64,000 nucleotides of DNA, from NCBI RefSeq assembly GCF_000009625.1, contig NC_002678.2:5984001-6048000 (forward strand), written 5' to 3'. How positions within the stretch are numbered: the stretch's first letter is position 1; each line of letters starts with the position of its first letter. The translations under genes were made by a program, and so were the position numbers. Positions 1-64,000 of this stretch are shown here, piece after piece. Under the pieces are notes generated by a model. The model was not told where the DNA came from and did no database searches. It saw only the letters and a list, made by a program, of their open reading frames with translations. The DNA is from Mesorhizobium japonicum MAFF 303099. Lineage in GTDB: Bacteria > Pseudomonadota > Alphaproteobacteria > Rhizobiales > Rhizobiaceae.

Positions 1-793
1 GCGGCACGTCCTGCAGCAGGTGCTGCGTGTAGGGGTGCCGCGGTCTGTCGAGGATATGGTTCAGCTCGCCCTGTTCGACAGCTTGCCCATTCTGCATCAC
101 CAGCACCTTGTCGGCGATGCCGGCAACCAGGCCGATATCGTGGGTGATGAAGATGACAGACATGCCTGTTTCGCGCTTCAACTCGGCCAGCAGCGCCATG
201 ATCTGTGCCTGCACGGTGACGTCGAGCGCGGTGGTCGGCTCGTCGGCGATCAGCAGGCGCGGATTGCAGGCGAGCGCAATGGCGATCATCACCCTTTGCA
301 GCATGCCGCCCGACAGCTGGTTTGGCGTGTATTTCAGCCGCCGCGCGGCATCGGGAATGCGCACGCGATCGAGCGCATCCTTAGCTGCGGCCGTGGCTTG
401 CCGGCCGGTCAGTCCGCGATGCAGCCGAAACGATTCCTCGATCTGCGTGCCGATGGTCAGCACCGGGTTCAGCGAGGTCATCGGCTCCTGGAAGATCATG
501 CCGATCTCGGCGCCGCGAATACCGGTCAGCTGCGGTTCGGTCGCACTTATCAGGTCGAAGAGGCTGCCGTCGGCCCGCTTCAGCTTCATCGCTCCGCCAG
601 TGATGCGGCCGCCACCGAAATCGATGAGCCGGTTGATCGACAGCGCGGTGACGGATTTGCCTGAACCACTCTCACCAACAATGGCCAGCGTTTCGCCATC
701 GGCAAGGTCGAAACTGACGCCGCGCACCACCTCATTGGCGTGCGGATCGCGGCCGAAGCCGACGCACAGATCGCGAACGGACAGCAACGTCAT
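1..793 (-). CDS. Peptide-type ABC transporter ATP-binding protein (DppD/OppD or GsiA-like), cut by window start
   Basis: The minus strand is open from an ATG at 793 to the window edge, so the 3' end is missing. It begins MTLLSVRDLCVGFGRDPHAN and carries a Walker A reading GESGSGKS near residue 38, then a Q-loop region with the FQEPMTSLNP motif that typifies oligopeptide/nickel-class ATPases. The LIADEPTTALD Walker B and HD switch region can be read near positions 130-240. This subunit powers import through the two permeases encoded immediately upstream. Its ATG overlaps the preceding permease stop in an ATGA junction, which indicates translational coupling. Whether it is a single DppD or a fused DppDF (GsiA-like) protein cannot be told from the part in view. 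Confidence 0.85.
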   Translation of the reverse strand, partial: MTLLSVRDLCVGFGRDPHANEVVRGVSFDLADGETLAIVGESGSGKSVTALSINRLIDFGGGRITGGAMKLKRADGSLFDLISATEPQLTGIRGAEIGMIFQEPMTSLNPVLTIGTQIEESFRLHRGLTGRQATAAAKDALDRVRIPDAARRLKYTPNQLSGGMLQRVMIAIALACNPRLLIADEPTTALDVTVQAQIMALLAELKRETGMSVIFITHDIGLVAGIADKVLVMQNGQAVEQGELNHILDRPRHPYTQHLLQDVP

Positions 794-1629
794 GCCGGCG
801 CCCTCCGCATCCTGGGGTCGAGAATATCGCGCAAGGCATCACCCAGCAGGTTGAAGCCGAGGATACTGATCATGATGGTCAGGCCCGGAAAAATCATCAG
901 CCAGGGCGCGGTCTCCATCAGATTGCGGCTGTCGCTCAGCATCAGGCCGAGCGAGGCGGCGGGCGGCTGCGTGCCCAGCCCGAGGAAGCTCAAGCCGGCT
1001 TCCGTCAGCAGCGCCCAGGCCAGCGCCAGCGTCACCTGCACGGTCAGCGGCGCCACCAGATTGAGCAGCAGATGGCGGGTGACGATATAGCTCGAGCTGC
1101 TGCCGAAGGTGCGCGCGGCGTCGACAAATTCGCGGGCCTTCAGCGACAGGGCAGGGCCGCGCACCACGCGCGTGAAGATCGGCGTGTAGACGATGCCGAT
1201 GGCGACGACACTGGTCCATGTGCCCGGCCCGGCGACGGTGACGATGAGCAATGCCAGAAGGATCGCCGGAAAAGCCAGCAGCACGTCCATGATGCGCATC
1301 ACCAAGCCGTCCCAGCGGCGTCCGAGCCAGGCGGCCGCCAGCCCGAGCACGGTGCCGGCGAGGGTCGCGAAGGCCACCGAGAAGAAGGCGACCGTGAAGG
1401 ATTGGCCGATGCCGGCCATCAGCCGGCTGGCCACGTCGCGCCCGAACAGGTCAGTGCCCATCCAGTAGGCGCCATTGGGTGCGTGCAGCCGGTCGACGCG
1501 GAACTGCATGATCGGATTGTGCGGCGTCAGCCCGAACAGGCCGAGGATGGCGACCAGCAAATAGACGCCGACGATGACGCCGCCGACGCGGCCGCTGCCA
1601 TGGCCGAAGATGGCGCGCAGGATGCGCAT
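790..1629 (-). CDS. Peptide-type ABC transporter permease, DppC/OppC family
   Basis: An inner-membrane permease of about 279 residues with the binding-protein-dependent transport domain. An N-terminal membrane helix is followed by a periplasmic loop containing the MGTDLFGRDVASRL motif seen in DppC proteins, then a five-helix core with an EAA-type loop around ARTFGSSSSYIVTRH. It pairs with the DppB-type permease encoded directly upstream. A GTG at 1632 and an ATG at 1629 both overlap the upstream stop; the ATG is preferred because it lies seven bases after GGGAG. The substrate is not shown by the sequence. The position downstream of murQ suggests peptides or muropeptides, which is an inference. 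Confidence 0.9.
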   Translation of the reverse strand: MRILRAIFGHGSGRVGGVIVGVYLLVAILGLFGLTPHNPIMQFRVDRLHAPNGAYWMGTDLFGRDVASRLMAGIGQSFTVAFFSVAFATLAGTVLGLAAAWLGRRWDGLVMRIMDVLLAFPAILLALLIVTVAGPGTWTSVVAIGIVYTPIFTRVVRGPALSLKAREFVDAARTFGSSSSYIVTRHLLLNLVAPLTVQVTLALAWALLTEAGLSFLGLGTQPPAASLGLMLSDSRNLMETAPWLMIFPGLTIMISILGFNLLGDALRDILDPRMRRAPA

Positions 1630-2588
1630 CACTGCTCTCCCAGCCGGATACGCGGATCGAGCGCGACATAGGCGAGGTCGACCAAGAGATTGACGATCAT
1701 GAAATTGAAGGCGACGAACAGCACGGCTCCCTGCACCAGCGCGTAGTCGCGCTGCAGGATGGCGTCCAGCACCATGCGACCAAGGCCGGGCAAGGCATAG
1801 ATCTGCTCGACGATGACGGCGCCGCCCAGGAGATAGCCGAATTCGATGCCGCTCAGTGTTACGACCGGGATCAGCGCATTGGGGAGTGCATGCCGCCAGA
1901 TGACGCTGCGCGCCGACGCGCCCTTGCTGCGCGCGGTGCGTACGTAATCGTCGCTCAAAACGTCGAGCATCGCCGAACGCGATATGCGCGTGACCGACGC
2001 GGCGAAGGCAAAGCCCAGCGTGATGGCGGGCAGGATCAACTGGCTGAGATTGCGCAAGGGATCCTGCCAGAGCGGCGCGAATTCGCCCATCGCCGGCAGC
2101 ACGCCGAAGCCGGCCGACAGCGTGTAGATGATCAGCAGGCCAAGCACGAAGCTTGGCGTCGACTGGCCGATCATGGCGGCGATGCGCACGCCGAGATCCG
2201 ATAGTTTCTCATTGTGCGTGGCGGCAAAAATCCCCGCCGGCATGCCGACGGCAAGCGCAATGATCATCGACAGCAGAGCCAATTCCAGCGTCAGCGGGAA
2301 GCGTTCGAGGATGACGTCGAGCACCGGCCGGCCATAGGTGACGGAAACGCCGAAATTGCCGTGCAGGATGCCGCCGATCCAGCGCCAGTACTGGACGAAC
2401 CAGGGCTGGTCGATGCCGAAGTAGGCGGCGAGCGAATCCCGTTGTGCCGGCGTCAGCAGGCCGGCTTCGGTGCCCAGCATCGCCGTGATCGAATCGCCCG
2501 GCACCATCCGGATCGCCACGAAGACCAGGATGGACACGCCAAGCAGGACGAGAGGAAACGTCGCCAGTCGTCGCATCAGATAGTTCAC
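1629..2588 (-). CDS. Peptide-type ABC transporter permease, DppB/OppB family
   Basis: A 319-residue inner-membrane permease. It opens with MNYLMRRLATFPLVLLGVSI, the usual first helix of DppB/OppB proteins, has the FGIDQPWFVQYWRWIGGILHGNFG loop typical of the family, and five further helices with the EAA-type segment RTARSKGASARSVIWRHALP. It starts at GTG 2588, with GAGG ten bases upstream; no better-placed ATG exists before residue 5. It overlaps the next permease by four or fewer bases. Together with that permease and the ATPase it forms the membrane part of the importer served by the binding protein encoded at 2623-4140. Confidence 0.9.
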   Translation of the reverse strand: MNYLMRRLATFPLVLLGVSILVFVAIRMVPGDSITAMLGTEAGLLTPAQRDSLAAYFGIDQPWFVQYWRWIGGILHGNFGVSVTYGRPVLDVILERFPLTLELALLSMIIALAVGMPAGIFAATHNEKLSDLGVRIAAMIGQSTPSFVLGLLIIYTLSAGFGVLPAMGEFAPLWQDPLRNLSQLILPAITLGFAFAASVTRISRSAMLDVLSDDYVRTARSKGASARSVIWRHALPNALIPVVTLSGIEFGYLLGGAVIVEQIYALPGLGRMVLDAILQRDYALVQGAVLFVAFNFMIVNLLVDLAYVALDPRIRLGEQ

Positions 2589-2622
2589 GCGAAGAAGTCC
2601 TCTTGTCCAATACCTGTGGCGG

Positions 2623-4140
2623 CTACTGCTGGATGGTAACCTTGCTCAGGCTGAACAGCGTGCCGGTCGGCGTCGGCACGAAGCCGGCGATGTTTTTCTG
2701 CTGCGCCGTGTAGCTATAGGAGGTGTAGAGCCAGATCCACGGCGACATCTCGGCGAGGTGCTTCTCGAATTCGGCGAAGATCGCCTTGCGTTTGGCCGGA
2801 TCGGTCTCGGCGCGGCCCTGCTGCATCTGGCTGTCCAGCGTGTCGTCGATGTAGTTGGCCACCTTCTGCAGATTGCCCGCCTTGGTCCAGTAGCGGTTGT
2901 ACATGGTGTAGGGGTCGGCGCGGCCGCCATTGAGCGCGATCGCCATGTCGAAATCGCCTTTCAGCCAGGCGTCGACATAGACATTGAGCTCCATCATCTT
3001 GATGTCGAGCTTGACGCCGATTTCAGCCAGCTGCGACTGGATGACCTGCGCCTCCGCCGCCGCGGTCGGCGGCTCGCCGGTGGCACCGATCACGGTTGCC
3101 GAAAAGCCGTCGGCAAAGCCAGCTTCGGCCATCAGCTTCTTGGCCTTTTCGACATCGCGCTTGTAGCAGAAGAGCTGGGTCGGATCGGTGGCGAGCGCCG
3201 GGATGGTCAGCGGTCCGGTGACCTTGCCTTCGCCGAGCGAAGCGGTGTCCAGCACCTCCTGTCGGTCGATGGCGCAAGAGATCGCCTGGCGCACCTTGAG
3301 CTCGGTCATCGGCTTGCGCGATGGGTTGAGCTGCAGCACGTGATAGGCAAGCACCGGCACGCGGTTCAATTGCAGGCTAGCCTCCTTCGGCACCAGCGTG
3401 GCGACCAGCGGGTCGTTGAGTAGCGCGAAATCGATCTGCTTGGTGCGCATGGCGGCCAGGATCGCCGCCTCGTCGGGCAGCACGCTGATCTCGATGCCGT
3501 CGACGCCGGTCGCGCCGCTGGCCCAATCCTTGTTGGCGCTGAGCACCTCCTTGGCGTTAGGGTCCCATTTGTCGAGCTTGAAGGGGCCGGAGCCGACCGC
3601 CTTGGTGCCGATCGAGCCGGCCTTGATTTCACTGGCTGGGACGATCGCCGCGTTGACGTCGCTCATCGCCGTCAGGATCGGCACGTCGGGCTGCGACAGG
3701 TGGAACACGACGGTTGCCGCATCAGGCGTGTCGATGCTGGCGATCGAGAGGAAGTTGGCGCGGGCGGCGGCACCCGTTTTCTCGTCGAGGATCCGTTCGA
3801 ACGAGGCCTTGACGTCGGCGGAAGTGACGGCCGTGCCGTCCTGGAATTTCGCCTTGGGATCGAGCTTGAAAGTCAGCTCCTTGCCGTCTTTCGAAAACGC
3901 CCACGAGGTGGCGATGGCGGGGATGATCTGCAGGCTGGCATCGACCCGCACCAGCGGCTCGTAGATCAGTTCCAGGAGCCGCAGCGACGAAAAAGCTGTC
4001 TGCTTGTGCGGGTCAAGACCGGTGGCGTCCTGTGACCAGGCCATGTGCAGCGTTGCCGCCTGAGCCGAAACCACAGCCACGCCGAGCATCGCGGCAACCG
4101 TGATGCCCGACAGGAGTGTTCTTGTGAGATGCCTTGCCAT
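2623..4140 (-). CDS. Periplasmic substrate-binding protein, SBP family 5 (peptide/nickel type)
   Basis: A 505-residue periplasmic binding protein. Residues 1-28 form a Sec signal peptide ending AQA, and the mature protein has the SBP_bac_5 fold, with LDPHKQTAFSSLRLLELIYEPLV near the N terminus and FQDGTAVTSADVKASFERI near residue 105. It would deliver substrate to the two permeases downstream. Family members bind di- and oligopeptides, murein peptides, nickel, or sugars. The gene lies between murQ and the permeases on one strand, so a muropeptide or MurNAc-peptide ligand is plausible but unproven. About 150 bases separate it from murQ, which leaves room for a promoter of its own. Confidence 0.9.
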   Translation of the reverse strand: MARHLTRTLLSGITVAAMLGVAVVSAQAATLHMAWSQDATGLDPHKQTAFSSLRLLELIYEPLVRVDASLQIIPAIATSWAFSKDGKELTFKLDPKAKFQDGTAVTSADVKASFERILDEKTGAAARANFLSIASIDTPDAATVVFHLSQPDVPILTAMSDVNAAIVPASEIKAGSIGTKAVGSGPFKLDKWDPNAKEVLSANKDWASGATGVDGIEISVLPDEAAILAAMRTKQIDFALLNDPLVATLVPKEASLQLNRVPVLAYHVLQLNPSRKPMTELKVRQAISCAIDRQEVLDTASLGEGKVTGPLTIPALATDPTQLFCYKRDVEKAKKLMAEAGFADGFSATVIGATGEPPTAAAEAQVIQSQLAEIGVKLDIKMMELNVYVDAWLKGDFDMAIALNGGRADPYTMYNRYWTKAGNLQKVANYIDDTLDSQMQQGRAETDPAKRKAIFAEFEKHLAEMSPWIWLYTSYSYTAQQKNIAGFVPTPTGTLFSLSKVTIQQ

Positions 4141-4233
4141 TTTCGTCTCCCATTATGATTTGAACTTGATGCCTTGCAGTTTCTGCGGACCGCTTCCAAG
4201 ACACACATGCTTTGGAGTATCGGCCCAGTCTAT

Positions 4234-4308
4234 GCGGCTTCGCGCCGTCTTGTCTAAAGCGGCTTCTTGCCGTCTTGTCCCAGGCGGTTTCATGCCGTCG
4301 GGTCACTG
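4234..4308. repeat. Three imperfect 25-bp tandem repeats over the murQ stop codon
   Basis: Three successive 25-base units start at 4234, 4259 and 4284. Units 1 and 2 share GCGGCTTC, then GCCGTCTTGTC; the third has drifted (GCGGTTTC, GCCGTCGGGTC). The third unit contains the stop codon of murQ (4290-4292), so the array looks like duplication of the 3' end of that gene. No function is evident. Confidence 0.7.
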
Positions 4309-5213
4309 ATCGCCTTTCGCAGGAAGCCTCCGGCCTTGCCGAGGGCAGCCCGCGCCGCCTCGACATCGAGGCCGGTGATCGTCACCAGGATCGCCAGCTT
4401 CACATCGTTGCTTGTTTGGTGGAGCGCCTGTTTGGCCTGCTGCGCCGTGCAGCCCGTCGTCTGCATGACCATCCTGGTTGCCCTCGCCACCAGTTTCTTG
4501 TTGGACGGGTTGAGGTCGACCATCAGATTCTGAAAACTCTTGCCGATGCGGATCATCGAGGCCGTGGTCAGCATGTTGAGCACCAGCTTCTGCGCGGTTC
4601 CCGACTTCAGCCGGGTCGAGCCGGTCAGCACTTCGGGGCCGACGACCGGCGAGATGGCAATGTCGGCGATGCCGGCAATGGTCGATGCCGGATTGCAGGA
4701 CAAGGCAACCGTGGTCGCGCCGACCTGCTTGGCGTAGTTCAGCCCGCCGATGACGTAAGGCGTGCGCCCGCTGACCGCGATGCCCATCACGACGTCGTCC
4801 GGTGTGAGCCCGATCTCCTGCAACGCCTGCGCGCCCATTTTCGGGTCATCCTCAGCACCTTCCGTCGACCGCACCAGAGCGTCCGGACCGCCGGCGATCA
4901 GGCCGATCACCATGTCTTCGGGCACGCCGAAAGTGGGCGGGCATTCCGAAGCGTCGAGAACGCCGAGCCGGCCGCTGGTGCCGGCGCCGACATAGATCAG
5001 CCGCGCGCCCTTCTGGAAGGCAAGCACGATCCGGTCGACCGCGGCGGCGATTTCCGGCAGCACCTTTTCGACAGCCACAGGCACAAGCCTGTCTTCGTCA
5101 TTGATCTTGCGCAGCACATCGATGGTCGGCAGCAGGTCGATATCCATCGTCCGCGGGTTGCGGCCTTCGGAAACCAACAGGTCCAGCTCAGACATCAACC
5201 CGTGCTCGGTCAT
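4290..5213 (-). CDS. murQ: N-acetylmuramic acid 6-phosphate etherase
   Basis: MurQ cleaves the lactyl ether of MurNAc-6-phosphate in the cytoplasm, yielding GlcNAc-6-phosphate and D-lactate, the committed step of MurNAc recycling. The protein is 307 residues, the usual length. The diagnostic SIS-domain motif [17 protein letters not shown] spans residues 76-92 and includes the glutamate that corresponds to a catalytic residue in E. coli MurQ. A second conserved stretch, VALSCNP, lies near residue 180. The ATG at 5213 gives the conventional MurQ N terminus. Upstream lie a promoter and two dyads likely bound by the RpiR-family regulator encoded at 7678. The gene leads the run of peptide-transporter genes. 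Confidence 0.95.
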
Positions 5214-5314
5214 TCCAGTGCCTTCAAAAATTCTGCTGCCGGCGTCCGGTATGGCTCAACGAACGCCAGGGCACACGGACCTCGGGTCCGTCATCGCAGT
5301 TTTTCTTTGTTAAC

Positions 5315-5343
5315 TTTTTAGAATTCTATATTCACATCGTCAA
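5315..5343 (-). promoter_or_regulatory. Predicted murQ promoter
   Basis: Read on the minus strand, TTGACG (5338-5343) is followed by a 17-base spacer and TAAAAA (5315-5320), a good sigma-70-type match. It fires toward murQ. One candidate operator lies in the spacer and another begins ten bases upstream of the -35. Confidence 0.6.
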
Positions 5344-5367
5344 CAGCAATATGGAATATTTTATTCC
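5321..5367. promoter_or_regulatory. Two candidate RpiR operators upstream of murQ
   Basis: A perfect inverted repeat GGAATATTTTATTCC lies at 5353-5367 (six-base arms, three-base centre). A second GAAT-N5-ATTC site lies at 5321-5333, with its centre 33 bases away, close to three helical turns. The 15-base palindrome recurs exactly at 7634-7648, in front of the RpiR-family regulator and murA. Its identity as the regulator's site is inferred from this repetition. Confidence 0.65.
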
Positions 5368-5375
5368 TACCTTCG

Positions 5376-6260
5376 CTAAGCCTGCAATACGCAGAGCGAC
5401 CGTTTGGCAAGGATGATCGCGCCGGACACGGCGTCGCCGTCGGCGGGCTTGAGGCGGCGCCGGACATCGGGCGAAAGCCAGGGTTCGAGCGGGCTGGCAA
5501 GGCCGCCCAGCAAGGTCACGCGCGGCGCGCCTTTTTCGAACAGCACCCGCACCAGCGTGTCGATCTGCCCGGCGGCACTTTGCACGATGCGCCGCCCGGC
5601 TGGATCGCCCTGGTCGGCATGGCGCATGACCATCGGCGCCAGGGCGGCGTAATCCGTGGCGCTGGCGCGGTCCATCCAGGCGACCGCTGCCATCGGGTCA
5701 CCCTCGAAGCGCTGCATCACCTCCGCCAGCAGCGCCGTCCGCTCGTGCCGCCCGTCATGGGCGCGCAGCGCCAGTTGCACGACCTTCAGGCCAAGATCGG
5801 CGCCGCTGCCTTCGTCGGAGATCGGAAAGCCGTAGCCGCCGACGCGCAGGTCGCGCCCCTCGACAAAGCCGAGGCCGATCGAACCGGTGCCGGCAATGAC
5901 GATGGCGCCGTCCTCACCGGAGTGCGCACCCAGGCAAGCGCCGACGCCGTCACTGACGAAATCGATGCTGGCAAAGGGGTGCGCGATCGCCCGCAACGCC
6001 TCCAGCGCGCCCTTGCGGCCGATACCGGCAAGGCCGATGCCGGCACGAATCCGGGCGATTTCGGTCGGTCCAAAGCCAGCCTCCTCGATCGCGGCGCCAA
6101 AGGCTTTGGCGATGGAAGCCCAGGCCGCGTCGATGCCGAGCCGCGTCGACGCCGGGCCGGACAGGCCTTGTCCCATCAAGTTGCCTTGCGCATCCTCGAT
6201 GCGGGCTCGGCAGCCGGTACCGCCGCCATCGACGCCGAGAAAATAGTCCGGGCCGCTCAT
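5376..6260 (-). CDS. BadF/BadG/BcrA-family sugar kinase, likely GlcNAc/MurNAc kinase
   Basis: A 294-residue actin-fold kinase. The ATP-phosphate loop DYFLGVDGGGTGCRARIED lies at residues 5-23, and a second phosphate loop IAGTGSIGLGFVEG lies near 120-135. The family includes human GlcNAc kinase and clostridial MurK, which phosphorylates GlcNAc and MurNAc on O6. Next to murQ, the parsimonious role is to make MurNAc-6-phosphate for MurQ. The start at 6260 is chosen because its ATG overlaps the murA stop (TGA 6257-6259); an upstream in-frame ATG would only add residues inside murA. It is co-transcribed with murA. Other members act on glucosamine or on CoA esters, so the substrate is an inference. 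Confidence 0.8.
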   Translation of the reverse strand: MSGPDYFLGVDGGGTGCRARIEDAQGNLMGQGLSGPASTRLGIDAAWASIAKAFGAAIEEAGFGPTEIARIRAGIGLAGIGRKGALEALRAIAHPFASIDFVSDGVGACLGAHSGEDGAIVIAGTGSIGLGFVEGRDLRVGGYGFPISDEGSGADLGLKVVQLALRAHDGRHERTALLAEVMQRFEGDPMAAVAWMDRASATDYAALAPMVMRHADQGDPAGRRIVQSAAGQIDTLVRVLFEKGAPRVTLLGGLASPLEPWLSPDVRRRLKPADGDAVSGAIILAKRSLCVLQA

Positions 6261-7513
6261 GCGCTCAGCCGCTCGATGTCGGCGCCGCAAAGGCGCAGCT
6301 TGCGGTCCAACTGCTCATAGCCTCGATCGAGATGATAGACGCGGTTAATGATCGTCTCGCCTTCGCTGACCAATGCCGCCAGCACCAGTGACACCGAAGC
6401 GCGCAGGTCGGTGGCCATCACCTGCGCGCCATGCAGCTTCTCGCCCCCGCGCACCAGCGCCATGGTGCCCTGCAGCTTGATGTTGGCGCCGAGCCGCATC
6501 AGCTCCGGCACATGCATGAAGCGGTTCTCGAAGATGGTCTCGCGCAACAGCGATGCACCCTCGGCGCAGCACATCAGCGCCATGAACTGCGCCTGCAGGT
6601 CGGTCGGAAACCCCGGATAGGGTTCCGTCGTGAGATCGGCGGCCTTGAGCGGCCGCTCGCGCGAGACGATCAGCCCACGGTCGCCGGGCCAGACGCTGAC
6701 GCCGGTGGCCTCCAGCAATTGCACCACCGAGGCCATATGCTCGAGCCGAGCGTGGGTGAGCTCAAGCTGGCCGCCGGTGATCGCCGCGGCGATGGCATAG
6801 GTGCCGGCCTCGATGCGGTCCGGAATGATGTCGTGCCTGGCCGCGTGCCAGCCGGTGTCGCCGGCGATCAAGATCCGGTGCGTGCCGGCGCCTTCGATGC
6901 GCGCCCCCATGGCGTTGAGGCAAGCGGCGAGATCGGCCACTTCCGGCTCGCGCGCTGCGTTGAGGATTTCGGTTTCGCCCTTGGCCGTGGTCGCCGCCAT
7001 CATGGCGGTTTCCGTTGCCCCGACGGACGGCGAGCTGAGCACGATGCGCGTCCCGGTCAGCCCGTTCGGCGCCGAGGCGACGATCAAACCATTCTCGATG
7101 GCGATCTTGGCGCCGAGTGCGGCGAGGGCGGCGACATGCATGTCCACCGGCCGCGCGCCGATCGCGCAGCCGCCGGGCAGCGAAACGCGGGCGTGGCCGA
7201 ACCGGGCGAGCAGAGGCGCGAGCACGAGAACCGTCGCGCGCATTTTGCGCACCGTGTCATAAGACGTTTCTTTCGAAACGGCGGCACTGGTGTCGATCGT
7301 CGCGGCATGGGCCGACCGCGTCACCTCGGCGCCATGAAGCCGCACGACGCCGAGCATATTCTCGACATCGGTGACATCTGGCAGGTTGGTCAGTTCGAGC
7401 GGGTAGGGGCTGAGTAGGGCGGCCGCGATCTGCGGCAAGGCGGCGTTCTTGGCGCCGGAAATGGTGACCGCGCCTTCCAGTCTTCGTCCGCCAACGATCC
7501 GCAATCTGTCCAT
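6257..7513 (-). CDS. murA: UDP-N-acetylglucosamine 1-carboxyvinyltransferase
   Basis: MurA transfers enolpyruvyl from phosphoenolpyruvate to UDP-GlcNAc, the first committed cytoplasmic step of peptidoglycan synthesis. The protein is 418 residues, full length, with two EPSP-synthase-like domains. The catalytic, fosfomycin-reactive cysteine is present in [16 protein letters not shown] (Cys116), as is the substrate lysine in AKNAALP (Lys22). Unusually, it heads a two-gene operon with the amino-sugar kinase and shares a putative regulator site with murQ. It may therefore be a second, recycling-linked MurA rather than the housekeeping copy; the rest of the genome is needed to tell. Confidence 0.93.
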
Positions 7514-7596
7514 GGCTGAACCCTTTCGTGGCGATAGCCCGGGCGGCGGTCGGCCTCTCCGGGAGAGCCATTCGATTCTCGAACCCGGCCGATCCG

Positions 7597-7648
7597 AGAA
7601 TTAATTCTGCGTTCTTGGCTGTCAATCGAAATTGGAATATTTTATTCC
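7597..7648. promoter_or_regulatory. Control region shared by murA and the RpiR regulator
   Basis: The palindrome GGAATATTTTATTCC at 7634-7648 is identical to that before murQ. On the minus strand a TTGACA (7620-7625) lies nine bases from it, the same geometry as at murQ, and serves murA. A further 12-base palindrome, AGAATTAATTCT, lies at 7597-7608 near the expected -10. The regulator gene starts 30 bases to the right, so the site can serve both directions. Confidence 0.6.
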
Positions 7649-7677
7649 TCCGAGCATCGAAGCGTTCCAGAGGGTTC

Positions 7678-8538
7678 ATGTCCGTTCTAAAAAAGATCAA
7701 TGCGAAGCTCGACGGCATGGCGCCCGGCGATCGCGAGATCGGCCAGTACATCGTCGACAATCCCGACGAGATGCTGCGCCTGTCGACGGCAGCGCTTGCC
7801 GCCCAGATCGGGCGCAGTCAGTCAAGTGTCGTCAAGTTTAGCCAGAAGCTCGGCTATGCAAGCTATCAGGAACTCAAGCTCGCCGTCAGCGAGGCCAAGG
7901 CGCAGGACTGGCAGGTGCCGGCCGGCGTCATCCATGGTTCGATCGAGGTGGGCGACACCTATCCGGTCATCCTCAAGAAGCTAATCGGCAGCAAGCTGCT
8001 GTCGATGCAGCAGACCGTCGCCGCCAACAGCGAGCGCATCATTTCCCGGACGCTGGAACTGCTCGATGGCGCGCGCCGCATCCATCTGGTCGGCGTCGGC
8101 GCCTCCTCGCTGGTGGCGCGCGATTTCTCCTACAAGCTGATGAAGCTCGGCCGCAACGTGTTGCACGACAGCGACAGCCACATCCAGATGGCCAATGCCG
8201 CGACGCTGGGGCCAGGCGACGTGCTGTTCGCGCTGTCCTATTCCGGCGCCAGCATCGAAACCTTGCGCATCGCCGAGCTCGCCGCCAAGCGCGGCACGAC
8301 GGTGATCGCCGTCACCGGCCTGCACGACAATCCGCTGAGCCGTGTCGCCGACATCCGCCTCTACACCATCGCCGATGAGGAGCGCGCGCGCTCGTCATCC
8401 ATCACTGCGCGTGACGCGCAGCTGACGCTGACCGATCTGTTGTTCATCCTTTTGCTGCAGAAGCAGCCGGACGCCAACGACTATGTCCACAACAGCGAGG
8501 CGGCGGTCTCGGTGCTGAAGGCCGAGCGGTCCTCGTAA
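7678..8538 (+). CDS. RpiR-family transcriptional regulator (MurR-like)
   Basis: A 286-residue regulator with an N-terminal RpiR helix-turn-helix (residues 1-77, including TAALAAQIGRSQSSVVKFSQKLG without a break) and a C-terminal SIS sugar-phosphate-binding domain (about 120-255, with VGVGASSLVARDFSYKLMKLG). The family senses sugar phosphates; in E. coli MurR responds to MurNAc-6-phosphate. The divergent placement against murA-kinase and the identical palindromes before itself/murA and before murQ make it the likely controller of both transcription units. ATG 7678 is selected because AGAGG precedes it and it gives the standard MS-L-K-K start; the open frame upstream contains the operator. Whether it represses or activates is not known. 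Confidence 0.85.
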   Translation: MSVLKKINAKLDGMAPGDREIGQYIVDNPDEMLRLSTAALAAQIGRSQSSVVKFSQKLGYASYQELKLAVSEAKAQDWQVPAGVIHGSIEVGDTYPVILKKLIGSKLLSMQQTVAANSERIISRTLELLDGARRIHLVGVGASSLVARDFSYKLMKLGRNVLHDSDSHIQMANAATLGPGDVLFALSYSGASIETLRIAELAAKRGTTVIAVTGLHDNPLSRVADIRLYTIADEERARSSSITARDAQLTLTDLLFILLLQKQPDANDYVHNSEAAVSVLKAERSS

Positions 8539-8542
8539 GGTC

Positions 8543-9898
8543 TCAGACGCTTTCGAGATAGGTCTCGATCTCGAAATCGCTGACATTGAGCGCGAAGGTG
8601 TTCAACTCCTGGCGTTTGCAGGCGACGAAGGAGTCGCGCAGGATCGCTGGGAAAATCTCCGCCACATGCGTGCCGCTTTCGAAGGTGGCGATCGCGGATG
8701 CCCAGTCCGGCGGCAGCTTGGCTGGTACTGCACCTTGCCCGTCGCTCCCGGTCGGCTCGCCCGGCGACATCTGCCTTTCGATGCCGATCAGCGCGGCGCC
8801 CAAAATGGCGGCAAGCACCAGATAGGGATTGGCGTCAGCGCCCGACACGCGATGCTCGATCCGGCGCGCCCCGGCCGGACCGCCGGGAATGCGGATCGCC
8901 ACCATGCGGTTCTCGTAGCCCCAGGCGACCGCGGTCGGCGCATAGGAGCGCGGGCGAAGCCTGCGGTAGGAATTGAAGTGCGGCGCAAACACCAGCGTGC
9001 TCTCGGCCATCGCCGCCAGCAGCCCGCCGACCGCGTGGCGCATGGTTTGCGAGCCCTGATCGGTACCATCGTCGAACACGTTGCGGCCTTCGGCGTCGAC
9101 CAGACTGAAATGGACGTGAAAACCGTTGCCGGCCCGGTCGCCATAGGGTTTGGCCATGAAGCAGGCGGCAAAGCCGTGCTTGCGGGCAATGCCCTTCACC
9201 GTGCGCTTGAACAGCACCGCGTCGTCGGCCGCCCGCAGGGCGTCGGCGACATGGTTCAGATTGATCTCGAACTGGCCGACGCCGTTTTCGGCAATCGCCG
9301 TGTCGACGGGAATGCCTTGCGCCCGACAGGCTTCATAGACGTCGTGGATGAAGGCCTCGAAATCGTCGATCTCGTCGATCGACAGCGCCGCGTCGGAATC
9401 GAGACGCCGCCCGGTGACCGGTGACACCGGCCCGACCGGCCGCTGCGATTGCGGATCGACCAGATAGAATTCGAGTTCCGTCGCCGCGACCGGGGTCAGG
9501 CCGAGCGCCTTGTAGCGGTCGAGGATGCGGGCCAGCGCCCGCCGGGGGTCGCCGAGATAGGGCGCGCCGCTTTCGTCGGCGAGCCAGAGCGGAACGAGTG
9601 CCGTCGGATGCGCCGTCCAGTCCACCGGCAGGATGCCGCGTCCCGTCCATTGGCAGAGCCCATCGGCATCGCCGGTCGAGAAAACCAGGCTGTTGCCTTC
9701 GATGTCCTCGCCCCAGATGTCGAGCCCGATCAGCGAATAGGGCATGCGCAGCTTGCCTTCCAGCGCCTTGCGGGCCTGCTCCACGGGTATGCGTTTTCCC
9801 CGCATGACGCCGTTGAGGTCGCACACCGCCGCCCTCAGACTCTGTATGTCGCTTCTGCTTTCAAGCCAGCTCAGAACGTCCGCAATTGCATCGCTCAA
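8543..9898 (-). CDS. Glutamine synthetase-family protein (gamma-glutamyl-amine ligase, PuuA-like)
   Basis: A 451-residue ATP-dependent ligase of the glutamine synthetase fold: N-terminal beta-grasp domain, then the catalytic domain with GNGFHVHFSL (metal and glutamate site) and ENRMVAIRIPG. This size and pattern fit the gamma-glutamylputrescine synthetase group, which joins glutamate to amines, rather than GlnA I. The start is TTG at 9898: AGAGG lies eight bases upstream and the next in-frame ATG is about 30 codons inside the conserved domain. It converges with the RpiR gene, four bases apart. The GntR gene upstream on the same strand may control it. The amine acted on cannot be read from the sequence. 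Confidence 0.8.
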   Translation of the reverse strand: MSDAIADVLSWLESRSDIQSLRAAVCDLNGVMRGKRIPVEQARKALEGKLRMPYSLIGLDIWGEDIEGNSLVFSTGDADGLCQWTGRGILPVDWTAHPTALVPLWLADESGAPYLGDPRRALARILDRYKALGLTPVAATELEFYLVDPQSQRPVGPVSPVTGRRLDSDAALSIDEIDDFEAFIHDVYEACRAQGIPVDTAIAENGVGQFEINLNHVADALRAADDAVLFKRTVKGIARKHGFAACFMAKPYGDRAGNGFHVHFSLVDAEGRNVFDDGTDQGSQTMRHAVGGLLAAMAESTLVFAPHFNSYRRLRPRSYAPTAVAWGYENRMVAIRIPGGPAGARRIEHRVSGADANPYLVLAAILGAALIGIERQMSPGEPTGSDGQGAVPAKLPPDWASAIATFESGTHVAEIFPAILRDSFVACKRQELNTFALNVSDFEIETYLESV

Positions 9899-10164
9899 TT
9901 TTAAAACCTCTGGTTTTCGAAGGTGCCAAAGCCCTGCCGGCTGCGCTATCCCTGATAAAAATTCTTGTGAGTTTTCGGAAAGCCTATCCGGCTGCTGCCG
10001 GACATTTTTCCTTATTTTTTCAAGTCACTAGCTGGGATATCGGGAGGCATTTCAAAACCAATTGCGCGATCTGCGATCGCAACATAGAGGCAAGAAGGCG
10101 GAAAGCCAAGGGGCATTCGGCATGCACGATCGGCCTTGGGTCGAGCGGCTATCACCCTCCAACC

Positions 10165-10863
10165 CTAGCCTCTGGCTCCCGGAAATCTGGCCTGCCGCAG
10201 GATGTGCGCCGCGCCTTCGTCTATGTCGCGAACGATGGCTGCACGAGCACGCGCCGCGTCCTGCGCCTCGATCGCGGCGACGACTTCCTCGTGATAGTCG
10301 ATGTCGAGGATGGAGGCGAGATCGTCCTCGAACCCCATGGCGAGGTTCCTGAGGAAGGGGCCGACCTGCATCCACACGGTCTCGATCAGGAAGATCATCT
10401 GCTCGTTGCCGCAATGGCGATAGATCGAGAATTTGAAGGCGTAGTTCTTCCTGAGATAGTCGTCGATATCGCCCTCGCGCGCCGCCAGGGTCAATTCGCT
10501 GCTGTGGCGTCGGATCGTCCGCAGATTGTTGCCGTTGACGAGTTTTGTGGCGAGCTCGGTCGCCGAGCCTTCCAGGATCGTGCGCACGGCGGTCAATTGC
10601 GAAAACCGTTCGGCTGAAATGACAGGCACCTCGACACTGCCGTTCGGCATCGGGCTCAGCGCCCGCAATGCCTGCAGCCGCATGAATGCGCTGCGCACCG
10701 GCATGTCGCTGGTGCCGAGTTCCTTGGCGAGCTTGCGCGACGTCAGCTTCTGGCCCGGCGTGAACTGGCCCGACATCAGCGCCCGCACAAGCTCCAGATA
10801 GACCTTCTCATGCAGGGGCACGCTGTCGATGGCGCTCAACCCGAATTGTGTCCTGTCGGCCAT
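10165..10863 (-). CDS. GntR-family transcriptional regulator, FCD type
   Basis: A 232-residue regulator. Residues 15-80 form a winged helix (SVPLHEKVYLELVRALMSGQ, then KLTSRKLAKELGTSDMPVRS), and residues 90-220 form an all-helical FCD effector domain with AVRTILEGSATELA and a histidine-rich metal-site region (IYRHCGNEQ). FCD regulators usually bind carboxylic acids or amino acids. ATG 10863 gives the normal spacing to the winged helix; the longer frame starts at a TTG with no ribosome site. Its likely target is the glutamine-synthetase-like gene downstream, 266 bases away, but no operator was recognised. Confidence 0.85.
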   Translation of the reverse strand: MADRTQFGLSAIDSVPLHEKVYLELVRALMSGQFTPGQKLTSRKLAKELGTSDMPVRSAFMRLQALRALSPMPNGSVEVPVISAERFSQLTAVRTILEGSATELATKLVNGNNLRTIRRHSSELTLAAREGDIDDYLRKNYAFKFSIYRHCGNEQMIFLIETVWMQVGPFLRNLAMGFEDDLASILDIDYHEEVVAAIEAQDAARARAAIVRDIDEGAAHILRQARFPGARG

Positions 10864-11250
10864 TGGCGGGGGCGCTACTTCGTTCTGAAATCTGGCCTGA
10901 CGACGGCAGCCGCAGATGATCCTGATTGGGCCGAGCACGGCGGACGCCGAAGTCAGCGATATATCGGCGCATGATAGACACCTCAATCGTTACGCCGCAA
11001 GCCGTCAGCGATGCCGCCAGGGGCAGGTCGCGCGGCACGAAGGTGGCGCACGCGGTAGTCGCGTAGCAGTTTGCAATATCGCGATCACAAATCTTGACCT
11101 TGCGCGCACTTGCACGTCCGGCCGCTCTCTGGCTTTTTGGGGCACCCATCCGAACGGACTGATTCGCGTCATGCCGCTCGATTGCAATGTCCTAGAGGCA
11201 GTCTGCGGATGGGTCGTGAAGCGCGCGCAATTGGCGAAGGAGAAGCAGGC
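10864..11250. other. Intergenic region, no gene recognised
   Basis: The 387 bases between the GntR start and ftsZ hold no convincing coding frame. They must contain the divergent GntR and ftsZ promoters. A TTGACC at 11094-11099 points toward ftsZ, but no good -10 partner was seen. No repeat or RNA structure was recognised. Confidence 0.4.
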
Positions 11251-12282
11251 ATGGCCGAGTTCAAGAAGCCGGAAATCTCCGAGATGAGGCCCAAGATCAC
11301 TGTTATCGGTGTCGGCGGCGGTGGCGGCAACGCCATCAACAATATGATCGCGGAGCAGCTTCAGGGAACCGAATTCATTGCCGCCAACACCGATGCCCAG
11401 GCGCTGACCATGTCGAAGGCGACGCGGCTGATCCAGCTCGGCGCGCATGTCACGGAAGGGCTGGGCGCCGGCTCGCTGCCCGAGATTGGCCGCGCGGCGG
11501 CCGAGGAATCGCTCGACGAGATCATGGATCATCTGGCGGGCACGCATATGTGTTTCGTCACCGCCGGCATGGGCGGGGGCACCGGCACCGGCGCTGCCCC
11601 GGTCATCGCGCAGGCGGCGCGCAAGGCCGGCATCCTGACGGTGGGCGTCGTCACCAAGCCCTTCACCTTCGAGGGCCGGCGCCGGATGCAGATGGCCGAG
11701 GAGGGCATCGAGCGGCTGCGCGAAGCCGCTGACACGGTGATCGTCATCCCGAACCAGAACCTGTTTAGGATCGCCGATGCCAAGACCACCTTCGCCGATG
11801 CGTTCGTGATCGCCGACCGGGTGCTTTATTCCGGCGTCAGCTGCATCACCGATCTCATCGTCAAGGAAGGCCTGATCAATCTCGACTTCGCCGACGTTAA
11901 ATCGGTCATGCGCGGCATGGGCCGCGCCATGATGGGAACCGGCGAGGCGTCGGGCGAAAGCCGGGCGATGAAGGCGGCCGAAGCCGCGATCGCCAACCCG
12001 CTGCTCGACGAAGTGTCAATGAAAGGCGCCAAGGGCGTGCTGGTGTCGATATCGGGCGGCCGCGACATGACCCTGTTCGAGGTCGACGAGGCCGCTACGC
12101 GCATCCGCGAGGAGGTCTACGAGGATGCCGATATCATCGTCGGCGCTATCTTCGACAAGAGCATGGAAGGCCGTTTCAGGGTCTCGGTGGTGGCGACCGG
12201 TCTCGATAGGGCGATCGGCGATGCAGATGCCGGCATCGCGCATGACCATTCCATGCCGTCCGCCGCGCGGATCTTGCAGTAG
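11251..12282 (+). CDS. ftsZ: Short FtsZ paralogue (FtsZ2 type)
   Basis: A 343-residue tubulin-like GTPase. It has the nucleotide region [17 protein letters not shown] (16-32), the tubulin signature [12 protein letters not shown] (106-117) and the T7 catalytic loop [11 protein letters not shown] (near 210). The polymerising fold is therefore complete. The chain ends about 18 residues after the fold and lacks the long linker and C-terminal conserved peptide by which housekeeping FtsZ binds FtsA and other division proteins. S. meliloti carries a similar short, dispensable FtsZ2 (recalled). ATG 11251 follows GAAGGAGAAGC; the longer frame adds unrelated sequence. It is not beside ftsA/ftsQ, which also marks it as a secondary copy. 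Confidence 0.9.
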
Positions 12283-12298
12283 GCTTTTTCTCTTCGGA

Positions 12299-13141
12299 TT
12301 GACGGAGCCTCGGACATCTCTCGACGCGCTGGCGGCACTGGTTCAGGGCGCCATCACGGCAAACCTGTCGGAGGCGTCGACCGCCGGTCTCGTGGCGCTG
12401 GAGGAACGCGCGGCGCGCAGCAGCGAATGCCTGGAAATCCTGGCATCGGTGCCGCCGCTCGCCGTCATCATCCGCTACGGCGAGGCCCGCAAGACGGAAA
12501 CCGCTCGCCTGTCAGGCCTGCTGGAGCGGCTGATTATCGAGGGCGGCATCGCGCTCGCCTACGCCGCGCGCGACCTCGACGCTCAGGCTTCGGCGGCGCT
12601 GGTTGGCGCCATGCGCAAGGCCGATGAGGCGATCAAGCTCGTCGAACCGGAACAGGACGTCCTAGACGCCTGGCGCAACGGACTGGCAGCGGTGCTCGAC
12701 GGATCGCGGTCGACGGCGCTGGTGGCCGGCTGCGCCGCGCACCTGCTCTACGAAGCTGGCCATCTGTCCGCCGAAGCCGCAGCTGGCCTGATCGAGCGGC
12801 GCCTCTCTCCGGGCACGCCGGTCACCGAGGCCGCGGGCTTCTTCGAGGGCTTCTTCAGCACTGCCGGTCAAAGGCTGATCTATGATGAAAGCCTGCGTGG
12901 CGCGGTTGATGCCTGGCTCAAATCCCTCGACGAAGACGCCTTCATCGCGCACCTGCCGCTGCTGCGCCGGGTGTTTTCGCATCTGGATTCGATGGAGCGG
13001 CGGCGATTGATCGAAGCGGTGCTTGGCCGTGTCCGGCGCTTGCCGGTAGGGCTGACGTCGACACCAAACGGCGATGAGGCCTGGCGCCGGCATCTCGAAC
13101 GGCTTGGACCTTTGCTGATGAGTGGGAACGGCAATGGATGA
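12299..13141 (+). pseudogene. C-terminal remnant of a DUF5682-like protein
   Basis: The open frame after the ftsZ stop encodes about 280 residues of helical, alanine-rich sequence that resembles the end of DUF5682 proteins: VPPLAVIIRYGEARKTETA, then LLERLIIEGGIALAYAARDL and LPLLRRVFSHLDSMERRRL. Those proteins normally exceed 700 residues and precede a VWA gene, as here. No ATG or ribosome site lies near the front; only a TTG at 12299 is available, 17 bases after ftsZ. The likely explanation is a deletion that joined ftsZ to the interior of this gene. It could still be expressed by read-through, since the VWA start overlaps its stop. The family call is from memory. Confidence 0.5.
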
Positions 13142-14369
13142 CCAAGTCGACATCGGCGAAACGGAGCCCGCCGGCGACAGCCGGGAGCGTCGCTGGCGGC
13201 TGGCGATCGGTGCCGACGACCAGTCCTCCCCAGCGCTGTCAGACACCGACAAGCGGCTGTCGGCGGCGCTCGATGCGCTCTATGGCGATGGTGCCGGCGA
13301 TACGACCGCCGATCCGCGCAAGCGGCGCGGCGGGCTCGGCCGCTCGGCGCCCCGGGTGGCGCAATGGATGGGCGATATCAGGTCGTTCTTTCCTGCGCAG
13401 GTCGTGCAGATCGTCCAGAAGGATGCGTTCGAGCGGCTCAATCTGAAGCAGATGCTGATGGAGCCGGAATTCCTCAAGGCGATCGAGGCTGACGTCAATC
13501 TCGTCGCCGACCTGATCTCGCTGCGTTCGGTCATGCCGGCCAAGACCAAGGATATAGCGCGCACCATCATCGCCGATATCGTCGCCAAGCTGATGCAGCG
13601 GTTGGAACAGAAGACCGCCGAGGCGATCCGCGGCGCGCTCGACCGGTCGCAACGCACCAACCGTCCACGCCAGCGCGACATCGACTGGCCGCGCACCATC
13701 TCGGCCAACCTTCGCCATTACCAGGCCGAGCACAAGACCATCGTGCCGGAGAGGCTGGTCGGCTTCATGCGCAAGCAGCGTAGACTGGTCGACCTGGACG
13801 AGGTGGTGCTGTGCGTCGACCAGTCCGGCTCGATGGCAAGTTCGGTGATCTACGCCTCGATATTCGCCGCCGTGATGGCTTCCTTGCCTGTGGTGCGGAC
13901 CAAGCTCGTCTGCTTCGATACGGCGATCGTCGACCTGACCGAGGAACTCAGCGATCCCGTCGAGGTCCTGTTCGGCGTGCAGCTTGGCGGCGGCACCGAC
14001 ATCAACCAGGCCGTCGCCTATTGCGCCGACCGTATCGAGCGGCCGACCAAGTCGCATATGGTGCTGATCACCGACCTTTATGAGGGCGGCAACGGCCAGG
14101 AATTGCTGCAGCGGCTGGCGTCACTCGTTCGCTCCGGCGTCAATGTCGTGGTGCTTCTGGCGCTAACCGATCAGGGCAGGCCGGGCTATGACCCGAAGAT
14201 GGCAGGCTCCGTGGCAGCGCTCGGCATCCCGGTCTTCACCTGCACGCCGGATCTGTTTCCCGACATGATGGCAGCGGCCTTGCGACGGGAAGATGTCAGC
14301 GCATGGGCGGCAGGCGCCGACATCAAGCTGGTTCGCGCCGAGGACGACAGTCCGGCGGCCAACCCGTAA
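13134..14369 (+). CDS. VWA domain-containing protein
   Basis: A 411-residue cytoplasmic protein without a signal peptide. The N-terminal 220 residues are helical and charged; the C-terminal half is a von Willebrand A domain with an intact metal site: DQSGSMASS (DxSxS) near residue 226, then GGGTDINQAV, and a late aspartate in ITDLYEGG. In other bacteria such proteins lie in MoxR ATPase/DUF5691/DUF5682/VWA operons and are thought to act as chaperone-like partners of the MoxR ATPase. Here only the tail of the DUF5682 gene remains and no MoxR gene is in view. ATG 13134 overlaps the upstream stop by eight bases. Confidence 0.85.
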   Translation: MDDQVDIGETEPAGDSRERRWRLAIGADDQSSPALSDTDKRLSAALDALYGDGAGDTTADPRKRRGGLGRSAPRVAQWMGDIRSFFPAQVVQIVQKDAFERLNLKQMLMEPEFLKAIEADVNLVADLISLRSVMPAKTKDIARTIIADIVAKLMQRLEQKTAEAIRGALDRSQRTNRPRQRDIDWPRTISANLRHYQAEHKTIVPERLVGFMRKQRRLVDLDEVVLCVDQSGSMASSVIYASIFAAVMASLPVVRTKLVCFDTAIVDLTEELSDPVEVLFGVQLGGGTDINQAVAYCADRIERPTKSHMVLITDLYEGGNGQELLQRLASLVRSGVNVVVLLALTDQGRPGYDPKMAGSVAALGIPVFTCTPDLFPDMMAAALRREDVSAWAAGADIKLVRAEDDSPAANP

Positions 14370-14546
14370 CCACGCGCTCAACCTGGCGCAATCAAAAAAC
14401 GGCAATCCAGAACCTGGCTTGAACAGCCGGCCGTACAGACCTGCACGTCGGCTGGGGCTCCCTCGTATCGCCACTCACGGACATCCGCCAGACGGACGGC
14501 CGAAGCCCGCTTCGGTCGCCATGTCGCGATTTGCACAAGGGGTCGC

Positions 14547-14599
14547 TTGACACCGATCGTCCATTGTGAAAAATTTTGCAGCAACTGATAAAAATATCA
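14547..14599 (+). promoter_or_regulatory. eryD promoter region with candidate operator
   Basis: A perfect TTGACA lies at 14547-14552, with only a weak AT-rich -10 (AAAATT, 14570-14575). Ten bases before the eryD start is the dyad TGATA-AAAA-TATCA (14586-14599). Its position would allow the SorC-family regulator to control its own gene. The AAAAATAT core recurs in the promoter of the DeoR gene (28791-28810). Confidence 0.5.
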
Positions 14600-14609
14600 T
14601 AGGGCGGAA

Positions 14610-15584
14610 ATGGTAGGGTTCGGCAACGGCCTCCTGCGCGACGATGAAACCAGCATGGCGACGCGTGCCGCGTGGCTTCACTATGCCGGCGGCCTGACCC
14701 AGTCCGAGGTCGCCAAGCGGCTGGGGCTGACCAGCCTCAAGGCCCATCGCCTCATCACCAAGGCCAACCAGGAAGGGCTGGTGAAGGTCTATATCGACGG
14801 TGAAGTGTCGGAATGCGTCGAGCTCGAGGACGAACTCTCCCGCCGCTACGGCCTCGATTATTGCGAGGTGGTTCCTGACTTCGATTCCGAGGATCTGCCG
14901 CTCAAGGCGCTCGGCATTGCCGGCGCGCAGTTCCTCAAGCGCGAGATCGAGCGCGGCGAGGAAGCGCTGATCGGCGTCGGCCATGGCCGCACGCTTGCCG
15001 CTTGCGTGGAATATCTGCCGCGCACCTCGACCGACAAGATCCGCTTCGTCTCGCTGCTGGGCGGCCTGACGCGCAAATTCTCGGCCAACCCGCATGACGT
15101 TATTCACCGCCTGGCCGAACGGACGGGCGCCGAAGCCTATGTCATGCCAGTGCCGATGTTCGCCAACACCGCCGAGGACCGCACCGTCCTGCTCGGCCAG
15201 AAGGGCATCAGCGAGGTCTTCGATCTCGCGCGATCCGCTGACCTTCTGTTCGCCGGCATCGGCACCGCCGAGCGCGAGGCGTCGCTGGTCGCCACCGGCA
15301 TGATCGAAAAGGGCGAGATGGAGGAGATCCGCCGCAATGGCGGCGTCGGCGAATTGCTCGGCCATTTCTTCGACGAGGCCGGCAAGGCGGTGGCGACGAC
15401 CGTTTCCGACCGGGCGCTGGCGCTGACGCGTGAGGATATCAGCAGCCGCCGGATCGTCGCCGTCGCCGGCGGCAAGATCAAGGTTCGCGCCATCAAGTCG
15501 GTGCTCGAAGGCCGCTATCTCAAGGGCCTGATAACAGACGAGCGGACGGCGCGATCGCTCGTGGAAGAGACGCCGGTCGGGTAG
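14610..15584 (+). CDS. eryD: SorC/DeoR-type transcriptional regulator of erythritol catabolism
   Basis: A 324-residue regulator: an N-terminal helix-turn-helix in AAWLHYAGGLTQSEVAKRLG and LTSLKAHRLITKANQEG (residues 21-55), followed by a SorC sugar-binding domain (about 65-320) that includes GVGHGRTLAACVEYLP and LLGGLT. EryD of Brucella, about 316 residues, represses the ery operon and is relieved by erythritol or its phosphate. The gene immediately precedes the polyol transporter and catabolic genes. ATG 14610 follows AGGGCGGAA. The dyad at 14586-14599 suggests autoregulation. The naming rests on family and context; other SorC regulators respond to other sugars. Confidence 0.82.
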   Translation: MVGFGNGLLRDDETSMATRAAWLHYAGGLTQSEVAKRLGLTSLKAHRLITKANQEGLVKVYIDGEVSECVELEDELSRRYGLDYCEVVPDFDSEDLPLKALGIAGAQFLKREIERGEEALIGVGHGRTLAACVEYLPRTSTDKIRFVSLLGGLTRKFSANPHDVIHRLAERTGAEAYVMPVPMFANTAEDRTVLLGQKGISEVFDLARSADLLFAGIGTAEREASLVATGMIEKGEMEEIRRNGGVGELLGHFFDEAGKAVATTVSDRALALTREDISSRRIVAVAGGKIKVRAIKSVLEGRYLKGLITDERTARSLVEETPVG

Positions 15585-15630
15585 CCGGTATCGGTTTCAA
15601 TTGAAACTACCCTGTGGAGGAGAAGACAAA

Positions 15631-17076
15631 ATGCATGAGAAAGAGAAAGACCTCATTGATGCCTTCCTGCGCGGACAAGTCGACCGTCGCGGGCTGATCA
15701 AGGGCCTCGGTGCCATGGGCCTTGCCGCCGGCACCGCCGGCACGCTGCTCAATCTGGGGCAGACCCGAGCGCTTGCCGCCGACTTCGACTGGCAGGCGCA
15801 TAAGGGCAAGACCATCAAGCTCCTGCTCAACAAGCACCCCTATGCCGATGCGATGATCGCCGATCTCGAGAACTTCAAGAAGCTGACCGGCATGAACGTC
15901 GTCTATGATGTGTTCCCGGAAGACGTCTATTTCGACAAGGTCACGGCAGCCCTTTCGGCAAGCTCGCCCGAATACGATGCCTTCATGACCGGCGCATACA
16001 TGACCTGGACCTATGGCCCCGCCGGCTGGATCACCGACCTCAACGAATGGATCAAGGATCCGGCCAAGACCAACCCGAACTATGCCTGGGACGACTTCCT
16101 GCCTGGCGTCAAGAATTCTTGTGCCTGGAATGGCAAGCCGGGCGGCGCGCTGGGTTCGGATGATGCCAAGCAGTGGTGCATTCCGTGGGGCTTCGAACAG
16201 AACAACATCACCTACAACAAGGCGATGTTCGACAAGGCCGGCGTCACCATTCCCGGCAACATGGACGAGATGGTTGCCGCGGCGGCCAAGCTCACCAAGG
16301 ATGTCGGTGGCGGCGTCTACGGCATCGGCGTGCGTGGCTCCCGCTCCTGGGCGACAATCCATCCGGGCTTCCTGTCGGCCTACGCCAATTTTGACCAGAA
16401 GGACCTCAACGTTTCGGCAGACGGCAAATTGTCGGCCGCGATGAACACCGCCCAGTCCAAGGCTTTCCACAAGCAGTGGGTTCAGATGATCCAGGAGAGC
16501 GGCCCCAAGGACTGGTCGACCTACACCTGGTATCAGGTCGGCACCGATCTCGGCGCCGGCGCCTCGGCGATGATCTTCGACGCCGATATCCTCGGTTACT
16601 TCATGAATGGCGGCGACAACAAGATGGCCGGCAAGCTCGCCTTCGCAAGCTTCAAGGCCAACCCGGCAGCCAAGGCGGCGACACCCAACATCTGGATCTG
16701 GTCGCTGGCGATGTCCAATTTCTCGAAGGACAAGGACGCCACATGGTATTTCATGCAATGGGCCTCCGGGCCGGAGCATGGGCTGTTCGGCGCGACCAAG
16801 ATGGACTTCGTCAATCCGGTCCGCCAGTCGGTCTGGAAGGACGAGATGTTCCGCGAGAAACTGAACAAGAGCTATCCCGGCTATGTCGAGATGTTCGACG
16901 CCTCGGCGCCCGGCGCCTCGATCAAGTTCACGGCGCAGCCGCTGTTCTTCGATCTCACCACCGAATGGGCGGCGACGCTGCAGAAGATGGTAGCCAAGGA
17001 GGTGCCGATCGACGAAGGCCTCGACAAGCTCGCCGAAAGCATCAACGGCCAGCTCAAGGAAGCCGGACTCGGCTAA
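15631..17076 (+). CDS. Polyol/sugar ABC transporter substrate-binding protein, family 1
   Basis: A 481-residue periplasmic binding protein of the maltose-type SBP_bac_1 family. Its leader is of twin-arginine type: VDRRGLIKGLGAMGLAAGT around residues 17-35, cleaved near ALAA. The mature part opens KTIKLLLNKHPYADAM. It should capture the polyol for the two permeases downstream. In S. meliloti the equivalent mptABCDE system moves erythritol, ribitol and L-arabitol. ATG 15631 has GTGGAGG upstream; the TTG at 15601 lacks one. A strong hairpin after the gene may keep its mRNA level above that of the membrane genes. Confidence 0.9.
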   Translation: MHEKEKDLIDAFLRGQVDRRGLIKGLGAMGLAAGTAGTLLNLGQTRALAADFDWQAHKGKTIKLLLNKHPYADAMIADLENFKKLTGMNVVYDVFPEDVYFDKVTAALSASSPEYDAFMTGAYMTWTYGPAGWITDLNEWIKDPAKTNPNYAWDDFLPGVKNSCAWNGKPGGALGSDDAKQWCIPWGFEQNNITYNKAMFDKAGVTIPGNMDEMVAAAAKLTKDVGGGVYGIGVRGSRSWATIHPGFLSAYANFDQKDLNVSADGKLSAAMNTAQSKAFHKQWVQMIQESGPKDWSTYTWYQVGTDLGAGASAMIFDADILGYFMNGGDNKMAGKLAFASFKANPAAKAATPNIWIWSLAMSNFSKDKDATWYFMQWASGPEHGLFGATKMDFVNPVRQSVWKDEMFREKLNKSYPGYVEMFDASAPGASIKFTAQPLFFDLTTEWAATLQKMVAKEVPIDEGLDKLAESINGQLKEAGLG

Positions 17077-17082
17077 GTCGCA

Positions 17083-17117
17083 ACGAGTGCCGGCCTGCCT
17101 GGCGGGCCGGCCCTCGT
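17083..17117 (+). terminator. Intra-operon hairpin after the binding-protein gene
   Basis: Arms ACGAGTGCCGGCC (17083-17095) and GGCCGGCCCTCGT (17105-17117) pair with one mismatch around a nine-base loop, seven bases past the stop. There is no real T-run, so it is more likely an mRNA-stabilising or attenuating hairpin than a full terminator. Confidence 0.55.
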
Positions 17118-17235
17118 CACACCTTTTCACGTTTGCGATGCGGTGCCGGAAGGTGACCGCTATTTCGCCCGACCGGTCGCCTTGCTCCCTTGGGCGGCCG
17201 GCAGGGCGAAGCGACAGCGATAACGGAGCAACTCG

Positions 17236-18159
17236 ATGACTGCGGTGGTATCGCAAAGGCCCAAGCCATCCGGCTTCAGGATCAGCAAGAAGGTGCTGCC
17301 CTATGTGCTCAGCCTGCCGGCCTTGCTCGTCTGCATCGGCATCCTGATCCCGTTCTTGACCTCGGTCGTCTATTCCTTCCAGCGCTACCGGCTAAGCCAG
17401 CCCTGGGCGCGGCAGTTCAACTGGGGCGACAACTACATCTCCTTCTTCACCGATCCGAAATTCTGGAACACGCTCAAGGTGTCGCTGCTCTATGCCGGCA
17501 CCACCGTCGTGCTGGAACTACTTCTCGGCCTCGCCATCGCCATGCTGCTGCAGAAGCGCTCCACACTGAACAATTTCATCTCGATCATGCTGTTGATGCC
17601 GCTAATGACGGCGCCGGCGCTCGCCGCCCTGATGTGGAAGCTGATGACCAATCCCGGCTTTGGCGTCTTGAGCTATCTCGCCAGCCTGATCGGATTGCAG
17701 GATTTCCGCTGGGCCTCGTCGCCGTCGACGGCGCTGTTCACCGTCGTGCTCGTCGACATCTGGGTCTACACGCCCTTCATCATGATCCTGCTGCTCGCCG
17801 GCCTGCGCAGCCTGCCGACGCAGCCCTTCGAAGCGGCCGCGCTCGATGGCGTGCCGCGAAGCTTCGTCTTCTTCCGCATCACACTGCCGATGCTGACGCC
17901 CTACATCCTGACGGCGACTTTGTTCCGGCTGCTCGATTCCATCCAGCAGTTCGATATCATCTATGCGATGACCCAAGGCGGGCCGGGCGACACGCTGACC
18001 GTCTTCCAGGTCGAGGCCTATCTCAACTTCTTCCAGTCGACCAATGTCGGCCGCTCGGCGGCTCTGATGATCATCCTGTGGGCGATCACCTATTTCCTCT
18101 CCAACATCTTCATCAAGAACTGGCTGCGGCTGCGCGAACGCGCCCGTGGCCAGGCATAG
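17236..18159 (+). CDS. Polyol ABC transporter permease, MalF type
   Basis: A 307-residue inner-membrane permease with six predicted helices. The first helix is preceded by KKVLPYVLSLPALLVCIG, and the EAA loop reads EAAALDGVPRSFVFFRITLPML near residue 200, the contact site for the ATPases. It is of the MalF/UgpA type without the large extra periplasmic loop. ATG 17236 follows CGGAGCAACTC. The second permease starts ten bases after its stop. It works with the binding protein at 15631 and the ATPases at 19029 and 20144. Confidence 0.9.
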   Translation: MTAVVSQRPKPSGFRISKKVLPYVLSLPALLVCIGILIPFLTSVVYSFQRYRLSQPWARQFNWGDNYISFFTDPKFWNTLKVSLLYAGTTVVLELLLGLAIAMLLQKRSTLNNFISIMLLMPLMTAPALAALMWKLMTNPGFGVLSYLASLIGLQDFRWASSPSTALFTVVLVDIWVYTPFIMILLLAGLRSLPTQPFEAAALDGVPRSFVFFRITLPMLTPYILTATLFRLLDSIQQFDIIYAMTQGGPGDTLTVFQVEAYLNFFQSTNVGRSAALMIILWAITYFLSNIFIKNWLRLRERARGQA

Positions 18160-18168
18160 GAGGCCGGG

Positions 18169-19026
18169 ATGGAACACACCTCGTTTCTCGAGCGCATCCT
18201 GCGCGGTGTTGCACTGACGCTGGTGGTGATCTTCTTCATGTTCCCGATCGTCTGGATCTTCATGATGTCGTTCCAGACCAACGAGACCATCCTGCGCATC
18301 CCGCCGCAGCTGATCTTCGAGCCGACGCTCGCCAACTACACCGCGCTGATCACCGGCAAGCTGATGACGGCAGCCGGCACGCTCGACATCGCCTTCATGC
18401 GCAACCTCTGGAATTCGGTGTTCCTGTCGGTGACCTCGGTGGCGGTCTCGCTGCTGCTCGGCGTGCCGGCCGCCTACGCCTTCGCGCGGCACAAGTTCCG
18501 CGGCTCGGAGGACATCGCCTTCACGCTGCTGTCGTTCAAATTCGCGCCGGCGCTCTTGGTGCTGCTGCCGCTCACCCTCTATTTCCAGAAGCTCGGTCTC
18601 GCCAACACCTATGTCGGGCTGATCTGGGTCTACCAGCTGATCTGCCTGCCGCTGATCCTGTGGATCGTGCGCGGCTATTTCGAGGATATTCCGGCCGACA
18701 TCGAATATGCCTACCGCATTGGCGGCCATTCCTGGTTCGCCACCTTCCGCAAGATCGCGCTGCCGCTCGCCGGCCCTGGTATCGCCGCCGCCGGCCTGCT
18801 CGCCTTCATCTTCGCCTGGAACAATTTCGTCTTCGCCCTGGTGCTGGCCTCGGCCGACAAGCAGCCGGTGACGGTCGGGGCGCTCGCCTTCATCACTTCC
18901 TCGGGCATCCAGTACGGCCAGATCTCAGCGGCCATCGTGCTCTCGATCACGCCGACGCTGGCGCTCGCCCTCTATGCGCAGCGCTATCTCGTCGAAGGCC
19001 TCTCGCTTGGCGCGGTGAAAGGATAG
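18169..19026 (+). CDS. Polyol ABC transporter permease, MalG type
   Basis: A 285-residue inner-membrane permease of the MalG/UgpE type, six helices, with IVWIFMMSFQTNETI in the first periplasmic segment and the EAA loop EYAYRIGGHSWFATFRKIALP near residue 185. It forms the second half of the transmembrane channel. An AGGAGG ribosome site precedes ATG 18169, and the next gene begins two bases after its stop, indicating tight coupling. Confidence 0.9.
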   Translation: MEHTSFLERILRGVALTLVVIFFMFPIVWIFMMSFQTNETILRIPPQLIFEPTLANYTALITGKLMTAAGTLDIAFMRNLWNSVFLSVTSVAVSLLLGVPAAYAFARHKFRGSEDIAFTLLSFKFAPALLVLLPLTLYFQKLGLANTYVGLIWVYQLICLPLILWIVRGYFEDIPADIEYAYRIGGHSWFATFRKIALPLAGPGIAAAGLLAFIFAWNNFVFALVLASADKQPVTVGALAFITSSGIQYGQISAAIVLSITPTLALALYAQRYLVEGLSLGAVKG

Positions 19027-19028
19027 AC

Positions 19029-20147
19029 ATGGCCAGCCTCGAACTCAAAAACATCGTCAAGCGCTACAAGAGCCAGACCGTCCTCGACAATCTGTCGCTG
19101 ACGGTTGCCGACGGCGAAACCCTTGTCCTGTTCGGCCCGTCCGGCGCCGGCAAGACGGTGCTGCTGCGCCTGGTCGCCGGCGTCATCGATCCGGATGAGG
19201 GCAAGATCTTCATCGGCGGCGACGACATGACCGATGTCGACGCGGAATACCGTGGCGTCGGCATGGCGTTCCAGAATTTCGCGCTGTTTCCGCATATGAG
19301 TGCGTTCGACAACATCGCGACGCCCTTGGAGGCCAAGCGGTCCTCGCCGGGCGCCATCAAGGCCGGCGTCGAGAGCGTCGCCAAGCTGTTGAAGATCGCC
19401 CATGTGCTCTCGCACAAGCCGCGCGCGCTCTCCAACGGCCAGAAGCAGCGCACCGCGCTGGCCCGCGCGCTGGTCGGCTCGCCGCCGCTGCTGCTGCTCG
19501 ACGATCCCTTGCGCAATGTCGACGCCAAGCTGCGCTTCGAGATGCGGCTCGAACTGCCGCGTTTGCTTGCCGATCGCGGCGCCACCGTCGTCTATGTCAC
19601 CCAGGACTACAAGGAAGCCATGGCGCTCGGCGACCGCATCGCCGTGATGTCGCAAGGCGTCATCCGGCAGCTCGGCACACCCGAGCAGATCTATCGCGAA
19701 CCGGCCAATATCGAGATCGCGCGGCTGTTCGGCGACCCCACCATCAACCTGCTCGACGTCAAGCCCGCGCGGGATACAAGGGGGATTTATGTCGGCCTGT
19801 CCAACGTCCAGGTCCATCTGGCCGGCGCTTACGACGCGGCGGTCGGCCGCGATTGCGTGATCGGTCTGCGGCCGGAAGCGCTGAGCTTCGTCGAGGAGGG
19901 CATCCCCGGCGCCATTCCGGTGACGGTCGAGGCCGAGACGCCGCTCAACGAAAAGATCGTCACCCTGGTGCGCACGGTACGCGGCCGCGAGGTCCTGGTC
20001 TCGCGCCCGGCCGGAACGCCGGGCCGCAGCGAGGGCAAGGCCCATATCGCCGTCGACGGCAAGAGCGCCTTGCTGTTCGATCACGCCAGCGGCGACCGCA
20101 TCGGTTCCAAGAACGTCGTCGCCTTGCGCAACGGAGAAGCCGCATGA
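19029..20147 (+). CDS. Polyol ABC transporter ATP-binding protein 1, with altered catalytic residues
   Basis: A 372-residue MalK-type ATPase: nucleotide domain (1-235) and TOBE-type regulatory domain (240-372). Walker A is GPSGAGKT and the Q-loop is FQNFALFP. Three hallmarks deviate: the signature is LSNGQ, not LSGGQ; the Walker B catalytic position is aspartate (LLLLDDPLRNVD) where glutamate is usual; and the switch position is VTQD where histidine is usual. The partner ATPase encoded next keeps glutamate and histidine, so this subunit probably contributes the weaker site of a heterodimer. The deviations are direct readings; their effect is inferred. Its stop overlaps the next start (ATGA). 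Confidence 0.9.
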   Translation: MASLELKNIVKRYKSQTVLDNLSLTVADGETLVLFGPSGAGKTVLLRLVAGVIDPDEGKIFIGGDDMTDVDAEYRGVGMAFQNFALFPHMSAFDNIATPLEAKRSSPGAIKAGVESVAKLLKIAHVLSHKPRALSNGQKQRTALARALVGSPPLLLLDDPLRNVDAKLRFEMRLELPRLLADRGATVVYVTQDYKEAMALGDRIAVMSQGVIRQLGTPEQIYREPANIEIARLFGDPTINLLDVKPARDTRGIYVGLSNVQVHLAGAYDAAVGRDCVIGLRPEALSFVEEGIPGAIPVTVEAETPLNEKIVTLVRTVRGREVLVSRPAGTPGRSEGKAHIAVDGKSALLFDHASGDRIGSKNVVALRNGEAA

Positions 20148-21268
20148 GCCAGAGCGCGCTCACCATATTAGGTGTCGACAAATTTTACGGCCCGATCGAT
20201 CGCGGTGTGCATGCGGTCAAGAACCTGACGATAGAAATCGGCAAAGGCGAGATCGTCGCCCTGCTTGGCTCGTCCGGCTGCGGTAAGACGTCGACGCTGC
20301 GCATGATTGCCGGTTTCGAGGAGGTGTCGCGCGGCGCCATCTCGGTCGGTGGCCGTCAGGTGCACACCTTGCCACCGGTCAAACGCAATGTGGCGATGGC
20401 CTTCGAAGGCTATTCGCTCTATCCGCCGCTGACCGTGCACGAGAACATGGCCTTCGCGCTCAAGGCGGCGAGGCTGCCGAAGAGCGAGGTCGACGCCAAG
20501 GTCGCCAGCATCGCCAAGCTGCTCGAGATCGAGGACATATTGGAGCGCTACCCGAGTTCGATTTCCGGCGGCCAGCAGCAGCGCGCCAGCCTTGGCCGGG
20601 CACTGATCCGCGAGGCCGACCTGCATCTGTTGGACGAGCCGATGGGGCAGCTCGAACCGCAGCTTCGCGCCGTGCTGCGCGGCCGCATCAAGCACTTCAT
20701 CAAGGAGCGCGGTCTGACGGCGATCCTGGTTACCCACGACCAGACCGAGGCCAATGCGCTTGCCGACCGCATCGCGGTGATGGAAGGCGGCGTGCTGCAG
20801 CAGTTCGACACGCCTGACCGGATTAAGGAGCGCCCGGCGAACCTGTTCACCGGCACCTTTGTCGGTGAGCCACCGATGAATGTCTTCGAGGCCTATGTCG
20901 CAACCGCCGCCGGCCGCATCAATCTCAAGCTGCCCGACGGCCTGTCGCTCGACTACGACAAGGACGCCTTCAGCGCTGCGGTTCGCGATCAATTACTCAG
21001 TCGCGAGCGGGTGGTGATCGGCATCAGGCCTTACGCGGTCCGGCGCTCGAAGGAAGGTGTTCCCGCCAGGGTTTCGGCCAACCAATGGCTCGGCGACCAG
21101 ACGCATATCGCCGCCGACTTCGCCGGTGGTTCGCTGGTCCTGGTCGAGCATGACCGCACCCGCCTCGATCTGGGTGCGCCGATCAATGTCAGCATCGATC
21201 CGAAAAACCTGCATGTCTTCGACCAGGTGAGCGGCAAGGCGATTTCGCACGGCATGGAGCTTGCCTGA
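20144..21268 (+). CDS. Polyol ABC transporter ATP-binding protein 2
   Basis: A 374-residue MalK-type ATPase with a C-terminal TOBE domain. Walker A is GSSGCGKT, the signature is ISGGQQQR, Walker B is LHLLDEP with the catalytic glutamate, and the switch is LVTHD. The Q-loop position departs from the norm: AFEGYSLYP, with glutamate in place of the usual glutamine. It would pair with the preceding ATPase, supplying an intact catalytic glutamate and histidine. Two separate ATPase genes in one transporter are also found in rhizobial polyol (mpt-type) systems. The TGA overlaps the eryA ATG. Confidence 0.9.
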   Translation: MSQSALTILGVDKFYGPIDRGVHAVKNLTIEIGKGEIVALLGSSGCGKTSTLRMIAGFEEVSRGAISVGGRQVHTLPPVKRNVAMAFEGYSLYPPLTVHENMAFALKAARLPKSEVDAKVASIAKLLEIEDILERYPSSISGGQQQRASLGRALIREADLHLLDEPMGQLEPQLRAVLRGRIKHFIKERGLTAILVTHDQTEANALADRIAVMEGGVLQQFDTPDRIKERPANLFTGTFVGEPPMNVFEAYVATAAGRINLKLPDGLSLDYDKDAFSAAVRDQLLSRERVVIGIRPYAVRRSKEGVPARVSANQWLGDQTHIAADFAGGSLVLVEHDRTRLDLGAPINVSIDPKNLHVFDQVSGKAISHGMELA

Positions 21269-22821
21269 TGCGCGACATACTGATCGGCATCGACGCCGGC
21301 ACCTCCGTCATCAAATCCATCGCCTTCGACACGTTGGGCCGGCAGATTGCCGCCGCCGCCTTGCCCAACCACTATGAAACGCTGCCGGGCGGCGGCGCCG
21401 AACAGGATCTGGCGCGCACATGGAGCGATGCCGCCACGACCTTGCGCCAGCTAGCCGACAAAGTGCCCAATCTCGCCAACCGGACGGTGGCGATCGCGGT
21501 GACCGGGCAAGGCGACGGCACCTGGCTGATCGACGCCAAGGGCGAGCCGGTGGCCAAGGGCTGGCTCTGGCTCGATGCACGTGCCGCGGCCGTCGTCGAG
21601 GAAATCCGCGCGCGGCCCGAGGATCGGCTCCGCTTCGAGAAGACCGGCAGCGGGCTCGCCGCCTGCCAGCAGGGTTCGCAATTCGTCTTCATGAAGCGCA
21701 CCATGCCCGCAATGCTCGGCAAGGCGGCAACGGCATTCCACTGCAAGGACTGGCTCTATTTCAAGCTGACCGGCGAGCGCGCCACCGATCCGTCGGAGGG
21801 CACCTTCACCTTCGGCGATTTCCACACCCGCGACTACAGCGACGAGGTGCTCGACGTGCTCGGCGTCGCCGATCTCAGGCATCTGCTGCCGCCGATCGTC
21901 GACGGCACAAGGCACAGCACCGCTCTGTCGCAGGCAGCGGCCGACGCCACCGGGATGCTGGCCGGCACGCCGGTCGTGCTCGGCTATGTCGACGTCGTCT
22001 GCACCGCGCTCGGCGCCGGGCTGCTGGATCGCCAGCGCAAGCCCGGCTGCTCGATCATCGGCTCCACCGGCATGCATATGCGGCTGGCCGAGACACCGGA
22101 TGACGTGCAGCTGAACGACGCGGCGACCGGCTATACGATGGCGATGCCGGCGCCCGGCGTGTTCGCGCAGATGCAGTCCAACATGGCGGCGACGCTCAAC
22201 ATCGATTGGGTGCTTGGGCTCGCCTCGGGCATTCTCGCCTCGCAAGGCATTTCGCGCAGCAATGGCGAGATGATCGCGCTGGTCGATGCCTGGATCGCGG
22301 CCGCGCAGCCGGCCTCGCTGCTCTATCAGCCCTATGTGTCGGAAGCCGGTGAGCGGGGGCCGTTCGTCGACGCCAACGCCCGAGCGGGGTTCGTCGGCAT
22401 TTCCTCGCGGCACGGTTATGCTGACCTCGTCCGCGCCGTCTTCGAAGGGTTGGCCTTCGCGGCACGCGACTGCTACACCGCCATGGGGCCGCTGCCGCGC
22501 GAAGTCCGCCTCACCGGCGGCGCGGCCAGAAGCCCGGCGCTGCGCAAGATCCTGGGTGCGGCGCTGGGTGCCGACATCCGCACCAGCGCGCGCGAGGAGG
22601 CGGGCGCGGCGGGCGCGGCGATGATCGCCGCGGTCTGCGTGGGTCTCTACCCGTCCATGGATGCGTGCGTCGGCGAATGGGTGACGCCGCTGCTTGGTGA
22701 AGCCGAGCCGAGCGACCGGAACCTCGCCGCGATCTACGACAAGATGACCCCGTCCTACACGTTGGCGCACCAGGCGTTGCGGCCGGTCTGGCGCGCGATG
22801 GCTTCAGTGCAGGCAAATTGA
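21268..22821 (+). CDS. eryA: Erythritol kinase, FGGY family
   Basis: A 517-residue carbohydrate kinase. The N-terminal FGGY domain begins RDILIGIDAGTSVIKSIAFD with the phosphate-binding DAGTS; the C-terminal domain includes the adenosine motif VRLTGGAARSPALRKILG. EryA phosphorylates erythritol to L-erythritol-4-phosphate, the first step of the Brucella/rhizobial pathway. The gene is translationally coupled to the transporter ATPase and followed within about 100 bases to a kilobase by eryB and eryC, which supports the assignment. Related FGGY kinases act on xylulose, ribulose or glycerol, so erythritol specificity depends on context. Confidence 0.85.
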   Translation: MRDILIGIDAGTSVIKSIAFDTLGRQIAAAALPNHYETLPGGGAEQDLARTWSDAATTLRQLADKVPNLANRTVAIAVTGQGDGTWLIDAKGEPVAKGWLWLDARAAAVVEEIRARPEDRLRFEKTGSGLAACQQGSQFVFMKRTMPAMLGKAATAFHCKDWLYFKLTGERATDPSEGTFTFGDFHTRDYSDEVLDVLGVADLRHLLPPIVDGTRHSTALSQAAADATGMLAGTPVVLGYVDVVCTALGAGLLDRQRKPGCSIIGSTGMHMRLAETPDDVQLNDAATGYTMAMPAPGVFAQMQSNMAATLNIDWVLGLASGILASQGISRSNGEMIALVDAWIAAAQPASLLYQPYVSEAGERGPFVDANARAGFVGISSRHGYADLVRAVFEGLAFAARDCYTAMGPLPREVRLTGGAARSPALRKILGAALGADIRTSAREEAGAAGAAMIAAVCVGLYPSMDACVGEWVTPLLGEAEPSDRNLAAIYDKMTPSYTLAHQALRPVWRAMASVQAN

Positions 22822-22831
22822 GAAGTCGAGT

Positions 22832-23872
22832 ATGCGTAAGAGAATAGCGATCATTGGCGACAACTTCATGCTTCCGCAGGTGTTTCGCGCCAAAATCGAG
22901 AAGGTCGCTACTGGTGACCTCGATATCAGGACATTGCAGACGGCGTGGCCCGACGAGCCGATGGAGTTCGGCAATCCGGCGCTCGGCCTCGACAAGGTCA
23001 AGGAATATTTCGGCCACCCCGACGAGGTCGTCGATTTCATCGGCGATGCCGAGATCCTCGTCACCCAGCTGGCGCCCCTGTCGGAGGCCATGATGCGGCG
23101 CTTGCCGGCGCTCAAGCTGGTTGCCGTTTCGCGCGGCGGCCCGATCAACATCGACATGGCGGCCGCCAGGGCGCACGGCATCACCGTGGTCAACGTGCCG
23201 GGCCGCAACGCGACGGCCGTGGCCGAGTTCACCCTCGGCGCCATCCTGGCCGAGACGCGGCTGATCCGGGTCGGCCACGAGGCCTTGCGCAAGGGAGAAT
23301 GGCGCGGCGATCTCTACCGCGCCGACCGCACCGGCCGCGAACTCAGCGAAATGACCGTCGGCGTCATCGGCTATGGCAATATCGGCACCAAGGTCGTGCG
23401 CCTGCTGCGCGCCTTCGGCTGCCACGTCCTGGTCAGTGACCCCTATGTGCAGTTGAGCGCCGAAGACCGCAATGCCGGTGTCGAACTCGTCGCGCTGGAC
23501 AATCTGCTCGCCCGCTCCGACGTGGTCACGCTGCATCCCCGGGTGACCGAGGAGACGCGCGGCCTCATCGGCAAAGACGCCATCGCGCTGATGAAACCGG
23601 GCGTGATTCTCATCAACACCGCGCGCGGGCCGCTGGTCGACTATGACGCGCTCTACGAGGCGCTGGTTTCAGGGCAGATAGCCAGCGCCATGCTGGAGAC
23701 CTTCGCGGTCGAGCCGGTGCCGTCGGACTGGCCCTTGCTGCAACTGCCCAACGTGACGCTGACGCCGCATATCGCCGGCGCCTCGGTGCGCACCGTCACC
23801 TATGCCGCCGAACAGGCCGCCGAAGAGGTGCGCCGCTACCTAACCGGCCTGCCTCCGGTCAATCCGTGCTGA
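22832..23872 (+). CDS. D-isomer-specific 2-hydroxyacid dehydrogenase
   Basis: A 346-residue NAD(P)-dependent dehydrogenase of the phosphoglycerate/glycerate dehydrogenase family. The nucleotide motif VGVIGYGNIGTKVVRLL lies near residue 170, and the catalytic set is present: arginine in NTARGPLVDYD, glutamate in ETFAVEPVP and histidine in TPHIAGAS. It sits ten bases after eryA, inside the polyol operon. It is not part of the known erythritol pathway. It may oxidise or reduce a C4 hydroxyacid (tetronate type) or another acid formed from polyols; no substrate can be assigned from sequence. Confidence 0.82.
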   Translation: MRKRIAIIGDNFMLPQVFRAKIEKVATGDLDIRTLQTAWPDEPMEFGNPALGLDKVKEYFGHPDEVVDFIGDAEILVTQLAPLSEAMMRRLPALKLVAVSRGGPINIDMAAARAHGITVVNVPGRNATAVAEFTLGAILAETRLIRVGHEALRKGEWRGDLYRADRTGRELSEMTVGVIGYGNIGTKVVRLLRAFGCHVLVSDPYVQLSAEDRNAGVELVALDNLLARSDVVTLHPRVTEETRGLIGKDAIALMKPGVILINTARGPLVDYDALYEALVSGQIASAMLETFAVEPVPSDWPLLQLPNVTLTPHIAGASVRTVTYAAEQAAEEVRRYLTGLPPVNPC

Positions 23873-23917
23873 GGCAGTGGCCATGACTTTTCAAACCGGC
23901 ATCGAGGCCATGGCGAC

Positions 23918-25435
23918 ATGAACGGCGGTCCTGAAATCGTCGACCTCTTCGTCATCGGTGGCGGCGTCAATGGCGCCGGCATTGCGCGCGACGCCGCCGG
24001 CCGCGGACTTTCCGTCATCCTGTGCGAAAAGGACGACCTCGCCGAAGGCACCAGCTCGCGCTCGGGCAAGCTCGTCCATGGCGGCCTGCGCTACCTCGAA
24101 TATTACGAGTTCCGCCTGGTGCGCGAGGCGCTGATCGAGCGCGAGGTGCTGCTAGAATCGGCGCCGCACATCATCTGGCCGATGCGCTTCGTGCTACCGC
24201 ACAGCCCGGACGACCGACCGGCCTGGCTGGTGCGGCTCGGCCTGTTCCTCTACGACCATCTCGGCGGCCGCAAGCGGCTGCCGGCGACTCGAACGCTGAA
24301 CCTGCGCACGGCGCCCGAGGGCGCGCCGATCAAGGATGCCTTCAGGCGCGGCTTCGAATATTCCGACTGCTGGGTCGACGATGCCCGCCTCGTCGTCATC
24401 AATGCGCTCGACGCGGCCGAGCGCGGCGCCAGGGTTTTCACCCGCACCGCCTGCACCGCCGCCCGCCGTGAGAGCGGCCTTTGGGTTGTCGAGATGCGGG
24501 ATGGCAGGACGGGCATCAGGACGGTGGTTCGCGCCCGCGCGCTGATCAATGCCGGCGGCCCCTGGGTCAACGACATCGTCAACCGCGTTGCCGGCCAGAA
24601 CTCCACGCGCAATGTGCGCCTGGTCAAGGGCAGCCACATCGTCGTGCCGAAATTCTGGGAAGGGCGGCAGGCCTATCTCATCCAGAACAGCGACAAGCGT
24701 GTGATCTTCATCAACCCTTATCAGAACGATCTCGCCCTGATCGGCACCACCGACATCCCCTATGACGGCCGGCCCGAGGACGTGGCGGCGGATGAGAGCG
24801 AGATCGATTACCTGATCGCGGTGGTCAACCGCTATTTCAAGCGCGGCCTTGCGCGCGGCGATGTCGTCTATTCCTTCTCCGGCGTCAGGCCGCTCTATGA
24901 CGACAATGCCGACAACCCAAGTGCGGTGACCCGCGACTATATTTTCGAGCTCGACGCGCCGGACGCGCAGGCGCCGCTGCTTTCCGTCTTCGGCGGCAAG
25001 ATCACCACGTTCCGAAAACTGGCCGAGCATGCGCTGGACAGGATCGCGCCGTTCTTTCCCCATATGGGCAAGCCCTGGACCGCGAAGGCGCATCTGCCCG
25101 GCGGCGACATCGCCAATGCCGATTTCGAACAGTTTCTCGGCGACCTCGGAGGCGAATATCCCTGGATGCCGGCATCGCTACTGAAGCACTACGGCAGGCT
25201 CTACGGCACCAGGACGCGGGCCTTGGTTGGCCCGGCGCGTTCGCTCGATGAACTCGGGCGCTGCTTCGGCAAGGATTTCTTCGAGCGCGAGGCCAATTAT
25301 CTCTTCGACCGGGAATGGGCGGCGACATCAGCCGATATTCTCGAGCGGCGCACCAAGCACGGCCTGCATCTGTCCGCCGAGGAGAGGGCGGCCTTCGAGC
25401 ATTGGTGCGCGAACCGGCTGGCGAGGGCAGGCTGA
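23918..25435 (+). CDS. eryB: L-erythritol-4-phosphate dehydrogenase, FAD-dependent (GlpD-like)
   Basis: A 505-residue flavoprotein of the glycerol-3-phosphate dehydrogenase (GlpD) family. The FAD dinucleotide fold DLFVIGGGVNGAGIARDAAG lies at residues 9-28, with GTSSRSGKLVHGGLRYLEY shortly after and the C-terminal FGGKITTFRKLAEHAL. EryB oxidises L-erythritol-4-phosphate to L-erythrulose-4-phosphate, passing electrons to the membrane. Position between eryA and eryC favours EryB over a true GlpD, although the families are hard to separate. The ATG at 23918 gives a short N terminus ahead of the FAD motif. The stop overlaps the next start by one base (TGATG). Confidence 0.85.
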   Translation: MNGGPEIVDLFVIGGGVNGAGIARDAAGRGLSVILCEKDDLAEGTSSRSGKLVHGGLRYLEYYEFRLVREALIEREVLLESAPHIIWPMRFVLPHSPDDRPAWLVRLGLFLYDHLGGRKRLPATRTLNLRTAPEGAPIKDAFRRGFEYSDCWVDDARLVVINALDAAERGARVFTRTACTAARRESGLWVVEMRDGRTGIRTVVRARALINAGGPWVNDIVNRVAGQNSTRNVRLVKGSHIVVPKFWEGRQAYLIQNSDKRVIFINPYQNDLALIGTTDIPYDGRPEDVAADESEIDYLIAVVNRYFKRGLARGDVVYSFSGVRPLYDDNADNPSAVTRDYIFELDAPDAQAPLLSVFGGKITTFRKLAEHALDRIAPFFPHMGKPWTAKAHLPGGDIANADFEQFLGDLGGEYPWMPASLLKHYGRLYGTRTRALVGPARSLDELGRCFGKDFFEREANYLFDREWAATSADILERRTKHGLHLSAEERAAFEHWCANRLARAG

Positions 25436-26493
25436 TGGCGCATTCGGGCGACAACCACTCCAGCGAATTCTGCATGCTGCGCTCCTTGTCCGCCAGCATT
25501 GGCGCCGACCCGTTGCTGGTCCAGGGCGCCGGCGGCAACACCTCCATCAAGCAGGCCGGCGTGCTGTGGATTAAGGCATCGGGCACCTGGCTGAAGAATG
25601 CGCGCGACGATGAGATCATGGTGCCGGTCGCGCTGGCGCCGTTGCTCGATGCCGTGTCGCATCGCAGTCCAGCGGCGGAGGCCGCGGGGCAGTTCACGCT
25701 GGCGGATCTCAACCCTCGCCAGCTGCGGCCCTCCATCGAGACGACGGTGCACGCGCTGCTGCCGCAGAAGATCGTCGTCCACGTCCATTGCGTCGAGACG
25801 ATCTCGATCGCCGTGCAGGCCAATGCCGAAGCCTTGCTGGAGGGGCGCCTGCGCGGCCTCGACTGGGCCTTCGTGCCCTATCGCCGACCCGGCCTGCCGC
25901 TGGCGCAGGCAATCGCCGAGCGGCTGAAGCCCGCGACCAACGTGCTCGTGCTTGGCAATCACGGCCTGGTGGTCGCCGCCGATACGGTCGCCGAAGCAGC
26001 CTTGCTGCTGCAAAGGGTGACCGGGCTGCTCGCACGGCAGCCGCGCCCGGCTCCGCCGCCCGATCTCGATGCGCTTCTGAGGCTCGCCGCCGGCAGCGAC
26101 TACCGGCTGCCGGCCTCGACCGCCGCGCATGCCGTTGCGACCGACCTCGCCAGTTGCCGCATCGCCGCCTCCGGCAGCCTCTACCCGGATCATGTGATCT
26201 TCCTTGGTGTCGGTTCGGTGATCGCCGGCCCCGGCGAGAACGCGGCAGCGGTCGTCGCCCGCACTGCAGCCGCGCCGACATCCATCCTCTTTCCCGGCAA
26301 GGGCGTGCTGATGCGCCGGGAGGCCAATGCCGGCGCCGAAGCGATGGCGCGCTGCCTGGCCGACGTCGTCGCGCGCGTCGATGGCGCTGCGCGTGTCAAT
26401 TATCTCAGCCCAAAGGAGAATGCCGAACTGCTGAACTGGGACGCCGAGAAATATCGCCAGCAACTCAACCGCGAAGGGGCGACGCTGCAATGA
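25435..26493 (+). CDS. Class II aldolase/adducin-family protein
   Basis: A 352-residue class II aldolase-fold protein. The phosphate-binding loop is GAGGNTSIK near residue 30, the zinc ligands appear in VVHVHCVETIS near residue 105, and a third histidine in GNHGLVV near 170. The C-terminal 170 residues extend past the fuculose-phosphate aldolase fold, much as in the aldolase half of RhaD-type fusions, but no dehydrogenase domain follows. ATG 25435 shares a base with the eryB stop. It is not one of the accepted EryABC-HI steps. Possible roles are cleavage or decarboxylation of a C4 or C5 sugar (acid) phosphate, perhaps with the hydroxyacid dehydrogenase of the same operon. Confidence 0.75.
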   Translation: MAHSGDNHSSEFCMLRSLSASIGADPLLVQGAGGNTSIKQAGVLWIKASGTWLKNARDDEIMVPVALAPLLDAVSHRSPAAEAAGQFTLADLNPRQLRPSIETTVHALLPQKIVVHVHCVETISIAVQANAEALLEGRLRGLDWAFVPYRRPGLPLAQAIAERLKPATNVLVLGNHGLVVAADTVAEAALLLQRVTGLLARQPRPAPPPDLDALLRLAAGSDYRLPASTAAHAVATDLASCRIAASGSLYPDHVIFLGVGSVIAGPGENAAAVVARTAAAPTSILFPGKGVLMRREANAGAEAMARCLADVVARVDGAARVNYLSPKENAELLNWDAEKYRQQLNREGATLQ

Positions 26494-26537
26494 CGGCATT
26501 CCGCTCCAATGCCTTGCTTGGCGTCGGGGAGGGATAG
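26490..26537 (+). other. Possible 15-codon coupling ORF before eryC
   Basis: An ATG overlapping the aldolase stop (ATGA) opens a 15-codon frame, MTAFRSNALLGVGEG, whose end contains the GGGAGG used by eryC. It could carry ribosomes from the aldolase gene to eryC. Nothing shows that the peptide itself is functional. Confidence 0.2.
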
Positions 26538-26542
26538 CGACC

Positions 26543-27484
26543 TTGGCCTTCACGCTCTCCCTCAACACCAATCCGCTGGTCAATCGCTTCGCCGATCCGG
26601 ACGACCTGATCGACACCATCGCCTATGACATCGGCATAAGGGCCGTGCAGCTCACGCATGAATTCATCAATCCCGGCTGGCCCGCTGCGACGATCGTCAA
26701 ATTCGTCCGCCTGTTTCGCGGCGCGCTCGGCCGCACCGGCGTGCGTGTCACGTCCGGCATGACCGGTCCTTACGGCAGGCTCAATCATTTCGGTCACCCC
26801 GACGCCGATGTGCGCCGCTACTATGTCGACTGGTTCAAGACCTTTGCCGACATCTCGGCCGAGCTTGGCGCCAGCGGCATGGGCACGCAATTCGCCATCT
26901 TCACCCATCGCGACTTTGACGACCCCGAGCGTCGCGCGCGGTTGTTCGACATCGCGCTGGACTGCTGGAGCGAGGTCGCCGAGCACGCCAAGGCGGCCGG
27001 CCTGACCTACCTGTTCTGGGAGCCGATGTCGGTTGGCCGCGAGTTCGGCCACACCATCGAGAACTGCCGGCAACTGCAAGGCGCGATCGACGTCGCTGGT
27101 ATGGCGATCCCGCTCGAGATGATGGTCGACATCGACCATGGCGATGTCACATCAAGCAATCCCGCCGACATCGATCCCTATGCCTGGGCCGAGGCCTTTC
27201 CCACGAAATCGCCGATCATCCACATCAAGCAATCGTCGATGAACAAGGGCGGCCATTGGCCGTTCACGTCAACCTACAATAAGGATGGCCGCATCACGCC
27301 TGAAAAGCTGCTGGACACGGTGCGGCGCGGCGGCGGCACCGACAACGAGATCTGCCTCGAACTGTCGTTCCGTGAGCGTGAACCGGTCGACCATCAGGTG
27401 GTCGCCATGATCCGCGAGTCCGTCGACTACTGGGCGCCGTTCATCGAGACAGGCAGGTCCGATCTTCTGCTAAAGGCCGAATGA
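26543..27484 (+). CDS. eryC: L-erythrulose phosphate isomerase/epimerase, TIM-barrel
   Basis: A 313-residue AP-endonuclease-2-type TIM-barrel isomerase. Candidate metal ligands follow the family pattern: glutamate in YLFWEPMSV, aspartate/histidine in MVDIDHGD, histidine in IIHIKQSS and glutamate in ICLELSF. In the revised Brucella pathway EryC converts L-erythrulose-4-phosphate to L-erythrulose-1-phosphate, which TpiB (EryH) then isomerises. The start is TTG at 26543; GGGAGG precedes it and the protein begins AFTLSLNTNPL, as expected for the family. A strong bidirectional terminator follows. Confidence 0.85.
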   Translation: MAFTLSLNTNPLVNRFADPDDLIDTIAYDIGIRAVQLTHEFINPGWPAATIVKFVRLFRGALGRTGVRVTSGMTGPYGRLNHFGHPDADVRRYYVDWFKTFADISAELGASGMGTQFAIFTHRDFDDPERRARLFDIALDCWSEVAEHAKAAGLTYLFWEPMSVGREFGHTIENCRQLQGAIDVAGMAIPLEMMVDIDHGDVTSSNPADIDPYAWAEAFPTKSPIIHIKQSSMNKGGHWPFTSTYNKDGRITPEKLLDTVRRGGGTDNEICLELSFREREPVDHQVVAMIRESVDYWAPFIETGRSDLLLKAE

Positions 27485-27487
27485 AAA

Positions 27488-27520
27488 AACGGGCAGGGGC
27501 CGATGCGGCTCCTGCCCGTT
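27488..27520. terminator. Bidirectional terminator between eryC and fba
   Basis: Arms AACGGGCAGG (27488-27497) and CCTGCCCGTT (27511-27520) are perfectly complementary, with A-runs and T-containing flanks on either side. It lies between converging genes and can end both transcripts. Confidence 0.8.
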
Positions 27521-27547
27521 GAACTCTTGATGTGAAGTCGCCGGAAC

Positions 27548-28612
27548 TCAGCCGAATTTCGGGTCGAGGCTGCCCGACTTGTAGCGCTTGGCCATTTCCG
27601 AGACCGGCAGCGGCTTGATCTTCGGTGCGTTGCCGGCGGTGCCGAATTGCTCGAAGCGCTCCTTGCAGAGCTTGCGCATCGCAGCCATTGCCGGCGTCAG
27701 ATATTTGCGCGGGTCGAACTCGCTCGGGTTCTCGGTCAGCACTTTGCGGATCGCGCCGGTCAGCGCCATGCGGTTGTCGGTGTCGATGTTGATCTTGCGC
27801 ACGCCATGCTTGATGCCGCGCTGGATCTCCTCCACCGGCACGCCCCAGGTCGGCTTCATCTGGCCACCATATTTGTTGATGATCTCCTGCAGATCCTCCG
27901 GCACCGAGGACGAGCCGTGCATGACCAGATGCATGTTGGGCAGGCGCCTGTGGATCTCCTCGATGACGTTCATCGCCAGCACCGCGCCGTCCGGCTTGCG
28001 CGAGAATTTGTAGGCGCCATGGCTGGTGCCCATGGCCACGGCCAACGCATCGACATGCGTGTCCTTGACGAACTCCACCGCCTGTTCCGGATCGGTCAAG
28101 AGCTGGTCGTGGCTGATCGCGCCTTCGACGCCGTGACCGTCTTCCTGCTCGCCGCCGCCGCTCTCCAGCGATCCCAGCACACCGATCTCGCCTTCGACAG
28201 ACACGCCGCCCCAATGCGCCATGTCGACGACGCGCTTGGTGATGCCCGAATTGTAGGCGTAGTCGGCCGGCGACTTGCCGTCTTCCTTGAGCGAGCCGTC
28301 CATCATCACCGAGGTGAAGCCGTACTGGATCGCGGTGACGCAGGTGGCTTCGTTGTTGCCATGGTCGAGATGCATGCAGACCGGGATGTCGGGGTGGATT
28401 TCGACCAGCGCGTCGATCAGCTTGGCCAGCACCACGTCATTGGCATAGGCACGCGCACCGCGGCTTGCCTGCAGGATGACAGGCGATTTGGTCTCTTCCG
28501 CCGCCTCCATGATGGCGAGGCCTTGTTCCATGTTGTTCATGTTGAAGGCCGGCACGCCATAGCCGTATTCGGCGGCGTGATCGAGCAATTGTCTCAGTGT
28601 GATGCGAGCCAA
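27548..28612 (-). CDS. fba: Class II fructose-bisphosphate aldolase
   Basis: A 354-residue zinc-dependent aldolase of the CbbA-like subgroup that interconverts fructose-1,6-bisphosphate with DHAP and glyceraldehyde-3-phosphate. Zinc and substrate motifs are clear: [13 protein letters not shown] near residue 85, [11 protein letters not shown] near 135, [12 protein letters not shown] near 210 and [10 protein letters not shown] near 250. The start is TTG at 28612, preceded by GGAG eight bases away, giving the standard N terminus [18 protein letters not shown]; the longer frame adds unrelated residues. It runs against the erythritol genes and diverges from the DeoR gene. It may also accept erythrose-4-phosphate to form sedoheptulose bisphosphate. 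Confidence 0.92.
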
Positions 28613-28768
28613 CGAATAGTCTCCCGTATCTGGTTTCAAACCTGGTTGCGGACTGTCCGCGTATCGTCCAGCCCACCGATGCTTCTGGCCGGATTTCCGC
28701 GCAACCGCAACCGTCACAGCCCGTCGCGGCAGCAATTCTTGTTACAGCGCCGCGATCAGAGCAAGCGG

Positions 28769-28834
28769 AATATCCCACGAATTTATCCCATTATCACAAA
28801 ATATTTGATACTTTTGCGACGGAAGCTGTTATAT
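28769..28834 (+). promoter_or_regulatory. Promoter and candidate operators of the DeoR gene (eryR)
   Basis: TTGATA (28805-28810), an 18-base spacer and TTATAT (28829-28834) form a good promoter toward the DeoR gene. Overlapping the -35 is the dyad TATCA-N10-TGATA (28791-28810), with the AAAAATAT core also seen before eryD. Two direct TATCCCA copies, 13 bases apart, lie at 28770 and 28783. Which regulator binds is unknown. Confidence 0.5.
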
Positions 28835-28882
28835 CTGGCGCTCGATCAAGGAGCCGCGCTTTGGCGTTGGCGGTCAGTGGCG

Positions 28883-29653
28883 ATGAAAAGCGACGTCAGA
28901 CGGCAAGGCATTATGGAGTTTCTGATGGACACCGGTCAGGCCGGCGTCGACGATCTCGCCTTGCGCTTTGGCGTCTCGAAGATGACCGTGCACCGCGACC
29001 TCGACGAGCTCGAGGAAAGCGGTTTCCTGCGCAAGGTGCGCGGCGGCGCCTCGATCCAGCCGAGCAGCCTGTTCGAAAGCGACTTCCGCTACCGGCAGAA
29101 GCAGGCGACCGAGGAAAAGCAGCGTCTGGCCGCGGCCGCCGTGGCCATGATCGAACCCGGCCAGACGGTGATCATCGATGACGGCTCGACAGCGGGCGGC
29201 ATTGCGCGCCATCTCGCCGACCTGCGACCGCTGACGGTGATCTCCAACAATCTTGCCGTGATCCAGGAACTGGCCGGCGCGGGAGGCATCAACCTGATCG
29301 CGCTCGGCGGCCAGTACAGCAAGAAGTTTCACGGATTCTTCGGCCTGCTGGCCGAGGCCTCGCTCAAATCACTGCGCGCCGACGTCGCCTTCCTGTCGTC
29401 TTCGGCCATCCATGGCGCTTCCGCCTTCCACCAGGATCAGGAGGTGGTGCAGGCCAAGCGGCTGATGATGGCGGCGGCGACCCGCAAATATCTGCTGGTC
29501 GATCACGGCAAGTTTGGCCGCACGGCGCTGCACTTCCTGACCGATCTCAGCGCATTCGACGCGGTCTTCACCGGCCGTGCGCCAGAGCCGGGCGTACGCG
29601 CGGCGCTGGAGGCCGCCGGCGTTTCGCTGACGGTGATGGACAAGGGATCATGA
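28883..29653 (+). CDS. eryR: DeoR-family transcriptional regulator of the erythritol locus
   Basis: A 256-residue regulator. Residues 5-58 carry the DeoR helix-turn-helix (QAGVDDLALRFGVSKMTVHR), and residues 75-235 the DeoRC sugar-phosphate sensor, with TVIIDDGSTAGGIA and NNLAVIQELA. A DeoR gene occupies the same place in rhizobial ery loci, upstream of tpiB and rpiB. ATG 28883 gives the canonical MKSDVRRQGIMEFL start; a GTG two codons earlier is an alternative, since neither has a strong ribosome site. The frame stays open far upstream across fba, but that part is antisense shadow. tpiB starts 48 bases after the stop, so the three genes are probably one operon. Confidence 0.82.
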   Translation: MKSDVRRQGIMEFLMDTGQAGVDDLALRFGVSKMTVHRDLDELEESGFLRKVRGGASIQPSSLFESDFRYRQKQATEEKQRLAAAAVAMIEPGQTVIIDDGSTAGGIARHLADLRPLTVISNNLAVIQELAGAGGINLIALGGQYSKKFHGFFGLLAEASLKSLRADVAFLSSSAIHGASAFHQDQEVVQAKRLMMAAATRKYLLVDHGKFGRTALHFLTDLSAFDAVFTGRAPEPGVRAALEAAGVSLTVMDKGS

Positions 29654-29701
29654 CCCCTGAAATCGGCAGATCGTGATCAACAAAGTCAAGGAGCAGTGCG
29701 C

Positions 29702-30460
29702 GTGGTCTACTGGGTCGGTACAAGCTGGAAGATGAACAAGACGCTCGCCGAGGCACTGGATTTCGCGGAGCGCCTGGCAGGCTTCATTCCCGGTTTCGAT
29801 GACCGCATCCAGCCCTTCGTCATCCCACCTTTCACGGCGGTGCGCGAGGTCAAGCGGGCGCTGTCGTCGACGCGCATCAAGGTCGGTGCGCAGAACATGC
29901 ATTGGGCCGATGCCGGCGCCTGGACCGGCGAGATTTCGCCACCGATGCTGAGGGATTGCGGGCTCGATCTGGTCGAACTCGGCCACAGCGAACGGCGCGA
30001 GCATTTTGGCGAGACCGATCGCACCGTCGGCCTGAAAACGGCTGCCGCCGTGAAGCACGGGATGATACCGCTGATCTGTGTCGGCGAGACGCTGGCCGAG
30101 CGCGAAAGTGGGCAGGCCGATGCCGTGCTGAGCGCCCAGGTCGAGGGCGCGCTGCAGTTCCTCGAAGGCGAGGCGAAGACCGCGAAAATCCTGTTCGCCT
30201 ACGAGCCGGTCTGGGCGATCGGCGACAAGGGCATTCCGGCCAGCGCCGACTATGCCGACAAGCAGCAGGCATTGATCAAGACAGTGGCCGGCGCCCTGCT
30301 GCCGTCGGTGCCGCCGGTGCTTTATGGCGGCAGCGTCAATCCCGGCAATGCCGCCGAGCTGGTCGGCCAGCCCAATATAGACGGCCTCTTCATCGGCCGT
30401 TCCGCCTGGCAGGCGGACGGCTACATCGACATTCTCGGCCGCGCCTCGGCGGCGATCTGA
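29702..30460 (+). CDS. tpiB: Triose-phosphate-isomerase-like L-erythrulose-1-phosphate isomerase
   Basis: A 252-residue TIM barrel of the TpiA family. The family motifs are present: [11 protein letters not shown] (residues 4-14, catalytic lysine), [15 protein letters not shown] (catalytic histidine, near 92), [13 protein letters not shown] (catalytic glutamate, near 165) and [11 protein letters not shown]. In erythritol catabolism this paralogue (EryH) converts L-erythrulose-1-phosphate to D-erythrulose-4-phosphate. Two GTG codons are candidates. The one at 29702 is chosen because AAGGAG lies eight bases upstream, whereas 29696 is only two bases from it. rpiB follows 28 bases after the stop. 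Confidence 0.85.
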
Positions 30461-30488
30461 AACCATCCGGACACGAAAAGGGAAAAAC

Positions 30489-30932
30489 ATGAAAATAGCC
30501 ATTGGAGCCGACAGCGCCGGCAAGCCGCTGCTCGATGTCATCGCCGCGCACCTTGCCACCAAATCCGGCCTGACGGTCAGCGATCTCAGCCAGGCGGGCT
30601 ATTATGCCGACCTGTCGCAAAAACTCGCCCAGACCATCATCGACGGCGAGAACGATCGCGGCATCCTGTTCTGCGGTACCGGCATCGGCGTCTCGATCTC
30701 GGCCAACAAGGTGCCGGGAATCCGCGCCGCGCTCACCCACGACACCTATTCGGCCGAGCGCGCGGCGAAATCCAACAACGCGCAGATCATCACCATGGGC
30801 GCCCGCGTCATCGGCCCGGAACTGGCCAAGGCGATCGTCGATACGTGGCTCGCCTCCGAGTTCGATGAACAAGGTCCCTCGGCCGGCAATGTCCAGGCGA
30901 TCAACAGGCTCGACGCGGCGGCGAAACGTTAG
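30489..30932 (+). CDS. rpiB: RpiB-type D-erythrulose-4-phosphate isomerase
   Basis: A 147-residue isomerase of the RpiB/LacAB family. It begins [14 protein letters not shown], has the active cysteine in [21 protein letters not shown] near residue 62-80, and [18 protein letters not shown] after it. In the erythritol route (EryI) it makes D-erythrose-4-phosphate, the end product that enters central metabolism. The gene closely follows tpiB. Its stop overlaps that of dhaL by four bases tail to tail (30929-30932), leaving no room for a terminator between them. Confidence 0.88.
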
Positions 30933-31564
30933 CTCAGGCTCTTGCGTATCGCGCCGATCACGGTGACGGCCGATGCAGCGCCGGGGTCGATATGCCCGAG
31001 CGATCGCTCGCCGAGCCGCGAGGAGCGGCCCTTGGCGGCGATCATCTCCTTGGTCGCTTCAGCACCAGACTCGGCGGCGGCGAGGGCTGCCCCGAGGCTC
31101 TCAGCCAGGGTCTTGCCGGCTACATTGGCCGCGGCGGCCGCTTCGGCCGCCGGTTGCCAGGCATCGACCATCGTCTTTTCGCCAGGTTCTGCCTTGCCGC
31201 GATCCTTGATGCCTTGCGCCATGGCCTGGAACAGGGCGATGAAGTCCGTGTCCGCCAGCGCCGCCTTGCCCTTGACGGCGGCACCGGCGCGCATGAAGGC
31301 TGTCGCATAGAGTGGGCCTGAGGACGCCCCGACGGCATTGAGGAATGATTTCGCCGCCGTGTTGAGCAGCGCCGTCGGCTCGGTCGCCGCGAGGCCGAGG
31401 GAGGCCAGCGCATCGCGCACGGCATTGAAGCCGAGCGCCATGGCGATGCCGTGATCGGCGTCGCCAATGACGCCGTCGAGCTGGCAGAGCCGGTCCTTGT
31501 CGGCCTCGATCGCCACCGCGATCGTATCGAACATTCTTTTCAGGTCAGCGGTATCGATGGTCAC
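30929..31564 (-). CDS. dhaL: Dihydroxyacetone kinase-type subunit L
   Basis: A 211-residue all-helical nucleotide-binding subunit. The Mg-ADP motif is [13 protein letters not shown] near residue 30-42, followed by [13 protein letters not shown] near 78 and [12 protein letters not shown] near 127. DhaL carries the nucleotide for phosphoryl transfer to the ketose bound by DhaK. In E. coli-type enzymes the donor is the PTS protein DhaM; ATP-dependent relatives are usually one fused chain. No dhaM is in the window. It starts at GTG 31564, 15 bases after dhaK. Given the adjacent C4-sugar isomerase genes, erythrulose may be a substrate as well as dihydroxyacetone. Confidence 0.87.
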
Positions 31565-31579
31565 GGGAACGCTCTTTCG

Positions 31580-32593
31580 TCAGCCGGCACGGAACATGGC
31601 GCAGTCGCAGGGATGGTCGAGCATGGTCTGCAATTCCTCGTCGAGATGAAACAGCGTCACCGAGGCGCCGGCCATTTCCAACGACGTGCAGTAATTGCCG
31701 ACCCAGGTCGCGTGGATGGTGACGCCGATGTCGTCGAGCCGCTGCTTGACCCGCCGGTTCATGATGTAGAGCTCCATCAGCGGCGTCGAGCCGAGCGAGT
31801 TGACCAGCACCGCGACCTTGTCGCCGCGCGTCGGCGCCATCTCGGCGAGGATCTTGTCCAGCATCTCGTCGGTGATCGCGTCGGCGCTCCCGAGCTTGCC
31901 GCGGGCGATGCCGGGTTCGCCATGGATGCCCATGCCGATCTCCATCTCGCCCGCGCCGATCTCGAAATTCGGCCGCCTTGTCTGCGGCAGCGAGCAGGGC
32001 GACAGCGCCACGCCCATGGTGAAGGTGTGGTCGTTGGCCTTCCGGGCGATGCGCTCGACCTCGTCCAGCGAGAGCATCCGGTCGCAGGCGGCACCGGCCG
32101 CCTTGAAGATGAAGAAATTGCCGGCGACGCCGCGGCGCTTCTGCCGCTGGTCGCGCAGCGCCGAGGCGACGTCGTCGGTGGTCAGGACGGTGCGCACCTC
32201 GATGTCGTCCATCGCTGCCATCTCGGCCGCCATGTCGAAATTCATCACGTCGCCGGCATAGTTGCCGTACATGAACAAGACGCCGGCGCCGCCGCTGACT
32301 GCCTTGGCGCATTCGAGGATCGGATCGGGCGGCGGCGAGGCGAAGACGTTGCCGATGGCCGCCGCATCCGCCAGTCCCTTGCCGACAAAGCCGAGGAAGG
32401 TCGGCTCATGACCTGAGCCGCCGCCGATCACCAGCCCGACCTTGCCGGGCCGCGGCCCGTCACGGGCGATGATCGAGCGCGGGCTGCCGTCCGCGCTCCT
32501 GAGGTGGCGAGGATGCGCGGCGAGGATCCCTTCGAGCATTTCGTCGACGGCGCGGTTGCCGTCATTGATGATCTTCTTGGTCTGCACCGGCAT
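31580..32593 (-). CDS. dhaK: Dihydroxyacetone kinase-type subunit K
   Basis: A 337-residue ketose-binding subunit. It shows GLVIGGGSGHEPTFLGFVGKG near residue 50 and the histidine expected to hold the substrate covalently in GMGIHGEPGIARG near 220. DhaK binds short ketoses such as dihydroxyacetone or erythrulose for phosphorylation with DhaL. GGGAGG directly abuts the ATG at 32593, so the GTG two codons later (32587) is better spaced and may be the true start. The gene lies 65 bases after ribH2 on the same strand, downstream of an FMN riboswitch, with no terminator seen between them. Confidence 0.87.
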   Translation of the reverse strand: MPVQTKKIINDGNRAVDEMLEGILAAHPRHLRSADGSPRSIIARDGPRPGKVGLVIGGGSGHEPTFLGFVGKGLADAAAIGNVFASPPPDPILECAKAVSGGAGVLFMYGNYAGDVMNFDMAAEMAAMDDIEVRTVLTTDDVASALRDQRQKRRGVAGNFFIFKAAGAACDRMLSLDEVERIARKANDHTFTMGVALSPCSLPQTRRPNFEIGAGEMEIGMGIHGEPGIARGKLGSADAITDEMLDKILAEMAPTRGDKVAVLVNSLGSTPLMELYIMNRRVKQRLDDIGVTIHATWVGNYCTSLEMAGASVTLFHLDEELQTMLDHPCDCAMFRAG

Positions 32594-32655
32594 CCTCCCG
32601 AGTTTTCGCAAATACTACCGGGTGTTATCGCGATTTCCACCCGGCCGGGAAGATT

Positions 32656-33352
<697 letters not shown>

Positions 33353-33363
33353 TTAACGTCGTT

Positions 33364-33392
33364 TGTATGAAAGGGCAGGGCGGCGCTGTCAA
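33364..33392 (-). promoter_or_regulatory. Predicted promoter of the FMN riboswitch transcript
   Basis: On the minus strand TTGACA (33387-33392), a 17-base spacer and CATACA (33364-33369) place the start of transcription a few bases before the aptamer. Confidence 0.7.
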
Positions 33393-33437
33393 CCGCGTGA
33401 AAGTCCTGGCCCATCACGTTCCGTCGACTAAGGTGTG

Positions 33438-33565
33438 TTGAGATTCAGGTTAGGCCGAGTCGAAAACGGTGCTTTCCGAGAACCGGAGCGGAGCGTACTT
33501 TTCGTACGTGAGCACCGGAAGCGCAGGAAGCCGCCGTTTGCAGGCCGGCATCACCTGAATATCAA
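33438..33565. repeat. RIME-like intergenic palindromic element
   Basis: A 128-base element bounded by inverted ends of about 20 bases (TTGAGATTCAGGTTAGGCCG at the left; the right end reads TTGATATTCAGGTGATGCCG on the other strand). The interior holds a GTAC-TTTTC-GTAC hairpin inside a larger imperfect stem. This is the pattern of rhizobial intergenic mosaic elements; close copies are common in Mesorhizobium (recalled). Confidence 0.8.
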
Positions 33566-33571
33566 TGCACC

Positions 33572-34741
33572 TTAGCGCCATGCCGCCGCCGACGCGGCAA
33601 CCAGCATCAGCAGCGCCGCAACCATCGCGCAGACGGCAAAGCCGAAGCTGGAATAGAGCGGCCCGAAGCCGGTGGTGCCGATAAAGACCGCCAGATAGGT
33701 CACCGCGCTGTTCAGGCCCATGATCGTGCCGCGCCGTGAGGGATCGAGTGCCGAGAGGCGCATCACGAGGACGTTCAGCCCGAAATGATTGGCAAGCCCC
33801 CACACCGCCACCATGGCCAGCGTCAGGCCGAAACTGTTGCTCGTCGCGGCAATGGCGACATAGACGGCGGCGACAAGAAGATAGGCGAACGGCATGACGC
33901 GGCGGGCGCCCAGGCGATCGATCACGCCGTCGAGGAGGGCAGCCGTGCCGAAGCCGATGCCGTAGGCGAGCGCGGCCCAGCCATTGGCGCTCACCGACTT
34001 GCCCAGTCCGCTGTGCAGGTGGTCGCCGAGATAGCCATAGACACCGTAAAAGGCGGTCATGAAGGCCGCGCAGGCGATGAGAAGCGGCACAATGCCGGGA
34101 ATGCTGAGTGCCGCCAGCGGTGTTGGCGCCGGGCCGCTCTTCCTGATGTCGCTTAGTGACGTCATGGTGAGGCTGGCCAACGCCAGCATTGCAAGCACCG
34201 CGACGGCGGCGAAGACGGCGCGCCAATGAACGAGATCGGCAAGCACGGCCGAGAGCGAAACGCCGGCCACCATGCTGAGCGTCCATCCGGTCAGCACGAC
34301 GCCGATGGTGCCGCTTTCGCGGCCGGGCGGCGCGATCGCCGCCGAACTCGCATAGATCGCCGGCATGGCGACGCCGGCGGCGATACCGGCGACGAGCTGG
34401 GCCACGACCAGCATGATCAGTATCGGTGCGGCCGCGCTGGCGACGAGAGCAATGGCCAGCAACAGCAATGCCCCTTGCAGCATCCGGCGAGCGCCAAGCC
34501 GGTCTATGTAGCGGGCGAGGAACAGGGCGCTTGCCGAGGTGCCGAGGCCAAAGGCGGCCGCCGCGACCATGACGGCCGGGACGCTGGTTGCGAAGGACGA
34601 CGCCACCGCCGGGGCTATCGGCCCTAGCACCAGCGAATTCGAGCCGATCACGGCGATGCAGCCGGTCAACAGATAGGCGAGGGCCGGGATCGGCGGCCTG
34701 GCGTCGGCTGCCAGGGCTGTGGCTTGATTGCTGTTCGACAT
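33572..34741 (-). CDS. MFS transporter (AraJ/drug:H+ antiporter-like)
   Basis: A 389-residue major facilitator with about twelve predicted membrane helices. The loop 2-3 motif reads LFLARYIDRLGARRMLQ near residue 80 (a variant of GxxxDRxGRR), and the second half has the matching LLDGVIDRLGARRVMP near 265. This symmetry is typical of the 12-helix DHA1/AraJ-type exporters. The ATG at 34741 is only 48 bases from the divergent Lrp-family gene, so a shared control region is likely and the exported compound may be an amino acid or the regulator's ligand. No substrate can be read from the sequence. Confidence 0.85.
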   Translation of the reverse strand: MSNSNQATALAADARPPIPALAYLLTGCIAVIGSNSLVLGPIAPAVASSFATSVPAVMVAAAAFGLGTSASALFLARYIDRLGARRMLQGALLLLAIALVASAAAPILIMLVVAQLVAGIAAGVAMPAIYASSAAIAPPGRESGTIGVVLTGWTLSMVAGVSLSAVLADLVHWRAVFAAVAVLAMLALASLTMTSLSDIRKSGPAPTPLAALSIPGIVPLLIACAAFMTAFYGVYGYLGDHLHSGLGKSVSANGWAALAYGIGFGTAALLDGVIDRLGARRVMPFAYLLVAAVYVAIAATSNSFGLTLAMVAVWGLANHFGLNVLVMRLSALDPSRRGTIMGLNSAVTYLAVFIGTTGFGPLYSSFGFAVCAMVAALLMLVAASAAAWR

Positions 34742-34789
34742 ATCAGCATAATGGCCGTATTAAATTCCGTGGCAATCAGGATTGTCGAC

Positions 34790-35329
34790 ATGGATGAAGA
34801 AACAGATGGCATTCTGCAGAACAGGCCGGCGCCCCGCGATATCGATACGATTGACCGAAAAATATTAGGCGTTCTCGTCGACGACGCGACGGTCAGCTAC
34901 GCGGAACTCGGCGATCGGGTCGGGCTTTCGCCGCCCGCCGCGCATGAACGGGTCAAGCGCCTTCGGCGCAGCGGCGCCATTCGCGGCACGGCAGCGATCA
35001 TCGACCCAAAGGCTGTGAAGAAGCCGCTGCTCGCCTTCGTGCATATCGACACCAGGGGCTGGGGCAAGACCCCGGAGCTGATGGCGGTTTCGCAATATCC
35101 GGAAGTCGAGGAGATCCATACCGTCGCCGGCGATACCTGCATGCTGCTGAAGGTCCGCACCGAAGATACGCGGGCGCTGGAAGGCCTGCTTGCTCGCCTC
35201 TACGAAACGCCCGGCGTCACCTCGACGCGCAGTTATGTGGTGCTGTCGACCTATCTCGAGCGTCCGGTGCAGCCCGGCGTCACCGACAAGTGGCCAACGC
35301 CGGGCCACATGAGCAAGCCGCTGTACTAG
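34790..35329 (+). CDS. Lrp/AsnC-family transcriptional regulator
   Basis: A 179-residue regulator. Residues 15-65 form the AsnC helix-turn-helix (IDTIDRKILGVLVDDATVS, then LGDRVGLSPPAAHERVKRL), and residues 80-165 the RAM ligand-binding domain with EVEEIHTVAGDTCMLLKV. Family members sense amino acids and often control a neighbouring transporter; the MFS gene diverges 48 bases away. ATG 34790 lies eight bases after AGGA; the longer frame begins within the MFS start region. The C-terminal tail of about 20 residues after the RAM domain is longer than usual. Confidence 0.88.
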   Translation: MDEETDGILQNRPAPRDIDTIDRKILGVLVDDATVSYAELGDRVGLSPPAAHERVKRLRRSGAIRGTAAIIDPKAVKKPLLAFVHIDTRGWGKTPELMAVSQYPEVEEIHTVAGDTCMLLKVRTEDTRALEGLLARLYETPGVTSTRSYVVLSTYLERPVQPGVTDKWPTPGHMSKPLY

Positions 35330-35345
35330 CTAGCCGGCTTCGGCG

Positions 35346-36440
35346 CTATGCCCGTTCGGGGAACATCGCCTTCAGGCCCTCGCGCGAGGCCTTGGCGACA
35401 CCGCGTTCGGTGATCAGGCCGGTCACCAGTCGCGCCGGGGTCACGTCGAAGGCCGGATTCGCCGCCGGCGTTGCCTCGGGCGATATGCGCACCTGGGCGA
35501 TCTCGCCGCTGACGGTCTTGCCCCAGACAAGCGAGACCTCGTCGGCCGAACGCTGCTCGATAGGGATCTCCTCGAGCCCGTCATGCACCGTCCAGTCGAT
35601 GGTCGGCGAGGGCAGCGCGACATAGAACGGCACGTCATTGTCGGCGGCGGCGAGCGCCTTCAAATAAGTGCCGATCTTGTTGCAGACATCGCCGTCGGCA
35701 GTGGTGCGGTCGGTGCCGACGATGACCATGTCGATCGCGCCACGCTGCATCAGATGGCCGCCGGCATTGTCGACGATCAGCGTGTGCGGCACGCCGTGGC
35801 CGGCCATCTCCCAGGCGGTGAGCTGGGCGCCCTGGTTGCGCGGCCGCGTTTCGTCGACATAGACATGGACCGGGATGCCCGCTTCCGTTGCCAGATAGAT
35901 CGGCGCGGTGGCGGTGCCGTAATCGACGGTCGCCAGCCAGCCGGCATTGCAATGGGTGAGGATATTGACCGTCTCACCCGGCTGCTTGCGCGCCGCGATC
36001 GCCTTGATGATGGCAAGACCGTTCTCGCCGATGGCGCGGTTCAGCCCAACATCCTCGTCGGCGATCTCACCGGCGCGCCGGTAGGCGGCCGCGGCGCGTT
36101 GTTCTGAAGGCAGCGGCTTGAGGAAGCGCCGCATCTCATCCAGCGCCCAGCGCAGATTGATCGCCGTCGGGCGCGTCTCGTGCAGTGTCTCCCACACGCC
36201 ATCGAGCGCTGCGTCGGACGGATCATCCGCCATCTGCATGGCGACGCCGTAGGCCGCGGTGACGCCGATCAGCGGCGCGCCGCGCACCCACATGTCGCGG
36301 ATGGCGGTCGCAATTCCGGCAACCGTGCCGATCGTCTCGATGCGGAAATCATGCGGCAGCCAGCGCTGGTCGATGATCTCGACCGAACGCCCGTCGTCGC
36401 TCAGCCAGATGGTGCGGTAGTGGCGGTCGCCGACGTTCAA
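35346..36440 (-). CDS. mtnA: S-methyl-5-thioribose-1-phosphate isomerase
   Basis: A 364-residue isomerase of the eIF2B-like family that converts 5-methylthioribose-1-phosphate to 5-methylthioribulose-1-phosphate. Family motifs include [19 protein letters not shown] near residue 50, [20 protein letters not shown] near 160 (active cysteine) and [20 protein letters not shown] near 235 (active aspartate). The start is TTG at 36440, overlapping the mtnK stop, with GGAG eight bases upstream. Related isomerases also act on 5-deoxyribose-1-phosphate. No later enzymes of the classic methionine salvage route (mtnB, C, D) lie in the window. Confidence 0.93.
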
Positions 36441-37708
36441 ATGCTGCTCTCCTGTTCGATCAGCGCGGCCAGGGTATTGACCTCGTCGATGCTGTGTATC
36501 TGGCGCCGGTTGACGGCGATGTGGCGGCCGAACTTCAACGCCTTTGCCTCACAACTGGCGCGAAGCGCTTCATCGGCAATGGTCTCGAAATCGGCATTGT
36601 GGGCGAGGCCAAGGATGCGCCTGTGCACCTCGATGCCGGCAAAGCCGAGCAGATCGGTCCAGATTTGGTGCAGCACATGGTCGAGCGCCTGTTCCGCGCC
36701 CAGCCTGTCGCCCTGATCCTCAAACAGACTTTTTTGGTAGAGCATGCCGGCGCGCTCGGTGCGCCACAGATGCGAGAATTCGGCGCGGAACACCGACCAC
36801 GTCTCTTTGGTGACCCCGAGCAAATAAGCGCGCATGGCATCGCGCTTGCCCTTCTGCTCATGTCCGCGCTGCGAGAAGAAGGACATCCAGAAATTGGCGA
36901 GCAGCATGCCGATATCGAAGGCCATCGGTCCGTAGAAGGCGAACTCCGGGTCGATCATCCGGGTCTCCGTGTCGGTGACCATGATCGAGCCGGAATGCAG
37001 ATCGCCATGCAGCAGCGTCTCTGCATTGGCGGCGAAAATGTGCTTCAGCCGTTGCGCCTCGACCTTGAGGTCGCGGTCGGCACGCAGTTCGGCAACGACG
37101 CTGTCGAGCTGCGGCGTATGCCGGTTCATCTTGGCGTCGAAATAGGGATCGGAGAACACCAGGTTCTCTGTGATGTCGCAGAGCTCCACATTGTCGGCGA
37201 ACAGCGCCAGATCGGCCTTGCGATCCTTGGTCACCATCGACAGGTCGGAACCGCGAAACAGCGTGCGGGCCATGAACAGGCCGATATCCCTGGCGATGTT
37301 GGGCAACTGGCGCCCGTCGATCAAAGCGCGCCTGAGAATGACGTGTGGCGGCGCCAGATACTCCATGATGATCAGCGCCTGGCCTTCATCGAAATGATAG
37401 ATCGCCGGGACTGAGCCCGGCGCGCGCGCCTCTTGCCTTGTCAGCGCGTGATACTCGAAGAAGGAGCGCTTCAACGGCAACGGCCAGCTGTCGCCGACCA
37501 GGCGGACATAGGGCAGGGCCTGCTTGACCACCGCGGCACCGCCGGCGCCCTCGACGATGAAGACGAGGTTCAGATTGCCGTCGCCGACCTCTCGGACCTT
37601 CCAGTGTGTCGTGTGCCTGCCGATCTTGGCGCACAGCGCCTCATTCGTGCCGAGGCGCGTTGCAAGCGTCTCCACCGACAGTGCTTCGAACGGCAATTTC
37701 CCGGTCAT
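36437..37708 (-). CDS. mtnK: S-methyl-5-thioribose kinase
   Basis: A 423-residue choline-kinase-fold enzyme that phosphorylates 5-methylthioribose at C1. The nucleotide region shows [14 protein letters not shown] near residue 37, the catalytic loop is [12 protein letters not shown] near 230, and the metal site is [16 protein letters not shown] near 247, a diagnostic MTR-kinase sequence. ATG 37708 follows GGAGGGACACG; the upstream frame lacks such a site. It is translationally coupled to mtnA and diverges from the RbsABC-type importer, with a strong dyad between them. Kinases of this group can also accept 5-deoxyribose, a by-product of radical-SAM enzymes. Confidence 0.93.
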
Positions 37709-37780
37709 TCGTGTCCCTCCCGCCTGTGCGCTCCGATCATAAGGGAGCCTTGACGGCGGGGCCAAGCTAGGAAGCGATCT

Positions 37781-37809
37781 GGCAATTGTCAATCGTGTTG
37801 ACAATTGCC
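37781..37809. promoter_or_regulatory. Perfect dyad operator between mtnK and the importer genes
   Basis: Arms GGCAATTGTCAA (37781-37792) and TTGACAATTGCC (37798-37809) are perfectly complementary around five bases. The right arm contains a TTGACA. It lies in the 137-base divergent promoter region, 37 bases before the ATPase start and 73 before mtnK. The SorC-family protein encoded at 43743-44708 is the best candidate to bind it. Confidence 0.75.
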
Positions 37810-37845
37810 GATGTAGCCCATAGCGTCACGGTCAGGGAGGAACGC

Positions 37846-39357
37846 ATGGTCGGCAATGCCGTGTTCCGTGTAGAGGGACTGAGGAAATCCTTTGGCCGTA
37901 ACGAGGTGCTTGGCGGCATCTCGCTCGAGCTGCATTCCGGCGAAGTCACCGTGCTGATGGGCGCCAATGGCGCCGGCAAATCCACCCTCGTCAAGATCGT
38001 CAGCGGCCTCTACGAACGCGGCGGCGGTAGCATGATCCTCGCCGACCAGGCTTTTGCCCCGAACACGCCGGCGGAGGCGATCCGCGCCGGCGTCGTCACC
38101 GTGCACCAGAATATCAATGACGGTGTCGTCGCCGACCTCGATGTCGCCACCAATTTGACGCTCGACAGGCTGAGCGGCAAGGGCGTGCCGACCCTGTTCA
38201 ATCCGGCCCGAGTGCGCCGCGAGGCCAAGGCGGTCGCCGACCGCATGGGTCTGGCCATCGATCTCAAGGCCCGTGTCAACGACCTTTCGCTAGCCGATCG
38301 CCAGATGGTGGCGATCGCGCGCGCCTTGGCGCATCAGCCGAAAGTGCTGATCCTCGACGAGCCGACCTCTTCGCTCTCCAGCGCCGAGGCCGACCGGCTG
38401 TTCGCTCTGGTCGAGCGGCTGCGTGAGCAGGGCGTGGCGATCCTCTACATCTCGCACCGCATGTCCGACATCAGGCGGCTTGCCGATCGCATCGTCTCGA
38501 TGCGTGACGGCGTCATTTCGGGCGTCTTCGACACCAAGCCGCTCGACTACGAAGGCGCGGTCAATGCCATGCTCGGCCGCAAGATCCATCTAGACCAGAT
38601 CGTGGCCAGGAGTTCGGCCAAACCGGTCCTGACGATCGAAGGCTTGCGCATCGGGCAGGGCGCCAGGCCGATTTCGCTGACGCTTGGCGATGGCGAGGTC
38701 GTTGCCATCACCGGCCTCGTCGGCGTCGGCAAGACCGCGCTTGCCGAGACGCTGTTCGGCGTGCGCAAGCCGCTTGCCGGCACCATGACGATGAGCGGCA
38801 AGCCCTATGCGCCGCGATCGGCGGGCGATGCGATCGCCGCCGGCGTGTTCCTCGTCGCCAAGGACCGCGCCAGCAGCGGCATTGTCGGCGGCTTCAACAT
38901 CGAGCGCAATGTCAGCCTGCCGTTCCTCAAGCGTATGTCGAATCTTGGTGTGCTCAAGCGCCGCCTCGAGCGCGCCACCGCGCGCCGGCAGATCGAGGAA
39001 CTCAGCATCGTCTGCCGTTCCGAGAAGGACGAGATGTCGGCATTGTCCGGCGGCAACCAGCAGAAGGTGATGGTCGCCCGCTGGATGGCGCAGAATGCCG
39101 CGCTGTTCATTCTCGACGAGCCGTTTCAGGGCGTCGACATCTCGGCCAGGCGCGACATCGCCGCCAAGCTGAGAGCAAGCGCCAATGGCCGCGCGACGCT
39201 GTTGTTCGTCACCGAACTCGACGAGGCGCTGGAGACGGCCGACCGCATCCTGGTGATGTCGGAACACACAATCGTCGGTGAACACCGCAATGCCGAAGTC
39301 GATCTCGATCGCCTGCTGGCCGAGGTCGCCGGCGGGCCGCTGCACAGCGCCGCCTGA
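37846..39357 (+). CDS. Sugar ABC transporter ATP-binding protein, RbsA/MglA type (tandem ATPase)
   Basis: A 503-residue protein with two nucleotide-binding domains. The first has Walker A GANGAGKST near residue 40, signature LSLADRQMVAIARAL and Walker B ILDEPTSSL. The second has the degenerate Walker A GLVGVGKTALAET near 290, signature LSGGNQQKVMVARWM and Walker B ILDEPFQGVD. This is the CUT2 arrangement used for pentoses and other monosaccharides. ATG 37846 follows GGGAGG; the longer frame starts inside the operator. Divergence from mtnK suggests import of methylthioribose, deoxyribose or a related free pentose. Confidence 0.9.
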   Translation: MVGNAVFRVEGLRKSFGRNEVLGGISLELHSGEVTVLMGANGAGKSTLVKIVSGLYERGGGSMILADQAFAPNTPAEAIRAGVVTVHQNINDGVVADLDVATNLTLDRLSGKGVPTLFNPARVRREAKAVADRMGLAIDLKARVNDLSLADRQMVAIARALAHQPKVLILDEPTSSLSSAEADRLFALVERLREQGVAILYISHRMSDIRRLADRIVSMRDGVISGVFDTKPLDYEGAVNAMLGRKIHLDQIVARSSAKPVLTIEGLRIGQGARPISLTLGDGEVVAITGLVGVGKTALAETLFGVRKPLAGTMTMSGKPYAPRSAGDAIAAGVFLVAKDRASSGIVGGFNIERNVSLPFLKRMSNLGVLKRRLERATARRQIEELSIVCRSEKDEMSALSGGNQQKVMVARWMAQNAALFILDEPFQGVDISARRDIAAKLRASANGRATLLFVTELDEALETADRILVMSEHTIVGEHRNAEVDLDRLLAEVAGGPLHSAA

Positions 39358-39391
39358 GCGTGGCGGCCGGTAGAATTGGAATGGAGAGACC

Positions 39392-39442
39392 ATGGGTCCG
39401 AGTTGGATAGGAATGGCTGCGTCGCGCGGGTGCGCTGAATGA
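39392..39442 (+). other. Possible 16-residue coupling ORF before the permease gene
   Basis: ATG 39392, preceded by GGAGAG, opens a frame MGPSWIGMAASRGCAE whose TGA overlaps the permease ATG (ATGA, 39439-39442). The permease has no strong ribosome site of its own, so translational coupling through this ORF is possible. No evidence favours a functional peptide. Confidence 0.25.
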
Positions 39443-40434
39443 CGCTGCGCGACCACACCATACGCTATGGGTTCATCGTCCTGCTGTTCGGGCTCGTCGC
39501 CTATTTCGCGATCGCCGCCGATGGGTTCGTCTCGCCGCAAAGTGCCGTCTTCATCTTCCAGTCGGTCGCCATCACCGGCGTGCTGGCGCTCGGCGTCACC
39601 GCCACGCTGGTCGTCGGCGGCTTCGACCTGTCGATCGGCTCGGTCGCCACGTCGGCCATGATGGCGGCTGCCTATGTGATGGTGGTGCTGGAGCAGAACG
39701 CCGTCGTGGCGGTCGTTGTCTGCCTGCTCATCGGCGCCATTGTCGGCCTGATCAATGGCTGGCTGATCGTCTATATGCGCGTGCCCGATCTCTTGGCGAC
39801 GCTCGGCATGATGTTCCTGCTGGTCGGCCTGCAGCGCATCCCGACCGAAGGCCGCTCGATCGCCACCGGCATGACCATGCCCGACGGTTCGGTCGCCAAT
39901 GGCAAGTTCGGCGGCGCCTTCCTGGCGCTCGGCCGCCACCGTTTCGACTTCTTCATCCCGAACCTCATTCCGGTGTCGGTCGTCGTGCTGCTGGTGCTGG
40001 CCGTGCTGATCTGGTTCTTCCTCGAATACACCCGCTTCGGCCGTATGATGTATGCGGTCGGCTCCAATGAGCGCGCCGCCGAACTCGCCGGTGCGCCTGT
40101 CAAGGCATACAAGATCTGGGCCTACGTTATTTCAGGAGTTTTTGCCTCGATCGGCGGCATTTTGCTCGCCGCCCGGCTTGGACGCGGCGACATCGCCTCG
40201 GGTAATAATCTGCTGCTCGATGCAGTTGCCGCGGCGCTGATCGGCTACGCGGTGTTGGGTGCCGCCAAGCCGAACGCCTTCGGCACCGCAGTCGGCGCGC
40301 TGTTCGTCGGCATCTTGCTGCAAGGCCTGACGATGATGAACGCGCCTTACTACACGCAGGATTTCGTCAAGGGCGTGGTTCTGGTCGTCGCCCTTGTCTT
40401 CACCTTTGCCCTTTCGGGCAGGGGCAGGGGGTAG
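39439..40434 (+). CDS. Sugar ABC transporter permease, RbsC type
   Basis: A 331-residue inner-membrane permease of the CUT2 class with about nine helices. The family marker GGFDLSIGSVATSAM lies near residue 57, and NERAAELAGAPVKAYKIWAYVISG near 212 is the usual ATPase-contact loop. It works with the tandem ATPase and the binding protein at 40483. One permease gene is present, so it would act as a homodimer, unlike the two-permease rhamnose system of R. leguminosarum. The ATG at 39439 overlaps the stop of the small upstream frame. Confidence 0.9.
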   Translation: MTLRDHTIRYGFIVLLFGLVAYFAIAADGFVSPQSAVFIFQSVAITGVLALGVTATLVVGGFDLSIGSVATSAMMAAAYVMVVLEQNAVVAVVVCLLIGAIVGLINGWLIVYMRVPDLLATLGMMFLLVGLQRIPTEGRSIATGMTMPDGSVANGKFGGAFLALGRHRFDFFIPNLIPVSVVVLLVLAVLIWFFLEYTRFGRMMYAVGSNERAAELAGAPVKAYKIWAYVISGVFASIGGILLAARLGRGDIASGNNLLLDAVAAALIGYAVLGAAKPNAFGTAVGALFVGILLQGLTMMNAPYYTQDFVKGVVLVVALVFTFALSGRGRG

Positions 40435-40482
40435 TCTCGACCGGACAGGATTTTGGGTTCAACAAGAGTGGAGGAAAACAAG

Positions 40483-41535
40483 GTGAACATCACGAGAAGA
40501 CTTCTGGGGAAGGTGGCGCTCGGGCTGGCCGGCGCAACCATGCTGATGCAGGTCCCGGCTTTCGCCGCGGACAAGCCGGCCCCGTTCGATAAGCCCGGCG
40601 TCAAGATCGCGCTGGTGCGCTATCTCTCGACCGGCGACTTCTTCCAGGCCTACCTCTCGGGCGTCGAGGCGCAGTCCAAGGCGCTTGGCATCGACCTGCG
40701 CGTGCTCGACAGCCGCCAGGATGCCGCCCTTCAGTCCGATATGGTCGACCAGGCCATCGCGCTCGGCGTGCAGGGCATCATCATCCAGCACGGCCTGACG
40801 GAATCGATGAAGGATGCGGCCCAGCGCGCGGTCGACGCCGGCATCAAGGTTGTGGCCTTCGACGTCAATGTCGAAAACCCCAAGATCCCGCAGATCGAGC
40901 AGTCGGACAAGGACCTTGCCCGCCTCGCGCTCGAGCAGGCGGTGAAGGACAATGGTGACAGCTGGAATGCCGGCTATGTCTACGTCGCCGGAATCGCGCC
41001 GCTCGACCGCCGCAACGAGACCTGGGTCGACGTGAAGAAGAAATATGCGGGCATCAAGGAAGTCGCGATGTTCGGCACGCTCGACAACCCGATCGCCAAC
41101 TCCGTCGCCAACCAGGCGCGTTCGGTGCTGTCGGCCCATCCCGACATCAAGGTGATGTTCGCCCCCTATGACGAATTCGCCAAGGGCGTGAAGATCGCCG
41201 TCGACGAGGCCGGCCTGAACAAGGGCATCAAGATCTATTCGGCCGACATCTCGACATCGGACATATCGGCGATGCGCGAGCCCGACAGCGCCTGGGCCGC
41301 GACCGCGGCGACCAACCCGGCCGTCGTCGGCCAGGTCTCGGTGCGCGCTCTGGCGCAACTGCTCGCCGGTGAAGACCCCGGCCACAACGTCATCGTGCCG
41401 CCGACGCTGATCACCCAGAAGGAGCTGATCGACAAGGACATCAAGAACATGGAAGACCTGTCGGCCAAGCTGCCGCAGTTCGCCCATGCAAATGTCGCCA
41501 TGCCGGCCTGGATGCCGAACCCGAACGCGAAGTAA
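40483..41535 (+). CDS. Periplasmic sugar-binding protein, RbsB type
   Basis: A 350-residue periplasmic binding protein of family Peripla_BP_4. A Sec signal peptide spans about residues 1-29 (KVALGLAGATMLMQVPAFAA); the mature domain includes VKIALVRYLSTGDFFQAYLSG and ALGVQGIIIQHG. It starts at GTG 40483 with GGAGG eight bases upstream; an earlier TTG lacks a site. It is the last gene of the importer, followed by a clear terminator. The ligand is unknown; context favours 5-methylthioribose or 5-deoxyribose. Confidence 0.9.
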   Translation: MNITRRLLGKVALGLAGATMLMQVPAFAADKPAPFDKPGVKIALVRYLSTGDFFQAYLSGVEAQSKALGIDLRVLDSRQDAALQSDMVDQAIALGVQGIIIQHGLTESMKDAAQRAVDAGIKVVAFDVNVENPKIPQIEQSDKDLARLALEQAVKDNGDSWNAGYVYVAGIAPLDRRNETWVDVKKKYAGIKEVAMFGTLDNPIANSVANQARSVLSAHPDIKVMFAPYDEFAKGVKIAVDEAGLNKGIKIYSADISTSDISAMREPDSAWAATAATNPAVVGQVSVRALAQLLAGEDPGHNVIVPPTLITQKELIDKDIKNMEDLSAKLPQFAHANVAMPAWMPNPNAK

Positions 41536-41556
41536 GGTTCATCATCGCGCAAACGA

Positions 41557-41585
41557 AAAGGGCGGCCTTGAGCCGCCCTTTTTGT
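41557..41585. terminator. Bidirectional terminator after the sugar importer genes
   Basis: Arms AAAGGGCGGC (41557-41566) and GCCGCCCTTT (41572-41581) with a five-base loop, continuing into T residues. The A-run on the left serves the convergent aldolase gene. Confidence 0.85.
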
Positions 41586-41600
41586 TGTCTTCTGGAAAGC

Positions 41601-43655
41601 CTACCGCAGCGCCGCCGCGATGTTGCCGCCGTCGACCGTCGTCACGTCGGCGGTGGTACGTTCGGCCAGCGCGTGATGCAGGAAGGCCTGCGCCACATCC
41701 TGTGCCGTCACTTCCTGGCCGAGCAGGTTGCCGGACATGTATTCCTTCTCGGACACGCCGCGCGCGCCGGAGCGACTGGCGATCATGGCGTCGGTCAAAA
41801 GGCCGGAGCGGATACGGTCGGCGTTGACGGCGTTCGAGCGGATGCCATGGGCGCCGTAGTCGAGCGCATATTGCCTGGACAGGAACAAAGTCGCCGCCTT
41901 CGGCACGCCATAGGCGCCGAATTTCGGGCCCGGATTGACCGCCTGCTTGGAAGTGTTGAACAACAGCACGCCGCCAGTGCCCTGTTCCAGCATGATGCGC
42001 ACGGCGTTCTGCGCCACCGACTGATGGGCGAAGAAATTGAGCTCGAAGCTCTTGCGCAGCAGCGCATCGTCGAGCTCGCCGATCCGGCCTTCCCAAGCCG
42101 CACCCGCATTGGAGACCAGGATATCGACGCCGCCGAAGACGGCGACCGCTTTGTCGAAGGCGGCACGCACCTGGGCTGGGTCGGTGATGTCGGCGGCGAC
42201 ACCGATCGAATTGTTGCCGGCTTTCTTGGCGGTATCGGCGGCTTTGTCGCCATCGAGATCGACGACGACGGCATGGGCGCCATTGTCGGCGAACAGCTTT
42301 GCCGTTGCAGCCCCGATTGCGCCGGCGCCGCCGGTGATCAGCACCACCTGGCCGGTCAGCGGCTTCGGCTTGTTCGAGGCAAGCTTGGCCTGTTCGAGCG
42401 ACCAGTATTCGAGCGGGAACAAATCGGCCTTGGACAGCGGATGGAAACGGCCGACGGCTTCGGCGCCACGCACCGCCTCGATCCACATCTCGCCGACATC
42501 GGAGGCGATCCTGGCATCCTTCAGCGTGCGGCCATGGCCGAACATGCCGAGTCCCGGCACCAGCGTCAGCCGCGGCATCGGGTCGAGCATGGTGCGCTTG
42601 ACGTCGTCGAGCGCGTCATTGGTCTCGAAATAGGCGCGATAGTCCTTGGCGAAAGCGTCGACATGGCTCTTGATGACGGCCTTGTAGTCGCCAACCTTGT
42701 CGGCGTCGGGCGCCGGCACCGCCATCGGTCCGGTCTTGATGCGGATCGACAGATCCGGCGTCGACACGCCGCGCCCGGCATAGTCGGCGATCGCGGCCGA
42801 GTTGATGAAATCGACGATTGCATCCGAGGTGCGGAAATCAGAGATCATGCGGTCGAAGCGGCCTTCGCCACGCGCCACCGCAACGGCGCCGCGCAGCATC
42901 GGCGCGATGGACGCCGGCGTCGCGAGCCTTGCCGGCAACGCCGCCTTGGCAGCCTTCGGCTTGGCATTCTCAGCGACGTACTCCTCGGCGACGTTCACAT
43001 AGTGGATCATCCGGTCGTAGGCCTGTTTGGCATCGTCACCGAAGGTGAAGATGCCGTGCTTGTCGAGGATCAGTCCTTCGACAGTCGGGTCGGCATCGAA
43101 GACGTCGGCCGCCGCCTTGGCGAGGTCGAAGCCCGGCATGATGTAGGGCACATAACCCATCTTGCTGCCGAACACTGTCTTCACCAGCGGCTTCGAATCT
43201 TCCTGGTCGACGATGGCCAGGATAGCGGTCGAATGGGTGTGGTCGACGAATTTATGCGGCAGGAAGGCATGCAGCAGCGTCTCGACCGAGGGGTTGGGCG
43301 AGGACGGGTCGATGAGGTTCGCCCGCTGCAGCGCCACCATGTCCTCGTCCGCGAGCTTGTCCAGCGCGCGCGCCTTGAGCAGGGCGCCCATCTTGACCGC
43401 CGGCAGGCCCTGCGGCTCGATGACGGCCATGTCCCAGCCGCTGCCCTTGACGCACAGCACATCCCATTCATCGCCGACGAGATCGGTCGCCTTGATCTTG
43501 CAGGACGTGTTGCCGCCGCCATGCAGGACCAGCTGTGGCACGCCGCCCAGCAGCCGCGTCGTGTAGACGCGCAGCGCGAGGTCGCGGCCGACACCCTTCT
43601 TCGCATAGTCGGCGACGAGTTTCTCGGCCGTTTCGTCGTTCCACAAATTCTTCAT
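41601..43655 (-). CDS. Bifunctional class II aldolase / short-chain dehydrogenase fusion
   Basis: A 684-residue two-domain protein. Residues 1-410 are a class II aldolase: HGGGNTSCK near 45 (phosphate site), zinc ligands in FVDHTHSTAIL (His139, His141) and LDKHGIFTFG near 200. Residues 430-684 are a short-chain dehydrogenase: VLITGGAGAIGAATA near 437 (NAD site), VSNAGAAWEG and the catalytic YGVPKAA near 585. The closest known type is the rhamnulose-1-phosphate aldolase/alcohol dehydrogenase of rhizobia (RhaD). No rhamnose isomerase or kinase is here. With mtnK, mtnA and an importer it would suit cleavage of 5-methylthioribulose- or 5-deoxyribulose-1-phosphate to DHAP and an aldehyde, the second domain acting on the aldehyde. 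That role is inference. Confidence 0.88.
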   Translation of the reverse strand: MKNLWNDETAEKLVADYAKKGVGRDLALRVYTTRLLGGVPQLVLHGGGNTSCKIKATDLVGDEWDVLCVKGSGWDMAVIEPQGLPAVKMGALLKARALDKLADEDMVALQRANLIDPSSPNPSVETLLHAFLPHKFVDHTHSTAILAIVDQEDSKPLVKTVFGSKMGYVPYIMPGFDLAKAAADVFDADPTVEGLILDKHGIFTFGDDAKQAYDRMIHYVNVAEEYVAENAKPKAAKAALPARLATPASIAPMLRGAVAVARGEGRFDRMISDFRTSDAIVDFINSAAIADYAGRGVSTPDLSIRIKTGPMAVPAPDADKVGDYKAVIKSHVDAFAKDYRAYFETNDALDDVKRTMLDPMPRLTLVPGLGMFGHGRTLKDARIASDVGEMWIEAVRGAEAVGRFHPLSKADLFPLEYWSLEQAKLASNKPKPLTGQVVLITGGAGAIGAATAKLFADNGAHAVVVDLDGDKAADTAKKAGNNSIGVAADITDPAQVRAAFDKAVAVFGGVDILVSNAGAAWEGRIGELDDALLRKSFELNFFAHQSVAQNAVRIMLEQGTGGVLLFNTSKQAVNPGPKFGAYGVPKAATLFLSRQYALDYGAHGIRSNAVNADRIRSGLLTDAMIASRSGARGVSEKEYMSGNLLGQEVTAQDVAQAFLHHALAERTTADVTTVDGGNIAAALR

Positions 43656-43742
43656 GTTCGCTTCGTCCAGTTGCTGTCTTGGGTGGTGAAACAGGAATGC
43701 CGCGACGCCTTGATGACAATGCGCCGGCGAAGGGTTGCTTTT

Positions 43743-44708
43743 TCAGGATGCTTTCTGTGGCATCGCTCCGGCATGATCGAGCAGCCGTTGCGCCATATGC
43801 GCGCCGACCACAAGATGCGTGCAAAGCCCGCCCGCGAGCGCCGCGAGCAATGGCTCGAACTTGCTGTCCTCCTGCACCACCATCAAGCGTTTTTCGATGG
43901 CACGCAGCGAACCGAGTTCAGCCGAAATGACCCGGCGGTTGTAGCTGCAGTCGAGCGCCTCGCCCCTGGCGTCGATGATCTGTCCGGCAATCACCCCGGC
44001 TGCGCCGATGCCGCGCAGCGCGGCCATTTCGTCCGGGTTGAGCGCGCCGCATTTGACGACATGGCTGTCTGCATCGACGGTGCCGACGGAGAAAAGCGCG
44101 AGATTGCAATCGCTGATGCCGGCCAGCTGTTCGCGGATCACCGGCTCGGCGCGCAACGCACGCGCGAGATCTTCCGTCGACAGCACCAGCGGCGCATAGA
44201 AATTAAGCCCCTTGGCGTTCAGCCGGCGCGCAATTTCCATGGTGCACTGGTCGGGCCGATAGGAGTAGGGCGCGCCGAGATTGCCGCAGAGCTGCACCAC
44301 CGTGACATCCTGCAGGTCGGCATAGGACATGATGTCGGCGATCGTATAGACGGTGCGGCCCCAGGCGACGCCGATGCGGTCGCCCTTCTTGACCAGTTCG
44401 AGAAAGACGCTCGCCGCCAGCACGGCGATATCAGTCGAAGGGTCCGGGATATAGCCGTTCTCCGGCGCGATCCAGACCGCGTCGAGCTTCAAGGCGTCCT
44501 CGAGCCTGCGCGCCATCACGTCGTCGGTGAACAGCTGCGTCGAGGTCGAGATGTTGACGATGCCGGTCTCGCGCGCCTTGCGCAGATACATGGCCACCGA
44601 AGCACGCGAAATGTTAAGCTGGCTTGCAACCTGGTCCTGCCGCAGGCCATGCGCATAGTAGAGCCAGGCGGCTTTGTGAATGAGTTGTTCTGCCGGTCGG
44701 ATCGCCAT
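43743..44708 (-). CDS. SorC-family sugar-binding transcriptional regulator
   Basis: A 321-residue regulator. The helix-turn-helix is HKAAWLYYAHGLRQDQVASQ plus LNISRASVAMYLRKARETG (residues 11-48), followed by the SorC effector domain with IGVAWGRTVYTIADIM near 130 and VVQLCGNLGAP near 155. ATG 44708 follows GAGGAGACGGC; the upstream frame gives only a longer tail. It lies 87 bases before the aldolase fusion on the same strand, so both may be one transcript. A loosely similar half-site to the mtnK dyad (GCCAATTTGAC, minus strand near 44750-44760) lies upstream of it, which would fit autoregulation. Confidence 0.87.
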   Translation of the reverse strand: MAIRPAEQLIHKAAWLYYAHGLRQDQVASQLNISRASVAMYLRKARETGIVNISTSTQLFTDDVMARRLEDALKLDAVWIAPENGYIPDPSTDIAVLAASVFLELVKKGDRIGVAWGRTVYTIADIMSYADLQDVTVVQLCGNLGAPYSYRPDQCTMEIARRLNAKGLNFYAPLVLSTEDLARALRAEPVIREQLAGISDCNLALFSVGTVDADSHVVKCGALNPDEMAALRGIGAAGVIAGQIIDARGEALDCSYNRRVISAELGSLRAIEKRLMVVQEDSKFEPLLAALAGGLCTHLVVGAHMAQRLLDHAGAMPQKAS

Positions 44709-44910
44709 GCCGTCTCCTCGGCTGACATTAGTCACGGCTCTCGACAAAAGTCAAATTGGCATGCGTGAGTGCGATCGCCTCTAAATAAAACGTATCCGGG
44801 ATGGTCGTTCTACAAAGCCTGGACAGCATAGCATCTTCGGCCATTCAGGGGGATGGCCTGACGAGAGCCCTAAGGTTAGAAATCTCGAAAAGGACTTTGG
44901 GGAGGATGGG

Positions 44911-46551
44911 ATGGCCAATTCTTACGAACAGGATCTCGACAGGAACGCGGCCAACCACCAGCCGCTGACGCCGCTCACCTATCTGGAGCGCGCGGCAAAG
45001 ACCTATCCCGACCACATCGCCATCATCCACGGCCGCCAGCGCATCAGCTACCGCGATTTCTGGCGCCGCTCGCTGAAGGTCGCATCGGCACTGCAAAAGC
45101 GCGGCATCGGCAAGGGCGACACGGTCACCGTGATGCTGTCCAACACGCCGCCGATGCTGGAGGCGCATTTCGGTGTGCCGATGACCAAGGCGGTGCTGCA
45201 TTCGCTCAACACCCGCCTCGACGCCGCGGTCATCGCCTTCCAGCTCGACCATGCCGAGACCAAGGTGCTCATCGTCGACCGCGAATTCTCCGGCGTCGTC
45301 CGGCAGGCGCTCGATCTGGCCAAGGTCACGCCGCTGGTCATCGACTATGACGATCCCGACTACGCCGCCGACGCCCCCTATCCGAAGGGGGAACGGATTG
45401 GCGCGCTCGACTATGAGGACTTTGTCGCCGGTGGCGACGAGGATTTCGCCTGGTCGATGCCCGACGATGAATGGGACGCCATCTCGCTCAACTACACCTC
45501 GGGCACGACGGGCAATCCGAAGGGCGTGGTCTACCACCATCGCGGTGCCGCCCTGATGGCCTACACCAACACCATCCATGCCGGCATGGCCAAGCACGCC
45601 GTCTATCTCTGGACGCTTCCGATGTTCCACTGCAATGGCTGGTGCTTTCCGTGGACGCTGGCCGTCCAGGCCGGCACCCATGTCTGCCTGCGCTGGGTGC
45701 GGCCGAAGCCGATCTATGACGCCATCGCCGATCATGGCGTCACACATCTCTGCGGCGCGCCGGTCGTCATGTCGGTGCTGATCAACGCCCGGGATGAGGA
45801 CAAGCGCACGTTCGCGCAGACGGTGACCTTCAACACCGCGGCCGCGCCGCCGCCGGAAGCCGTGCTGTCGGGGATGGCCGATGCCGGCTTTGCCGTCACC
45901 CATCTCTATGGCCTGACCGAGACCTATGGCCCGGCCGTGGTCAACGAATGGCATGGCGAATGGGACGATCTCGCAAAGGGCGAGCGCAGCGCCAAGAAGG
46001 CAAGGCAGGGCGTGCGCTATGCCGCGCTCGAAGGCCTGACCGTCATGGACCCCGAGACGATGCAGGCGACGCCGGCCGACGGCGAGACCATCGGCGAGGT
46101 CATGTTCCGCGGCAACATCGTCATGAAGGGCTACCTCAAGAACCGCAAGGCCAGCGACGAAGCGTTCGCCGGCGGCTGGTTCCATTCCGGTGATCTCGGC
46201 GTCATGCATCCCGATGGCTACATCCAGCTCAAGGACCGTTCCAAGGACATCATCATTTCGGGCGGCGAGAACATTTCCTCGATCGAGGTCGAGGATGCGC
46301 TCTACAAGCACCCGTCCGTCGCCTCCTGCGGCGTTGTGGCGCGCCATGACGACAAATGGGGGGAGGTGCCGGTTGCCTATGTCGAGCTGAAGCCCGGCAA
46401 GACGGCGAGCGAGGCCGAGATCATCGAGCACTGCCGTGCGCTGCTTGCCCGCTTCAAAGTGCCGAAAGCGGTGATTTTTGCCGAGATCCCGAAGACCTCG
46501 ACCGGCAAGATCCAGAAATTCCGACTCCGCGAAATGGCCAAACTCGCCTGA
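44911..46551 (+). CDS. Acyl-CoA synthetase, medium/long-chain or DmdB-like
   Basis: A 546-residue AMP-forming ligase that activates a carboxylic acid as its CoA thioester. Motifs: LNYTSGTTGNPKGVVYHHRG near residue 195 (AMP site), HLYGLTETYGP near 330, GWFHSGDLGVMHPDGYIQLKDR near 425, and the catalytic lysine in TSTGKIQKFRLRE at the end. It resembles the alphaproteobacterial group that contains 3-methylmercaptopropionyl-CoA ligase (DmdB) as well as ordinary medium-chain enzymes; the substrate cannot be decided. GGGGAGGATGGG precedes ATG 44911. It stands alone between the SorC gene and the TetR/RND genes. Confidence 0.85.
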   Translation: MANSYEQDLDRNAANHQPLTPLTYLERAAKTYPDHIAIIHGRQRISYRDFWRRSLKVASALQKRGIGKGDTVTVMLSNTPPMLEAHFGVPMTKAVLHSLNTRLDAAVIAFQLDHAETKVLIVDREFSGVVRQALDLAKVTPLVIDYDDPDYAADAPYPKGERIGALDYEDFVAGGDEDFAWSMPDDEWDAISLNYTSGTTGNPKGVVYHHRGAALMAYTNTIHAGMAKHAVYLWTLPMFHCNGWCFPWTLAVQAGTHVCLRWVRPKPIYDAIADHGVTHLCGAPVVMSVLINARDEDKRTFAQTVTFNTAAAPPPEAVLSGMADAGFAVTHLYGLTETYGPAVVNEWHGEWDDLAKGERSAKKARQGVRYAALEGLTVMDPETMQATPADGETIGEVMFRGNIVMKGYLKNRKASDEAFAGGWFHSGDLGVMHPDGYIQLKDRSKDIIISGGENISSIEVEDALYKHPSVASCGVVARHDDKWGEVPVAYVELKPGKTASEAEIIEHCRALLARFKVPKAVIFAEIPKTSTGKIQKFRLREMAKLA

Positions 46552-46667
46552 AGCGCCGGCGGCCTCTTTAAAAAATATTTTGAGTTGCCCGCATCCTTGG
46601 GCCGCTTGGTTACGTCTGTTGGATGTCACCATCTGTCACTATCTTGTACGCGTACGTCGATTTCGCG

Positions 46668-46718
46668 TTGACATCCCGCCTTCTTCAATTTACGACTGAC
46701 GAAAATTGAAATTCGTCA
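46668..46718 (+). promoter_or_regulatory. Promoter and TetR-type operator of the RND operon
   Basis: TTGACA (46668-46673) is followed after 17 bases by a weak -10 TACGAC (46691-46696). Directly downstream is the dyad TGACGAA-N8-TTCGTCA (46697-46718) with perfect seven-base arms. A repressor bound there would block the start, as is usual for TetR-controlled efflux operons. Confidence 0.65.
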
Positions 46719-46737
46719 CTTGTCAAACGAAAGAGCC

Positions 46738-47346
46738 ATGTCCGAAGCCGCCAACATCGTTGTCGATGCCGCCAGGCAGGAGAATGTGACGCGCATTCTC
46801 GACTGTGCCGAGCGCCTGTTCCGGCACTATGGCTACGGCAAGACCAATGTTGCCGACATCGCCCGTGAGCTCGGCATGTCGCCGGCCAACATCTACCGTT
46901 TCTTCGCCTCCAAGGTCGAAATCCACCAGGCGGTGTGTGGCCGGATGCTCGGCGCCAGCTACAAGATGGCCTACGAGATCATGCACCTGCCGATCGGTGC
47001 CGAGGAGCGGCTTCGTCGCTACATCCATGCGCAATACAAGATGACGCTGGAGACCATGCTCGATGAGCAGAAGGTGCATGAGATGGTCATCGTCGCGCTC
47101 GAGCGGGACTGGGGCGTCATCGACAAGCACGTCGACAGCATCCACGATCTCTTCGCGGAGGTCATCCGTGACGGCATCGAGGCCGGCGAGTTCGCCGAGC
47201 AGGACCCGGTGATCGCGTCGCGCTGCTTCGGCGCCGCTACAATCATCCTTTGCCATCCGCAGATGGTGGCGCAGTGTCTTGCCAAGACCAACCGGGCGAT
47301 GCCCGACGACCTGATCGACTATGCGATCAAGGCCTTGAAGAAATAG
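46738..47346 (+). CDS. TetR-family transcriptional regulator
   Basis: A 202-residue regulator. Residues 18-65 contain the TetR helix-turn-helix: AERLFRHYGYGKTNVADIAR followed by LGMSPANIYRFFASK. The remainder is a helical ligand-binding domain (TetR_C type) with no close assignment. It is the first gene of a run with the RND membrane-fusion and pump genes and is preceded by a dyad that overlaps the promoter, so it most likely represses this operon until a toxic ligand binds. ATG 46738 gives the standard distance to the helix-turn-helix; a TTG six codons earlier is possible. Confidence 0.87.
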   Translation: MSEAANIVVDAARQENVTRILDCAERLFRHYGYGKTNVADIARELGMSPANIYRFFASKVEIHQAVCGRMLGASYKMAYEIMHLPIGAEERLRRYIHAQYKMTLETMLDEQKVHEMVIVALERDWGVIDKHVDSIHDLFAEVIRDGIEAGEFAEQDPVIASRCFGAATIILCHPQMVAQCLAKTNRAMPDDLIDYAIKALKK

Positions 47347-47400
47347 CCGGCGCCCGCCGGGCGCAGGTCGACAGTTTATCTCCAGTTCGGGAGTGCCAAG

Positions 47401-48543
47401 GTGTCTTTGTCCCATTCCATCATCCGCCGGTTGCCGGTCGCGGGCCTTGTGGTCGCGGCGCTCGCGCTTGCCGGCTGCAGCCAGGAGAAGGCCGAGGTCA
47501 AGGAGATAATCCGCCCGGTCAAGGTCGTCGAAATCGCTCAGGCGCATGACACCCGCATGCTTTCCTATTCGGGATCCGTGCGGGCTCGCACCGAAAGCGC
47601 CCTGGCTTTCCGCGTCAACGGCAAGATCACCGAGCGTCTGGTCGACATCGGTCAGCATGTGGTGCCGGGCGATGTGCTCGCCCGCATCGATCCCACCGAC
47701 TACGACCTGTCGGTCAAAAGCGCGCAGGCAGCCCTTGATGCCGCCGAACGGCAGGTCGAGACGACGGAGCTTACGCGAAAGCGCGCCGAGCAGCTTTTCA
47801 CCAGGAACTTCGCGCCGAAATCGCAGCTCGAACAGGCGACGCTGGCCCATGACCAGGCGGTCGCCACGCGCGACTCCGCCCGTTCGTCGCTCGACCAAGC
47901 CAAGAACCAGGTCGGCTATACCGACCTCAAGGCCGACAGGGACGGCATCGTCACGGCCGTGAACGCCGATGTCGGCCAGGTGGTTGGCTCCGGCACGCCC
48001 GTGGTCTCAGTCGCCGTCGATGGCGAAAAGGAAGTGCTGATCGCGGTGCCGGAGATGGAAATCGCCGAGTTCAAGCCGGGCAAGTCAGTCAAGGCGGGCT
48101 TCTGGTCCGACAGCACGCTGGCGCTCGACGGCAAGGTCCGCGAGGTTGCCGGCAGCGCCGATCCGCAATCGCGCACCTTCGCCGTCCGTGTCAGCCTGCC
48201 CAATGATCCGCGTGTGCTTCTCGGCATGACCGCCAATATCGAGGCCTCGGCCGCCAACGAAAAGCAGCTGGTTTCGATCCCCTTGAGCGCGTTGGCTGAA
48301 AAAGACAGCCAGTCGATCGTCTGGACCGTGGATCGTGGCGCCGATACCGTTCATGCCCGTCCGGTGAAGGTTGCCAAGTTCGCCGCCGATGGCGTGCGAG
48401 TCGCAGAAGGATTGAAGCCCGGCGATATCGTGGTCGCCGCCGGCACCCAGTTCATGACCGAGAATCTCAGGGTCAAGCTCGCCGGCGGCCTGGCGCAGCA
48501 ATCAGCCTCAGCCGAGGGCGACGACGCCAGCCGGCTGCGCTGA
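47401..48543 (+). CDS. RND efflux periplasmic adaptor (membrane-fusion) lipoprotein
   Basis: A 380-residue adaptor. The leader is a lipoprotein signal with lipobox ALAGC, so cysteine 25 would be acylated. Domains in order: barrel-sandwich half (RARTESALAFRVNGKITERL), a coiled-coil hairpin of about 70 residues, lipoyl-like return, then a beta-barrel with SADPQSRTFAVRVSL and a membrane-proximal domain. It joins the inner-membrane pump to an outer-membrane channel. No TolC-type gene is in the operon, so a channel encoded elsewhere is needed. The start is GTG 47401 with GGGAG seven bases upstream. Confidence 0.9.
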   Translation: MSLSHSIIRRLPVAGLVVAALALAGCSQEKAEVKEIIRPVKVVEIAQAHDTRMLSYSGSVRARTESALAFRVNGKITERLVDIGQHVVPGDVLARIDPTDYDLSVKSAQAALDAAERQVETTELTRKRAEQLFTRNFAPKSQLEQATLAHDQAVATRDSARSSLDQAKNQVGYTDLKADRDGIVTAVNADVGQVVGSGTPVVSVAVDGEKEVLIAVPEMEIAEFKPGKSVKAGFWSDSTLALDGKVREVAGSADPQSRTFAVRVSLPNDPRVLLGMTANIEASAANEKQLVSIPLSALAEKDSQSIVWTVDRGADTVHARPVKVAKFAADGVRVAEGLKPGDIVVAAGTQFMTENLRVKLAGGLAQQSASAEGDDASRLR

Positions 48544-48785
48544 GGACAGACAGGTCGGCCGCGCGTTCCCGCGGCCGCAGGTTTCCGGGCGGCGTGCGCC
48601 CGAAGGTTGAGACGTCACGGCCGATGTACCCCCGCATCGACCTAGCGTCCCACCGCGATGAGTGTCTCTCCGCTCGGAAAGCCTCGCCGCCCGGAAGCCA
48701 GATCGAATGCAGATGATTTCGTTTCGCGCGCCGCGCTTCTTTGAAGCGCCGGGCGCCGGCAAACAAGCAAAGTGGACGAGTACCG

Positions 48786-51700
48786 ATGACTAATTCCACT
48801 GAAGAAAAGCGGCCTTTCAACCTGTCGCGCTGGGCCATCGGCCATCCCTCGATCGCGCGATTTCTGTTCGGGCTGATCATCATCGCCGGTGCGCTCGGCC
48901 TGATGCGCATGGGCCAGAAGGAAGACCCGGATTTCACCTTCCGGGTGATGGTCGTGCAGGCGATCTGGCCGGGCTCCTCGATCCAGGAAATGGAAGACCA
49001 GGTCGTCAACAAGATCGAGCGCAAGCTGCAGGAAACGCCGCATCTCGACTTTGTGCGCTCCTTCACCCGCGCCGGCAGCGCCATCATCACCGTGCAGATC
49101 AAGGGCGACACCAACGCCGCCGAGGTGGCGGACGCCTTCTATCAGGTGCGCAAGAAGGTCGGCGACATCTCCGGCGACCTGCCGCAAGGCCTGCTCGGCC
49201 CCTATTTCAACGACGAGTTCGGCGACACCTTCATCACCCTGCATTCGATCAGCGGCGATGGCTTCTCCTATCCAGAGCTGAAGAAGTTCGCCATCCAGGC
49301 GCGCGACATGCTGTTGACGACGCCCGGCGTCGAGAAGGCCGTCATCATCGGCGACCAGCCGGAAAAGCTCTACATCGACGTTTCGTCCAAGGCGCTCGCC
49401 GAGCGTGGTTTGACGCTGCCCGACCTGCAGAACGCGATCAAGGGCCAGAACAACGTCGATCCGGCCGGCGCCGTCGACACCGGCGTCAATTCGGTGCGCA
49501 TCTCCGTCGAAGGCGACGTCACCAAGGCCGCCGATATCAGGGAATTGCGCCTGCGTGCCGGCGGGCAGGTCACCCGTCTCGGCGACATCGCCACCGTGAC
49601 CTCCGGACTCGAAGATCCGTTCCAGCGCAAATACCGTTTCAACGGTCATGACAGCGTGCAGCTTGGCGTGGTCATGGCCAAGGGTTTCAAGGTCACCGAC
49701 GTCGGCAAGGATGTCGAGGCAACCTACAAGCGCTTCGAGGAGGCGCTGCCCTATGGCGTATCGGTCGACCAGATTTCCGATCAGCCAGGCGTCGTCACGG
49801 ATGCGGTGGCCGAGTTCATGCATGCGCTCGGCGAGGCGCTGCTGATCGTGCTTGTCGTCTCGTTCCTGTCGATCGGCTGGCGTTCGGGGCTGGTCATCGC
49901 CATCGCCATCCCGCTGGTTCTGGCCGCCACCTTCGCCATCATGTACGAGCTCGGCATCGACCTACAGCGCATTTCGCTGGGCGCCCTGATCATCGCGCTC
50001 GGCCTGCTTGTCGACGACGCCATGATCGTCGTCGAGATGATGGAGCGCAAGCTGGAGGAGGGGCTGGTCAAGATCGAGGCGGCGAGCTTCGCCTATACGT
50101 CGACAGCCTTTCCGATGCTGAGCGGCACGCTCATCACCACCGCGGGCTTCATCCCGGTCGGCTTCGCCGCCTCCACGGCCGGCGAATATGTGCGCACCCT
50201 GTTCTATGTCGTCGGCATCGCGCTGATCGTGTCGTGGTTCGTCGCGGTCTATTTCACGCCGTGGCTCGGCAACATGATCCTCAAGCAGCGCAAGCATGCC
50301 GGCACCCATCATGACGTCTTCGACACGCGTTTCTACCGTCGGCTGCGTGCTACTGTCGGCTGGGCGGTGCGCCATCGCATCATCGTGCTCGTCATGACAC
50401 TGGTGACTTTCGGCACCAGCCTGTGGGCGTTCCAGTTCATCCCGCAGAACTTCTTCCCGCAGTCGTCGCGGCCGGAAATCCTGGTCGATCTCTGGCTGCC
50501 CGAGGGCACCAGCATCAAGGAGGTCGAAACGCAGGCCAAGGCGCTGGAAGCCAAGATGATGGACGACAAGGACAAGCGCTTCATCGCCACCTATATCGGC
50601 GAAGGCGCGCCGCGCTTCTTCCTGCCGCTCGACCAGCAGCTGCGCAACCCGAACTTCGCCCAGATGCTGGTGATGGCCAATGACGAGCCGGCGCGCGAGC
50701 GGCTGATCGTCAAGCTGCGCACGGTTCTGGCCGAGGATTTCCCCTCGATCCGCGCCAAGGTCGATCGCCTGTTCCTCGGACCGCCGACTGGCTGGCCGGT
50801 GCAGATGCGCGTCATGGGTCCCGACCGCCAGGAGGTACGCCGCATCGCCGACCAGGTGAAGGCGAAATTCCGCGAGGATCCGCTGCTGGGCGCCGTGCAT
50901 GACGATTGGCTCGAGCCGGTGCCAGCGATGAAGCTGGTCATCGACCAGGATCGCGCCCGGGCGCTCGGCGTCACCTCGCAGCGCATCCGTCAGATGCTGC
51001 AGGCGACCATGGCCGGTGCGCCGCTCGACGACTTCCGCGATGGCGAGGAGACGGTCTCCATCGTCGCTCGCGAGCCGGATGCCAGCCGCAGCCTGCTGTC
51101 CTCGGTCGACTCGGTCTACGTCCCGACCGATTTTGGTGGCTTCGTGCCGCTGTCGCAGGTGGCCAAGGTGGTACCTGTGCTGGAGCAGGGCATCGAATGG
51201 CGCCGCGACCGCCTGCCGACCATCAGCGTGCGCGCAACGCTGCCCGATGGCGTGCAGTCCAACGACGTCGTCACCAAGATGTACAAGGACATGCAGGGCC
51301 TGCGCGACGGCCTGGCGCCCGGTTACAAGATCGAGATCCAGGGCGGTGCCGAGGATTCGGCCGAAAGCCAGGCGTCGATCGCCGCCAAGGCGCCGATCAT
51401 GCTGGCCATCATCGTCGTGCTCTTGATGATCCAGCTGCAGAACTTCGGCAAGGCGATGCTGGTGCTGGCCACCGGTCCGCTCGGCATTATTGGCGCGGCC
51501 GCCGCGCTTTTGATCAGCGGCGCGCCGTTCGGCTTCGTCGCCATCCTCGGCGTCATCGCGCTGCTCGGCATCATCATGCGCAACTCGATCATCCTGGTCG
51601 ACCAGATCGACCAGGACATCGCCAGAGGCATGGAGCGCTCGGAGGCCATTATCGGCTCGGCCGTGCGCCGCTTCCGGCCAATCGTGCTGACGGCGATGAC

Positions 51701-51926
51701 GGCGGTGCTGGCGCTGATCCCGATTTCGCGCGCCGTGTTCTGGGGTCCGCTCGCCTATGCCATGATGGGCGGCATCGTGGTTGCCACCGTGCTGACCATC
51801 CTGGTGCTGCCGGCCGGCTACGCCCTGTTCTTCGGCCGCGAGCCGAAGAAGGTGGTGAACAGCGAGCAGGCGCCCGAGCCAGAGTTGGCGACCGAGCGGC
51901 CGCAACTGGCCCTGGCCGCGGAATAG
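48786..51926 (+). CDS. RND efflux inner-membrane pump, AcrB/MexF superfamily
   Basis: A 1046-residue proton-driven pump with twelve predicted helices and two large periplasmic loops. The first helix (IARFLFGLIIIAGALGLMRM) is followed by the porter domain; the proton-relay aspartates are present in LGLLVDDAMIVVEMMERK near residue 410. The sequence FVAILGVIALLGIIMRNSII near the end is typical of the second half. It is of the heavy, drug or solvent exporting HAE1-like class; the substrate is unknown. ATG 48786 gives the usual short cytoplasmic N terminus. A 240-base gap with a GC hairpin (48557-48576) separates it from the adaptor gene. Confidence 0.92.
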   Translation: MTNSTEEKRPFNLSRWAIGHPSIARFLFGLIIIAGALGLMRMGQKEDPDFTFRVMVVQAIWPGSSIQEMEDQVVNKIERKLQETPHLDFVRSFTRAGSAIITVQIKGDTNAAEVADAFYQVRKKVGDISGDLPQGLLGPYFNDEFGDTFITLHSISGDGFSYPELKKFAIQARDMLLTTPGVEKAVIIGDQPEKLYIDVSSKALAERGLTLPDLQNAIKGQNNVDPAGAVDTGVNSVRISVEGDVTKAADIRELRLRAGGQVTRLGDIATVTSGLEDPFQRKYRFNGHDSVQLGVVMAKGFKVTDVGKDVEATYKRFEEALPYGVSVDQISDQPGVVTDAVAEFMHALGEALLIVLVVSFLSIGWRSGLVIAIAIPLVLAATFAIMYELGIDLQRISLGALIIALGLLVDDAMIVVEMMERKLEEGLVKIEAASFAYTSTAFPMLSGTLITTAGFIPVGFAASTAGEYVRTLFYVVGIALIVSWFVAVYFTPWLGNMILKQRKHAGTHHDVFDTRFYRRLRATVGWAVRHRIIVLVMTLVTFGTSLWAFQFIPQNFFPQSSRPEILVDLWLPEGTSIKEVETQAKALEAKMMDDKDKRFIATYIGEGAPRFFLPLDQQLRNPNFAQMLVMANDEPARERLIVKLRTVLAEDFPSIRAKVDRLFLGPPTGWPVQMRVMGPDRQEVRRIADQVKAKFREDPLLGAVHDDWLEPVPAMKLVIDQDRARALGVTSQRIRQMLQATMAGAPLDDFRDGEETVSIVAREPDASRSLLSSVDSVYVPTDFGGFVPLSQVAKVVPVLEQGIEWRRDRLPTISVRATLPDGVQSNDVVTKMYKDMQGLRDGLAPGYKIEIQGGAEDSAESQASIAAKAPIMLAIIVVLLMIQLQNFGKAMLVLATGPLGIIGAAAALLISGAPFGFVAILGVIALLGIIMRNSIILVDQIDQDIARGMERSEAIIGSAVRRFRPIVLTAMTAVLALIPISRAVFWGPLAYAMMGGIVVATVLTILVLPAGYALFFGREPKKVVNSEQAPEPELATERPQLALAAE

Positions 51927-51938
51927 AGCGGTTCCATC

Positions 51939-51971
51939 GTATCATCCGCCATCGGCGATGGCGGATGATAC
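51939..51971. terminator. 33-bp perfect palindrome after the RND pump gene
   Basis: Arms of 16 bases (GTATCATCCGCCATCG at 51939 and its exact complement ending 51971) flank a single base, 13 bases after the pump stop. It would form a strong hairpin. No T-run follows, so it may act as a terminator, an mRNA stabiliser or a protein site. AGCGGTTCCAT occurs just before it and again near 52050. Confidence 0.6.
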
Positions 51972-52109
51972 CGCGTGACGGCCAGCCGTCGATGAAAATG
52001 CTCCCCACTGCCGGTTCTGCAAAATAGAATTCCTTCCCAGGGGCGCAAAGCGGTTCCATGCTGAGCGACACCGGAGCGGCAACGCTCGTCCTCATCAAGG
52101 TTTCTTTGC

Positions 52110-53465
52110 ATGACAGAAAATCGGCAATTGCGGCTTGGCGCCTTCATGCGCCCAGTCAGCCTGCACACCGGCGCCTGGCGCTATCCCGGCGCCTATCCCG
52201 ACGCCAACTTCAACTTCGCGCATCTGAAGCGCTTCGCGCAGACGCTGGAGGCGGCGAAGTTCGACGCGTTCTTCATGGCCGACCATCTGGCCGTGCTCAA
52301 CATGCCGATCGAGGCGCTGCGGCGCAGCCACACGGTGACCTCGTTCGAGCCGTTCACGCTCTTGTCGGCGCTTGCCGCCGTCACCGACCATATCGGGCTG
52401 GTCGCCACCGCGTCGACGACCTTCGACGCGCCCTATCACATTGCGCGTCGCTTCGCGTCGCTCGACCATATCAGCGGCGGACGCGCCGGCTGGAACATCG
52501 TCACCACGTCGAACCCCGATGCGGCGCTCAACTTCGGGCTGGACGAACATGTCGAACATGACGAGCGCTATCACCGGGCGCGGGAATTCTACGATGTCGT
52601 GACCGGCCTGTGGGACAGTTTTGCTGACGACGCCTTCATCCGCGACGCCGAAAGTGGGCTCTATTTCGATCCGGCCAAACTGCATGTGCTGGACCATAAG
52701 GGCGAGCATCTCTCCGTGCGCGGGCCGCTCAATATAGCCCGGCCGGTACAGGGCTGGCCGGTCATCGTCCAGGCCGGTGCCTCGGAAGCCGGGCGGCAGC
52801 TGGCGGCCGAGACGGCCGAGGTGATTTTCGCCGCCCATGCCGATCTTGCCGCCGGGCAGCACTTCTTTGCCGACGTCAAGGGCAGGGCACAAAAACTCGG
52901 GCGCTCCCGCGACGACATCAAGATCCTGCCTGGTGCTTTCGTCGTCGTCGGCGACAGTGTCGAGGACGCGCGGGCCAAGCGGGCGAAGCTCGACAGCCTG
53001 GTCTATTACGAGAGCGGCATTGCCTCGCTATCGATCGCGCTTGGGCATAACGCGTCGGCCTTTGATCCTGACGCCGCTTTGCCTGAAATACCGGAAACCA
53101 ATGCCTCGAAGAGCAGCCGCGAGCGCGTCATTGAGCTCGCCCGGAACGAAAACCTGACCGTTCGCCAGCTTGCCCAGCGGCTGGGCGGTTATTCCGGTCT
53201 CGCCTTCGTCGGCACGCCGCAAATCATCGCCGACGAGATGGAGAAATGGCTGGTCACCGAAGGATCGGACGGCTTCAACATCATGTTTCCCTATCTGCCC
53301 GCCGGGCTCGACGATTTCGTCGAGAAGGTGGTACCCGAGCTGCAGCGGCGCGGCATCTTCAGGCGGCAGTACGAGGGATCGACGCTCCGCGAGAATCTCG
53401 GCCTGAAGCGGCCGCCCAACCGGTTCTTCGAAGACGCGAAATCGGCAGTTCGCAAGGCTGGCTGA
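52110..53465 (+). CDS. FMN-dependent monooxygenase of the NtaA/SnaA/DszA family
   Basis: A 451-residue luciferase-like flavin monooxygenase. The N terminus LRLGAFMRPVSLHTGAWRYP and the blocks HISGGRAGWNIVTTSNPDAA near residue 125 and YEFL-equivalent YHRAREFYDVVTGLWDSF near 155 are typical of the NtaA/SnaA/DszA group, which uses reduced FMN and oxygen to attack aminopolycarboxylates, sulfones or similar compounds. No flavin reductase gene is adjacent. It stands alone, converging on the APC permease gene. The substrate is unknown; sulfur- or amine-containing compounds are possibilities. Confidence 0.83.
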   Translation: MTENRQLRLGAFMRPVSLHTGAWRYPGAYPDANFNFAHLKRFAQTLEAAKFDAFFMADHLAVLNMPIEALRRSHTVTSFEPFTLLSALAAVTDHIGLVATASTTFDAPYHIARRFASLDHISGGRAGWNIVTTSNPDAALNFGLDEHVEHDERYHRAREFYDVVTGLWDSFADDAFIRDAESGLYFDPAKLHVLDHKGEHLSVRGPLNIARPVQGWPVIVQAGASEAGRQLAAETAEVIFAAHADLAAGQHFFADVKGRAQKLGRSRDDIKILPGAFVVVGDSVEDARAKRAKLDSLVYYESGIASLSIALGHNASAFDPDAALPEIPETNASKSSRERVIELARNENLTVRQLAQRLGGYSGLAFVGTPQIIADEMEKWLVTEGSDGFNIMFPYLPAGLDDFVEKVVPELQRRGIFRRQYEGSTLRENLGLKRPPNRFFEDAKSAVRKAG

Positions 53466-53538
53466 TGCGAGGCTCCGGTCGGAGGCCGAAAAGAATCGGG
53501 CGCGCCGTAGCGCGCCCGATGTCTGTTAAGTCGGCCTG

Positions 53539-55248
53539 TCAGATGACGAATATCCAGTTGGCGATCAGCATTACCGCCACACCGGCGACCAGCGTCAGAT
53601 AGGGCAGCATGCCCGCTTTCTTCACCGCGAGGTCCGCTCCTGTCATGCCGAGATCGGCCAGCATGTGGTCGGGGAACTTGCCCTTGTCCTGGATGTAGTG
53701 GCGAAAGCAGAACACTGGGATAATCAGCGCCGCGGTGATCAGTCCGGCCCACAATGCCATCGGGTTCCACACCTTGGCGCCGGCGCCCATGAAGATGGCG
53801 TTGACATAGGCGAAGATCGCTCCGATCCCGAGAAGCCAGGTCGGCGCTTTCCACGGCCGCGCGATATGGCCGTTGTCGATGCGATGGATCCAGCCGGCAT
53901 TGAGGTTGAGGAAGTTGAAGATGATGTAACCGCAGTTCGACACGGCGAGGATGAAGAAGAAGCTTGTCGCGTCGGCCGAGGCAATGGCCAGCACGATCAG
54001 GTTGAAGCAGAGGTCGGTCCACATGGCCCGTGTCGGCGCGCCATGTTCGTTGACGTGGCTGAGATAGCGCGGCAGCCAGCCATCGACCGAGCCTTGGTAG
54101 AGCGTGCGCGAGGAGCCGGCCATCGCTGTCATGATGCACAGCACGAGCGCCAGGATCATCAGCATCACCAGCAGGCTGTGGATGATCTTGCCGCCGCCGA
54201 CCATGCCGGCCAGTGCGTCCGCCACGCCGGAGCCGTCGACGATCGGCGTCGCCAGCATGCCGTTCAAGCCCAGCACGCCCTGGAAGGTGAAGGGCACCAG
54301 AATGAACAGAAGCATGCAGAGCAGGCCGGAATAGAAGATGGCCTTGAACGTGTCGGTACCGGGGTTCTTGAACTCGGAGGTGTAGCAGACGGCGGTCTCG
54401 AAGCCGTAGGTCGACCAGGCGGCGATGAACATGCCGCCGAGCACCAGCGTCCAGCCGGCGATGTTCCAGGCGCCCGGGTCCGGCGCATAGGCGGTGGCCA
54501 GCGGCACCAGCGGCGAGAAGTTGGCCCAGTTGATCTGCCCGGTGAAGATCGGCACGACGCCGACGATCAGCATCGGGATGATGACCAGCAGGCCGATATA
54601 TTTCTGCACATTGGCCGTGCCGAGGATGCCGCGATGCTGGATCGAGAAGATGATCAACATCAGCACCGCGCCGATGAAGAAGGTGGCGTTGAGCGTGAAG
54701 GAGACCGGTCCCAGCGTGTGGCTGTACAGCGTCCAGCTGCGGATCGCCGGTGTCGCGGCCGCGGTCACCGCCGTGATGGCGTCGGCGGGCGCCGTTCCGG
54801 CATGCGCCGCGATATAGGCGACGACTTCCGCAGAGGTCTCGGTGAAGATCGGCACTGGCGCCAGCGCATTGAGGATATAGGCGGCGGCGATGGAACAGCC
54901 GAGCGACAGCACCGGCGACCAGGCGAACCAGTTGCACCACACCGATAGCGGCGCGATGAACTTGGAATAGCGCAGCCAGGCGGTAGCGCCGTAGATCGAG
55001 GCGCCACCCGACTTGTTCGGGAACAGGCCGGCGATCTCGGCATAGGTGAAGGATTGCAGGAAGCCCATGATCATGGACACCGTCCAGATCAGGAAGGCCA
55101 GCGTCCCGGTCGTGCCGGCAATGCCGCCGATCGAAAACAGGACCAGCGCCGGAACGCCGCTCGCCACCCAGAAGGCGCCGCGCCAGTCGATATGCCTGAG
55201 CAGCTTGCTTTCGGTAGGCTGCTCCAGGGCCGTGCTTATGGTGCTCAT
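53539..55248 (-). CDS. APC-superfamily amino acid/amine permease
   Basis: A 569-residue transporter with about 13 predicted helices. The first helices contain SGVPALVLFSIGGIAGTTG and the conserved FTYAEIAGLFPNKSGGASIYG, matching the glycine-rich substrate region of APC family amino acid permeases. The chain is longer than the usual 450-500 residues, mainly in the middle loops. ATG 55248 follows GGGGAAG. It lies downstream, on the same strand, of the DUF1989-GcvT and sarcosine-oxidase-like genes, so amino acids, methylated glycine or small amines are likely cargo. That link is inferred from position. Confidence 0.85.
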   Translation of the reverse strand: MSTISTALEQPTESKLLRHIDWRGAFWVASGVPALVLFSIGGIAGTTGTLAFLIWTVSMIMGFLQSFTYAEIAGLFPNKSGGASIYGATAWLRYSKFIAPLSVWCNWFAWSPVLSLGCSIAAAYILNALAPVPIFTETSAEVVAYIAAHAGTAPADAITAVTAAATPAIRSWTLYSHTLGPVSFTLNATFFIGAVLMLIIFSIQHRGILGTANVQKYIGLLVIIPMLIVGVVPIFTGQINWANFSPLVPLATAYAPDPGAWNIAGWTLVLGGMFIAAWSTYGFETAVCYTSEFKNPGTDTFKAIFYSGLLCMLLFILVPFTFQGVLGLNGMLATPIVDGSGVADALAGMVGGGKIIHSLLVMLMILALVLCIMTAMAGSSRTLYQGSVDGWLPRYLSHVNEHGAPTRAMWTDLCFNLIVLAIASADATSFFFILAVSNCGYIIFNFLNLNAGWIHRIDNGHIARPWKAPTWLLGIGAIFAYVNAIFMGAGAKVWNPMALWAGLITAALIIPVFCFRHYIQDKGKFPDHMLADLGMTGADLAVKKAGMLPYLTLVAGVAVMLIANWIFVI

Positions 55249-55502
55249 GTCAGTGACTTCCCCTTTTTTAAGTGTTCCCCGCCAGCGATGCCTCGGCTTT
55301 GCGAAGCTTGCTCCCCGGCACATGACCTTACGACTCCGGTGTTTCCACTCAGTCGTATTTTTTTCTTAACAGTGAAGATTGATCCGGCGCGCTTTCACGT
55401 CAAGCGTTTTGTGACGCCGTGCACATCACGCTTGCGCGCGCACGTAACAATACGCCTCGCGGCGCTGCCGGCGCGAGGCTCTGCCTGTCCGGACGGCTGC
55501 AG

Positions 55503-57872
55503 TCAGGAGCGCGGTCGGGTCTTCTGCGGATCGTAATGGGCGAAGGCGACGACGCGCGCTGGCAGCCGTTTGGCGTGGCCGTCGAGCTTGCCGATCTCGA
55601 CCTCCGTGCCGATGGCCGCATGGGTGACGTCGAGCCTTGCCAGCGCGATGTTCTTGCCAAGCACCGGCGAACGCATGCCCGAGGTGACCACGCCGATCTG
55701 GGCGCGGCCGACATGGACGCAGTCGCCATGGCCGACCGCGACATTGCTGTCGATGTCGAGGCCCACCAGTTTCGTCTGCGGGTGTTCCTTGCGGCGGATC
55801 AGCGCCTCGCGGCCGATGAAGTCGTCGGTCTTGCTTTTCAGCGGCACGGTGAAGCCGATACCGGCCTCGAACGGATCGGTCTGGTCGGAGAACTCGTAGC
55901 CCGCGAAGATCAGCCCGGCCTCGATGCGCACCATGTCGAGCGCCTGCAGGCCCATCGGCTTCAGCCCATGCGGCTGGCCGGCTTCCCAGATGGCGTCGAA
56001 CACTTTTTCGGCGTCGCGCGGATGGCACCAAATCTCATAGCCGAGCTCGCCGGTATAGCCGGTGCGCGAGACGACGACCGGAATGCCGTTGCCACCCCCG
56101 ATGCGGGCAACCGCGAAGCGGAACCATTCGAGCTCATCGATCGACGGCTGCAGTGGCGAGGTCCAGACCACTTCTCTCAGGATGTCGCGGCTCTTCGGCC
56201 CCTGTACCGCGACATTGTGCATCTGGTCGGTCGACGAGCGCACCAGCACATTGAGCCCAAGCTTCTTGGCGGTCTCGCGCAGCCATTCGCCGGAAAGATC
56301 GTCGCCGCCGACCCAGCGGAAATTATCCTTGCCGAGCCGCAGCAGCGTGCCGTCGTCGATCATGCCGCCATGCTCATAGCACATGGCGGAGTAGACGACC
56401 TGGCCGACGCCGAGTTTTTTCACGTCGCGGGTCAGCGTGTATTGCAGCAGCGCTTCGGAATCCGGTCCGGTGACCTCGAATTTTCTGAGCGGCGACAGGT
56501 CCATGATCACGGCGTCCTGCCGGCAAGCCCAGTATTCGGCGAGGGGGCCTTCCTTGGCGAAGGAATTGGCCAGCCAGTAGCCCCTGTATTCGGAGAAATT
56601 TCGGGTGTGCTTGGCAAAGCTCGAATGAAAGGATGTCTCGCGGGTCATTTTCGGTTCCGAATCGGGCGTCATGCGTCTGGCGATCGCTCGCGAGAATTTG
56701 TGCTGGCCGGAATAGGTCCGCACATGGATGTCTGTCAGGTCCCAGCCATTGGCCGGCGTGGTGTCGTCGGGGCAGGCGGAGGAGACGCAGACGATGTCGG
56801 TCAGCGCCCTGAGCAGCACATAGTCGCCGGGGCGCGACCACGGCTCGTCGGACACCATCACGCCATGCGCGTCGATGGCGGTGTTGAAGAAGAAGTTGAT
56901 CGCGATCCAGCCCGCGCGGGGTTTGACGCCCTTGCCGGCCAGCGCGCCGTTGAAATTCTCCGAGCAGTTGGTGTGGCCGGGATAGCCGATGTCGTCGTAA
57001 TATTTCGCAGCGCAAGCCAGCGCGAAGGCATCATGCCGGCCGCATGTGTCCTGCACCACCTCGACCAGCGGCTCCATGTCCTGGTCGTAATATTTTGAAT
57101 GCAGGCCAGGCATCGGATAGCTCGACCCCATCAGCGTGCGCGTCGTCGTCACGTCGAGCGGATGGTCGAGGCCCTTGTCCAACTTGCGCGCCGAAAAGCA
57201 CTGGAAGTCGGTGCATTGCCGGCCGTCGACATCGATGATCTGAAGATAGTCGCCGGCCTTGACGAAGTAGGATTCCGCCGTTGCCGAATGGACGCGCAGG
57301 TCGAGCACCGGATCGGCGAGGGGATCGGCCAACTGCGACTTTGTTTTCAGGCGGATCGTGGCGCGGCGCACAATGACGGCAAGCGGCGTTGCCGTGTCAT
57401 GGCTGTCGACCAGCATCGGTCCGCCGGGCGCGGCGATGACCATCGAGCCGTCGCGCGTGACTGTGAAAGCCTGTTCGGTCCCGGCCGGCGTTGTGGCGCC
57501 GAACACGCGTAGGGCCTTTGCCTGATCGAGCACCACCTGCCGGCGCGCCAGCCCGCGGCGCAAGGATGCGAGACTGTCATCGCCCTCGGCGAGGAGCGCC
57601 TTGATGCCGGCGGCATTGCTGTTGGACTTTTCGCCGAAGATGCCGGGATCGGTGGTGCCTGTGGTGTCCCAGGCCAGAAGTTCGCAGGCCTGGCCGCCTT
57701 CGACATTGCGGACGGTGATGATATCGCCGGCCTCGACCTCAATCAGCAAAGCCCCGTTGCCCTGGATCGTGTAGCGCTCCATGCCCGGCGGCAGCGCGAT
57801 CTGGCCGGGCCTCAGGATGAGACTCGGGCGCGGCGGTCCGGCTGTGACTGTTGGGTAGGGCGACCGGCTCAT
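55503..57872 (-). CDS. Fusion of DUF1989 (urea carboxylase-associated) domains with a GcvT-type aminomethyltransferase
   Basis: A 789-residue fusion. Residues 20-170 resemble one DUF1989-like unit (LIEVEAGDIITVRNVEGGQA), residues 185-380 a fuller one (GDYLQIIDVDGRQCTDFQCF, then GYPGHTNCSENF), and residues 430-780 a folate-binding GcvT domain with MDLSPLRKFEVTG, GMIDDGTLLRL, YTGELGYEIW and a C-terminal barrel. GcvT domains move one-carbon units to tetrahydrofolate; DUF1989 proteins accompany urea carboxylase or amine breakdown and bind metal. A folate-linked demethylase coupled to the neighbouring N-methyl amino acid oxidase is plausible. ATG 57872 is used. No published function is known to me for this combination. 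Confidence 0.85.
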   Translation of the reverse strand: MSRSPYPTVTAGPPRPSLILRPGQIALPPGMERYTIQGNGALLIEVEAGDIITVRNVEGGQACELLAWDTTGTTDPGIFGEKSNSNAAGIKALLAEGDDSLASLRRGLARRQVVLDQAKALRVFGATTPAGTEQAFTVTRDGSMVIAAPGGPMLVDSHDTATPLAVIVRRATIRLKTKSQLADPLADPVLDLRVHSATAESYFVKAGDYLQIIDVDGRQCTDFQCFSARKLDKGLDHPLDVTTTRTLMGSSYPMPGLHSKYYDQDMEPLVEVVQDTCGRHDAFALACAAKYYDDIGYPGHTNCSENFNGALAGKGVKPRAGWIAINFFFNTAIDAHGVMVSDEPWSRPGDYVLLRALTDIVCVSSACPDDTTPANGWDLTDIHVRTYSGQHKFSRAIARRMTPDSEPKMTRETSFHSSFAKHTRNFSEYRGYWLANSFAKEGPLAEYWACRQDAVIMDLSPLRKFEVTGPDSEALLQYTLTRDVKKLGVGQVVYSAMCYEHGGMIDDGTLLRLGKDNFRWVGGDDLSGEWLRETAKKLGLNVLVRSSTDQMHNVAVQGPKSRDILREVVWTSPLQPSIDELEWFRFAVARIGGGNGIPVVVSRTGYTGELGYEIWCHPRDAEKVFDAIWEAGQPHGLKPMGLQALDMVRIEAGLIFAGYEFSDQTDPFEAGIGFTVPLKSKTDDFIGREALIRRKEHPQTKLVGLDIDSNVAVGHGDCVHVGRAQIGVVTSGMRSPVLGKNIALARLDVTHAAIGTEVEIGKLDGHAKRLPARVVAFAHYDPQKTRPRS

Positions 57873-57977
57873 CTCAGCCTTGCGGTTCGAGAAACAAGTT
57901 TGCCTGTGTGTGAAATTATTTTAGCAGCAAGAATAGCAGCGCGGTTGCGTTTGGCAAGGCGAAGGTGGCACAAGCTC

Positions 57978-58002
57978 CCCTTCTCCCCTTGTGGGAGAAG
58001 GG
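57978..58002. repeat. Hairpin repeat at the end of the sarcosine-oxidase-like operon
   Basis: Arms CCCTTCTCCC (57978-57987) and GGGAGAAGGG (57993-58002) pair perfectly around five bases, 17 bases past the gamma-subunit stop. This CCTTCTCCC-type hairpin is a common intergenic repeat in Mesorhizobium (recalled). It could end or stabilise the upstream transcript. Confidence 0.6.
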
Positions 58003-58018
58003 AAGAGCGCGCGCTAGG

Positions 58019-58642
58019 CTACGCCAAGTCCTCGGAATGCCCGATAACCACACCATACTCCGCGGCCGAGTCCAGCATCGTGTGCCACAGGCTCTCGGCG
58101 AAGGTCGCAAACACTAGAACGTTGAACACGGCCGATCCATCTCGGTCAGCGCCACGCCAGAGCGTGACGCTGGTGTGGTCCATCGAAGTCGCAGCAGCCG
58201 CGCCAATCGCGAACGCATCCGCATGCAGATCGATCGACGACAGCTTGGCCAACATCGCCCGCGCCTTAGCGCCTGAGATGCTGATCAGCACCCGCGCATG
58301 CGATTGGTCGGAGAGTGAAGCCGAACCGGCAAAGGAAGAAGCGAGCGCGGCCATCGCGTGCTTGCCACCCTGTGACAGGACAAAAAACTGATCAGGTCCC
58401 GACCAGATCAATGTTGCGTCCTGCGTGCCGACTGCCTTTGGCGTTTCCGGAGCCGCAACACTAAACCTGCCCTTGGCAGCCTTGGCCATCTCCGCCGCCT
58501 TGCCGCGCCGCGCCATCACCTGGACGAGGTCGAAATTGCGGATCTCGGTCAGCGTCACGCCGGCATCGCCATGCGCACCATACCGCCCCACCGCGAGCGC
58601 GCGATCGAGGGGGCTGCGGACATCCCAGGAAAACTCAGCCAC
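58019..58642 (-). CDS. Sarcosine oxidase gamma-like / N-methylglutamate dehydrogenase subunit D
   Basis: A 207-residue subunit of the SoxG family, with an N-terminal WDVRSPLDRALAVGRYG region, TEIRNFDLVQVMARRG and a C-terminal fold related to half of GcvT. In heterotetrameric sarcosine oxidase it packs against the alpha subunit. The start is GTG 58642: GGAGG lies eight bases upstream and the codon overlaps the alpha-subunit stop (GTGGCTGA). Upstream ATG codons would overlap the alpha gene further without a ribosome site. As last gene of the set it corresponds to mgdD if the cluster is an N-methylglutamate dehydrogenase. Confidence 0.85.
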   Translation of the reverse strand: MAEFSWDVRSPLDRALAVGRYGAHGDAGVTLTEIRNFDLVQVMARRGKAAEMAKAAKGRFSVAAPETPKAVGTQDATLIWSGPDQFFVLSQGGKHAMAALASSFAGSASLSDQSHARVLISISGAKARAMLAKLSSIDLHADAFAIGAAAATSMDHTSVTLWRGADRDGSAVFNVLVFATFAESLWHTMLDSAAEYGVVIGHSEDLA

Positions 58643-61616
58643 GCTGGCGCCCTCCATCCGGATCGTAGAAGACGGGATTGCAGAGTTCGACGTCATAGTC
58701 CTCGCCGCGTATCGGGTCATGCGCATGGACGATCTCGCCGATGCGTTCGCGGCCGCGTTCGACAAGGGCCAGCCCGATCCACTGGCCTGACGTCGGCGAG
58801 AAGCAGACCGAGGTGACATAGCCCTGGTCGTTGCCGGGTCCGGGCGTCTGCCCTTTCGGGATAATGTGCGCGCCCGAGCGCAGCCGGCGCGCTCTGTCCG
58901 TCGGCTTGACGCCGACGACGACCTGCCGGTCCGGCGCGACCAGCGCCTCGCGGCCGGCCATGACGCGGCCGATAAAATCCTTCTTGGTCGACATCATCTT
59001 GCCGAGGCCAAGATCGGCGGCCGTCGTCGTGCCGCTCAGTTCCGGTCCGGCTATGTGGCCCTTTTCAATGCGCATCACGCCAAGCGCCTCGGTGCCGTAA
59101 GGCGTGACGCCGAACGGTTTGCCGGCCAGCATAAGATTGCCTGCCATGGCCTCGCCATAGCGTGCCGGCACCGAAATCTCGAACGCCATCTCGCCGGAGA
59201 AGGAGATGCGGAACAGCCGCGCCTTGATGCCGCCGCGCAAGGCGACTTCCCGCGCGCCCATGAACGGAAAACCTTCGTTGGACAGGTCCTCCGCCGGGTC
59301 GACGATCTCCTTCAGCAGATCGCGGGTTTTGGGGCCGGCGATCGAGAATTGTGCCCACTGGTCGGAGACGGAGGTCAGTTGCACGTCGAGTTCGGGAAAC
59401 AGCACCTGCCGGCAGAATTCGAGATGCTGCATCACCAGTCCGGCCTTGGCCGTGGTGGTGGTGAGGAAATAATGATCCTCGGCTAGGCGCGACGTCGTGC
59501 CGTCATCGTAGACGATGCCGTCCTCGCGCAGCATCAGCCCGTAGCGCGCCTTGCCGACGGCGAGGTTGGAGAAGGTGTTGATGTATACGCGGTCGAGGAA
59601 GGCGCCGGCATCCGGGCCGTGCACGTCGATCTTGCCGAGCGTCGAGACATCGCAGAAGCCGACGCCGCTTCGCACGGACTTGACCTCGCGCGTCACCGAT
59701 TCCAGCCAGTCCTTCTCGCCCGCGCGGGGGTACCACTGCGCCCGCTTCCAGAGTCCTGTGTCGACGAAAACAGCGCCCTGTTCTTTCGCCCAGTGATGCG
59801 ATGGCGTCAGCCGCGTCGCATGGAAAGTCTCGTCGCGATGGTGGCCGGCAAAGGCGCCGATGGCGACCGGCACGTAAGGCGGCCGGTAGATGGTGGTGCC
59901 GGTCTCTGGAATGGACTTGCCGGTGACCGCCGCCATGATGGCGAGGCCGGCGACGTTGGACGTCTTGCCCTGGTCGGTCGCCATGCCGAGCGTCGTGTAG
60001 CGCTTCAGATGCTCGACCGATTCAAAACCCTCGCGCTGCGCCAGTTCGATGTCGGAGGCGGTGACATCGTGCTGGTGGTCGACGAAAGCCTTGCCCTTGC
60101 CGGCAACATGCCAGAGCGGGCTGAGCGAGAAAGCCTTGTCATTGGCGGATGGCGCTGAGCCGACCGTGCCGTTGCGCCCGACATCCCGCGCGGCTGTCGC
60201 ACCGGCGTCAAACCCCTCAGCCAGGCAGGCGCCAAGGCCGAAGGCACCGTTGGCGGCGCCCGCTGCGACCATGCCGGGAGGCGCGCCGTCGGGCACGAAC
60301 GCTGCGATGTCGTCACGCCATTTCGGCCGGCCGCGATGATAGGAGGTGAGCCCGACCGCCGGGTTCCAGCCGCCGGAAACCGCAAGCCCGTCGGCCTCGA
60401 CCTCGGCGCGCGCGCCGCCGGTGAGCGACACCGCGATTTTCCTGACGCCATCCTTGCCGCCGTTGACGCCGCTGACGGCGCCATGCAGCACCGTGAAACC
60501 ATTCTTGGCCGCCAGTGAGCGATGTGCCGGCGAAACGTCTGGCCGCGCGTCGATCACCGCTGCGACCTGCAGTCCGGCACCGAGTGCGGTCTCGACCGTG
60601 CGCCAGCCATCCTCGTTGTTGGTGAACAGCGCGATGCGCTTCGCAGGGGCGGCGGCATAGCGCCCGACATAGGTTCGCATCGCCGACGCCATCATCACGC
60701 CAGGCGTGTCGTTGCCGGCGAAAACGATCGGCCGCTCAAGGGCGCCGGCCGCGACCACGCAACGCTTGGCCACGATGCGCCACATCCGCTGGCGCACCTG
60801 ATGTTCGGGCGGCGAGGGCAGGTGGTCGTTGACCCGCTCCAGCGCGCCATAGGTGCCGCCGTCATAGACGCCGAACAGCGTCGTGCGGGCCATGATGCGG
60901 ACATCGGGCATTGCCGTCAGCTCAGCCAGCGTCCGCGACAACCATTCGGTGGCCGGCAGGCCATCGATCGTGCCGCCATCCGACAGCAGGCGGCCGCCGA
61001 ACGCAAAATCCTCTTCGCACAGGACGACGCGGGCGCCGCCGCGGCCGGCGGCCAATGCTGCCGCCAGACCGGCTGGGCCGGAGCCGGCGATCAGCACATC
61101 GCAATGCGCCCAGGCCTTGTCGTAATGATCGGGATCGGCGACGCCTGAAGCGCGGCCGAGACCGGCGGCGCGGCGGATCGCCGGTTCGTAGATCGCTTCC
61201 CAGAATTTCGCCGGCCACATGAAGGTCTTGTAGTAGAAGCCGGCAACGAAGATCGGCGCGAACAGCTGGTTCACCGACATCACATCGTAGCGCAGCGACG
61301 GCCAGCGGTTCTGGCTGGCGGCCTCGAGCCCTTCATAAAGCTCGGCCGTCGTCGCCTTGGTGTTCGGCTCGCGCCGGGCGCCGGTGCGCAGTTCGACCAG
61401 CGCGTTCGGTTCTTCCGAGCCTGCTGTCAGGATGCCGCGCGGACGATGATATTTGAACGAGCGCCCGACCAGCTTGACGCCATTGGCAACCAGCGCCGAC
61501 GCCAGCGTGTCACCCTCGAAGCCGGAAAAGCTCTTGCCGTCGAAGCGGAAATTCAGCGGCGCCGAGCGGTCGACGAGGCCGCCCTTGTCGAGCCGGTTTG
61601 TCTGCGCGCCGGCCAT
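58635..61616 (-). CDS. Sarcosine oxidase alpha-like / N-methylglutamate dehydrogenase subunit C
   Basis: A 993-residue flavoprotein with three parts: an N-terminal Fer2-like domain without iron-binding cysteines (residues 20-105, FRFDGKSFSGFEGDTLASAL), an NAD/FAD-type Rossmann region starting CDVLIAGSGPAGLAAALAAG near 173, and a C-terminal GcvT-like folate domain (about 600-990) with GFCDVSTLGKIDVHGPDA. The folate domain accepts the methyl carbon released from the N-methyl amino acid. ATG 61616 shares a base with the delta-subunit stop. It matches SoxA and MgdC equally; the gmaS-like gene upstream favours MgdC. Confidence 0.9.
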   Translation of the reverse strand: MAGAQTNRLDKGGLVDRSAPLNFRFDGKSFSGFEGDTLASALVANGVKLVGRSFKYHRPRGILTAGSEEPNALVELRTGARREPNTKATTAELYEGLEAASQNRWPSLRYDVMSVNQLFAPIFVAGFYYKTFMWPAKFWEAIYEPAIRRAAGLGRASGVADPDHYDKAWAHCDVLIAGSGPAGLAAALAAGRGGARVVLCEEDFAFGGRLLSDGGTIDGLPATEWLSRTLAELTAMPDVRIMARTTLFGVYDGGTYGALERVNDHLPSPPEHQVRQRMWRIVAKRCVVAAGALERPIVFAGNDTPGVMMASAMRTYVGRYAAAPAKRIALFTNNEDGWRTVETALGAGLQVAAVIDARPDVSPAHRSLAAKNGFTVLHGAVSGVNGGKDGVRKIAVSLTGGARAEVEADGLAVSGGWNPAVGLTSYHRGRPKWRDDIAAFVPDGAPPGMVAAGAANGAFGLGACLAEGFDAGATAARDVGRNGTVGSAPSANDKAFSLSPLWHVAGKGKAFVDHQHDVTASDIELAQREGFESVEHLKRYTTLGMATDQGKTSNVAGLAIMAAVTGKSIPETGTTIYRPPYVPVAIGAFAGHHRDETFHATRLTPSHHWAKEQGAVFVDTGLWKRAQWYPRAGEKDWLESVTREVKSVRSGVGFCDVSTLGKIDVHGPDAGAFLDRVYINTFSNLAVGKARYGLMLREDGIVYDDGTTSRLAEDHYFLTTTTAKAGLVMQHLEFCRQVLFPELDVQLTSVSDQWAQFSIAGPKTRDLLKEIVDPAEDLSNEGFPFMGAREVALRGGIKARLFRISFSGEMAFEISVPARYGEAMAGNLMLAGKPFGVTPYGTEALGVMRIEKGHIAGPELSGTTTAADLGLGKMMSTKKDFIGRVMAGREALVAPDRQVVVGVKPTDRARRLRSGAHIIPKGQTPGPGNDQGYVTSVCFSPTSGQWIGLALVERGRERIGEIVHAHDPIRGEDYDVELCNPVFYDPDGGRQRG

Positions 61617-61891
61617 CACGCGCCAACCTTCGCCGCACCGGCGCCCGCAGCCGGTTCGATCGCCGAAATCTCATGCGTCAGCGTGTTGCGGGTGACCTTC
61701 AGCCACGCCCGGCAGCCGCCGCCGTGATACCAGTTCTCGCTCATCACGCCGGCGACATTGTCGCGCAGATAGACATAGTCGTAGACGGCTTCTTCGCCGG
61801 CATCCGCGGCGGGTCGCACCGGTTTGGCGTCGCCGAGATAGGTGAACTCGCCAAGTTCGCGTTCGCCGCAGAAGGGACAGACAATGCGCAT
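61616..61891 (-). CDS. Sarcosine oxidase delta-like / N-methylglutamate dehydrogenase subunit B
   Basis: A 91-residue zinc-binding subunit. Likely zinc ligands are CPFCGERE (Cys5, Cys8) and the histidine and cysteine of WYHGGGCRAWL near residue 54-60, the SoxD pattern. It stabilises the alpha-beta assembly. ATG 61891 gives the family N terminus MRIVCPFCG. It lies 16 bases after the beta gene and overlaps the alpha gene. Corresponds to mgdB in methylated-amine clusters. Confidence 0.9.
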   Translation of the reverse strand: MRIVCPFCGERELGEFTYLGDAKPVRPAADAGEEAVYDYVYLRDNVAGVMSENWYHGGGCRAWLKVTRNTLTHEISAIEPAAGAGAAKVGA

Positions 61892-61907
61892 GATTTTCTG
61901 GCCGTCC

Positions 61908-63161
61908 TCAGTGCAGGTTCGGTTGGGCGCCCTGGCCCTTTTCGTCGATCATGGCGCCAGTCCGGAAGCGGTCGAGGCGGAACCGTGCAGCCTCCTCATG
62001 CGGCGTGTCGCGCGCCAGAAGATGTGCAAAGACGAAGCCTGAGCCAGGCGTCGCCTTGAAGCCGCCATAGCACCAGCCGGCGTTGAGATAGAGGCCGTCG
62101 ACCGGCGTCTTGTCGATGATCGGCGAGCCGTCCATGGACATGTCCATGATGCCGCCCCACTGGCGCAATAGACGCACGCGGCCGATCATCGGCATCAGCG
62201 CCATGCCGCCCTCGCAGACATCCTCCATCACAGGCAGATTGCCGCGCTGAGCGTAGGAATTGTAGCCATCAATATCGCCGCCGAAGACAAGGCCGCCCTT
62301 GTCCGACTGGCTGACATAGAAATGGCCGGCGCCGAAGGTCATCACATTGGGAATCAACGGCTTGATCGCCTCGGAGACGAAGGCCTGCAGCACATGGCTT
62401 TCGATCGGCAGGCGCAGGCCCGCCATATCAGCGACGCGCGACGAGGAGCCGGCGACCGCCATGCCGACCTTGCCGGCGCCGATCCTGCCGCGCGAGGTTT
62501 CGACGCCGGTCACCTTGCCGTTGGCGTCCCTGACAAAGCCGGTCACCTCGCAATTCTGGATGATGTCGACGCCGAGCTCGCTCGCAGCATGCGCATAGCC
62601 CCAGACGACGGCATCGTGCCGCGCCGTGCCGCCGCGCCGCTGCAACAGCCCGCCTTGCACGGGAAAGCGCGCATTGTCGAAATTCAGGAACGGCATCATC
62701 TTCTTCACCGCCGCGAGGTCGAGCAACTCGGCATCGATGCCGTTGATGCGCATGGTGTTGCCGCGCCGCGCATAGGCGTCGCGCTGCGCGTCGGAATGGT
62801 AGAGGTTGATGACGCCGCGCTGGCTGACCATCGCATTGTAGTTGAGGTCCTGCTCCATCCGCTCCCACAGCTTCATCGACAATTCGTAGAAGCCGGTATT
62901 GCCGGGCAGGCCGTAATTGGAGCGGATGATGGTGGTGTTGCGGCCGGCATTGCCGGAGCCGATCCAGCCCTTTTCCAGCACGGCGACGTTCCTGATGCCG
63001 TATTCGCTGGCGAGGAACCAGGCGGTGGCCAGGCCATGGCCGCCGCCGCCGATGATCACCACGTCGTAGCGGTCCTTCGGCGTGGCGTCGCGCCAGGTGC
63101 GCTGCCAGTTCTTGTGGCCGGAAAGGGCGGCGCGGGCGAGCGAGAAGATCGAGTATTTCAT
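61908..63161 (-). CDS. Sarcosine oxidase beta-like / N-methylglutamate dehydrogenase subunit A
   Basis: A 417-residue flavoprotein of the DAO/SoxB family, the catalytic subunit that oxidises the N-methyl group. The FAD motif YDVVIIGGGGHGLATAWFLA lies at residues 32-51, with IGSGNAGRNTTIIRSNYGLP near 66-86 and a C-terminal GWCYGGFKATPGSG. Members carry noncovalent FAD and a covalent FMN at the alpha-beta interface. ATG 63161 gives the MKYSIFSLARAALSGHKNWQ start common to SoxB. It is the first of four oxidase genes and lies 36 bases after the gmaS-like gene, which supports mgdA over soxB. Confidence 0.9.
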   Translation of the reverse strand: MKYSIFSLARAALSGHKNWQRTWRDATPKDRYDVVIIGGGGHGLATAWFLASEYGIRNVAVLEKGWIGSGNAGRNTTIIRSNYGLPGNTGFYELSMKLWERMEQDLNYNAMVSQRGVINLYHSDAQRDAYARRGNTMRINGIDAELLDLAAVKKMMPFLNFDNARFPVQGGLLQRRGGTARHDAVVWGYAHAASELGVDIIQNCEVTGFVRDANGKVTGVETSRGRIGAGKVGMAVAGSSSRVADMAGLRLPIESHVLQAFVSEAIKPLIPNVMTFGAGHFYVSQSDKGGLVFGGDIDGYNSYAQRGNLPVMEDVCEGGMALMPMIGRVRLLRQWGGIMDMSMDGSPIIDKTPVDGLYLNAGWCYGGFKATPGSGFVFAHLLARDTPHEEAARFRLDRFRTGAMIDEKGQGAQPNLH

Positions 63162-63197
63162 CAGTTCATTCCGAGGTCGCTCGCACCGGCAGGACGG

Positions 63198-64000
63198 TTA
63201 TATGTCCAGCGTGTGGTCGCGCTCCCATTGCGTGAAGTGCGAAGCATAGGAATTCCATTCCTGGTGCTTCAGCTTTAGGTAGGCCGACGAGAATTCCTCA
63301 CCCAGCGCCGCCTTGAGCGATTTGTCCTTGTCGAACTCGCGCAGTGCGTCGAGCAGGTTGAGCGGCAGTTTCGGCGCGCCCTTCACCGTGTGTCCGTGCT
63401 GGTACATGTCGATGTCGTAGCGCTTGCCGGGATCGGCCTTCGAGCGGATGCCGTCGAGGCCGGCGGCAATGATCACCGCCTGCAAGAGGTAGGGGTTTGC
63501 AGCACCGTCGGGCAGGCGCAGCTCGAAGCGGCCGGGGCCGGGCACGCGCACCATGTGAGTGCGGTTGTTGCCGGTCCAGGTCACCGTGTTCGGCGCCCAG
63601 GTCGCGCCTGAAATCGTGCGCGGCGCGTTGATGCGCTTGTAGGAATTGACCGTCGGGTTGGTGATCGCGGCTAGCGCGGAGGCATGCTTCATGATGCCAC
63701 CGAGGAAGTTCTTGCCCTTGGCCGACAGGCCGAGCTCCATCGAATTGTCGGCGAAGACATTGGTCTTGCCCGTCTCGTCCCACACCGAGATGTGGGCATG
63801 GCAGCCATTGCCGGTCAGGCCCTGGAAGGGTTTCGGCATGAAGGTGGCGCGCAGGCCGTGCTTCTCGGCCACCGACTTGACCATGAACTTGAAGAAGGAG
63901 TGCTTGTCGGCGGTGGCGAGCACGTCGTCGAAGGCCCAGTTCATCTCGAACTGGCCGTTGGCGTCTTCATGGTCATTCTGATAGGGCCCCCAGCCGAGCG
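63198..64000 (-). CDS. gmaS: Gamma-glutamylmethylamide synthetase-like (type III glutamine synthetase family), cut by window end
   Basis: The C-terminal 266 residues of a glutamine-synthetase-fold ligase; the start lies beyond the window. Visible motifs: YQNDHEDANGQFEMNW at the edge, GNGCHAHISVWD, TGNNRTHMVRVPGPGRFELR and DGAANPYLLQAV. EDANGQF and GNNRTH correspond to the conserved stretches used for gmaS primers, as I recall. GmaS joins methylamine to glutamate, the entry step of the N-methylglutamate pathway. Rhizobial relatives are often labelled glutamine synthetase III or GlnT. The four oxidase genes follow on the same strand, beginning 36 bases downstream, which is the usual neighbourhood of gmaS. 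Confidence 0.82.
   Translation of the reverse strand, partial: LGWGPYQNDHEDANGQFEMNWAFDDVLATADKHSFFKFMVKSVAEKHGLRATFMPKPFQGLTGNGCHAHISVWDETGKTNVFADNSMELGLSAKGKNFLGGIMKHASALAAITNPTVNSYKRINAPRTISGATWAPNTVTWTGNNRTHMVRVPGPGRFELRLPDGAANPYLLQAVIIAAGLDGIRSKADPGKRYDIDMYQHGHTVKGAPKLPLNLLDALREFDKDKSLKAALGEEFSSAYLKLKHQEWNSYASHFTQWERDHTLDI

Follow-up and report, generated by a model that had tools for sequence, protein, structure and literature searches.

Gene content and conservation of the locus

The window, the whole 64,000-nucleotide stretch of Mesorhizobium japonicum MAFF 303099 DNA that was analysed, includes adjacent genes for: (i) MtnA (35346..36440, minus strand), an isomerase that scores 424 bits against TIGR00512 (cut-off 279) and is the one MtnA, and the sole PF01008 match, of the 7.6 Mb genome, (ii) MtnK (36437..37711, minus strand), an S-methyl-5-thioribose kinase (TIGR01767, 504 bits; cut-off 275), (iii) an importer composed of an RbsA/AraG-like (MtrA-like) ATPase (37846..39357, plus strand; PF00005 in two stretches), an RbsC-like permease (39439..40434, plus strand; PF02653, 147 bits) and a periplasmic substrate-binding protein (SBP; 40483..41535, plus strand) predicted to bind 5-methylthioribose, (iv) a fusion of a class II aldolase to a short-chain dehydrogenase (SDR) (41601..43655, minus strand; NF006192, 1160 bits; cut-off 639), and (v) a SorC/DeoR(Bacillus)-type sugar-sensing regulator (43743..44747, minus strand, exact start uncertain; PF04198, 172 bits). 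Every gene named in the initial annotation is present, with MtnA, MtnK and the fusion over the cut-offs of their family profiles and the importer and regulator recognised by Pfam. Among PDB sequences, MtnK matches 2pyw ('uncharacterized protein') at 335 bits and the methylthioribose kinase 2olc at 252 bits. For mtnK, the ATG at 37711 is a more likely start than an upstream TTG at 37804 and gives a 4-base overlap with mtnA. The ATPase gene more likely begins at the ATG at 37846 than at a TTG at 37786, since the ATG stands behind GGGAGG, a putative ribosome-binding site.

A perfect palindrome, GGCAATTGTCAA-N5-TTGACAATTGCC (37781..37809, no strand), separates mtnK from the divergently oriented importer genes and takes in the alternative ATPase start at 37786. 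It has no other match in the genome, and it is likely the operator of the SorC-type regulator, whose gene is upstream of the fusion gene on the same strand; neither the regulator gene nor the fusion gene has a clear upstream palindrome that might form a second operator. The regulator combines the sugar-binding domain PF04198 with an N-terminal DNA-binding region, as is typical of the SorC type, and aligns from residue 16-20 on to the full-length chains of 8r7y and LsrR. It scores 119 bits against the deoxyribonucleoside regulator 8r7y of the PDB and 164 bits against NF053881, under the cut-off of 420.

Related loci were represented by 80 loci retained from 255 related stretches; 77 of these 80 loci are titled Mesorhizobium. 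The ATPase, mtnK and mtnA genes occur together in one order and orientation in all 80; thus, the gene grouping is conserved and not due to chance. The permease and SBP genes are seen in 78 of these loci, the fusion in 75 (with more than 80% coverage in 71) and the regulator in 60. Five loci lack the fusion: two of them (L024 and L028) consist of very short contigs, and the other three (L067, L073 and L075) are on contigs that stop short of, or at, the place where it could follow. The core of the palindrome is found in 80/80 loci and its exact form in 52/80. Among nine other mtnK loci scanned, the core appears only in L175, a locus of another family, and is not found in L174, which has a SorC-type regulator. 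In L079, the one locus read for this feature, the insert between the SBP and the fusion encodes a D-Ala-D-Ala ligase-like product as well as a TPR protein carrying a regulator domain, neither with an evident link to the pathway.

The importer and other salvage routes of the genome

The RbsABC-type three-gene importer adjoins mtnK-mtnA, as it does in L172, L174 and L175. The nearest solved relative of its SBP is 4RY8, titled 5-methylthioribose transporter SBP, followed by 5ULB, and this structural match suggests that the ligand leans to methylthioribose. A main role in the use of 5-deoxyribose from radical SAM enzymes, with methylthioribose incidental, is conceivable but doubtful: 5-deoxyribose is a substrate of kinase-isomerase-aldolase clusters, and DrdK takes both sugars (PMC6079011), while the best structural match of the SBP is to a methylthioribose transporter. 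The importer had been presented in the initial annotation as a new feature, a claim that does not stand. For Bacillus cereus and enterobacteria, an MtrABC importer next to mtnK-mtnA had already been predicted (PMC3228920), 5-deoxyribose clusters with putative sugar transporters are already published (PMC6079011), and the structure of a methylthioribose-binding protein is solved. The importer type is, thus, already known, and the new part of the locus is the aldolase-dehydrogenase fusion. The Mesorhizobium importer is like MtrABC in type, in its place beside mtnK-mtnA and in an SBP closest to 4RY8 and then 5ULB, but differs in that its neighbours form a gene set that appears to be of the dihydroxyacetone phosphate (DHAP) shunt type and not the classic mtnBCD.

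The absence of mtnB and mtnD, first noted for the locus, extends to the genome, in which no PF03079 match (MtnD) was found. Six proteins of the genome have a class II aldolase domain (PF00596), namely two fusions and four others, and none of these four matches MtnB at E 1e-20. OiaX (779 bits), and not MtnW (113 of 514 bits), is the only RuBisCO-like protein; on these three grounds classic methionine salvage was rejected. Similarly, no MtnP over the cut-off of 275 was detected in the genome, and the two weak matches, at 87 and 83 bits, were dismissed as a purine nucleoside phosphorylase and an MTAP-like protein, respectively. While no nucleosidase of TIGR01704 exceeds its cut-off in the genome, a TIGR01705 nucleosidase (443 bits) is encoded outside the locus.

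The NF006192 fusion family

NF006192, the family of the fusion, names no substrate. The aldolase part is the PF00596 match of the mtnK-mtnA locus. His139, His141 and His200, which we take to be the metal-site histidines (as in FucA/RhaD), and Tyr582/Lys586, presumably the SDR active-site residues, align in 48/48 members of the NF006192 clade. Glu125, the presumed catalytic acid, is found in 47 of these 48 proteins, whereas all 10 rhamnose-type fusions have Asp at this position. Asp466 is present in 58/58 fusions aligned and, by the SDR rule, fits the use of NAD+. A fold search with a model of the fusion (mean pLDDT 76) covered only the dehydrogenase domain (approximately residues 430-681) and barely the aldolase part.

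RhaEW, the bifunctional rhamnulose-1-phosphate aldolase/lactaldehyde dehydrogenase (TIGR02632), shares the domain order, the three aldolase histidines and the SDR active-site residues of the fusion, and JGI records use names such as 'rhamnose utilization protein RhaD'. That the fusion is such an enzyme, placed beside mtnK-mtnA incidentally, is nonetheless highly improbable, and this reading was rejected on family score, neighbours, tree and the genome's own rhamnose genes. The fusion scores 491 bits against TIGR02632, under the cut-off of 568, and differs in Glu125. In the tree, the rhamnose-type fusions form one clade (support 100/100) apart from the NF006192 fusions; the proteins nearest to that of the window are from L124 and L128, both on contigs of less than 12 kb and neither beside mtnA. 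The rhamnose isomerase gene rhaI is found in 0/49 of the NF006192 neighbourhoods fetched, compared to 10/10 neighbourhoods of rhamnose-type fusions. As the initial annotation had stated, the locus has no rhamnose isomerase: rhaI is found in L171, approximately 1.4 Mb from the fusion, in a separate rhamnose cluster that encodes a TIGR02632 fusion (1065 bits; 32-35% identical to the fusion of the window), RhaI (912 bits) and RhaS (522 bits). The gene neighbourhoods in related bacteria thus suggest that the rhamnose label is wrong. The further idea of a rhamnose enzyme borrowed by one locus gives way to that of a separate subfamily found beside mtnA or mtnP in many alphaproteobacteria.

The fusion was detected in 50 of 289 alphaproteobacterial genomes sampled. 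The mtnA gene is present in 45/50 genomes with the fusion compared to 81/239 without it (Fisher p 9e-14, relatedness ignored). Counting the locus of the window, mtnA is within 8 kb of the fusion in 28/50 genomes, mtnP is within 10 kb in 20/50 and at least one of the two is within 10 kb in 33/50; some of the 50 fusion loci are cut by short contigs. In the remaining 17 genomes the fusion is near neither gene, with mtnA located elsewhere in 14 and none over the cut-off in three. These 17 would be in keeping with action on another ketose-1-phosphate, made by MtnK/MtnA-like enzymes from a different sugar, but this is very unlikely: MtnK and MtnA score well over their equivalog cut-offs, and the proximity of mtnP suggests that the sugar derives from methylthioadenosine or 5'-deoxyadenosine. 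The fusion and mtnD do not avoid each other: among the 12 genomes in which mtnD is clear (more than 60 bits; 20 genomes are over Pfam's cut-off), 6 also encode the fusion, so that one route does not preclude the other.

Among 10 genomes with mtnK, only four have the fusion. In one of the genomes (L142), mtnK, mtnA and the fusion are side by side. In another (L172), mtnK, the importer and mtnA are followed directly by a separate FucA-type aldolase, which may represent the same step filled by another aldolase. An unfused SDR near this aldolase was considered as an operon member and left out because of a 0.8 kb gap with an opposing reading frame.

A proposed oxidative DHAP shunt

DHAP shunts are known from Rhodospirillum rubrum, Rhodopseudomonas palustris and E. 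coli and use either MtnP or the pair of MtnN and MtnK, together with MtnA and Ald2. The drdKIA system of Bacillus thuringiensis is a related kinase-isomerase-aldolase set. The Mesorhizobium locus is like these systems in that its kinase and isomerase belong to the families used there and a class II aldolase would take the next step, in a genome with no MtnB or MtnD found. It differs in that a RhaE-type aldolase domain is joined to a dehydrogenase, in place of a free FucA/Ald2-type protein, and in having an importer and a SorC-type regulator within the locus. The regulator of E. coli is the DeoR-family repressor MtnR (PMC12632272). In the open-access papers seen, which do not include the DHAP shunt papers of 2017 and 2020, none was found that places the fusion in a DHAP shunt.

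The locus is thus interpreted, with good probability, as a DHAP shunt of an oxidative type that is fed by import. The MtrABC/RbsABC-type importer would take up the waste sugar 5-methylthioribose, and perhaps 5-deoxyribose; MtnK would phosphorylate the sugar and MtnA isomerise the product to the ribulose-1-phosphate. Most likely, the aldolase domain of the fusion splits methylthioribulose-1-phosphate into DHAP and 2-(methylthio)acetaldehyde, or 5-deoxyribulose-1-phosphate into DHAP and acetaldehyde, and the second domain uses NAD+ to oxidise the aldehyde, giving (methylthio)acetate or acetate. The TIGR01705-family nucleosidase would provide an entry for internal methylthioadenosine and 5'-deoxyadenosine. 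The SorC-type regulator is predicted to act at the palindrome and to control the mtnK operon and the divergent importer operon until the cell contains a sugar phosphate of the pathway; both its effector and its site are what we infer. Of the initial annotation, the route from import through kinase, isomerase and aldolase-dehydrogenase to DHAP and an oxidised aldehyde is well supported comparatively by what the sequences display (gene families, candidate catalytic residues, genome-wide absences, conservation and neighbourhood), from which we infer substrate and oxidative direction; the novelty of the importer falls away.

On balance, NF006192, to which many records give the name rhamnose utilisation protein RhaD, is favoured as an aldolase-dehydrogenase that alphaproteobacteria dedicate to the salvage of methylthioadenosine and 5'-deoxyadenosine. 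The reactive aldehyde would be passed directly to oxidation, making the route an oxidative DHAP shunt to DHAP and (methylthio)acetate. Mesorhizobium, a soil bacterium, would add an importer and could feed on sugar shed by other organisms. If true, this would assign a substrate to a family present in the 50 genomes and account for the disposal of methylthioadenosine and 5'-deoxyadenosine in alphaproteobacteria without the classic pathway. It would also offer a candidate enzyme for handling the aldehyde, a step assigned to a putative alcohol dehydrogenase in the DHAP shunts published so far.

Within the same pathway, the dehydrogenase domain may instead reduce the aldehyde to an alcohol (2-(methylthio)ethanol or ethanol), as in the unfused pathways, and SDR enzymes commonly run in both directions. 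R. palustris has been found to reduce the aldehyde to 2-(methylthio)ethanol (PMC5893883) and E. coli makes ethanol aerobically (PMC10986504). This direction is unlikely, however: the closest fusion type with assay data, RhaEW, uses NAD+ to oxidise its aldehyde, showed no activity with NADH and forms no DHAP or lactate without NAD+ (PMC3870299); yet the fusion of the window shares only the low identity given above with the rhamnose-type fusion of its own genome. The oxidative reading predicts an acid, not an alcohol, as the product.

An aldolase-dehydrogenase family associated with mtn genes

The DHAP shunt is already known as a pathway type, in which a methylthioribose kinase, an isomerase and an aldolase yield DHAP and an aldehyde, and so is MtrABC as a predicted methylthioribose importer. 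What is new here is the proposed assignment of a fusion family to the aldolase step, which would give an oxidative form of the shunt. Both the importer and the fusion had been put forward as novel in the initial annotation; the importer loses that status, as its MtrABC type is known, while the fusion retains it, no paper with such an assignment being found in searches of an open-access library (most subscription papers lie outside this coverage).

The fusion (41601..43655, - strand) scores 1160 bits against NF006192 (cut-off 639), a family named only 'bifunctional aldolase/short-chain dehydrogenase', and falls below the cut-off of the rhamnulose family TIGR02632 (491 versus 568 bits). Among 289 genomes drawn evenly across Alphaproteobacteria, with three fusion candidates scored per genome, NF006192 is above cut-off in 50 and MtnA in 126. 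MtnA is found in 45 of the 50 NF006192 genomes versus 81 of the 239 others (Fisher p = 9e-14, kinship ignored), and MtnP above cut-off in 42 versus 95; two of the five NF006192 genomes without MtnA above cut-off (G200 and G099) have MtnA fragments. With the window locus included, mtnA lies within 8 kb of the fusion in 28 of the 50 (G200 and G196 by an MtnA fragment), mtnP within 10 kb in 20, and one or the other is near in 33. Ten loci group mtnP, mtnA and the fusion with a gene that we take to be apt. The fusion is near neither mtnA nor mtnP in 17 genomes, 14 of which carry mtnA elsewhere and three of which (G030, G112 and G286) have none above cut-off.

According to PMC3870299, orthologues of RhaEW, the rhamnose-type fusion, are always within rha loci; by contrast, the NF006192 subfamily lies outside rha loci in the loci compared here. 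A rhaI match is absent from all 49 NF006192 neighbourhoods other than the window's own (4.5-20 kb each) and stands beside all ten rhamnose-type fusions, which were drawn from 12 full-length fusions listed under the NF006192 cut-off. In a midpoint-rooted tree of 60 fusions, with long-branch warnings for L170, L198 and L169, these ten form a single clade (support 100/100), and 48 NF006192 fusions, window included, fall across a long branch (100/99). The mtn-adjacent fusions are not a single clade among the 48 (14 label changes). With 32-33% identity and neither rhaI nor mtnA/mtnP nearby, the other two of the 12 (from G194 and G287) represent an aldolase-dehydrogenase fusion of a third kind.

Proposed fate of the aldehyde

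Both active sites of the fusion look complete, since His 139, 141 and 200, Asp466, Asn516, Ser569, Tyr582 and Lys586 are invariant in 48/48 NF006192 and 10/10 rhamnose-type fusions. Position 125, which aligns with the catalytic Glu of FucA, is Glu in 47 of the 48 NF006192 fusions (one gap) versus Asp in all ten rhamnose-type fusions, a clade difference that may be functionally relevant. The aldehyde released by the aldolase step would be oxidised by the dehydrogenase domain, as is expected by analogy with RhaEW, which in PMC3870299 converts rhamnulose-1-phosphate and NAD+ to DHAP and lactate, has no activity with NADH and does not form DHAP without NAD+. Reduction of the aldehyde to an alcohol stays a rival to this oxidation because 2-(methylthio)ethanol is the product in R. 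palustris, via a putative alcohol dehydrogenase (PMC5893883).

Conservation of the locus and a putative operator

The locus comprises three transcription units: mtnK-mtnA (36437..37711 and 35346..36440, - strand), divergent from the importer; the importer ATPase-permease-SBP (37846..41535, + strand); and the SorC-type regulator (43743..44747, start approximate) followed by the fusion, on the - strand and convergent with the importer. MtnK (504 versus 275 bits) and MtnA (424 versus 279 bits) exceed their curated family cut-offs. In the best 80 of 255 records carrying an mtnK relative, 77 with Mesorhizobium in the title, gene order and orientation are invariant; the ATPase, mtnK and mtnA are each present in 80 loci, the permease and SBP in 78, the fusion in 75 (coverage >80% in 71) and the regulator in 60 (54). 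Where a locus lacks a gene, the expected position coincides with the end of a contig or of the fetched stretch. The SBP-fusion gap is ~3.3 kb in at least 15 of the more distant loci; in one (L079:1929-5186) it holds two unrelated genes, one resembling D-Ala-D-Ala ligase genes and one for a TPR protein that also carries a transcription-regulator domain.

The region between mtnK and the importer contains a perfect palindrome (37781-37809) whose arms are 12 bases long. The palindrome is directly beside a promoter-like site toward mtnK (37765-37736, consensus match only), and its arms pattern, at a spacing of 3 to 7 bases, has its sole match in the whole genome here. The core, CAATTGTCAA, 4-7 bases and TTGACA, occurs in all of the best 80 of 255 loci, 52 of them with the exact long form. 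Of nine mtnK loci scanned from other genomes, only L175 has the core; L174, likewise with a SorC-type regulator, lacks it. From its position, the palindrome is a putative SorC operator. Divergent from the SorC-type gene, and adjoining it in 47 of the best 80 of 255 loci, is an acyl-CoA synthetase (44911-46551; NF006020, 930 bits) that could possibly activate (methylthio)acetate.

Related genes elsewhere in the host

The 7.6 Mb host genome (G000, the window being G000:C1:5984001-6048000) has a single MtnA, no match to MtnD anywhere and no MtnP above cut-off. A TIGR01705 nucleosidase is present (443 bits, cut-off 152); thus, methylthioribose could come from methylthioadenosine made within the cell. 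Six proteins of the genome carry a class II aldolase domain. Two are fusions, one in the window and one of the rhamnose type, and the remaining four give no MtnB match at E 1e-20. The rhamnose fusion (TIGR02632, 1065 bits) lies ~1.4 Mb from the window fusion, in one cluster with matches to RhaI and RhaS (912 and 522 bits, respectively). A single RuBisCO-like protein occurs in the genome, namely OiaX (779 bits, cut-off 700), a 3-oxo-isoapionate-4-phosphate decarboxylase (G000:C1:5770805-5771647), its family match pointing to apiose/apionate breakdown. The window also holds a polyol-type cluster (29696-30932 and 21268-26493) with triose-phosphate isomerase, D-erythrulose-4-phosphate isomerase (NF051858), an FGGY kinase, glycerol-3-phosphate dehydrogenase and a separate class II aldolase-domain protein (25315-26493), which we take to resemble the erythritol locus of rhizobia.
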